Virus record (IMG/VR): IMGVR_UViG_3300036800_000522
Location: 1-33,327 of that record
DNA length: 33,327 bases
Strand: one strand, 5' to 3'
Source: a virus
A program made the position numbers and the translations under genes. Under the pieces are notes generated by a model. That model saw only the letters and a program-made list of their open reading frames with translations, did not search any database and was not told where the DNA came from. Below are positions 1-33,327 of this stretch, piece by piece (position 1 is the first letter of the stretch; the number at the start of each line of letters is the position of its first letter).

Positions 1-495
1 ATGGCTCTCACGCCGCGACAGCGACGTTTCGTCGACGAATATCTCATCGATCTCAATGCCCGCGCCGCCGCGCGCCGGGCCGGGTTCTCGCCCGGTTCGC
101 TCAACTATCCGTCGCGGTTGATGCGCACGCCGGCGATCGCGCGTGCCATTGCCCAGGCGATGGCGGAGCGCGCCGAGCGGACCGGCATCACCCGCGAACG
201 GGTCCTCGCCGAATATGCGCGCATCGCTTTCGTCGATCTGAGCGATCTCGCCGGCTGGGATGGGGAGGGCGCGGTCCTGCTCGATGCGGCTCTGATCAGC
301 GAGGATGTGGCGGCAGCAATCGCGGCGATCGGCGAGGTGCCGGCGCCGGAAGACGCATCGGGCGAGCCGGCGCCGCTCAAAGTCTCGATCTTCGACAAGA
401 TGCGAGCGCTCGAAGCGCTTGCCCGTCTCATCGATCCGACATGGAATCTCGATGCCAGCCTCGTCCCGCCGCCCTACGCGTCCCGCCTTCACTGA
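1..495 (+). CDS. Phage terminase small subunit (first copy)
   Basis: This 164-residue protein looks like a Terminase_2-type small terminase subunit, which recognises phage DNA and hands it to the large subunit for packaging. The N-terminus (TPRQRRFVDEYLIDLNARAA, then ARRAGFSP) is the typical helix-turn-helix start of the family. A middle segment (GITRERVLAEYARIAFVDLSD) and the C-terminal 'KMRALEALARLID' match the usual core. The window opens exactly on its ATG, so any ribosome binding site lies outside. Its end overlaps the next gene, a second small-terminase paralogue, by 44 bases. I see the motifs; the function comes from the family and from the position just before the large terminase. Confidence 0.85.
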   Translation: MALTPRQRRFVDEYLIDLNARAAARRAGFSPGSLNYPSRLMRTPAIARAIAQAMAERAERTGITRERVLAEYARIAFVDLSDLAGWDGEGAVLLDAALISEDVAAAIAAIGEVPAPEDASGEPAPLKVSIFDKMRALEALARLIDPTWNLDASLVPPPYASRLH

Positions 496-1018
496 GCGCC
501 AGCTCGCCTTTATTCGCGAATATATGGTCGATGCCAACGCCGCCGAGGCGGCACGCCGCGCCGGCTATAGCCCGGAAAACGCCCGCAACATCGCCTATGG
601 GCTGCGCAACCAGCCGAAGGTCGCGGCGCGGATCGAAGCGGCGCAAGAGCGGCGCAGCGAGAAGAAACGCGTGACGGCCGACCGCGTGCTGGAAGAGCTC
701 GGCCGCATGGCGTTCTCGAATATGAGCGACTATGTCGAATGGGGGCCGGGGGGAATCACGCTGCGCGACCATGCGCTGCTCGACGAGGACCAGACCGCCG
801 CGGTCGCCGATGTCGAACCCAAGGGCAACGGCAAAGTCGCACGGCTGAAGCTTTACGACAAACTCGCGGCGCTCAACGCCCTCGCGCGTCATCTCGGCAT
901 GACCGGCGGCCGAACCGCACTCGGCCCGTCGCGCAACGAAAACCGCGAACGCCGCGACGCGAACGCGATCCTGCGCGAGCGATTGATGAAGATCGCGAAA
1001 CAGGGTGAGAAGAAGTGA
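452..1018 (+). CDS. Phage terminase small subunit (second copy)
   Basis: This is a second Terminase_2-type protein of 188 residues. It starts 'MPASSRRPTRPAFTERQLAF' and contains ANAAEAARRAGYSP, followed by 'RVLEELGRMAFSNMSDYVEW' and 'KLYDKLAALNALARHLGM', the same blocks in the same order as the preceding gene. I chose the ATG at 452 because the conserved domain begins right after it; an upstream in-frame ATG at 305 would add an arginine-rich shadow of the first gene. The C-terminal tail is basic and ends KQGEKK. Two paralogous small subunits in tandem are unusual. One may be the DNA-recognition subunit and the other a diverged or regulatory copy, but that is inference. Confidence 0.8.
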   Translation: MPASSRRPTRPAFTERQLAFIREYMVDANAAEAARRAGYSPENARNIAYGLRNQPKVAARIEAAQERRSEKKRVTADRVLEELGRMAFSNMSDYVEWGPGGITLRDHALLDEDQTAAVADVEPKGNGKVARLKLYDKLAALNALARHLGMTGGRTALGPSRNENRERRDANAILRERLMKIAKQGEKK

Positions 1019-1063
1019 GGGCGATTATCGCGGGTCCGCCTTCGAGGCGAGATCTCTCGGCAC

Positions 1064-1096
1064 CGTCCTTCCCGCGCAAGCGGGAATCCGCGGACG
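1064..1096. repeat. Palindromic intergenic repeat (REP-like)
   Basis: A TTCCCGC...GCGGGAA palindrome sits at 1069-1086 between the second small terminase and the large terminase. It belongs to the common chromosomal class around 'cattcccgcgaaagcgggaatcc', seen again at 2556-2626 and 15746-15773. It lies inside the open upstream extension of the large-terminase frame (GTG at 1005), and this argues that the extension is not translated. Confidence 0.6.
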
Positions 1097-1178
1097 TCGC
1101 CGGATGCCCGCTATGACGCAAGAAGAAGTGCGTCAGAAAAACCGGCAGCTGAAGCCGACGGTTGAAAGCTCGTATCCC

Positions 1179-2498
1179 ATGCCCCTCGACCCCGTCGAAG
1201 CCTCGCAGCTCGTTACCGAGCTCGATCATGCGCCGTTGCCGCAAGACGATGCGGAGGATTTGCTCGATGATTGGCGCCTTTGGGCGCGGCCGTCGCAATT
1301 GCCGCCAGCCAAATTGGCGAATGGCGGTGATTGGCGCGTGTGGCTGCTGCTCGCCGGGCGCGGGTTCGGCAAGACGCGCAGCGGCGCGGAGTGGGTGCGC
1401 GGTCTCGCCGAAAGCGGGGCGGCGCGACGCATCGCTTTGGTCGCGCCGACGGCACGCGACGCGCGGCTGGTGATGGTGGAAGGCGAGAGCGGCTTGCTGG
1501 CGATCGCGTCCGACGATCGGCGGCCGGTGTTCGAGCCCTCGAAGCGCCAGCTCACTTGGTCGAACGGCGCGATCGCGACCTTGTTCTCGGCCGACGAGCC
1601 CGACCGGCTGCGCGGCCCGCAATTCGACGCCGCGTGGTGCGACGAGCTGGCGGCGTGGCGCTATCCGGCGGCGTGGGACATGCTGATGATGGGCTTGCGC
1701 CTCGGCCAACATCCGCGCGTCGTGGTGACGACGACGCCGAAGCCGGTGAAGCTGATCCGCAGGCTGCTGGCGTCGCCCGGCTGCGTGGTGACGCGCGGCG
1801 GCACCCGCGAGAACGAAAATAATCTCGCGCCGGGATTCCTCGCCGCGATCTTGAAGCAATACGAGGGCACACGGCTCGGCCGCCAGGAACTCGATGCCGA
1901 GCTCTTGGAAGACATGCCCGGCGCGCTGTGGTCGCGCGATGCGATCGAGCGGGCGCGCATTGAAGAAGCGCCGGTGCTGCGCCGCGTCGTCGTCGCCATC
2001 GATCCCGCGGTAAGTGCAGGCGAGGAGGCGGACGAGACCGGCATCGTCGTCGCCGCGGTGGGGCAGGACAGTCACGGCTATGTGCTCGACGATCTCTCGG
2101 GCCGGTTCGGCCCGCATGATTGGGCATCGCGCGCGCTGGATGCCTATCGCGCGCATCGCGCCGATCGCATCGTCGCCGAGGTGAACAATGGCGGCGCGAT
2201 GGTTGAGGCGACGCTTCGCGTGCTCGATGCCGGCGTCTCGTACAAGCCGGTCCATGCCTCGCGCGGCAAGCTTGCGCGCGCCGAGCCGGTTGCCGCGCTC
2301 TACGAGCAAGGCCGCATCCATCACGTCGGCGCGTTCCCCGCGCTCGAGGACCAGATGTGCGCCTTCACCGGCGGGCCCTTATCGCATGTGGCCTCGCCCG
2401 ATCGCGTCGACGCCTTGGTCTGGGCGCTGAGCGAGCTGATGCTCAACAGCGCCGAGCCGGGGTTGCTCGGGTATTACCGCGGGCTGAGCGGGAAGTAG
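1179..2498 (+). CDS. Phage terminase large subunit (packaging ATPase/nuclease)
   Basis: This is the DNA-packaging motor, of about 439 residues from the ATG at 1179. The Walker A motif GRGFGKT is at residues 60-66, and the Walker B-like CDE (D155, E156) lies in 'AAWCDELAAW'. A TTT-P motif (VVVTTTPKP) acts as the coupling segment. The C-terminal RNase H-like nuclease starts with VVVAIDPA (D275) and includes 'VAEVNNGGAMVEATLR' and PDRVDALVWAL. These blocks resemble the RcGTA/HK97-like large terminases. The frame is open back to a GTG at 1005, with ATGs at 1104 and 1113, but that stretch translates a REP-like palindrome (LPAQAGIRG). I therefore prefer 1179, whose product has normal family length. 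The exact start is the main uncertainty. Confidence 0.9.
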   Translation: MPLDPVEASQLVTELDHAPLPQDDAEDLLDDWRLWARPSQLPPAKLANGGDWRVWLLLAGRGFGKTRSGAEWVRGLAESGAARRIALVAPTARDARLVMVEGESGLLAIASDDRRPVFEPSKRQLTWSNGAIATLFSADEPDRLRGPQFDAAWCDELAAWRYPAAWDMLMMGLRLGQHPRVVVTTTPKPVKLIRRLLASPGCVVTRGGTRENENNLAPGFLAAILKQYEGTRLGRQELDAELLEDMPGALWSRDAIERARIEEAPVLRRVVVAIDPAVSAGEEADETGIVVAAVGQDSHGYVLDDLSGRFGPHDWASRALDAYRAHRADRIVAEVNNGGAMVEATLRVLDAGVSYKPVHASRGKLARAEPVAALYEQGRIHHVGAFPALEDQMCAFTGGPLSHVASPDRVDALVWALSELMLNSAEPGLLGYYRGLSGK

Positions 2499-2555
2499 GG
2501 AGAAGCTGACAACGGTCAGCGTTCAGTTTTCACCAAAGACTCACCTAAACCAAAT

Positions 2556-2626
2556 CGTCATGCCCGCGAAGGCGGGCATCCAGCTCAATCGAAAGCCGCT
2601 GGATTCCCGCTTTCGCGGGAATGACG
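2556..2626. repeat. Paired REP-like palindromes forming one long hairpin
   Basis: Two copies of the 'cgtcattcccgcgaaagcgggaatccagc' class of repeat face each other. Arms 2556-2584 and 2598-2626 match in roughly 26 of 29 positions with a 13-base spacer. The arrangement resembles a BIME-type pair. It lies downstream of the large-terminase stop and may stabilise or end its transcript, but no T-tract follows. Confidence 0.75.
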
Positions 2627-2689
2627 GATGAGTGAGTCGAATCGTCACAAGCTGACAGCCGCGCGCTGTCCGCTTTCGCCAAACACATT

Positions 2690-2764
2690 TCACCGCAGAG
2701 ACACAGAGAGCACGGAGAAGAAAACCTTCTCTGCGCTCTCTGCGCTCTCTGTGCCTCTGCGGTT
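2690..2764. repeat. Long inverted repeat just upstream of the portal gene
   Basis: The left arm (around 2692-2711, 'accgcagagacacagagagc') and the right arm (about 2742-2763, ending gtgcctctgcggt) are near-perfect reverse complements. They are separated by a purine/pyrimidine-rich middle (cggagaagaaaacc, ctctgcgctctctgcg) that extends the pairing. This purine-rich 'ccgcagagacacagag' type of repeat is common between genes in many bacterial genomes. It ends only about 25 bases before the portal ATG, so it could fold in the portal mRNA leader. Confidence 0.75.
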
Positions 2765-2788
2765 CATCTTCCTTTCTTGGGAGTCCCC

Positions 2789-5131
2789 ATGCCCGACAAG
2801 CTTCTCGCGCGCTTCGTGCGCAGCGCCGGTTATGTGCTGACCGGAAACGCGCCTGCCGATTGGTTCGGGCCGCAGCAACCCTTGCCGCCGCAAGCACCGC
2901 CCGATGTCGCCGGACGGCAATTCGATTATCCCTTCGGCTTCAATCTTGCGGTGACGCCGCGTAGCCAGGAGCGCACGGGGTTCGACGAGCTGCGCGGTCT
3001 CGCCGACAGCTACGACCTGCTGCGCTCGGTGATCGAGACGCGCAAGGACCAGATGGAGCGCCTGACGTGGCGCATCCGGCCGCGGGCGCTCGTGCAAACC
3101 GGTAGCACGAGTGACCCGCGGCTCAGCGCGCTGACGCAATTCTTTCATTGCCCCGATCGCCGGCACGGCTGGGCGTCGTGGCTGCGGATGCTGCTCGAGG
3201 ATCTGCTCGTCATCGACGCGCCGACGCTTTACAAGCGCCGCACCCGCGGCGGCGCGCTCTATGCGCTTGAGCTGCTCGACGGCGCGACGATCAAGCGGCT
3301 GATCGACGATTGGGGCCGCGCGCCGTTGCCGCCGGCGCCGGCCTATCAGCAGATTCTGAAAGGCGTGCCGGCGGTCGATTACGCCGCCGACGAGCTCATC
3401 TACGCGCCGCGCAACCCGCGCGTCCACAAAGCCTACGGCTTCTCGCCGGTCGAGCAGGTGCAGATGAGCGTCAACATCGCGCTGCGCCGGCAGATCTATC
3501 AGCTTCAATATTACACCGAGGGCAACGTGCCCGAAGCGCTGATCGGCGTGCCGGAGAATTGGAATCCCGATCAGATCAGGCAATTCCAGGCCTATTGGGA
3601 CGGCCTCAACGCCGGCGACACGGCCGAGCGTCGGCACGCGAAATTCGTGCCCGGCGGCGTCGCCAAGACCTTCGTGCCGGTGCGCGAGCCGGCGATGAAA
3701 GACGCGTTCGACGAATGGCTGGCACGCATCGTCTGCTACGCCTTCTCGGTGCCGCCGTCCGCCTTCACCAGCCAGGTCAACCGCGCGACGGCGGAGAGCG
3801 CGCAAGATGTCGCGCTCTCCGAAGGCCTCGCGCCGCTGCAGCTTTGGGTGAAGCACCTCATCGATCGCGTCATCGCCGAAGATTTCGGAGCGAGCGATCT
3901 CGAATTCGCCTGGGATCAGGACAAGGACACCGACCCCGCGCAAACCGCGAGCATCGCCAGCGACTATGTCAGAAGCGGCATCAAGAGCATCAACGAGATC
4001 CGCGCCGAGCTCGGCCTGCCGCCCGTCAAAGGCGGCGAGGTGCCGAAAATCCAGACGGCGCAAGGGTTGATGCCGTTGACGCAAGCGAGCGGCGGTGCGG
4101 CACCGGCGAGTGGGTCGGCGTCCGCTGCGAAAGCCGCATCGGTTTCGATCGCGGACGAGAAGCTTGAGCGCTTCAACTCAAACCATTTCGGGCCCGGCGA
4201 TCGCGGTGGCCAATTCGCGCCGGCGGGCGAGGGCGGAGGTGGCGACCCTAGCCTCGTTCGCCCCGTTGTCTATCGCCCTGGCAATGGTCATTCGGAAAGC
4301 GCTGGCGACCCAATCGTCCCGGTGCAGGAACCAGGTATGGGGCGCTTGGGAGGTTCGCTTGGGCGATGGCTCCAAGCTCTGCCACCCGAAGAGCCGGGGA
4401 CGCCGCCGATCAAGGGGCCCATCCAGCCTGCACCAGAGACGCTTTCGACATCATCACCAAAAGCGCCGTCGACGCCTGCGGAACCTAGCGCTGCTCCGAA
4501 GGAACCGAAGTCACCGCCATCCGAAGAAGCGCCGCCCGGCATCGGCCATAATTCTCCGCCGCCGGATAAAGCTATGCCTGCGCCGACGCCGAAACCGGCG
4601 CCACCCGACAAGCCCTATCAATTGCCGGCGCCGGCGAGCCGTAGCGATTCCTACAACGCCGGGAAGGATGTTGCCGAGAAGCTAAAGGACGCGATCGCCA
4701 ACGGTTGGCATGACGTGGCTCAACAGATCGCTGACGTTGGTGACACTGCACATCGGGTGAAGGACCAGATTTCTAACATTATCGCCGACGTCGACTTCGG
4801 TTTAGGCGCACCCTACGATCTACAAACCCTGATCGATAACACCAAGGGCCCCTCACAGGCGGGATATGAAGACCATCACATCGTACCTGCGCAACGAGGG
4901 ACCGACGACAAGGGGCTGAGCCCCGAGGACGAGAAGCGGCTCGAGAGTCGTGAGAATTTCGTGCGGATACCCAAGTATGTCCATCAGCAGATTACGAATT
5001 ACTACAAAGAACCGATCAAAGATCCTCCCTTCAACGGCAGGTCACCGATCGACTACCTGCACGACAAAAACTTCGATGACCGCTATCAATTCGGGCTCGG
5101 CGTGTTGCGAGAATTCGGGGTGATAAAATGA
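2789..5131 (+). CDS. Phage portal protein with C-terminal HNH-nuclease-like toxin domain
   Basis: This 780-residue protein is far longer than usual HK97-type portals (about 400-450). Residues 1 to about 430 are portal: RSVIETRKDQMERLTWRIRP, the stem/wing core, and 'ATAESAQDVALSEGLAPLQL', 'DFGASDLEFAWDQDKDTDP' and SDYVRSGIKSINEIRAELGL. Then comes FNSNHFGPGDRGGQFAPAG, a glycine/proline-rich linker (about 440-610), and a domain starting near QLPAPASRSDSYNAG. That domain has HHIVP (H696, H697), N723 in RENFVRIPKYVHQ and H732, an HNH-type arrangement, and ends LREFGVIK. The start is ATG 2789 after GGGAG; a TTG at 2777 is in frame. The stop overlaps the next ATG (ATGA), coupling it to a putative immunity gene. 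Inference: the portal C-terminus faces the capsid interior in known phages, so the nuclease could be packaged and delivered with DNA. Confidence 0.85.
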   Translation: MPDKLLARFVRSAGYVLTGNAPADWFGPQQPLPPQAPPDVAGRQFDYPFGFNLAVTPRSQERTGFDELRGLADSYDLLRSVIETRKDQMERLTWRIRPRALVQTGSTSDPRLSALTQFFHCPDRRHGWASWLRMLLEDLLVIDAPTLYKRRTRGGALYALELLDGATIKRLIDDWGRAPLPPAPAYQQILKGVPAVDYAADELIYAPRNPRVHKAYGFSPVEQVQMSVNIALRRQIYQLQYYTEGNVPEALIGVPENWNPDQIRQFQAYWDGLNAGDTAERRHAKFVPGGVAKTFVPVREPAMKDAFDEWLARIVCYAFSVPPSAFTSQVNRATAESAQDVALSEGLAPLQLWVKHLIDRVIAEDFGASDLEFAWDQDKDTDPAQTASIASDYVRSGIKSINEIRAELGLPPVKGGEVPKIQTAQGLMPLTQASGGAAPASGSASAAKAASVSIADEKLERFNSNHFGPGDRGGQFAPAGEGGGGDPSLVRPVVYRPGNGHSESAGDPIVPVQEPGMGRLGGSLGRWLQALPPEEPGTPPIKGPIQPAPETLSTSSPKAPSTPAEPSAAPKEPKSPPSEEAPPGIGHNSPPPDKAMPAPTPKPAPPDKPYQLPAPASRSDSYNAGKDVAEKLKDAIANGWHDVAQQIADVGDTAHRVKDQISNIIADVDFGLGAPYDLQTLIDNTKGPSQAGYEDHHIVPAQRGTDDKGLSPEDEKRLESRENFVRIPKYVHQQITNYYKEPIKDPPFNGRSPIDYLHDKNFDDRYQFGLGVLREFGVIK

Positions 5132-5523
5132 AGACTCCTAAACTTCAGGACCTTAGCAACGAACAACTTGTTGAACGCTTCAAGGGGCTCTCGCTCCAGC
5201 AGGGTGACGCGGAGAGAAGCAATGACATGCGAACTTACAATCGGCGTTCCCAGCAATTGGAAGATGTTGGTGGGGAGCTGAAACGGCGGGGCACCGAAGC
5301 CAGGCGGGCTTTGGTGCCACTCCTCGATTGTCCGCGCGACGCCGGTGCCTTATCCGCTGTCGCCCAGTGCCGCTATAACGCGGCGCGGGAACTTCTTGCT
5401 GTGGAGCCCGCCCGTGCTCGAGCGACGCTCGAAGAGATCGCGAATAGTGTCACTCAGTACCAGATGGCCCACGCGCGCCGTACCTTAGGAATACTCGACG
5501 ATGGCACGTTAAAGCCAACCTAG
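5128..5523 (+). CDS. DUF2019-like small protein, putative immunity protein 1
   Basis: This 131-residue soluble, mostly helical protein resembles the DUF2019 family: 'LSNEQLVERFKGLSLQQGDA', KRRGTEARRALVPLLDC, then 'AARELLAVEPARARATLEEI' and an ending of DDGTLKPT. The family has no firmly known biochemical role. Its ATG overlaps the stop of the portal-nuclease gene by ATGA, which indicates translational coupling and suggests it protects the producing cell from the attached nuclease domain. The paralogue at 7575 has the same overlap with the second nuclease copy. It is closest to the copy at 5569, sharing NDMRTYNRR. Immunity is an inference from position and repetition. Confidence 0.7.
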   Translation: MKTPKLQDLSNEQLVERFKGLSLQQGDAERSNDMRTYNRRSQQLEDVGGELKRRGTEARRALVPLLDCPRDAGALSAVAQCRYNAARELLAVEPARARATLEEIANSVTQYQMAHARRTLGILDDGTLKPT

Positions 5524-5568
5524 TCTCAATATTTGGTCTCGGTGTGTTGCGAAAGTTGGAGTTATAAA
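5524..5568 (+). pseudogene. Remnant of a nuclease-domain 3' end
   Basis: The bases just before the second small gene align with the last codons of the portal-nuclease gene (5085-5131) with small gaps. The shared stretches are 'ctcggtgtgttgcgaaag', which matches ctcggcgtgttgcgagaa, and 'gttataaaatga', which matches gtgataaaatga. It carries the signature VLR..GVIK-stop overlapping the next ATG. It is therefore what is left of a duplicated nuclease gene after deletion. Confidence 0.7.
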
Positions 5569-5967
5569 ATGAAGACCCCAAACCTTCAGGAGCTTAGCAA
5601 CGAGCAGTTGACCGATCATTTCCAAGAGCTCTCACTCCAGCAAGGGGAGGCTGAGATGAGCAACGATATGCGGACTTACAATCGACGCTACCAACAGTTG
5701 AAAGATCTTAGTGCAGAATTAAGGCGACGTGGTCCGGAAGCGCGACGCGCGCTCGTGCCTCTCCTCAATTGTCCCCGTAGCGCGGGCCTACTATCCGCGG
5801 TCGCGCAGTGTCGTCTCAACGCGGCCCAGGAGCTGCTTGCGGTTGAACCAAACCGCGCGCGCGCGACACTTGAGGAGATTGCGAACAGCGTCGTCACTCA
5901 ATACCAAAGGTTGCTGGCGTACCAAATTCTAGAAGTGCTGAACGACGGCACGTTCAAGCCGACCTAA
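5569..5967 (+). CDS. DUF2019-like small protein, putative immunity protein 2
   Basis: This is a 132-residue paralogue of the gene at 5128, sharing MKTPNLQELSNEQL, NDMRTYNRR, RRRGPEARRALVPLLNC, LSAVAQC and ARATLEEIANSV. A one-residue insertion (VVTQYQ) and a changed tail (YQILEVLNDGTFKPT) set it apart. I chose ATG 5569 over the in-frame TTG at 5533 because all four paralogues start MK(T/S)P and the upstream bases are a nuclease-gene remnant. It has no intact partner nuclease of its own, so it would be an orphan immunity gene that may widen protection. Function is inferred from the family array. Confidence 0.65.
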   Translation: MKTPNLQELSNEQLTDHFQELSLQQGEAEMSNDMRTYNRRYQQLKDLSAELRRRGPEARRALVPLLNCPRSAGLLSAVAQCRLNAAQELLAVEPNRARATLEEIANSVVTQYQRLLAYQILEVLNDGTFKPT

Positions 5968-6039
5968 GACATGCATGCTGTAGCGGTTTGTGTGTCGTTG
6001 CTGCCGACTCATTGAAAGCTTTTTTCCTGATCTAATTCG

Positions 6040-6206
6040 CTCAACGCCGGCGACACGGCCGAGCGGCGGCATGCGAAGTTCGTGCCCGGCGGCGTCGCCA
6101 AAACTGTCGTGCCGGTGCGCGGACTGCGCCGGTTAAGGGACAAGAAATTCGACGAGCGCTATAATTCGGCATCGGTGTGTTGCGAAAGTTTGGAGTTATA
6201 AAATGA
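6040..6206 (+). pseudogene. Portal fragment joined to nuclease 3' end (deleted cassette)
   Basis: Bases 6040-6121 repeat portal bases 3605-3686 nearly exactly (LNAGDTAERRHAKFVPGGVAKT). After about 17 unrelated bases, 6139-6206 repeat the end of the nuclease domain (DKKFDERY, then FGIGVLRKFGVIK after restoring one missing base near 6163). The unit keeps the ATGA junction with the next small gene at 6203. It is a duplicated portal-nuclease gene from which almost everything between the two ends has been lost. Nothing here encodes a working protein. Confidence 0.75.
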
Positions 6207-6592
6207 AGACACCAAACCTTCAGGAGCTCAGCAATGAGCAATTGGCGGAGCGCTTCAAACTGCTGTCGTTCCAAGAGGACGAAGACGCGTGTAGCGCAAA
6301 GTACTATCAGATAGCCTACGATGAGCGAAGCAGGGTTACCGCGGAACTGAGGAAACGTGGGCAGGAAGCACGACGCGCGTTAATCCCCCTTCTCGATTGT
6401 CAGGACGATTCTCGAGGCATGTCGGCTGTCGCGCAGTGCCATTACAATGCTGCCCGTGAGCTGCTTGCCGTCGAGCCCGCCCGCGCTCGGGCGACGCTTG
6501 AGAAACTCGCGAACAGCGTCACTCAGTCGCAAATGTTTCAGGCTCGCCGGACTTTAGAAGTCCTCGACAACGGAACTTTGAAGCCGACCTGA
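6203..6592 (+). CDS. DUF2019-like small protein, putative immunity protein 3
   Basis: This is a 129-residue paralogue of the small genes at 5128, 5569 and 7575. The start MKTPNLQELSNEQLAERFK and the second half (RRALIPLLDC, MSAVAQC, 'AARELLAVEPARARATLEKL', DNGTLKPT) are conserved. The segment around residues 22-50 differs from copies 1 and 2 and instead resembles copy 4 (AKYYQIAYDE versus LKYYRKAHEK). If these are immunity proteins, that variable segment is the likely specificity region. Its ATG overlaps the stop of a deleted nuclease remnant, so it currently lacks an intact partner. Confidence 0.65.
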   Translation: MKTPNLQELSNEQLAERFKLLSFQEDEDACSAKYYQIAYDERSRVTAELRKRGQEARRALIPLLDCQDDSRGMSAVAQCHYNAARELLAVEPARARATLEKLANSVTQSQMFQARRTLEVLDNGTLKPT

Positions 6593-6667
6593 GGTAGGAG
6601 TGTAGTGGCGTGTTGGTGCGTCACCGTAGCCGGCGTGCTGAAAGTCCTTCCTTCCTGATCTGATTCG

Positions 6668-7132
6668 CTCAACGCGGGCGACACGGCCGAGGAGCGGCGG
6701 CATGCGAAGTTCGTGTCCGGCGGCGTCGCCAAGACCTTCGTGCCGGTGCGCGAGCCGGCGATGAAAGACGCGTTCGACGAATGGCTGGCGCGCATTGTCT
6801 GCTACGCCTTCTCGGTGCCGCCGTCCGCCTTCACCAGCCAGGTCAACCGCGCGACCGCCGACACGGCGCAGGACGTGGCGCTCTCCGAAGGCCTCGCGCC
6901 GCTGCAGCTTTGGGTGAAGCACCTCATTGATCGCGTGCTCGCCGAGGATTTCGGCGCAAGCGATCTCGAATTCGCCTGGGACCAGGACAAGAACACCGAC
7001 CCCGCGCAAACCGCGAGCATCGCCAGCGACTATGTCAGAAGCGGCATCAAGAGCATCAACGAGATCAATTGCCGGCGCCGACGAGCCGCAGCGATTCTTA
7101 CAACGCCGGAACAGATGTTGCGGAAAAGCTAA
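6668..7132 (+). pseudogene. Truncated second copy of the portal gene
   Basis: Bases 6668-7066 repeat portal bases 3605-4000 almost exactly, apart from a three-base insertion near 6690 (AEERRHAK). The copy covers LNAGDTAE to GIKSINEI. At 7066 it jumps straight to the start of the nuclease domain, skipping the portal end and linker (4001-4616). The join sits on a shared 'atc' and puts the nuclease out of frame, so the portal frame ends at 7132 with a meaningless arginine-rich tail. It lacks the first 272 portal residues and cannot make a portal. Confidence 0.8.
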
Positions 7133-7578
7133 AGCAAGCGATCAGTAATGGCTGGAACGATGTGGCTCAACAAATCGCCGACGTCGCTGATCCGGCGCAT
7201 CGGATCAGGAACCAAATTTCCAACATTATCGCAGACGTCGACTTCGGTTTAGGCGGACCGTACGATCTACAAACACTGATCGATAATGCTAAAGGGCCCT
7301 CACAAGAGGGATATGAGAAACATCATATCGTACCCGTGCAACGAGGCAGCGAAGACAAGGGCCTCAGCCCCGAGGACGAGGAGCGCATCGAGGGCCCAGA
7401 GAATCTCGTGCAGATTCCCAAGTATGTCCATCAGCGGATCACGAATTACTATAGAACGCCAATTGAGCGATCTCCTTTCAATGGCCAATCGCCGACAGAT
7501 TACCTGCACAACAAGAACTTTGATGAGCGCTACAAATTCGGCCAAAAAGTCTTGCGAGACTTTGGAGTTATAAAATGA
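7069..7578 (+). CDS. Orphan HNH-nuclease-like toxin domain (second copy)
   Basis: This is an open frame of up to 169 codons, about three quarters identical by hand count to residues 613-780 of the portal fusion. It starts in 'LPAPTSRSDSYNAGTDVAEK', keeps YEKHHIVP, PENLVQIPKYVHQ (the H-N-H set) and ends LRDFGVIK. Its stop overlaps the ATG of the fourth small gene, exactly as in the intact copy. There is no ATG at the front. The only in-frame start is TTG at 7069, with no convincing ribosome binding site, and it is out of frame with the portal fragment. It may be silent, a spare tip available for recombination into the portal gene, or weakly translated. The open frame and conserved motif suggest recent or ongoing selection. 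Confidence 0.65.
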   Translation: MPAPTSRSDSYNAGTDVAEKLKQAISNGWNDVAQQIADVADPAHRIRNQISNIIADVDFGLGGPYDLQTLIDNAKGPSQEGYEKHHIVPVQRGSEDKGLSPEDEERIEGPENLVQIPKYVHQRITNYYRTPIERSPFNGQSPTDYLHNKNFDERYKFGQKVLRDFGVIK

Positions 7579-7964
7579 AGAGCCCCGAGCTTCAGGACCT
7601 GACCGATGAAAAGCTTGCGGAATGTTTCAAGCTTGCCTCATTCCAAGAGGCGGAAGACATGAATAATCTAAAGTACTATCGAAAGGCCCACGAAAAGCTG
7701 AAAAGCGTTGCGGAGGAATTTCGGCGACGTGGCCCGGAGGCGCGACGGGCCTTGGTCCCTCTTCTCAATTGTCAAGACAACTCTCGCATAATGTCCGCAG
7801 TGGCGCAGTGCCGTCTGAACGCTGCCAACGAGTTGCTAGCCATAGAGCCGGCTCGAGCTCGAGCGACTTTGGAAGAGCTCGCGAACAGCGTCACCCAATA
7901 TCAGATGGCCTTGGCACGACAGACTTTGAGGGTGCTCAACGACGGCACGTTCAAGCCGACCTAA
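7575..7964 (+). CDS. DUF2019-like small protein, putative immunity protein 4
   Basis: This 129-residue protein is the partner of the orphan nuclease domain, with an ATGA start/stop overlap. It begins MKSPELQDLTDEKLAECFKL and shares RRRGPEARRALVPLLNC, MSAVAQCRLNAANELLAIEP and NDGTFKPT with the other three copies. The N-terminal half (EDMNNLKYYRKAHEKLKSV) is closest to copy 3. The pairing of a diverged nuclease with a diverged small protein is what co-evolving toxin and immunity pairs look like. The product is assigned by similarity to the DUF2019 family; the immunity role is inference. Confidence 0.65.
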   Translation: MKSPELQDLTDEKLAECFKLASFQEAEDMNNLKYYRKAHEKLKSVAEEFRRRGPEARRALVPLLNCQDNSRIMSAVAQCRLNAANELLAIEPARARATLEELANSVTQYQMALARQTLRVLNDGTFKPT

Positions 7965-7983
7965 GGAATCTCAATAGCAGCCA

Positions 7984-9411
7984 TCACTCCGCCGCTTCCG
8001 CCACGGCGCCGCTGCGCTCGCGCAGCAGATAGCTCAGCGCCGCGGCGAGGGCGGCGATGATCGTGCCGGTGAAGAAGGCGGCGTGGTAGCCGGCGGTCAG
8101 CGCGGCGCGGTGATCGGCGCCGGCGGCAGTGACTTGGTCGAGCCGCGCGTCGGCGAGGCTGGCGAGGATGGCGAGGCCGAGCGCGCCGCCCATCATGAAG
8201 CCGGTGTTGACGAGGCCCGAGGCGAGGCCCGATTCGCTGGCGCTGACATCGCTCATCGCGGCGAGCAGCACGGGATTGAAGGCGATGCCGCCGCCGATGC
8301 CGAGAAGGGTCATGGCCGGCAGCACGTCGTTCCAGAAATTTGCGTCGACCGGCGCGCGCGCGAAGAGTCCGAGCCCGGCGGCGGCGAAAAGCAGCCCCGC
8401 GGTCAGCGGGCGCTTGATGCCGAACCGCATCACGATCTTTGCCGAGAGGCCGAGCGAGAAGCCGCCCATGATGAGATTGGCCGGCAGGAAGGCAAGCCCG
8501 ACCTGAAACGGCGTGTAGTCGAGCACGAGCTGCATATAGAGCGCCGAGAGGAAGAACCAGGCGAAGAGCGCCGCCGCCCAGAGCACGCCGACGATGTTGG
8601 AGACGGTGAGGTTGCGCATCGCAAAGAGCCGCAGCGGCATCAGCGGCGCGGGCACGCGCGTCTCGACGGCGAGGAACACCGCGCCGAGCGTGCCGGCCGC
8701 GACGAGCAGCCCCAATGTCTGTACCGAGCCCCAGCCCGCCTGGTTGCCGTTGACGATGGCGTAGACCGCGAGCATCAGCGCCAAGGTTACGGTGATCGCG
8801 CCGGCGACATCGAGATGGCGCGAGCCGGCATGACCTTCCGCTTTTGGCAAGCGTGCGAGCGACAGTGCGACGACGACGACGCCGATCGGCACGTTGACGA
8901 GGAAGATCCAATGCCAGCTCAAGAGGTCGGTGAGGATGCCGCCGAGCAGTACGCCGACGCTGCCGCCGCCGGCGGCAACGAATCCGAAAACGCCCATCGC
9001 CTTGGCGCGCTCGGCCGGTGCGGTGAAGAGCGTCATCATCAGCGACAGCGCGACCGCGGATACGACCGCGCCGGCGAAACCTTGCAGCGCACGGGCCGCG
9101 ACCAGGAGGCCCTGTCCCGTGGAGAGGCCGCAGAGCAGCGAGGCGAGGGTAAAGAGCGCAATGCCGATGACGAACAATCGCCGGTGGCCGTAGAGATCGC
9201 CCAAGCGTCCGCCGAGCAGCAGGAAGCCGCCGAAGGTGAGGAGATAGGCGTTCACCACCCAGGCGAGCGATGACTCGGTGAAGCCGAGATCGGCGCGGAT
9301 CGACGGCAGGGCGACGTTCACGATGGTCGTATCGAGCACGATCATGAGATCGCCAAGGCACAAGATGAACAAGGCGAGCCAACGGCCGCCGTGACCGGCA
9401 TCATTTTGCAT
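7984..9411 (-). CDS. MFS transporter, DHA2 (drug:H+ antiporter-2) type
   Basis: This is a 475-residue, strongly hydrophobic protein of the 14-helix EmrB/QacA-like MFS group. The N-terminal LDTTIVNVALPSI is the DHA2 signature, and GGRLGDLYGHRR is motif A between helices 2 and 3. LVAARALQGFAGAVVSAVAL and FGFVAAGGGSVGVLLGGIL fit motifs B and C. Family members export drugs or other small molecules using the proton gradient; the substrate cannot be told. The gene is on the opposite strand from the phage genes and sits between the portal/immunity region and the prohead protease. It is cargo rather than a phage structural gene. Its stop lies 19 bases from the end of the fourth small gene. Confidence 0.9.
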   Translation of the reverse strand: MQNDAGHGGRWLALFILCLGDLMIVLDTTIVNVALPSIRADLGFTESSLAWVVNAYLLTFGGFLLLGGRLGDLYGHRRLFVIGIALFTLASLLCGLSTGQGLLVAARALQGFAGAVVSAVALSLMMTLFTAPAERAKAMGVFGFVAAGGGSVGVLLGGILTDLLSWHWIFLVNVPIGVVVVALSLARLPKAEGHAGSRHLDVAGAITVTLALMLAVYAIVNGNQAGWGSVQTLGLLVAAGTLGAVFLAVETRVPAPLMPLRLFAMRNLTVSNIVGVLWAAALFAWFFLSALYMQLVLDYTPFQVGLAFLPANLIMGGFSLGLSAKIVMRFGIKRPLTAGLLFAAAGLGLFARAPVDANFWNDVLPAMTLLGIGGGIAFNPVLLAAMSDVSASESGLASGLVNTGFMMGGALGLAILASLADARLDQVTAAGADHRAALTAGYHAAFFTGTIIAALAAALSYLLRERSGAVAEAAE

Positions 9412-9484
9412 GCGCGTAACCTACTCACTCCCGCGCGCTTGATCTAGCGCGGCGCGGGAAATCGTCGGGCATGTTTTTGCCAAC

Positions 9485-9512
9485 AAGGCGCCGCTTTGGC
9501 GCCTTTCTTATT
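9485..9512 (+). terminator. Rho-independent terminator
   Basis: A perfect 8-base stem (aaggcgcc / ggcgcctt, 9485-9492 and 9498-9505) with loop gcttt is followed by tcttattt. It points along the + strand and lies upstream of the protease ribosome binding site. It would stop transcription entering the capsid genes from the left and so separates the portal-toxin region from the protease-capsid operon. Confidence 0.75.
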
Positions 9513-9543
9513 TCCGTCATCCAACAAACGAGAGGGATATTTC

Positions 9544-10446
9544 ATGGAAGTATTTTTGCCGCTCGCGAAATTCGATTCCGAGCAGCGCCTGGTCTATGGC
9601 TATGCCTCGACCGAGGCGCGCGACAGCCAAGGCGAGATCGTGACGCGTGCCGCGATCGAGGCGGCGCTGCCCGCCTATATGGAATTCGCCAATATCCGCG
9701 AGATGCATCAGCTCTCGGCGGTCGGGGTGGTGAAGAGCGCGGGTCTCGACGACAAGGGCCTGCTGCTCGAAGCCAAGGTGGTCGACGATGCCGCTTGGGC
9801 GAAGGTGCGCGAGGGCGTCTATAAAGGCCTCTCGATCGGCGGCCGCGTCACGCAGCGCGACGCGCTCAACAAAGCGATCATCACCGGGGTCGAGCTCAAC
9901 GAGATCAGCCTCGTCGATCGTCCCGCCAATCCCGAAGCGCTGATCGCCGCCTACAAAGCGGCCGGCGCCGAGGATGTCGCGGACCGCATCGCCAAAGCGG
10001 CGTCGCTCGAAAAACTCGGCGCGCGCAATTCACAAGCCGACCTCGAACGCATCCAAGCAATGCACGACACCTCGGTCGAACTCGGCGCGCAGTGCAAGGG
10101 CCACGACGCGAGCGGCGATGCCGATCAGGACGACAGCGATGGCGGTGACGCCGGCAATGACGGCGACGACGATATGTTCGAAGCCGTGTCGCGGCACCGG
10201 CGCGGCGACATGCTGGCGAAACTGGCGCGGCTGTCGTCGCGCATCGAGGCGCTGAGCAAACAGGTCGAGGAGCAGGCCGACCTCTTGCAGAAGATCGCGG
10301 ACACGCCGGCGATGCCGAAATATCTCGCCGCGCATGCGGTCGAGAAATCCGCCGACGGCGCACCCGCCGTCGACGACGCGCCCAAGACGGCGCTCGATGC
10401 GATCAAGAAAGCGCACCGCAATCCGCTTCGCCTCAGCCTCGGCTGA
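9544..10446 (+). CDS. Phage prohead protease with C-terminal scaffold-like region
   Basis: This 300-residue protein combines a capsid-maturation serine protease with an acidic C-terminal half. The protease part (about 1-150) opens 'LPLAKFDSEQRLVYGYAST' and contains MHQLSAVG (H55), YKGLSIGGRV (S97) and VELNEISLVDRPANPEA (E120/D125), the usual blocks of phage prohead proteases. Residues 170-300 are polar, with an Asp/Gly-rich stretch and a likely coiled coil ('RLSSRIEALSKQVEEQADLL'), as expected for an attached scaffold. ATG 9544 follows GAGAGGGA. The frame opens at 9496, but that part is the terminator. Position just before the major capsid gene supports the call. Confidence 0.85.
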   Translation: MEVFLPLAKFDSEQRLVYGYASTEARDSQGEIVTRAAIEAALPAYMEFANIREMHQLSAVGVVKSAGLDDKGLLLEAKVVDDAAWAKVREGVYKGLSIGGRVTQRDALNKAIITGVELNEISLVDRPANPEALIAAYKAAGAEDVADRIAKAASLEKLGARNSQADLERIQAMHDTSVELGAQCKGHDASGDADQDDSDGGDAGNDGDDDMFEAVSRHRRGDMLAKLARLSSRIEALSKQVEEQADLLQKIADTPAMPKYLAAHAVEKSADGAPAVDDAPKTALDAIKKAHRNPLRLSLG

Positions 10447-10464
10447 GCTTTCGCCTTCGTTATT

Positions 10465-10536
10465 CCCCCTCACCCCAACCCTCTCCCCGCTGGGGAGAGG
10501 GAGGGACCCGGCGCGAAGCGACGGGAGGGTGAGGGG
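10465..10536. repeat. Palindromic repeat ('ccctcaccc...gggtgaggg' type)
   Basis: The segment starts ccccctcaccccaaccctctcccc and ends ggagggtgagggg. Inner arms are ctctccccgc and tggggagagg. This sequence class is widespread between genes in high-GC Proteobacteria. Here it fills the gap between the prohead protease and the major capsid gene and could form a strong hairpin in their shared transcript. Confidence 0.75.
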
Positions 10537-10578
10537 CTTCACACGCCTTCACGTTTCACTCATCCACCAGGAGCATCT

Positions 10579-12084
10579 ATGACCAACACCACGCAGCAGA
10601 CTCTCAACGCGTTCAAGCAGGCGCAGAAATCGCCTGTCTCCGATCCGCTTTTCGCGCAGCTTTTGGCGAAGAGCACGTTCCAGCAGCCGGGCTCGGCGAT
10701 TTCGGGCCTCAATTTCTACGATCTCGAGCCGGGCGCGAAGCTGATCTTCCCGGTGCTGACGCCGCTGCGTAACGAGATTCCGCGCGTCTCGGGCAAAGGC
10801 GGCATCCAGGCGAACTGGCGCGCCGTCACCGGCATCAACACCTCGTCGGTGCGCGCCGGCATCTCGGCGGGCAATCGCGGGGGCGTCATCGCGGTGACGA
10901 CGCAGGATTACGTCGCCGTCTACAAGGGCATCGGCCTCGAGGCCAATGTCGATTTCGAAGCGGTCTATGCCGGTCAGGGCTTCGACGATCTGCGCGCGGT
11001 CGCAGCGCAAGCCTTGCTCGAATCGTTGATGCTGCAGGAAGAGCAGATCATCCTCGGCGGCAATTCGGGCCTCGCCCTCGGCACCACGCCGACGCCGTCG
11101 CTCGTGGCGTCGAGCTCGGGCGGCTCGCTCGCGACGCAAACGCTCAGCGTCATCTGCGTCGCGATGACCCTCGACGGCTTCCTCAACGCGACCGTCGCCG
11201 GCGGCATCCCGGCGCAGGTCAATCGCACCAATGCCGACGGCTCGAGCGACAGCTTTGGCGGCGGCTCGGCGCGCAAATCGACCAACGCCACCGTCGCGGT
11301 CACCGGTCCCTCCGGTTCGGTCGCGGCGACCGTCGCGGCGACCCGCGGCGCCGTCGCCTATGCCTGGTTCTGGGGCGCGGCCGGCTCCGAGCTCTTGGGC
11401 GCGATCACCACGATCAACAGCGTCTCGATCACCGCGGCGGCGTCCGGCACGCAAACCGCTTCATCTCTCCCTGCTGCCGATAACAGCCAGAACGCGCTGG
11501 TCTTCGACGGGCTGCTGACGCAGTCCTTCAACCCCAGCCTCAACGCCTATTACGCAACCCAGGCAACCGGCACGGCGGGACAAGGCACGCCGCTTACCGC
11601 GGATACGGAGGGCGGCATCATCGAGTTCGATGCGGCGCTCAAATCCTTCTGGGACAATTACCGCCTGTCGCCGACCGCGATCTATGTCTCGAGCCAAGAG
11701 ATGCTCAACATCCACAAGAAGATCCTGCAAGGCGGCGCCAACACCGCGACGCGCTTCGTCTTCTCGGCGGATCAAGGTGCCGTGCTCGGCGGCATGATGG
11801 TGCGCAGCTACCTCAACAAGTTCAGCATGAACGGCGCGGTCGAGATCCCGATCAAGCTGCATCCGAACATGCCGGCGGGCACGGTGCTGTTCTTCTCGAA
11901 GACCTTGCCGTATCCGCTCTCCAACGTGCCGAACACGGTGCAGATCCGCACCCGCAGCGAGTACTACCAGATCGAATGGCCGCTGCGCGCCCGGCGCTAC
12001 GAATACGGCGTCTACGCCGACCAGGTGCTGCAGAACTACGCACCCTTCGCCTTCGGCGCGATCACCAATATCGGGAATGGGTGA
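10579..12084 (+). CDS. Major capsid protein (HK97-fold) with inserted domain
   Basis: This 501-residue protein, placed directly after the prohead protease, is called as the major capsid protein. The first part ('SGLNFYDLEPGAKLIFPVLT', GGIQANWRAVTGIN, 'EANVDFEAVYAGQGFDDLRA', 'LLESLMLQEEQIILGGNSG') and the last part (PTAIYVSSQEMLNIHKKIL, GMMVRSYLNKF, LPYPLSNVPNTVQIRT, ARRYEYGVYADQVL) read as a capsid core. Residues about 195-320 are Thr/Ser/Ala-rich beta-type sequence ('TNATVAVTGPSGSVAATVAA', 'YAWFWGAAGSELLGAITTIN'). This looks like an Ig-like decoration domain inserted in the core. A good ribosome site (CCAGGAGC) precedes ATG 10579. Confidence 0.85.
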   Translation: MTNTTQQTLNAFKQAQKSPVSDPLFAQLLAKSTFQQPGSAISGLNFYDLEPGAKLIFPVLTPLRNEIPRVSGKGGIQANWRAVTGINTSSVRAGISAGNRGGVIAVTTQDYVAVYKGIGLEANVDFEAVYAGQGFDDLRAVAAQALLESLMLQEEQIILGGNSGLALGTTPTPSLVASSSGGSLATQTLSVICVAMTLDGFLNATVAGGIPAQVNRTNADGSSDSFGGGSARKSTNATVAVTGPSGSVAATVAATRGAVAYAWFWGAAGSELLGAITTINSVSITAAASGTQTASSLPAADNSQNALVFDGLLTQSFNPSLNAYYATQATGTAGQGTPLTADTEGGIIEFDAALKSFWDNYRLSPTAIYVSSQEMLNIHKKILQGGANTATRFVFSADQGAVLGGMMVRSYLNKFSMNGAVEIPIKLHPNMPAGTVLFFSKTLPYPLSNVPNTVQIRTRSEYYQIEWPLRARRYEYGVYADQVLQNYAPFAFGAITNIGNG

Positions 12085-12100
12085 CCGATAGCTGTGACGA

Positions 12101-12135
12101 CTGAGGACTGATGGCGGTCAGCTATCAGTCCTCAG
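12101..12135. terminator. Hairpin between convergent capsid and MORN genes
   Basis: Perfect 12-base arms (ctgaggactgat / atcagtcctcag) surround an 11-base loop, between the ends of the convergent capsid and MORN-lipoprotein genes. There is no T-tract, so termination is only suggested by position. The surrounding sequence (gatagctgtgacgactg, ggtcagctatcag) belongs to the 'agctgacagct' repeat style also seen near 2505, 2650 and 15710-15820. Confidence 0.5.
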
Positions 12136-12155
12136 CCGTTGTCTCGCTTCATCGC

Positions 12156-13283
12156 TTATTTCGTTTGTTCCGCGGGCGAACATGACCCACTAAACAGCGG
12201 CTTGAGAGGATGCGCAGGATCGGGTGGATCGAGACAGCCGTTGATCCAGTGTCCTGTTACGGTCCCGCTTTTGGAGGTGTAAGCGCCGAAGCCATTTGGC
12301 CTGTCGTTGCGGAACTCCCCGTCGTAGTAGCTGCCGTCCGGCCACGTGAAAACGCCATGACCATCCATTTTATTGTCGCGGTACTCGCCCGCGTAGCTGA
12401 TGTGAAGCGGCGCGGTCCAGACGCCGTAACCGTTCTTCTTGTTGTCCCGGAATTCACCTTCGTACCGCGTAGACTTATTGATCCACACGCCATGACCATC
12501 CCAATTGCCATCGCGCCATTGGCCGTCGTAAGTCTCGCCGTTGGGATAAGTCATGATCCCGTGGCCGTTAAACTTGCCGTCGCGCATCTCGCCTTCGTAA
12601 CGGATCGTGCCTTTGCTTCCCGCCACGATAGTGACGCCGGTGCCATTCTTCTTGCCGTCAACCCAGTTGCCGTCGTAGCTGCTTCCGTCCGGCTGGGTCC
12701 AGCGACCGTGTCCGTTCTGCTCACCATTCCGCCACTCGCCGTCATAGCTGCCTTTCACAGAGGAAAGGATGCCGTGGCCATCGAACTTGCCGTTTTTCAA
12801 ATCGCCTTTGTAACGGTAATCGTTACCAATGGTGTAAATGCCGTGCCCGGTCATCTTCCCCGACTGAAAATCGCCGTCGTAGACGGCGCCGTTTGCAGAC
12901 CGCCATACGCCGTGGCCGTTCTTAATGCCTTCGACAAACTCGCCGTCGAAGCGAGAGCCGTTGGCCCGCGTATAGCTGCCATGTCCTGTCATTTTTCCGA
13001 TATGCCATTGACCTTCATCACGCTCGGTGGGTTTGCCGTCGACAGACCATTGAAGAGAGCCAGGCCCTTCGGCAAACCCGCTTTCGCAAGCCCCTGACCA
13101 CGCCGCGGTTTCGTTCGGCTTAGGGACCGGGTCCCAGACTTTGCAACCCGTATTTTGCTCGGCAATCCATGTTGATTGCGGCGAGGAGGCTGTTGTCGTC
13201 GCGGTGCAAGCCGCGATCACGTTGACGACGACGCACAGCAGAAAAGTGAGGCGGAATTTGTATTTGAACGCGCTTGAAAACAT
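12156..13283 (-). CDS. MORN-repeat lipoprotein
   Basis: This 375-residue protein starts with a lipoprotein signal (FLLCVVVNVIAAC, lipid-carrying Cys 26), so it should be membrane-anchored outside the cytoplasm. About eleven MORN repeats of roughly 22-23 residues follow, for example DGEFVEGIKNGHGVWRSANG, YDGEWRNGEQNGHGRWTQPD and YDGQWRDGNWDGHGVW. MORN repeats form an elongated beta structure and bind lipids or proteins; no enzyme domain is attached. Three cysteines outside the array (in NTGCKVWD, SGACESGF and GCLDPP) could form disulfides. The gene is reversed and lower in GC than its neighbours, splitting the capsid gene from the head-tail connector. It is probable cargo expressed from the resident element. 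Confidence 0.85.
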   Translation of the reverse strand: MFSSAFKYKFRLTFLLCVVVNVIAACTATTTASSPQSTWIAEQNTGCKVWDPVPKPNETAAWSGACESGFAEGPGSLQWSVDGKPTERDEGQWHIGKMTGHGSYTRANGSRFDGEFVEGIKNGHGVWRSANGAVYDGDFQSGKMTGHGIYTIGNDYRYKGDLKNGKFDGHGILSSVKGSYDGEWRNGEQNGHGRWTQPDGSSYDGNWVDGKKNGTGVTIVAGSKGTIRYEGEMRDGKFNGHGIMTYPNGETYDGQWRDGNWDGHGVWINKSTRYEGEFRDNKKNGYGVWTAPLHISYAGEYRDNKMDGHGVFTWPDGSYYDGEFRNDRPNGFGAYTSKSGTVTGHWINGCLDPPDPAHPLKPLFSGSCSPAEQTK

Positions 13284-13331
13284 TCCTCACGGCGGCTGAT
13301 GCCGTCCCCTGAAATATTCAAGGATCATACC

Positions 13332-13895
13332 ATGGCCACCGGCGATCTCACCACGCTTGCCAATGTGAAGGCGTATCTGTCGCCGCCGCTCGTGACGACG
13401 GCGGACGATGCGCTGTTGTCGCGGCTCATCACGGCGTCGAGCGGGTTCATTCAGAGCTGGCTCAATCGCACCATCGCGTCGGCGAGCTATAGCGAGACGC
13501 GCAACGGCGCGGGCGGGACGCGGCTCTTTCTGCGCAATCGGCCGGTCACGGCGGTGGCGTCCGTCAGCGTCGATGGCGTCGCGATCGCACCGTCATCGCC
13601 GGCACCGACCGGCGACGGCTATCTCTTCGACGACAGCAGCGTCTATCTCATCGGCCATCGCTTCAGCCGCGGCGCGCAGAACGTGACGGTGCAATACACC
13701 GCCGGCTTTGCCGCGACGCCGCCCGAGATCGAGCAGGCCTGCATCGCCTTGGTTGTGCTGCGCTACAAAGAGCGCGACCGCATCGGCCAGGCGTCGAAGA
13801 ATGTCGGCGGCGAAACCGTGTCCTTCCAGCAGAAGGACATGCCAGCCGATGTCGCGACCATCCTCGATCAATATCGCAGCGTGGTGCCGGCATGA
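13332..13895 (+). CDS. Phage head-tail connector protein (gp6-like)
   Basis: This 187-residue protein resembles the HK97 gp6-type connector (adaptor) that docks on the portal ring. The N-terminal helical part 'LTTLANVKAYLSPPLVTTAD', then DALLSRLITASSGFIQSWLNR, is typical. 'RLFLRNRPVTAVASVSVDGV' and VTVQYTAGFAATPPEIEQAC follow, and the C-terminal helix contains YKERDRIGQASKNVGGETVSF. ATG 13332 has AAGGA about eight bases upstream; an upstream ATG at 13299 is less likely. The stop overlaps the next ATG (ATGA), so it is coupled to the HK97 gp10-like gene. Confidence 0.8.
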   Translation: MATGDLTTLANVKAYLSPPLVTTADDALLSRLITASSGFIQSWLNRTIASASYSETRNGAGGTRLFLRNRPVTAVASVSVDGVAIAPSSPAPTGDGYLFDDSSVYLIGHRFSRGAQNVTVQYTAGFAATPPEIEQACIALVVLRYKERDRIGQASKNVGGETVSFQQKDMPADVATILDQYRSVVPA

Positions 13896-14368
13896 CGATC
13901 CTCGTCAATCTCGCCGGGGCCGACGCGTTGGTCGCGTGGTTTCAGAGCCGACCGCCGGCGCTCGATGCGCGGCTCGGCGACGCTTTCAGCGGCATCGCCG
14001 ATGCGCTCTATCAGCGCGTGCTCGCCAATCTTGCGGGCGATGCCGTGAAGGACAACAGCGGCAAGCTGCGCGATGCCCTCGTCGAGGCGAGCGATATGCG
14101 GTCGGCGTCGATCGGCGTCGATGGTGGCGCCGTGCCCTATGCCGGTGCGCTGGAATTCGGCGCATCGATCCCCGAGCAATTGATCGCCATCAAGAACGGG
14201 AAGGCACTCGCCTTCATCGTCGGCGGGAGCCAGGTCTTCGCCAAGCAAGTGACGCACCCGGCCTTTGTGCTCCCACCGCATTCTTTCCTGCGCAGCGCGC
14301 TTGCGGATCTGGCACCCGACGCCCTCGCGATGGTCGACGATGCCGTCGGGGAGGCGATGATCGCATGA
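13892..14368 (+). CDS. HK97 gp10-like tail completion protein
   Basis: This 158-residue protein occupies the tail-completion position between connector and tail terminator. Motifs include 'GIADALYQRVLANLAGDAVK', then NSGKLRDALVEAS, 'VPYAGALEFGASIPEQLIAI' and 'HPAFVLPPHSFLRSALADLA', the last being the 'P.sFlr.Al' element common in HK97 gp10-like proteins. Start and stop overlap both neighbours, as in a tightly coupled head-tail joining operon. Assignment rests on these motifs and on synteny with RcGTA-like clusters. Confidence 0.75.
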   Translation: MTILVNLAGADALVAWFQSRPPALDARLGDAFSGIADALYQRVLANLAGDAVKDNSGKLRDALVEASDMRSASIGVDGGAVPYAGALEFGASIPEQLIAIKNGKALAFIVGGSQVFAKQVTHPAFVLPPHSFLRSALADLAPDALAMVDDAVGEAMIA

Positions 14369-14790
14369 TCCGCGAACCGATCTATGCCGCGCTTTTCGCC
14401 CTCGCCGCCGGCGCGGCGCGTTTCGCGACCGTGAGCCGGCGGCTCCGGCATTGGAGCGATGTCGGCGCCGCCGAGCAGCCGGCGCTCTTCATGATCCAGA
14501 AGAGCGAGAATGCCGAGGAGCGCCGGCCGCTGCCGGTCAAATGGCGCGCCTCGGTCGACCTATATATCTATGCCCAAGCGCCTGACGAATTGACCCCGCC
14601 GGCGACCGTGCTCAATCCGCTGCTCGATGCGGTCGAGGCGGCGCTGGCGCCCGATCCGGTCGGCCATGTGCAAACGCTCGGCGGGCTCGTTGCCCACTGC
14701 TGGATCGCCGGCCGTATCCAGACCGATGAAGGCGTGCTCGGCGGTCAGGCGGTCGCCATCGTGCCGGTCGAGGTTCTGGTCAGCGGCTGA
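14365..14790 (+). CDS. Tail terminator-like protein (DUF3168-like)
   Basis: This 141-residue protein starts at the ATG overlapping the previous stop. It reads MIREPIYAALFALAAGAARF, VSRRLRHWSDVGAAEQPALF, 'RRPLPVKWRASVDLYIYAQA' and VLNPLLDAVEAAL. The pattern of an N-terminal helix, a middle strand with Tyr, and the 'NpLLDAVEAAL' helix is that of small phage tail terminator or DUF3168-type proteins, which cap the tail tube and join it to the head. The same frame is open far upstream (to 13708), but that part overlaps the two preceding genes and is a shadow. Confidence 0.7.
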   Translation: MIREPIYAALFALAAGAARFATVSRRLRHWSDVGAAEQPALFMIQKSENAEERRPLPVKWRASVDLYIYAQAPDELTPPATVLNPLLDAVEAALAPDPVGHVQTLGGLVAHCWIAGRIQTDEGVLGGQAVAIVPVEVLVSG

Positions 14791-14847
14791 GGTTGCAGCG
14801 GCGGGCGGTTTCCCGCACAGTGCCGCTCAAGAACAAGTCGAAAAACG

Positions 14848-15702
14848 ATGAAACTGCGTGGGTCCATGAAGCGGCTGCGCCGGGCGCTGCGCGCGGTGCA
14901 GCGCGCGCATCAGGGGCGGCACCGGCGGAAGATGCTGGGCGATCATATCGCCGGCGCGCTGATGCGCACCGGCAACGGGCTCTTTGCGGTCGATGTCGAG
15001 GACGACATCGTTCGCCCGCGGCCGGGCGGGCATCGCACCCATGGCGAGGAAGAGATCGCGCGCGCCGCCCAATTCCTCGACGATCAGGCGAATGTGCTGG
15101 TCGTCGGCTCGCATATCGGCACCATCGCCATCCCGCTGGCGCGGTGCTGCAAGGCGCTGTGGGCAATCGAGGCCAATCCGAACACGTTCGAGCTGCTCAC
15201 CTATAACATCGCGCTCAACCGGGCGGACAACGTCACGGCGCTGAACTTCGCTGCCGGCGATCGCGACGAGGAGATCGAATTCGTCGCCAGCCGCACCAAT
15301 AGCGGCGGCTCGAAGCGCATGCCGAAGATACGCGCGCCGATCTATTTCCGCGATCGTCCGGAGATCCTGCGCGTGCCGGCGCGGCCGCTCGATCACGCGC
15401 TCGAAGGCATTTCGTTCAAGCTGATCTTCATGGATTGCGAGGGCTCGGAATATCATGCCCTCAACGGCATGAAGCGCATCCTCGCCGGCGCGACGGCGCT
15501 CTTTGTCGAATTCTTGCCGCATCATTTGAAGAACGTGGCGGGCGTGACGCCCGAGGAATTCGTCGACGCCATCGGTCCCGATTTCACACGGCTGCATGTG
15601 CCGTCGAAGGACATCACGGTCGCGCGCGATGGGTTCAAGTCTACGCTGCGCGCCATGTACGACGCTGACCAGGGCGACGCGGGTCTCGTCTTCTCGCGGT
15701 AA
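14848..15702 (+). CDS. FkbM-family SAM-dependent methyltransferase (first)
   Basis: This 284-residue protein has a basic N-terminus (KRLRRALRAVQRAHQGRHRRK) and a Rossmann-type SAM-binding core. Motif I is 'VLVVGSHIGTIAIPLARCCK', followed by LWAIEANPNTFELLTYNI, where the acidic residue would bind the SAM ribose. 'FKLIFMDCEGSEYHALNGMK' is the FkbM signature (D.EG.E..aL.G). The SAM motif reads GSHIGT where the family usually has GANIG, a mild deviation. FkbM proteins methylate sugars, antibiotics or polysaccharide; the substrate is unknown. It sits between the tail terminator and tail tube genes on the same strand, where no phage gene is expected, so it is cargo. Confidence 0.85.
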   Translation: MKLRGSMKRLRRALRAVQRAHQGRHRRKMLGDHIAGALMRTGNGLFAVDVEDDIVRPRPGGHRTHGEEEIARAAQFLDDQANVLVVGSHIGTIAIPLARCCKALWAIEANPNTFELLTYNIALNRADNVTALNFAAGDRDEEIEFVASRTNSGGSKRMPKIRAPIYFRDRPEILRVPARPLDHALEGISFKLIFMDCEGSEYHALNGMKRILAGATALFVEFLPHHLKNVAGVTPEEFVDAIGPDFTRLHVPSKDITVARDGFKSTLRAMYDADQGDAGLVFSR

Positions 15703-15745
15703 AGAGCTGTCGGCTATCAGCTTCTAGGGTCAATCCATCACCACC

Positions 15746-15820
15746 CGTCATTCCCATTTTCGCGGGAATGACGAAGAGCAAATGAATTCGAAAAGCTGAC
15801 GGCTGAACGCCGTCGGCTTT
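15746..15820. repeat. Two palindromic repeats after the FkbM gene
   Basis: The first is cgtcattccc / gggaatgacg (15746-15755, 15764-15773), the same class as 1064-1096 and 2556-2626. The second is aaagctgacggc / gccgtcggcttt (15792-15803, 15809-15820), of the 'agctgacggctgaa' class. A partial copy of the second class (gagctgtcggctatcagctt) lies at about 15705-15724. The block separates the methyltransferase from the tail tube gene. Confidence 0.7.
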
Positions 15821-15857
15821 CGGCTGTCTTCATTCATCCACTCCCACGGAGAATCAC

Positions 15858-16595
15858 ATGTTTGCTTTCGGCTCGGGCGTGCTGCTCGGCACGCGCACCG
15901 ATGTCGCCAATGCGACGCCGGTTAATTTCGGTTTGGTGCAAGAGGTGCAGCTCGATCTGCAATTCACCGCGAAAGAGCTCTATGGCCAATATCAATTTCC
16001 GGTGGCCATCGCGCGTGGCCAAGGCAAGGCGACCGGCAAAGCGAAGATGGCGCAGATCTCAGGCCTCGCTTTCAACAATCTCTTCTTCGGCGGTTCATTG
16101 GCGAGCGGCCAGCTCGCGACGTCGTTCGCCGAAGCGGGCACCGTGCCCGGTGTTTCGGCCTACACCGTGACCGTCGCGAATTCAGGCGCGTGGCAGGACG
16201 ATTACGGTGTCGTCTATGCCGCGACCGGCCTGCCGTTGACCAAGGTGGCGAGCGCGCCGAGCGGCGGGCAATACAGCGTCGCGGCGGGCATCTACACCTT
16301 CAATTCGGCGGATGCGTCGAAGGCGGTGCTGATCTCCTATACCTATACGATCGCCGGCACCGGCCAGGGGTTGACGCTGGGCAATCCGCTGTTGGGCACG
16401 ACGCCCACTTTCCAGGCGCAACTCTATACGAGCTTCCAGGGCAAGCCCTGCAACGTAAAGCTCTTCAACTGCGTGTCGACCAAGCTCGCTTTCGCCACCA
16501 AGCTCGAAGATTTCGTGATTCCCGAGCTCGATTTCGACATCTTCGCCAATGCCGCCGGCAACGTGCTGCAATGGTCGTTCGCGGAAGTGTCGTAG
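15858..16595 (+). CDS. Major tail tube protein
   Basis: This 245-residue, beta-rich, cysteine-poor protein is called by position (after tail terminator, before tail chaperone) and by composition. The N-terminal half reads FGSGVLLGTRTDVANATPVN, FGLVQEVQLDLQFTAKELYG and QYQFPVAIARGQGKATGKAK, as in tube proteins of RcGTA-like and lambdoid siphophages. The end contains KLEDFVIPELDFDIFANAAG. The ribosome site ACGGAGAA precedes ATG 15858. The expected next tail gene does not follow until 20183, after a four-gene interruption. Confidence 0.75.
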   Translation: MFAFGSGVLLGTRTDVANATPVNFGLVQEVQLDLQFTAKELYGQYQFPVAIARGQGKATGKAKMAQISGLAFNNLFFGGSLASGQLATSFAEAGTVPGVSAYTVTVANSGAWQDDYGVVYAATGLPLTKVASAPSGGQYSVAAGIYTFNSADASKAVLISYTYTIAGTGQGLTLGNPLLGTTPTFQAQLYTSFQGKPCNVKLFNCVSTKLAFATKLEDFVIPELDFDIFANAAGNVLQWSFAEVS

Positions 16596-16682
16596 GCTTG
16601 AAGGAGGCCGATCGTTCTTGCATGCTGGCGCGGGGTCAACACGGAAGACGCACAGAATGAACGAACGGGACCAGCGGTCGGC

Positions 16683-17507
16683 ATGAGCAAGCGCTGGGGA
16701 CGCGCCCTCGCGCGCGGCATAAAGACGATCACGCTCGTGCAACGGCCTTGGCGCCGCGCGGCGAGCCGGCTGCGCGTCGCCGAGGCGATGGTTCAGCGTC
16801 ATTGGGTGGAGACGAAGAGCGGACGCATCTTGTTCGTGTCGCCCGAGCCGCGCGCGCTCGAATACCCGCGCGATTTTCTGGCGCGCGAGCCCGAGACCCT
16901 TGCCTGGATCGATGGATTCCGCACGCCGTGTATCTATTGGGATATCGGCGCGAATGTCGGCTCCTACGCGCTCTATGCCGGGCTGCGGCCGGATGTCACG
17001 ACCTATGCCTTCGAGCCGTCGCCGTCGAACTATCTGGCGATGTGCCGCAACATCTACGAGAACGGCATGGAGGCCAACGTTCGAGCCTATTGCATCGCGC
17101 TCGATGATCGCGTCGGGCTCGCGTCGCTGGATATGGACGATCTGAGCGCCGGCAGTTTTGGTCATTCTTTCGGCGACGAGCCGATCGTCGCTCGCCCCAC
17201 GCATAAGACGATTTTTCGTCAGCCCGCGATCGGCTTCTCCATCGATGCTTTTCGCACAACCTTCGGCCTGGCCACACCGCATTATCTGAAGCTCGATATC
17301 GACGGCAACGAGGAAAAGGTGCTGGCAGGGGCACGCACCACGCTTGCCGATCCGGCCTTGCGTTCGATCATGATCGAGGTGGATCGAAAAGGGCCGCGGA
17401 CGCAAGACCTCTTCGATACGCTGAAGCAATACGGCCTGACCTTCACGCGGTGGGGAGTCGATCACGGACTCGGCGCGATCAACGCCGAATTCAACCGGCA
17501 GGGTTGA
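16683..17507 (+). CDS. FkbM-family SAM-dependent methyltransferase (second)
   Basis: This 274-residue methyltransferase has the classical FkbM motifs: YWDIGANVGSYALYAGL (SAM motif I), TYAFEPSPSNYLAMCRNIY (post-I acidic residue), and PHYLKLDIDGNEEKVLAGAR, the signature Asp-x-Asp-Gly-x-Glu element. The basic N-terminal stretch resembles that of the first copy at 14848 but the cores are not closely alike, so this is probably an independent acquisition. Sugar or polysaccharide O-methylation is the usual role of the family. It follows the tail tube gene by 87 bases on the same strand and opens a non-phage block that runs to 20111. Confidence 0.88.
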   Translation: MSKRWGRALARGIKTITLVQRPWRRAASRLRVAEAMVQRHWVETKSGRILFVSPEPRALEYPRDFLAREPETLAWIDGFRTPCIYWDIGANVGSYALYAGLRPDVTTYAFEPSPSNYLAMCRNIYENGMEANVRAYCIALDDRVGLASLDMDDLSAGSFGHSFGDEPIVARPTHKTIFRQPAIGFSIDAFRTTFGLATPHYLKLDIDGNEEKVLAGARTTLADPALRSIMIEVDRKGPRTQDLFDTLKQYGLTFTRWGVDHGLGAINAEFNRQG

Positions 17508-17612
17508 GCCCGAGACGACGAAAAGCCTTCGCCCAACCGATCGTCCGTGCCCACGCTTGAAGTGCCGCGCGGGCTCCTGCATGCTGCCTCGAACAGTGGC
17601 GGGGAGGACAAA

Positions 17613-18632
17613 ATGGGTTCCTGGAAGCAGCTTGTCTCGGTTGCGGCGGTCGCGCTTGCCGTGGCGGCATCGCCGATCGTTTCGCGCGCCGACGACAAGC
17701 CGATCGATGTCATTTTCGCGCTGCCGTCGCCGACGCTGACCTTCAGCGCGCCCTTCCTTGCCGAGGATGCCGGGCTCTATAAGAAAGAAGGGCTCAACGT
17801 CTCGCATCGCATGCTGGTGGGCGTCGAGGCGGTGAACGCGGTTATCGCCGGCAGCGCCGATTTCACCGACAGCACCGGTCCCGTCTTTCTGCGCGCCAAT
17901 GCCAAGGGGCAGCCGCTGGTCGCGATCGCGAATCTCATCGACAAGCCGTTGGTCGAGATGGTGCTGCGCACCGACGTCTATGACGCGCTGCATGTGACCG
18001 ACGGCATGTCGCTGAAAGAGCGCGGCGCGCTCCTCAAAGGCAAGACCATCGCGATCCAGGGAGTCGGCAGCATCATCCATGCGTGGGAACGCTTCGTCGC
18101 GGCGCGCGGCGGGCTCGATCCCGAGAACGACGTGCGTATTGCGCCGATGGACCCGCCGGCGATGATGGGTGCGTTGCAGACCAAGGCGGTCGACGGCTTC
18201 GCCACCTCCCTTCCGTATACGACCGAGCCCGTTCTGAACGGCATGGCCAAGATGTTTGCCAGCGCACCGGAAGGTATCGCGCCCGACATGATCCCGTTCC
18301 CTTACGGCTTGATCATGGCGCGGCCGCAGACCTGTAAGGACAATGCGGAGAAATGCCGGCGCATGGCGCATGCGCTCGCCGCCGCCAACAAGATGATCCA
18401 CGATCAGCCGGATCAGGCGCTCGATATCTTGAGCAAGCGCTTCAAGACGATGGATCAGAATGTGCTGAAAGCGGCGTGGAAGACCGTCGCCGCGGCGCAC
18501 GCGACCGATCTGCGCGTCACGCAGAAGATCCTCGAGACCGGCAACCAGATGAACGCCGAAGCGAAGCTCTTAAAGCCCGAGGACCAGGTCAAATCCTATG
18601 ACGGGCTGTTCACCGATCAGTATCTGAAATAA
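17613..18632 (+). CDS. ABC transporter substrate-binding protein (NMT1/THI5-like)
   Basis: This 339-residue periplasmic binding protein has a clear Sec signal (MGSWKQLVSVAAVALAVAAS, cleavage near SRA-DD). The mature part follows the NMT1/THI5/SsuA pattern: FLAEDAGLYKKEGLNVSHRM, AVNAVIAGSADFTDSTGP, 'ALLKGKTIAIQGVGSIIHAW' and MGALQTKAVDGFATSLPYT. Relatives capture pyrimidine precursors, sulfonates, nitrate-like or aromatic compounds; the ligand here is unknown. I chose ATG 17613, with GGGGAGG upstream, over a start at 17547 because it gives a proper signal peptide. No permease or ATPase gene is nearby, so it is an orphan, probably using a host transporter or left from a moved operon. Confidence 0.88.
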   Translation: MGSWKQLVSVAAVALAVAASPIVSRADDKPIDVIFALPSPTLTFSAPFLAEDAGLYKKEGLNVSHRMLVGVEAVNAVIAGSADFTDSTGPVFLRANAKGQPLVAIANLIDKPLVEMVLRTDVYDALHVTDGMSLKERGALLKGKTIAIQGVGSIIHAWERFVAARGGLDPENDVRIAPMDPPAMMGALQTKAVDGFATSLPYTTEPVLNGMAKMFASAPEGIAPDMIPFPYGLIMARPQTCKDNAEKCRRMAHALAAANKMIHDQPDQALDILSKRFKTMDQNVLKAAWKTVAAAHATDLRVTQKILETGNQMNAEAKLLKPEDQVKSYDGLFTDQYLK

Positions 18633-18650
18633 GGGATAACAGCCTCGCGA

Positions 18651-18693
18651 CGAAGCAATCCAGAAGCCTCATGTGAAGCTCTGGATTGCTTCG
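18651..18693. repeat. Inverted repeat / terminator-like hairpin
   Basis: Perfect 14-base arms cgaagcaatccaga (18651-18664) and tctggattgcttcg (18680-18693) are followed by cttcgctcgcaatgacg. This 'ggattgcttcgctcgcaatgacg' repeat is common between genes in alphaproteobacterial chromosomes. It lies between the convergent binding-protein and MetE-like genes and could end both transcripts. Confidence 0.75.
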
Positions 18694-18727
18694 CTTCGCT
18701 CGCAATGACGCGTTAGGAAATACGAGA

Positions 18728-19783
18728 CTAAGCCAGCCCCGCGATCTTCACCGCTTCGAGGTGGTCGGCGAGGAGCTGCGGCAATTGCTCGGGCGGCGTG
18801 CGCCCGAAGCCGCAATAGGCGGCGAGGCCGAAGCGCGGCAGGTATTTGCGTGCGACATCGATGCGCGCCTTGAGCGTCGGCATCGAATGGATGGCGCCGA
18901 GATAGACATCGCCGCTTTTGGCCGAAAGCTGCGCCAGCGGCGCGTAGAATTTATCCTCGATCGTGTCGAGCACCGGGATATGCACCCAGTCGACGCGCCT
19001 TCCGGCGGCTTCGATCGAGGCATTGGCGAGATCGACGGTCGGGCCCAAGGTCTCGGGCGCAAAAGCCGGCCAGCCGCCGAATGTGCCAAAGCAGAAATGA
19101 AAGCCGAGCGCGACGCCGTCGGGCAGGCGCTTCGACAGCCGTGCGACCGGCGCGGTGTGGGTTTCGACTTTTGCTTCGTCGGCTGTCTTTGCGGCGCCGG
19201 AGACGGCCTGGATTTCCCAGGCCATGTCCCATTGGATCGCGAGGTCCTTTGCCGGGATGTGCTTCACGATGACATCGAGCTCGGCGCCAAGCGCTTCCTC
19301 GAAGCCGGGGCGGATGCGAAGAACGTCCTGCGGATCGGGGAAATAGAGCGCGCGCACGACGCTGTTGACCATCGGGATCGAGATCTGGAAGCGCACACCC
19401 GCGGGCAGCAGGGCTTTCTCGCGCAGCGTCTTGAAGACGAAATACGAAGCCACCGCGTCGCGCGCGTAGCCGAGCCGCGTGCCGGGATTGCCGAAGCGCA
19501 CGCGCTCGACGTTGGGCCGCACGCGGAATTGCCAGGAATCCTCGCGGCTGCGCGGCAAGAGCTGTTCGACGCCGTCGACCGGTGTGGGCCGCTTCAAGGT
19601 CTCGAGATCGGCGTGACCGTTGAACAACAGATAGCAGAAGCGATTGACCCACGAGCGGCGCTCGCCGACCTCGCCATCCGGCACGGCCGGGAGATAGCGG
19701 CCGAGCGGGCCGCCGAATTCTGTCATCACCTCTTCGACCGTGTCGAAGGGCACGCTGCCGACGAGCAAGAGTTCTTTGTTCAT
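18728..19783 (-). CDS. Methionine synthase II (MetE C-terminal)/UROD-like barrel protein
   Basis: This 351-residue single-domain protein resembles the C-terminal barrel of cobalamin-independent methionine synthase. It keeps an H-x-C pair (H229, C231 in GFHFCFGTFGGW) and a later Cys (C324 in AAYCGFGR), corresponding to three of the four MetE zinc ligands. The usual Glu ligand is not obvious (DWVHIPVLDT). 'LLLVGSVPFDTVEEVMTEFG' and LPAVPDGEVGERRSWVNRF mark the N-terminus. Such stand-alone proteins may transfer methyl groups from varied thiol or corrinoid donors; the reaction here is unknown. I chose ATG 19783 because GGAGTG precedes it; an earlier start at 19867 would overlap the neighbouring gene. 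It is cargo, transcribed against the tail genes. Confidence 0.8.
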   Translation of the reverse strand: MNKELLLVGSVPFDTVEEVMTEFGGPLGRYLPAVPDGEVGERRSWVNRFCYLLFNGHADLETLKRPTPVDGVEQLLPRSREDSWQFRVRPNVERVRFGNPGTRLGYARDAVASYFVFKTLREKALLPAGVRFQISIPMVNSVVRALYFPDPQDVLRIRPGFEEALGAELDVIVKHIPAKDLAIQWDMAWEIQAVSGAAKTADEAKVETHTAPVARLSKRLPDGVALGFHFCFGTFGGWPAFAPETLGPTVDLANASIEAAGRRVDWVHIPVLDTIEDKFYAPLAQLSAKSGDVYLGAIHSMPTLKARIDVARKYLPRFGLAAYCGFGRTPPEQLPQLLADHLEAVKIAGLA

Positions 19784-19793
19784 GTCACTCCGA

Positions 19794-20111
19794 TCAATCC
19801 GGCTTCCGCCATTCACTGATGAAGCCTTGCCAACCAACGTAAATAAAATAGCCAACGACGAAGGCAATCAATAGAGCCAGAAAGATGTAGAAGGCGTGCC
19901 AGTAGAGCGCTATCGAATCCCATTCGGTTTGGGTCAAATAGCGCGTGCCCATCCCTCGCACGGACAATTCAATCGTGTGGCCGGTCGCGTTGTTCGGGAC
20001 GGTCGGATCACCCGAAAATCGACCGGAAACCGATATCGCGAAAACAAGACTCACCATCATCGGAATAAACAGGCCGATTGCGATTCTGTTTCCGATTTTG
20101 CCGAAACTCAT
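19794..20111 (-). CDS. Small two-helix membrane protein, unknown function
   Basis: This 105-residue protein has two predicted membrane helices: IAIGLFIPMMVSLVFAISVS near residues 10-29 and 'WHAFYIFLALLIAFVVGYFI' near 71-90. Between them is a polar loop (SGDPTVPNNATGHTIELSVR) and the C-terminus is short and polar (SEWRKPD). I recognise no family. Base composition is lower in GC than the neighbouring phage genes. It is followed after ten bases by the MetE-like gene on the same strand, so the two may be co-transcribed from a promoter in the 71 bases that separate it from the divergent tail-chaperone gene. Confidence 0.6.
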   Translation of the reverse strand: MSFGKIGNRIAIGLFIPMMVSLVFAISVSGRFSGDPTVPNNATGHTIELSVRGMGTRYLTQTEWDSIALYWHAFYIFLALLIAFVVGYFIYVGWQGFISEWRKPD

Positions 20112-20182
20112 GGTCTGCCGTCGTTCGCCAAAGCTCTAACAGCGTTTTACTTCTTTTCTCATCTTAACGAAGAGTGGACATC

Positions 20183-20509
20183 ATGACGACCATCACTTTG
20201 GGTGGGCGGCGCTTTGCGTTGCGCCCACTGACGTTGGGGCAGTTGCGCCGCGTGCTGCCCGCTTTCGCGCGTGCCGCAGGCCTTGCCCAGGAAGAGGCGA
20301 TCGACGCCGCGATCGACATTCTTGCCGCGGCGCTGGAGCGCGATCACCCGGCGATGACACGCGATGTGTTGCTCGACGTCGAACTGCGCCCGGTCGAGCT
20401 GATCGGCGCGGTCGATGCGATCGCGCGGCTCTCGGGTCTCGTTGCCGAGGAGGGCGCGGGGTTGGGGGAGCTCGCGGCGTCGGCTGGGGCGAGCTTTACG
20501 GCCTCCTAG
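20183..20509 (+). CDS. Tail assembly chaperone, short (G-like) product
   Basis: This 108-residue helical protein starts MTTITLGGRRFALRPLTLGQ, then LRRVLPAFARAAG, and contains AAIDILAAALERDHPAMTRD and VELIGAVDAIARLSGLVAEE. Position directly before the tape measure and a second open frame overlapping its end mark it as the tail assembly chaperone. That protein coats the tape measure during tail assembly. ATG 20183 is preferred over an in-frame GTG at 20174. The last codons are low-information (AASAGASFTAS-stop), as expected if most of the functional C-terminus lies in the shifted frame. Confidence 0.75.
   Translation: MTTITLGGRRFALRPLTLGQLRRVLPAFARAAGLAQEEAIDAAIDILAAALERDHPAMTRDVLLDVELRPVELIGAVDAIARLSGLVAEEGAGLGELAASAGASFTAS
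20462..20470 (+). promoter_or_regulatory. Candidate -1 ribosomal slip site
   Basis: The sequence ttGGGGGag has codons TTG GGG GAG in the chaperone frame. A tRNA on GGG can re-pair with GGG one base back, after which reading continues GGA GCT into the extension frame. It is not a perfect X-XXY-YYZ heptamer. A second, weaker place is ctggggc at 20484-20490. Confidence 0.4.
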
Positions 20510-20718
20510 CCACTGGCTGCGGTTACGCCTGGCCGCAGATCGACGAGATGACGCTGCCTCAGGTGACGGAGTTGCTCGATTACTGGCGCAAGCACCCGCC
20601 GGCGCATCTGCTGCTGGCGGCATCGCTTGGGCTGCACGAGACGCGCGAGCGCGATGAGGATTTCGCGGCGCTGATGGCGCTCGCGCCGGACGGCGTGCTG
20701 CGCGGAGGGAAGAGTTAG
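20464..20718 (+). CDS. Tail assembly chaperone, -1 frameshift (GT-like) extension
   Basis: An open frame in the -1 phase overlaps the end of the chaperone gene and runs to a TAG at 20716. It encodes WGELYGLLATGCGYAWPQID, EMTLPQVTELLDYWRKHPPA and HLLLAASLGLHETRERDEDF, clearly protein-like sequence. It has no start codon upstream of an internal ATG at 20548, which would cut off the conserved part. The likely route is -1 slippage, giving a fusion of about 178 residues, as in lambda G/GT. In the alternative, an indel has split one gene. The tape-measure start follows the stop directly. Confidence 0.65.
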   Translation, partial: GGARGVGWGELYGLLATGCGYAWPQIDEMTLPQVTELLDYWRKHPPAHLLLAASLGLHETRERDEDFAALMALAPDGVLRGGKS

Positions 20719-21609
20719 ATGGCCGACGATCAGATTCAGGTTCAGATCACCGCCGACACCTCGCAATTCGAGGCGGCGATGGCGAACGCCGCCGCAGCGG
20801 CGCAAGCCAGCTTCGACAAGATCAAGCAAGCGGCGGACGGTGCAACAAGCAGCATTAACGGTGCCGGTCAGCAGAACCGCACTGCCGGCCAGGCCGGCGA
20901 GAGGGCCAATCAGGAATGGGGGAAGTCTTTCTCCAATCTGCAGGGCACGATCAACAGCTCGATCACCGGCATGATCATGGGCACGACGACCTGGCAGAAA
21001 GCCGTGCAAAAGCTGACTCAGACCGCGCTCAAGGATTTTCTGACCGCGACCGAGAAGAGTGCAGAGAGTTGGCTCGTCAGCGAGCTCACGAAAACAGGCA
21101 GCACGGAAGCCGGAGTCGCAGCCCGCACAGAGGTTGAGAATGCCGGCCAGTCAGCCGGCCTCAGTGACATGCTCATGAGCGCGCTCAAGGAGATCAGCAC
21201 GTCGGCCGCAACGGCGGCAGCAAAGGCTTATGCAGCTGTCAGCGGCATTCCCTATGTCGGCCCGATCCTCGCGCCTGCTGCGGCGGCCGCGGCTTTTGCC
21301 GCCGTTCTCGCTTTCGGTGGTAAGCTTCCGTCGAGCGCCGGCGGTCTCTGGAACGTGCCGTCGGACACGATGGCCTTCATTCATAAACAGGAGACCATCC
21401 TCCCTGCGCATATCGCGCAGCCGATGCGCGATTTCTTCACCGGCGGCGGCGCGACGGCGGGCGGCGGCGGCAATTTCGCCGTCACGATCCAGGCGATCGA
21501 TACGCAGACCGGCGCGCAATTCCTGATGAACAACGCCGGCACGATCGCGCAGGGGCTGGCGCGCGAGATGCGCAATGGCAATTCGGCTTTGCGGAGCGCA
21601 CTCAAATGA
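20719..21609 (+). CDS. Short tail tape measure protein
   Basis: This 296-residue protein follows the tail chaperone. The N-terminus (MADDQIQVQITADTSQFEAA, then MANAAAAAQASFDKIKQAAD) is the standard tape-measure start. The middle (TINSSITGMIMGTTTWQKAV, ALKDFLTATEKSAESWLVSE) and a hydrophobic Ala-rich segment ('GPILAPAAAAAAFAAVLAFG') are the usual later elements. The C-terminus has 'GGLWNVPSDTMAFIHKQETI' and a Gly-rich loop. Most siphophage tape measures are 600-1500 residues. At roughly 0.15 nm per residue this one would set a tail of only about 45 nm, in the range of gene-transfer-agent tails. A strong site (GGAGGGAAG) precedes the ATG. Confidence 0.8.
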   Translation: MADDQIQVQITADTSQFEAAMANAAAAAQASFDKIKQAADGATSSINGAGQQNRTAGQAGERANQEWGKSFSNLQGTINSSITGMIMGTTTWQKAVQKLTQTALKDFLTATEKSAESWLVSELTKTGSTEAGVAARTEVENAGQSAGLSDMLMSALKEISTSAATAAAKAYAAVSGIPYVGPILAPAAAAAAFAAVLAFGGKLPSSAGGLWNVPSDTMAFIHKQETILPAHIAQPMRDFFTGGGATAGGGGNFAVTIQAIDTQTGAQFLMNNAGTIAQGLAREMRNGNSALRSALK

Positions 21610-22226
21610 GCATTTCGGTCTTTCCGACGCTCGCCGGCCTTGGCTGGTCGGTGACGCGGCGCGAGATGTGGAAGACGCGCAGCCAGCAAGCGATCAGCGG
21701 CAAGGAGACGCGCATCGCCGATTGGTCTTATCCGCGTCACCAATGGACGCTGAGCTTCGATTTCCTGCGCCAGGGCGCGTTGTCGGGCGGGAGCTATGCC
21801 GAGTTCGCGCAACTCGCGGGCTTCTTCAATCTGCGCCAGGGCATGTTCGATTCCTTTCTCTATGCCGATGCCGACGACAACAGCGTCACGGGGCAGGGGA
21901 TCGCGACCGGCGACGGCTCGACTCGGTCTTTTGCTTTCGTGCGCGGTTTCGGCGGCTTCACCGAGCCGATTCTTGCGCCGAACGTGGTGAGCCACGTCTA
22001 CCTGAACGGTGTCGCGCAAAGCCCGAGCAGTTATGCCGTGAATTTCTGGGGCAGCAGCACGCCGGGCACGCTGGTCTTTACGACGGCGCCCGCGAGCGGC
22101 GTCGCCATTGTCGCCGATTTCAGCTTCTACTTTCCCTGCCGCTTCGCCGCCGACGATATGGATTTCGAGAAATTCATGGCGGCGCTCTACGAGGCGAAGA
22201 AAGTGACCTTCGTGAGTCTCAAATGA
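21606..22226 (+). CDS. DUF2460 tail protein (RcGTA gp12-like)
   Basis: This 206-residue protein matches the DUF2460/TIGR02217 family of distal tail proteins, which link the tail tube to the tip hub. Signature parts are 'GLGWSVTRREMWKTRSQQAI', then KETRIADWSYPRHQWTLSF, 'FAQLAGFFNLRQGMFDSFLY' followed by ADADDNSV, and at the end DFSFYFPCRFAADDMDFEKF. The start overlaps the tape-measure stop (ATGA) and the stop overlaps the next ATG. It is the first of the DUF2460-DUF2163-NlpC/P60-tip series that is diagnostic for RcGTA-type tails. Confidence 0.9.
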   Translation: MSISVFPTLAGLGWSVTRREMWKTRSQQAISGKETRIADWSYPRHQWTLSFDFLRQGALSGGSYAEFAQLAGFFNLRQGMFDSFLYADADDNSVTGQGIATGDGSTRSFAFVRGFGGFTEPILAPNVVSHVYLNGVAQSPSSYAVNFWGSSTPGTLVFTTAPASGVAIVADFSFYFPCRFAADDMDFEKFMAALYEAKKVTFVSLK

Positions 22227-23096
22227 AGCCCGCCTCGACCGCTCTGCAGAACCTGCTCGCGAGCCGGCAGTTCTTCGCCGTCGATCTCTATACCTTCACG
22301 CTCATCGGCGGCGGGGTGCTGCGTTACTGCAGCGGCGATCGCGATATCACCGCCGCCGGACATCTTCACCGCCCAAGGCCCGCGCATCGATCGCAAGGAC
22401 AACAAGGCGAAATGCCATTGGAAAATCGGCGTCGAGGTCGACACGCTGGTCTTCGATGTGATGCCGCAAGCGAGCGACATGGTGGGCGGGTTGCCGTTCC
22501 TGGCTGCGTGCGTGCAAGGCGCGTTCGACGGCGCCGAGCTGCAATTGGAGCGCGCCTTCATGGCGACCTACGGCGACACCTCGGTCGGGACGGTGATCAT
22601 GTTCGTCGGCCGCGTCGCCGAGATCGATCTCGGCCGTGCCGTTGCGACCTTCACCATCAACAGCCATCTCGAGCTGCTCAATCTGCAACTGCCGCGCAAT
22701 CTCTGGCAGCCGGGCTGCGTCAATTCGCTGGGCGATCCGAGTTGCGGCGTGAGTTTGGCGAGCTTCGCGGTGAGCGGCAGCGCTGCCGCCGGGTCGAGCG
22801 CCAGCGCGATCACGGCGACGCTCGGCCAGCCGACGAGTTATTTCGATCAGGGCAAGCTCATCTTTACCAGCGGCGCGAATACGAGTCTGACGCGCTCGGT
22901 CAAATCCTGGGTCGCGGGTTCGCCGGGCACGATCGCGTTGCTCGCCCCCTTCCCGAATACGCCAGCCACGGGCGATAGCTTCACGATCTATCCCGGCTGC
23001 GACAAGACGCTGGGTACGAACGGCTGCGCCAAATTCGCCAACACCGCGCGGTTCAAAGGCTTTCCCTACGTCCCGACATCGGAGACGGCGGTGTGA
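22223..23096 (+). pseudogene. DUF2163 tail-tip hub protein, frameshifted
   Basis: The first frame gives MKPASTALQNLLASRQFFAV and FTLIGGGVLRYCSGDRDITAA up to about 22360. The continuation (IFTAQGPRIDRKDNKAKCHW, KIGVEVDTLVFDVMPQASDM and the rest to TSETAV at 23096) is in the +1 frame from 22362. The two halves join into one DUF2163/BR0599-type protein of about 290 residues. Its end has 'YPGCDKTLGTNGCAKFANTA' and RFKGFPYVP, cysteines typical of the family. One extra base near 22358-22361 explains the break. RcGTA gp13 relatives carry a metal-binding hub. Either the gene is inactivated or there is a sequencing error. Confidence 0.8.
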
Positions 23097-23138
23097 CGCT
23101 CTTTTCCGTAACCCTGGAACAAAGACAGCCAATCCTAT

Positions 23139-23579
23139 TTACGGAAAATTCCCGTGGATGGGAGATTCTGGGTGCCGTTTGTTCCAGAAGTGCATATCGA
23201 AGATAACGTCGATCGGTCGCAAGTTATCATACCGAACCCAGGATGCGGGTAGCAGTAGAAGCGCTTCGCGAATATTGCATGCAATAGCCCTCGCGCGCTC
23301 AACATTGATCATCGCAGGCATGCTGACACCGAAATAGACGCGGTAGACGCGTGTGTCCTCATGGGAACGATCGTACCGAAAGGCGGAGAACGGGAAGGAA
23401 ACGTCGCTGGCCTCATAAAGGAAACCGTCGAGGTCGTCTCTCTCGCGGCCGCCATGCCCCTCACGTATTCGAGTGCCATCATCTTTTACGGCGACGAACT
23501 TCGCGGCCAGGAAATTGATGGAGTTGGGCTCCTCTGGGGCCAATTCCCCATAGTGCCATTCCGTCCAGATTTTCCACAT
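23139..23579 (-). CDS. Hypothetical protein inserted in the tail-tip block
   Basis: This 146-residue protein is on the reverse strand between the DUF2163 and NlpC/P60 tail genes. It starts MWKIWTEWHYGELAPEEPNS, continues AKFVAVKDDGTRIREGHGG and SDVSFPFSAFRYDRSHEDTR, and ends IDVIFDMHFWNKRHPESP. It is soluble, aromatic-rich and mixed in charge. I recognise no family and no catalytic motif. GC is lower than in the flanking tail genes. It ends 42 bases from the convergent DUF2163 gene. It fits the pattern of reverse-strand cargo genes here (MFS, MORN, MetE-like, methyltransferase). Its reality is supported by natural amino-acid composition and the absence of a good ORF opposite. Confidence 0.6.
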   Translation of the reverse strand: MWKIWTEWHYGELAPEEPNSINFLAAKFVAVKDDGTRIREGHGGRERDDLDGFLYEASDVSFPFSAFRYDRSHEDTRVYRVYFGVSMPAMINVERARAIACNIREALLLLPASWVRYDNLRPIDVIFDMHFWNKRHPESPIHGNFP

Positions 23580-23663
23580 CGCTGGTGACCTCTAGATCGC
23601 CCGGCATCTTAGCCGAGCCGTGATCCGAACAGGACTCGCCGCGATTTCCTTTCGAGGAAACTC

Positions 23664-24134
23664 ATGATCGACATCGACGCAGAGCGCCAAGCGGTGGTGG
23701 CCGAGGCGCGCCAATGGTTGCGCACGCCGTATCATCATATGGGCCGCGTCAAAGGCGCGGGCGTCGATTGCGCGACGTTGCTCGCCGAGGTCTATGCGCG
23801 CGCCGGCGTCGTGCCGTCCGTCGCGATCCCGTTTTATCCGCCGGATTGGCATCTGCATCGCGATGCGGAGCGGTATCTGGGCTTCGTGGTGGCGCATGCG
23901 GGCGAGATCGCCGGCGATCCGCTGCCAGCCGATATCGCGTTGTGGCGTTTCGGGCGCTGCTTCTCGCACGGCGCGATCGTCATCGACTGGCCGGTGGTCA
24001 TTCATGCTTATGCCGGCAGAGGGTGCGTACTCGAGGACACCTCGCACGCGCGGTGGCTGTCGCAGATCGGCGAGCGCGGCGGATCGCAGAAGCGGCCGGT
24101 CAAATTCTTTCGACTTAAACGCTGGATGGCCTGA
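23664..24134 (+). CDS. NlpC/P60 family tail peptidase (RcGTA gp14-like)
   Basis: This 156-residue protein is an NlpC/P60 cysteine peptidase that cuts peptidoglycan stem peptides as the tail enters the cell. The nucleophile is C36 in KGAGVDCATLLAEVYARAG, with H102 in RCFSHGAIVIDW and H114 in VVIHAYAGRG completing the active site. The N-terminal WLRTPYHHMGRVK is characteristic of the phage subgroup (TIGR02219). GAGGAAA precedes ATG 23664. It is followed after one base by the tip gene, and it is the fourth gene of the GTA-type tail-tip series. Confidence 0.9.
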   Translation: MIDIDAERQAVVAEARQWLRTPYHHMGRVKGAGVDCATLLAEVYARAGVVPSVAIPFYPPDWHLHRDAERYLGFVVAHAGEIAGDPLPADIALWRFGRCFSHGAIVIDWPVVIHAYAGRGCVLEDTSHARWLSQIGERGGSQKRPVKFFRLKRWMA

Positions 24135-24135
24135 C

Positions 24136-26583
24136 ATGGCGTCGATTTTCGGCAGCAGCAGCAAGCCGCAAGCCCAGCAACAGCCGGCACTGTCCGCGTT
24201 GCCCATCCAGACGGCGACTTACGCCAAGGTCATTCCGCTCGTCTATGGCACGACGCGCATCGCGCCGAACCTGATCTGGTACGGCGATTTTGTCGCGACG
24301 CCGCATAATTCGGGCAGCAGCGGCGGCGGCAAGGGCGGGGTTGTCGGCGGTGGCGGTGGCGGCGGCAAAGGCGGGGGCGGCGGCACCACGACTTACACCT
24401 ACACAGCGTCCGTCGCGCTCGGCCTCTGCGAAGGACCGATCGTCGGTGTCGGCACGGTGTGGGCCACGAAGACGGAGACGTCGCTCGCCGAACTCGCGCT
24501 CACCGTGCTGCTCGGCGAATATGCGCAGCCGCCATGGAGCTATCTGAGCTCGGTCCATCCCGATCAGGCGCTCGGCTATAGCGGCACGGCCTATGTCGCG
24601 GGCGCGGGCTACCAGCTCGACGACGGTGCGCAGTTGCCCAATCACAACATGGAGGTCGCGGGATTTTTCGCCGACACCGCGCCCGGCGTGCCCGATGCGG
24701 ATCCGAGTCAGGTCGTCGTCGATCTCTTGACCAATCCGCTGTGCGGCGCCGGCTTTCCCGCAGCGCGCCTCGGCAGTCTCGCGGTTTATCAGAGCTACGC
24801 GCTCGCCGCCGGGCTGTGGATCTCGACCGCCTATTCCGAATAGGCGCAGGCTTCGCAAATGCTCGACGACATCGTGAGCTTCACCAACAGCGCCTTTGTC
24901 TGGTCGAGCGGCGTGCTGGGTATCGTGCCTTATGGCGATGCCGCGCTATCGGCGAATGGCTATAGCTATACGCCACCCTCGGCGCCGCTTTACGATCTTG
25001 GCGACGACGACTTCCTCGACAACAGCGCGACCGGCTCGGCCTCGTCGAGCACCGATCCGGTGCTGGTGACGCGGAAACGCCCGGCCGACGCGCTCAACGA
25101 CATCACGCTCGAATTCCTCGATCGCGGCAAACAATACAACACCGGCGTCGTCGAGGCCTCGGATCAGGCGGCGATCGATCTTTACGGGTTGCGCACCGAG
25201 AAGGCGCAACAGGCGCATCTTTTCGCCGACATCAATGCCGCGCGCCACGCGGCGCAGCTGCGGCTGCAACGCCAGGCGGTGCGCAACACCTATCAGTTCA
25301 CGCTCGACCAGCGGTACATCCTCTTGGATCCGATGGATATCGTGACGTTGACCGATGCGCGGCTCGGTCTTGCGCGGCAATGGGTGCGGATCACCGAGAT
25401 CACCGAGAACGACGACGGCACGCTGCTGTTCGCGGCGGAGGATTATCTCGCCGGCACCGGTTCGGCCGCGACCTATTCCTTCGCCAGCGGCGCGGGGTAT
25501 TCCGCCGATTATAACGTCGATCCCGGCGACGCGCTGGCGCCGATCGTGTTCGAGCCGCCGGCGCAGATTGCATCGAGCGCGCTCGAGATCTGGATGGCGA
25601 CGGCGGGCGGGCCGCTCTGGGGCGGCGCCGATATCTACGTCTCGAGCGACGGTGCGACCTATAAGCTCGCCGGCCGCACGAACGGCCCGGCGCGGATGGG
25701 TGTGCTGACCGCAAGCTTTGCTGCGGGAGGCGATCCGGATACGAGCGATACGATCGCGGTCGATCTCTCATCCTCGCGCGGTACGTTGCTGTCGGGCACG
25801 CAGAGCGATGCCGATCTGGGCCATACGCTTTGCTATGTTGCGAACGCGCCAACCGGCTATGAGCTCGTCAGCTATGAGAGCGCGAGCCTCACCGGAACGA
25901 ATGCTTATACGCTCGGCAGCTATTTGCGGCGCGGCCTTTACGGGACGACGATCGCCGGTCACGCGCTCAGCGCGCGATTTACGCGGCTCGACGACGCGAT
26001 CGTCAAGCTGAGCTACGACAAGAGCCAGATCGGCTCGACGATCTATCTGAAGCTCGTCTCATTCAATTTGTGGAGCGGCGGCGCGCAGCAACTGGCCGAT
26101 GTGACCGCCTATACGCATGTCATCGCCGGCCCGCCGCGGCCGCCCAATGTCACGGGCTTCGCGGCGCAACAATCCGGCGTCGTGGTCGCGTTCGGCTGGG
26201 ATGCGGTGAATGATGTCGCGCTGAAGGGCTATGACATCGGCTACGCGCCGCAGGGGACGAGCGACTGGTCGCTGTTCAGCCTGCTGACCGAAGCGGCGGC
26301 CGGCACCGAGATGACGAATGCGGAAGTGCCACCGGGCAGTTGGACCTTCGGCATTCGTGCGCACGATATCGCCGATCAGCTGTCGCCGGCGATCAGCACG
26401 CTCGATCTCGTTGTCACGAACGCCCTACCGGTCATCTCGGCCGCCGACGCGGCGCCGGCCTGGAGCGCAACGACCTATTACGATTTGGGCAATTTCAAAG
26501 ACGCAGCCGTCGCAACCGTCGCCTGCGGCGCTTTCGCAAGCGATCCGGTCGCGGCGGTCGTCGATCTTGGAGGGTTTTCATGA
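24136..26583 (+). pseudogene. Tail tip/hub protein (RcGTA gp15-like) interrupted by an amber codon
   Basis: One reading frame runs from ATG 24136 to TGA 26583 (815 codons) but contains a single TAG at 24841-24843. Before it are SKPQAQQQPALSALPIQTAT, YAKVIPLVYGTTRIAPNLIW, a Gly/Lys-rich loop (residues about 55-85), VALGLCEGPI and 'GSLAVYQSYALAAGLWISTA' followed by YSE. After it come AQASQMLDDIVSFTNSAFVW and SSGVLGIVPYGDAAL, then 'GLRTEKAQQAHLFADINAAR' and a fibronectin III-like end (PPRPPNVTGFAAQQSGVVVA). The protein reads smoothly across the stop, where a Gln (CAG to TAG) is natural. It is either a nonsense mutation, a suppressed amber, or two products restarted at ATG 24859. The full product would be the tail's central hub and fibre-attachment protein. 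Confidence 0.8.
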
Positions 26584-27257
26584 GCGAGCAATTGCAACTG
26601 CGGCGCGACACGCAAGCGAATGTCGCGGCGGCTATCCCCGCCGCCGGCGAGCTGGCGCTCGATACCACGCGTAACGCGCTGTTGGTCGGCGATGGCGCGA
26701 CGGCAGGCGGAACGGCGTCGGCGCTGCTGGCGCTGTTCGGCGGCTATCTCACCGGACGTTATTATTTTTGCGGCTCGCTGATCAGCTCGGCGAATTTCAC
26801 GCTCGGCGCCAACAATTTGCTGGCGGTGCCATTCTTCTGCCTGCAGAAGCAGATATTCACGAAGATCGGTGTCAACGTGACGACGACCGGCGGCAATCTG
26901 CGGCTCGGCGTCTATGCCTCGACCGCCGGCGCCGTGCCGTCGACGCTCGTGCCCGGCTCCGATTCCGGTACTTTTTCGGTGACGACCACCGGCATCAAAG
27001 AAACAACCGGATTGTCGATCGCGCTCACGCCCGGCCTTTATCATCTGGCGATCGTCGGCGACGCGTCGGTCGGCGTCACGGGGGTCACGCCGTGCAGCCA
27101 GTTCCAGAATCTCACCGGGATCGGCTCGACCTCGCCGACGACCCTCAACGAAACCGGCTTTCTCAACGGCTTCGTCTTCGGCGCGATGCCCGCGACCTTT
27201 CCCAGCCCCGCCGCCGTCGGCAACGGCAGCGTGCCGGGTATCTGGCTCCGGCTCTGA
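26580..27257 (+). CDS. Tail fibre/structural protein with fibre N-terminal motif
   Basis: This 225-residue protein starts at an ATG overlapping the tip gene stop (ATGA). The first 45 residues, MSEQLQLRRDTQANVAAAIP and ELALDTTRNALLVGDGATAG, are the 'LRRDT..N......GEL..DTT...L.VGDG.TAGG' motif common at the N-termini of prophage tail fibres, where it attaches to the tail. The remainder is beta-rich (CLQKQIFTKIGVNVTTTGGN, LRLGVYASTAGAVPSTLVPG) and ends SVPGIWLRL. The likely role is as a fibre or tip decoration protein that contacts host surface polymers; this is inferred from motif and place. Confidence 0.75.
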   Translation: MSEQLQLRRDTQANVAAAIPAAGELALDTTRNALLVGDGATAGGTASALLALFGGYLTGRYYFCGSLISSANFTLGANNLLAVPFFCLQKQIFTKIGVNVTTTGGNLRLGVYASTAGAVPSTLVPGSDSGTFSVTTTGIKETTGLSIALTPGLYHLAIVGDASVGVTGVTPCSQFQNLTGIGSTSPTTLNETGFLNGFVFGAMPATFPSPAAVGNGSVPGIWLRL

Positions 27258-27266
27258 GCGCGGCCC

Positions 27267-28277
27267 ATGACCGCTCTGCGCACCAGCCTTTTCGGCCTCT
27301 TCACAGGTCCCTCGACAGGCTCCGGAGGCTTCGCGCGCCATTACACCGGCGTACTGACGCCGCGCGGATCGAAAGGCGTCGATAGCTACATACGCATCGC
27401 GGCGCCCGCGGCGCCGTCGCTCAGCCAGGTGGCGGGCGGATCGCTCGCGGCGGCGACCCTCTTTGCCAAAGCGACCCTGGTCAGCCCGAGCGGCGAGACC
27501 GCTGCCTCGAGCGAAAGCTCGCTCGCGGTCTCAGCGAATAATCTTTTGCGCATCGCCGCGCCGGCAAGTGCGGGTAATGCCACCGGATGGAATGCTTATG
27601 TCGCCGGCGCCAGCGGTGCGGAAACATTGCAAAACGCGACGCCGATCGCGCTCGGCACGAATTGGACGGAGCCGACGAGCGGGCTTGTGACCGGCACCGC
27701 GACGCCGCCCGCGGCGAACACGACCGGCTGGGATGTGTTCAATCTCTTCGTGCCGGATCCCGTGGCGAGCGCGAGCTTCATTGCCGATCCGGTCGATACC
27801 GGCTTCAATGCCGAGCTGCGCGTCTTTCTCACCGCAAGTTTCGGCTTGGGGTTTGGCCAAAGCGGCAGTCCGGCAATCGGCTACGCGATCGACACCTGGC
27901 TCGGCGGTCAAGCCGATCCCGGCAGCTTCACCGCATGGCCGAGCGTCGGTTATGTCGTCATGCGCTATCTCCGCGCGCGCCTTTCCTATACGCCGGTGCA
28001 AGGCGCGCTTGCCTATATCGGGGATTTCGTTCCGACGATCGATACAGCGCCGACCGTCGAGACCGGCAATTCGCTGACCGTCGGGGCGGGCGGTACGACG
28101 ATCACTTTTCCGGCGCAATTTCATGCGCCGCCGCAAGTCATCGCGACCTGCATCAGCAGTGCGTCGCTGGTCGCGAGCGTCGCGAGCGTGACCGCGACGG
28201 GCTGCACCTTCCATGTATGGAACAGCAGCGGCGTCGATGTCGGCGGCGTGATCAATTACGAGGCGATCGGGGAATAG
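27267..28277 (+). CDS. Putative tail fibre / receptor-binding protein with H-type-lectin-like end
   Basis: This 336-residue protein starts MTALRTSLFGLFTGPSTGSG. The middle contains two copies of a beta pattern with Thr/Ala/Gly-rich strands ('ATLVSPSGETAASSESSLAV', 'GNATGWNAYVAGASGAETLQ'), as in fibronectin-like fibre repeats. The C-terminus (TTITFPAQFHAPPQVIATCI, then GCTFHVWNSSGVDVGGVINY and EAIGE) resembles an H-type lectin sandwich, in which a strand with 'F..PP.V' and a final '.w.AIG' are typical. That would make it a carbohydrate-binding receptor protein. The lectin call is by motif only. Confidence 0.6.
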   Translation: MTALRTSLFGLFTGPSTGSGGFARHYTGVLTPRGSKGVDSYIRIAAPAAPSLSQVAGGSLAAATLFAKATLVSPSGETAASSESSLAVSANNLLRIAAPASAGNATGWNAYVAGASGAETLQNATPIALGTNWTEPTSGLVTGTATPPAANTTGWDVFNLFVPDPVASASFIADPVDTGFNAELRVFLTASFGLGFGQSGSPAIGYAIDTWLGGQADPGSFTAWPSVGYVVMRYLRARLSYTPVQGALAYIGDFVPTIDTAPTVETGNSLTVGAGGTTITFPAQFHAPPQVIATCISSASLVASVASVTATGCTFHVWNSSGVDVGGVINYEAIGE

Positions 28278-28280
28278 CCA

Positions 28281-28721
28281 ATGCCCGGGATTCTTGCACG
28301 CTTGAAAGCGGCGCATTGCCGTGTCGACGGGCTGTTGATCGCGCCCGATGGCGCGCCCGATTTCGCGGCGACCAACGCTTCGGGCGATTGGAGCACGGCG
28401 GAGAAAGAAGCGGTGCAGGCGGCGCTCGGTCTGGCGACGCCGACCATCGAGCCCGCGCAACGTGTCGCGGCCGGTGCGGCGGCGATCGAGCGTTGGCTCG
28501 ATCGGACCGCACAGGCGCTGGGCTACAACAACTTCGTCACCGCCGTGAGCTATGCGAGCTCGTCGGTCGATCTTTGGCGCCGACAAGCGCTCGCGCTGAC
28601 GGCGTGGCGCGATGCGGTGTGGCAAGCGGCGATTGCGTTGCTGGCCGAACCCGCGCAGCTACCGGTCGATGCGCCGGCGCTGATCGCTTCTCTTCCGCAA
28701 CCCAACATCCCAACGAGCTGA
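28281..28721 (+). CDS. Tail fibre assembly-type protein
   Basis: This 146-residue, mainly helical protein ends with a domain (TIEPAQRVAAGAAAIERWLD, 'AQALGYNNFVTAVSYASSSV' and 'LWRRQALALTAWRDAVWQAA') that often sits at the C-terminus of phage tail fibres or in small fibre-assembly genes. The pattern is 'ld.tA...gYd......sYa.S....w...A.al..WRDaVw'. It lies between two fibre genes, four bases after the first and ten before the second. A chaperone or accessory role for the fibre is inferred. No catalytic motif is seen. Confidence 0.6.
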   Translation: MPGILARLKAAHCRVDGLLIAPDGAPDFAATNASGDWSTAEKEAVQAALGLATPTIEPAQRVAAGAAAIERWLDRTAQALGYNNFVTAVSYASSSVDLWRRQALALTAWRDAVWQAAIALLAEPAQLPVDAPALIASLPQPNIPTS

Positions 28722-28730
28722 GGCTTCCGC

Positions 28731-30020
28731 ATGTCTGGAACCAACCCCGTCGGCGCGTGGGCGCTGCCCTTCAGCACGGGCGGCAGCGTCGACGATCCAA
28801 CAAGTTATAAAGGCAAGATCGATGCCGATTTCGCGGTGGCGCAGCGCGTCGCCGATGCTTTCGCGCCGAAGCCCGCAACCCCGTTGGCGATGTCGGTGAT
28901 CGTCGATGCCGGCTTCGTGGTCGGCGTCGGACCCAGCGGCTTGCAATCCGTGGTCGAGATCGGCACGCAGACGCTGACCGTCGCGGCGGCGCCGGGCGCG
29001 CCTAATAACCGCATCGATCTGGTAGTGGTGGACGAGGCGAGCGGCACGGCCAGCATCATCGCCGGCACGCCGGCCGGCTCGCCGGTGGCGCCGGCGATCA
29101 CCGCGGGCAAGAAACAGATCGCGCTGATCGCGGTGCCGAACGGCACGAGCAGCATCGCCAACGGCAACATCACCGATCTGCGCGCGGTGTGGCAGACGAA
29201 TGTGCCGGGCGTGCGCTGGGCCGTTGCCGGCGGCAGCGCCGACACGATCACCGCGAGCTATACGCCGACCAACGCGACCCTCGCCGACGGGCTGGTCCTC
29301 GGCTTTCGCGCGACGGCCGCGAACGCGACGACGACGCCCAGCTTCAACGCCGACGGGCTCGGCGCGAAGACCATCGTGAAGCAGGGTGGCGCGGCGCTGG
29401 CGCCCGGCGATATTCCGAACGCGCTCGCCGAATGCATGATCCGCTATAACGCGGCGAACGTGCGGTGGGAGCTGCTCAATCCCGTCGCCTCGAGCTTTAC
29501 CACGGGGGACGTGAAGACGACCCTCAAGACCACAGCCGATGCCGGCTGGGTGATGATGAACGACGGGACGATCGGCGATGCCAGTTCCGGCGCGACAACG
29601 CGTGCCGATGGCGACGCGCAGGCACTTTTCACGCTGCTCTGGAACAACGTCTCGAACACGAACTGTCCGGTCTCCAGCGGTCGCGGCGCCTCTGCCGCCG
29701 CCGATTTCGCCGCGCACAAGACGATCGCGCTCCCGAAGATGCTCGGCCGCGCGCTGGCCTCGGCGGGGGCAGGAAGCGGGCTATCCACGCGGAGCCTGGG
29801 GGCGACGGCGGGCGAGGAGACACACATACTGACGGTGACGGAGATGCCGGCGCATCAACACGGCATGGGCTGGCACATTAAGGCGGCCATCGGCACGGTC
29901 GGTGGCTCGTATTATATGGGCGACTCTTCACCTGATGATTTGACGGAGCCGGCTGGGGGCGGTGCCGGACATAACATAATGCAGCCCACCAGCTTCCTTA
30001 ATTTCATGATCAAACTTTAA
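28731..30020 (+). CDS. Tail fibre protein with C-terminal tail-collar domain
   Basis: This 429-residue fibre starts MSGTNPVGAWALPFSTGGSV. An N-terminal beta-rich shaft contains VVDEASGTASIIAGTP and KKQIALIAVPNGTSSIANGN, and a middle block reads ASYTPTNATLADGLVLGFRA. The C-terminus is a tail-collar/tip domain: 'GWVMMNDGTIGDASSGATTR', ADGDAQALFTLLWNNVSNTN, LPKMLGRALASAGAGSG, a metal-type MPAHQHGM histidine pair, and a final NIMQPTSFLNFMIKL. This tip domain mediates trimerisation and receptor binding in many phages. It is the last structural gene before the lower-GC methyltransferase pair. Confidence 0.85.
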   Translation: MSGTNPVGAWALPFSTGGSVDDPTSYKGKIDADFAVAQRVADAFAPKPATPLAMSVIVDAGFVVGVGPSGLQSVVEIGTQTLTVAAAPGAPNNRIDLVVVDEASGTASIIAGTPAGSPVAPAITAGKKQIALIAVPNGTSSIANGNITDLRAVWQTNVPGVRWAVAGGSADTITASYTPTNATLADGLVLGFRATAANATTTPSFNADGLGAKTIVKQGGAALAPGDIPNALAECMIRYNAANVRWELLNPVASSFTTGDVKTTLKTTADAGWVMMNDGTIGDASSGATTRADGDAQALFTLLWNNVSNTNCPVSSGRGASAAADFAAHKTIALPKMLGRALASAGAGSGLSTRSLGATAGEETHILTVTEMPAHQHGMGWHIKAAIGTVGGSYYMGDSSPDDLTEPAGGGAGHNIMQPTSFLNFMIKL

Positions 30021-30026
30021 TTCGAT

Positions 30027-30818
30027 TCAGAGTTTGCGAGCGGCCATATAGTGAGTCTCGGAAAGCAATTCGCGACTGTCGAAGCCTTTGCCCAGCGCTT
30101 TTCGTCCGAGCGGGCTATTGAGAGATCGCGGATCAACTTCGTAAAGTCTGTTCTCAATAATCGCGAGATCGGATACGTCTTTGACTGACGCTATATAATC
30201 GCGCGCGGGCCGTCGGTTGAAGGGAATCGGATTATACATATAGCGAATCGTTTCATCAATACCGGCTGGCTGGATCGAATGGTCACGTGCGTATTCCCGA
30301 AGTTCGTTCTCGTTGTACAGCAGATGTACCCATGGATGTCCTTCGAAGCAGGCCATGTGGTGACCATAGGGTGATCGCCAAAGAGGCGAGGCAAGACTCC
30401 ACACGACGCCACCACGCTTAGTTAATCTCGCCATCTCGGCGAACCCAGCCTCAATATTATGGACGTGCTCCATGGTTGCAGTCGCGAAAACGAGATCGAA
30501 CGCGTTGCTTGGAAGGCCACTGTTCTCAATACCAACACAATGATAGGTCGCGCGGGCGTCTTGGAATGCTTCACCGACGTTCGGGATCACGTCGAGGCCG
30601 TGAATTTCACGAGCTCCGAGGGCCGCGAAACGCGCGCAATCTTCACCGACGTTCGCTCCAACTACTAAAACCGACATGGGTCTGCCGGCTAACTTCCAAG
30701 CTTGCCTGACATGGAGACGGTTATAGCCGAGCGCCTTTCGAAGACGGCGTATTGGGGCTTCGACTGCAACGCGCACTGGCCCTGGGAGCCAAGATCTGAT
30801 GTGTTGGAGCATGGTCAT
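30027..30818 (-). CDS. Class I SAM-dependent methyltransferase (Methyltransf_11-like)
   Basis: This 263-residue methyltransferase has SAM motif I in 'MSVLVVGANVGEDCARFAAL', followed by IHGLDVIPNVGEAFQDA, where Asp binds the SAM ribose. 'FDLVFATATMEHVHNIEAGF' and AEMARLTKRGGVVWSLASPL are motifs of the ubiE/type 11 group. Relatives modify sugars, lipids or small molecules at the cell surface. GC is clearly lower than in the fibre genes. It is reversed relative to the phage genes and diverges from the next methyltransferase across about 150 bases, where both promoters must lie. Confidence 0.85.
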   Translation of the reverse strand: MTMLQHIRSWLPGPVRVAVEAPIRRLRKALGYNRLHVRQAWKLAGRPMSVLVVGANVGEDCARFAALGAREIHGLDVIPNVGEAFQDARATYHCVGIENSGLPSNAFDLVFATATMEHVHNIEAGFAEMARLTKRGGVVWSLASPLWRSPYGHHMACFEGHPWVHLLYNENELREYARDHSIQPAGIDETIRYMYNPIPFNRRPARDYIASVKDVSDLAIIENRLYEVDPRSLNSPLGRKALGKGFDSRELLSETHYMAARKL

Positions 30819-30968
30819 CTAGTACGCACCCTACTGAAGAATTGTAGGAAACGCATCCTCATCAGCACGATCTCTTTTCGCTTTAGGCCAACTTGTGGGG
30901 CCACAAGCTTAGTAGGTGACTGATGGCCTCGAGTTGTCCGCCCATACGGTGCAACGATATAGTTGGGT

Positions 30969-31727
30969 ATGGGAATTATTAGCGCGCTCAGGCGAAGAAT
31001 ATCGGACGACAAAACGTCAGTCTCAGCGTCTTCATGGAAGGATGCGTGTGAAGCTGCGGATTCCTATGGAGCGGAGATAATTAATAAATTTCGTCTGGAT
31101 CGCAGCCTCGGGAGGCAATCTGACGGCTCGCTGTTGAAGAATTCTGTTCTCGGGCTTGTTATGTCACTTTTGAACAAGGCAAATCCGCTGGTCACCGATT
31201 TCGGCGGCGGCACAGGCGATTTGGGTGTTGATCTACGGGCTGTTTACCCACTGGCGACTTATACTGTCGTCGAAAATCCGACCATGGTCGAACTCGTGGG
31301 AAACGAATTACGCGGCATTTTGTTTTCGAATACGATTCCACCTGTTTGCGATATCTTCTTTAGCAGTTCGACCTTGCAATACTTGGAGGACCCTGAGTAC
31401 CTCTTAAAGAGGGGTATCTCTACTGCCCATCACGCGGTTGTGCTGGTACGTAATTGCTTTTCGGATCGAGTGAGGTTCGGAGTGCAGAAATCGGCACTTT
31501 TTGACAATGGGATCGGGCCAATCCCGCCCGGATGGCAAAATCGACAAATCTCCTATCCGCATCGTACGCTGATTGAGAAAGAAGTCATTTCCACTGTTGA
31601 ATCTCACGGCTTTACGTGTGTCGCAAATTTAGAAGAACATAGTGGGGCCGCCATGCCCGGCACCTATGGACGACAACTCGTTTTTTGGCGCAATAGCAAT
31701 AAGCGTGCTTCCGAGCCGGCAAAATAG
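30969..31727 (+). CDS. Putative methyltransferase, TIGR04325-like
   Basis: This 252-residue protein resembles the TIGR04325 putative methyltransferases often found in polysaccharide clusters. It has SSWKDACEAADSYGAEIINK at the N-terminus and ANPLVTDFGGGTGDLGVDLR as the SAM-binding loop. YTVVENPTMVELVGNELR, 'CDIFFSSSTLQYLEDPEYLL' and HHAVVLVRNCFSDRVRFGVQ follow, and the end is GTYGRQLVFWRNSNK. I chose ATG 30969; a TTG six bases earlier is in frame. The low GC and divergent pairing with the gene at 30818 suggest the two were acquired together. Surface-glycan modification is an inference from the family. Confidence 0.75.
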   Translation: MGIISALRRRISDDKTSVSASSWKDACEAADSYGAEIINKFRLDRSLGRQSDGSLLKNSVLGLVMSLLNKANPLVTDFGGGTGDLGVDLRAVYPLATYTVVENPTMVELVGNELRGILFSNTIPPVCDIFFSSSTLQYLEDPEYLLKRGISTAHHAVVLVRNCFSDRVRFGVQKSALFDNGIGPIPPGWQNRQISYPHRTLIEKEVISTVESHGFTCVANLEEHSGAAMPGTYGRQLVFWRNSNKRASEPAK

Positions 31728-31962
31728 GCTCAAAGATTTCTACGCCGACATTTTCTATCGGCCTCGTTCTCTCGATCGATTGGGTCGAAACGATCAGCTC
31801 TTCGCAATCGTCAACCTTTCCGATTTCGGAATGGGCGATGAGGTACGGATGAGTGTTGGTCGGAAGAATAGCTCCTCCGCGGCATCGCTGGATTAATCAA
31901 TCCGAGCTATCAGCGCTCATTCAGTGCATTTGCATCGCGCAAAGCTGTTTTCAGGAGAATCA
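31728..31962. other. Gene-free stretch before the lysis module
   Basis: No convincing gene is seen in this 235-base stretch. An open frame from 31642 to 31896 overlaps the methyltransferase end out of frame; its part after 31728 (FYADIFYRPRSLDRLGRND, then FAIVNLSDFGMGDEV) reads somewhat like protein and could be the eroded end of another gene. Low GC continues to about 31900 and then returns to the phage level, so the right edge of the acquired methyltransferase segment is probably here. Confidence 0.4.
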
Positions 31963-32163
31963 ATGAATCACAAGCTCGATGCCGTCTTTGACGGTACCGC
32001 GGCGGTGACGGCTATTGCCGCGCCGCTTTGGCTCGCCGACGCCGAGGCGTGGGGCAGGGCGTTGCTCATCTTTGGCGGCGTCGTGCTTCTCGTCTTGCGG
32101 ATCGTCATTGCGTTACGGGCGCTACGTCATGTGCCGCACGGCGAGGGTTCGCGCCATGAATGA
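31963..32163 (+). CDS. Small membrane protein, holin-like
   Basis: This 66-residue protein starts MNHKLDAVFDGTAAVTAIAA and has one to two hydrophobic segments (AVTAIAAPLWLADAEAWG, then ALLIFGGVVLLVLRIVIALR), ending in a short basic tail. AGGAGA lies just upstream of ATG 31963. Its last eight bases overlap the start of the muramidase gene. Small membrane proteins directly before an endolysin are commonly holins or tail/lysis accessory proteins, so this is a candidate holin. A second holin-like gene lies at 32899. Confidence 0.65.
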   Translation: MNHKLDAVFDGTAAVTAIAAPLWLADAEAWGRALLIFGGVVLLVLRIVIALRALRHVPHGEGSRHE

Positions 32164-32686
32164 CGACGACGGTTTCGCTGCGGCGCTGGCGATCGTGCTG
32201 GCGCACGAAGGCGGCTATCAAACGATGCCCGACGATCCCGGTAATTGGACGGGCGGCAAGATCGGCGCCGGCGAACTGAAGGGCACGAAATTCGGGCTCA
32301 GCGCGGCGTCCTATCCGACACTCGATATCGCATCGCTCACCGAGGCCGATGCCGCCGCGATCTATCGCCGCGATTGGTGGGATCGGTTTGGTCTCGACCG
32401 GCTGCCGGCGGCGCTCGCCGCAAAGCTTTTCGACGCGGCGGTCAATGTCGGGATCGAGAGCGCGGTGCGCGCGCTGCAACGGGCTTTGCGCGCGACCGGC
32501 GCGGCACGGATCGCCGACGACGGCAAGCTCGGTCCCGCCACGATCGACGCGGCTTCCGCCACGGCCGCCGAAACCCTTTTGCCGGCGATGCGCGAGGCGC
32601 TCGCCGGTCATTACCGCCTCGTCGTCGCGAAAAATCGGACACAAGCCGGCTTCCTCAATGGCTGGCTCGCCCGCGCCTATTCGTAA
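32156..32686 (+). CDS. Glycoside hydrolase 108-type muramidase (endolysin)
   Basis: This 176-residue protein has the GH108 signature AIVLAHEGGYQTMPDDPGNW with catalytic Glu 18, then GTKFGLSAASYPTLDIASLT, 'AIYRRDWWDRFGLDRLPAAL' and LFDAAVNVGIESAVRALQRA. The C-terminal part (IADDGKLGPATIDAASATAA) matches the family's peptidoglycan-binding-3 segment. It cleaves the glycan strands of the cell wall. The frame is open upstream to 32015, but the ATG at 32156 gives the normal family start. It is the lysis enzyme of the element, or a cell-wall opener for particle release. Confidence 0.9.
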   Translation: MNDDDGFAAALAIVLAHEGGYQTMPDDPGNWTGGKIGAGELKGTKFGLSAASYPTLDIASLTEADAAAIYRRDWWDRFGLDRLPAALAAKLFDAAVNVGIESAVRALQRALRATGAARIADDGKLGPATIDAASATAAETLLPAMREALAGHYRLVVAKNRTQAGFLNGWLARAYS

Positions 32687-32717
32687 AACGGTTCTTGAGC
32701 AACAAAGGAGTCTTTCC

Positions 32718-32897
32718 ATGTCCAACATCCAGAACGATACCAAGCAAGTCGTTGCCGACACCAAAGCCGCGGTCACCACCGAGCGGCGGCATCTCGTCGC
32801 GCGGCTCATGCTTTGGCTCAAGGCGCATCCGCATACGATGCTGGTGATCACCGCGGCAGCCGTGATCCTCGCCGTCACCTTCGGTGTGATCCGCTGA
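32718..32897 (+). CDS. Small single-helix membrane protein
   Basis: This 59-residue protein has a polar helical N-terminus (SNIQNDTKQVVADTKAAVTT, ERRHLVARLMLWLKAHPH) and one C-terminal membrane helix (TMLVITAAAVILAVTFGVIR). AAAGGAG lies eight bases before ATG 32718. It sits between the muramidase and the holin-like gene and could be a lysis accessory protein. I recognise no specific family. Confidence 0.65.
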   Translation: MSNIQNDTKQVVADTKAAVTTERRHLVARLMLWLKAHPHTMLVITAAAVILAVTFGVIR

Positions 32898-32898
32898 G

Positions 32899-33327
32899 AT
32901 GGCGCTCGGCATCGACGATGCGGTGGGGGCGGTCTCGACCCTTGCCACGACCATCATCAAAAAGATCTTTCCCGATCCGCAGGACGCTGCGAAGGCCAAA
33001 GCCGTGCTCGAGGCCGCCGACACTCAAGCGGCGATCCAGCAGACCGCAGCGCAGCTTCAAGCGATCATGGCCGAAGCGCAGAGCGGCGATAAGTGGACGA
33101 GCCGCGCGCGGCCGAGCTTCCTCTATGTTTGTTATTGCATGATCCTCGCCGCGATCCCGATGGGCGTGCTCTATGCCTTCGATCCGGCTCACGCACAGAA
33201 GATCGCGGTTGGCCTGGGTGCTTGGTTGGCGGCTATTCCCGATCCGGTCTGGCAGCTCTTCACCGTCGGCTATCTCGGTTACACCGGCGGCCGGTCCTGG
33301 GAGAAGATCAAAGGGGCGGCCAAATAA
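32899..33327 (+). CDS. Phage holin-like protein (3TM-type)
   Basis: This 142-residue protein starts MALGIDDAVGAVSTLATTII, continues KKIFPDPQDAAKAKAVLEA and a helical 'AAIQQTAAQLQAIMAEAQSG', then DKWTSRARPSFLYVCYCMIL and AAIPMGVLYAF, a further hydrophobic segment (IAVGLGAWLAAIPDPVWQLF) and GYLGYTGGRSWEKIKGA. The 'FPDP..a..A......' N-terminus, 'W.sraRP.f.y' and 'GYTGGRSWEK' are typical of the three-helix phage holins that sit beside GH108 enzymes in alphaproteobacterial elements. It ends with the window, stop TAA at 33325-33327. Confidence 0.85.
   Translation: MALGIDDAVGAVSTLATTIIKKIFPDPQDAAKAKAVLEAADTQAAIQQTAAQLQAIMAEAQSGDKWTSRARPSFLYVCYCMILAAIPMGVLYAFDPAHAQKIAVGLGAWLAAIPDPVWQLFTVGYLGYTGGRSWEKIKGAAK

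Follow-up and report, generated by a model that had tools for sequence, protein, structure and literature searches.

The tail-tip gene of the window, a 33,327-base viral contig in IMG/VR that makes up a whole virus record, is interrupted by an in-frame amber codon, which is probably a real nonsense mutation that arose recently in a prophage with incipient decay of its tail genes. The TAG lies on the plus strand at 24841-24843 and forms codon 236 of a frame that runs for 815 codons from the ATG at 24136 to the TGA at 26583 in the window sequence. A preceding sequence-only reading had described a single TAG in an otherwise open frame, and this description is accurate, as the frame contains no other internal stop. 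Among the listed open reading frames, one stops at 24843 and the next begins at ATG 24859, which is codon 242 and the first restart. The same reading regarded this ATG as the only nearby restart; the ATG is present, but in-frame GTG codons follow at 24874, 24913 and 24925. The features referred to below are as follows.

21606-22226, plus strand: DUF2460 distal tail gene, intact (PF09343, E 1.8e-42)

22223-23096, plus strand: baseplate hub gene, RcGTA g13 / Rcc01696-like, frameshifted near 22363 (PF09931 and PF09356; PHROG 778; one open reading frame in relatives)

23664-24134, plus strand: tail peptidase-type gene (NlpC/P60, g14-like), intact (PHROG 329 minor tail protein; BLAST match annotated NlpC/P60)

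24136-26583, plus strand: tail-tip gene of the gpJ / Rcc01698 'megatron' type, 815 codons, interrupted at 24841 (Pfam; PHROG 1101; 815-aa homologue in L107; predicted fold matching RcGTA 6tba and lambda J)

24136-24843, plus strand: truncated N-terminal product of 235 residues, ending within the central tip domain

24841-24843, plus strand: in-frame amber codon TAG (sequence; sense codon in all 91 relatives checked)

24859-26583, plus strand: downstream open frame of 574 aa, which could be made only via re-initiation at ATG 24859

26580-27257, plus strand: Mtd_N-type receptor-binding candidate after the tip gene, common to L107 (PF18454; 42% identical homologue in L107's contig)

27267-28277, plus strand: separate gene with an end matching the last ~200 residues of the tip protein in other relatives

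For the searches and for one fold prediction only, the tip protein (P0001) was read through with the TAG as Gln. In this protein, the Pfam domain Phage-tail_3 (PF13550; 94 bits against a cut-off of 23) spans the stop and Rcc01698_C (PF23666; 53.3 bits against a cut-off of 27) follows it, whereas the PHROG 1101 tail protein family matches residues 115-796 with an E value of 1.7e-112. Together with the uninterrupted open reading frame of the relatives, this confirms the earlier view that the sequence reads naturally across the TAG and represents one gene. A sequence search of solved structures with the tip protein gave nothing useful, and the predicted model is modest (mean pLDDT 66.7, pTM 0.41). 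Residues 26-454 of the model can nevertheless be placed on the RcGTA megatron chain 6tba_8A (Z 19.7, 4.4 A over 345 residues), and the model also matches the tip proteins of R4C, Chi, JBD30 and lambda J. According to the prediction, the TAG falls into the middle of this central domain, with residue 236 being the first residue of a helix comprising residues 236-249, and invariant residues flank residue 236 on both sides. The gene order is also that of this class of tip, with a DUF2460 gene, the hub gene (PF09931/PF09356) and a PHROG 329 gene preceding the tip gene, the last of these ending one base before the tip start codon. Domains, predicted fold and genomic place all identify the gene as coding for a siphophage / RcGTA tail-tip protein of the gpJ / Rcc01698 type.

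In RcGTA, the hub, the peptidase and the tip 'megatron' are encoded by g13, g14 and g15, respectively, and trimers of the hub and megatron proteins form one compact baseplate complex (PMC7296036). The window resembles this g13-g14-g15 module in the order DUF2460-hub-peptidase-tip, in the presence of Rcc01698_C and in the predicted fold of residues 26-454. It differs in that the tip has 815 residues, whereas the RcGTA megatron (Rcc01698) has about 1,300, in that the tip gene is interrupted and the hub gene frameshifted, and in that the phage containing the module also has genes for terminase, portal and lysis. Similarly, matches by Foldseek and VIA-align that cover most of the model, as well as the gene position behind the hub and peptidase genes, link the protein to the siphophage central tips lambda gpJ, T5 pb3, Chi, JBD30 and R4C, although the identity is only 9-18% and the window copy is interrupted.

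The codon at the site was compared in about 90 relatives, which were examined as two sets of 15 and 76 loci overlapping by a few contigs. Twelve of the 15 loci have Gln and three have Ala, while the 76 further IMG/VR loci have Gln (67, CAG or CAA), Ala (eight) or Met (one); a stop is found at the site in none of the 15 and in no aligned stretch of the 76. The aligned sequences indicate that the stop is unique to the window copy among the relatives examined. In the closest relative, L107 (IMGVR_UViG_3300037235_000325), the tip is likewise exactly 815 codons long, with 80.6% identity and CAG at the site. L107 shares with the window the 815-codon tip, the following Mtd_N-type gene, the downstream layout and two of the same cargo genes, and differs in the sense codon at the site and in an unbroken hub gene.

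Two further peculiarities of the window have counterparts in L107. The usual C-terminal domain of the tip sits in the gene at 27267-28277, which also contains an additional internal segment; L107 is alike, and in L012 and L014 the domain is fused to the tip. We considered the displaced domain as a third lesion and rejected this, as both the 815-codon tip and the layout recur in L107, which makes it a natural variant. Likewise, portal fragments at 6040-6121 and 6668-7066 were rejected as signs of recent decay because L107's contig also has extra portal fragments (L188, 6465-6791 and 7927-8260). In the window these fragments, which repeat 3605-4000 (93%) and 4617-5522, alternate with a DUF2019 gene that is present in four diverged copies (5128-5523, 5533-5967, 6203-6592 and 7575-7964), and the region 5063-7966 is a tandem amplification. 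Bacterial-type cargo genes lie amid the head and tail genes, namely a gene for an MFS transporter (7984-9411, minus strand), a MORN-repeat protein (12156-13283, minus strand), an NMT1/THI5-like binding protein (17547-18632, plus strand) and an unassigned gene (18728-19867, minus strand), the last two of which occupy the same place in L107's contig with 81% and 84% identity, respectively (L188/L189).

A second lesion, which the sequence-only reading had missed, affects the hub gene two genes upstream of the tip gene. Hub codons 1-50 lie in frame 2 and the remainder in frame 3, and each half carries part of PF09931 (Pfam). In L107/L189, L002 and L014 the hub is a single open reading frame of 291 codons; compared with relatives, the window DNA has a net loss of two bases (or a gain of one) near 22363, outside any homopolymer run. 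A survey of 80 loci showed the hub in one frame in 74, and a single lineage, represented by the two records L151 and L152, looks broken inside the hub, apparently near residue 82-85 and thus at another place than the window. The two lesions differ in type and are less than 2.5 kb apart, and the genes affected encode two interlocking proteins of the baseplate core. All other conserved structural genes compared with relatives are open, that is, those for the terminases, portal, protease, major capsid, adaptor, neck, tail tube and tape measure as well as DUF2460, the peptidase, the endolysin and the holin.

Selection on the tip gene is not visibly relaxed after the TAG, which fits a recent lesion and an error alike. 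Against L107, dN/dS amounts to 0.17 for the part before the TAG and 0.21 for the part after it, with intact genes at 0.16-0.28; against L012/L014 it is 0.23-0.26 on either side, and the comparison of L012 with L014 gives 0.17 and 0.22 for the two sides. As the values are equal on both sides and like those of intact pairs, the mutation is either recent relative to these divergences or not real.

We propose that the record derives from a siphophage-type prophage of an alphaproteobacterium and that the nonsense mutation arose in a copy with morphogenesis genes under weak or no selection. We infer the prophage status from the relatives L012 and L014, which are part of long MAG contigs assigned to Rhodospirillales; against this reading, neither an integrase nor an attachment site was identified in the record. 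Translation would yield 235 of the 815 residues and break off halfway through the central tip domain, presumably giving no functional tip trimer. With the hub broken as well, no baseplate would be formed and the element by itself would probably yield no infectious particles. The intact orthologues lack the disabling mutations, with 0 stops in the 91 relatives and no counterpart of the hub frameshift in L107, L002 or L014. The sequence-only reading had named a nonsense mutation, a sequencing error and a suppressor as options; of these, nonsense is best supported, owing to the second lesion in the partner hub, the uniqueness of the stop and the unrelaxed dN/dS, and suppression is disfavoured. 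Defective (cryptic) prophages similarly show recent nonsense and frameshift lesions amid otherwise conserved morphogenesis genes, although just two lesions were found in the window.

The main rival is that the TAG is a sequencing or assembly error and that the real phage has a sense codon at 24841, and also an intact hub gene, which we consider possible though rather unlikely. Either lesion could be an assembly error, and this speaks against decay. The record is an IMG/VR viral contig, and IMG/VR holds no near-identical second record with either base at the site that would confirm the sequence. Moreover, the absence of decay in dN/dS on either side of the TAG and the open, low-dN/dS state of the other structural genes would be expected equally if the phage were functional and its record contained two errors. 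The occurrence of two separate lesions within 2.5 kb that differ in type argues against error, however, and so does the nature of each. A loss of two bases or a gain of one outside a homopolymer run, as in the hub gene, is atypical of short-read errors, and natural nonsense mutations commonly arise through a C-to-T change in a Gln codon.

Alternatively, the tip could be a working protein in two pieces, with translation stopping at the TAG and restarting 15 bases on at ATG 24859, and with the two chains co-assembling. Besides this ATG and the GTG codons nearby, the start of Phage-tail_3 near the break would suit such an arrangement, and natural two-gene tips do occur in the family. In L009 (2995-5684) and L011 the break is near residue 140, with a TGATG overlap read in L009, and nine IMG/VR loci (L128, L146, L147, L154, L156, L163, L172, L180 and L183) have a split at residues ~436/440, which was also seen in several genomes and lies where the central domain (26-454) gives way to the fibronectin-type part (461-763). 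However, no natural split is found at 236, the TAG lies within the central domain, where a restart would truncate the predicted helix, and the hub is broken anyway, so that a split working tip is very improbable.

Still less probable is that an amino acid is inserted at the amber codon, either by a host suppressor tRNA or through recoding by the phage. The frame is natural across the stop and the relatives tolerate Gln, Ala or Met at the site, as such a reading would have it. Against this, TAG is the normal stop of four other genes, namely terL (2498), the major tail protein gene (16595) and the genes at 20174-20509 and 27267-28277. The terL genes of L021 and of L107's contig likewise end in TAG at the matching place, and the relatives of the major tail protein and of the 27267-28277 product end at the same residue, with TAG or other stops. 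Furthermore, only one gene of the window has an internal TAG, no tRNA genes were found within the 33,327 bases and the stop is not conserved. As TAG ends these four genes and their homologues end there too, phage-wide recoding is very unlikely, and we rejected it; for contrast, PMC10607447 describes a recoded phage with TAG in 41 ORFs. Conserved read-through of in-frame stops, as known from bacterial genes (PMC7918605), was also rejected because no relative has kept the stop. Least probable of all is that the amber codon acts as a switch, giving the tip only in hosts or states with enough read-through or letting the halves act separately, and thus tying tail activity to translation fidelity.

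Taken together, the finding is most likely an ordinary one, a prophage that lost its function recently, with no special genetic code involved, and a possible false claim of a code change is thereby removed. It illustrates that a complete-looking viral contig can carry a non-functional tail, and with lesions in both partners of the baseplate core, reads would be needed before this element is listed among infectious phages. In addition, the natural two-gene split of the tip family at a domain border, which is present in several lineages, is useful for the annotation of these genes.
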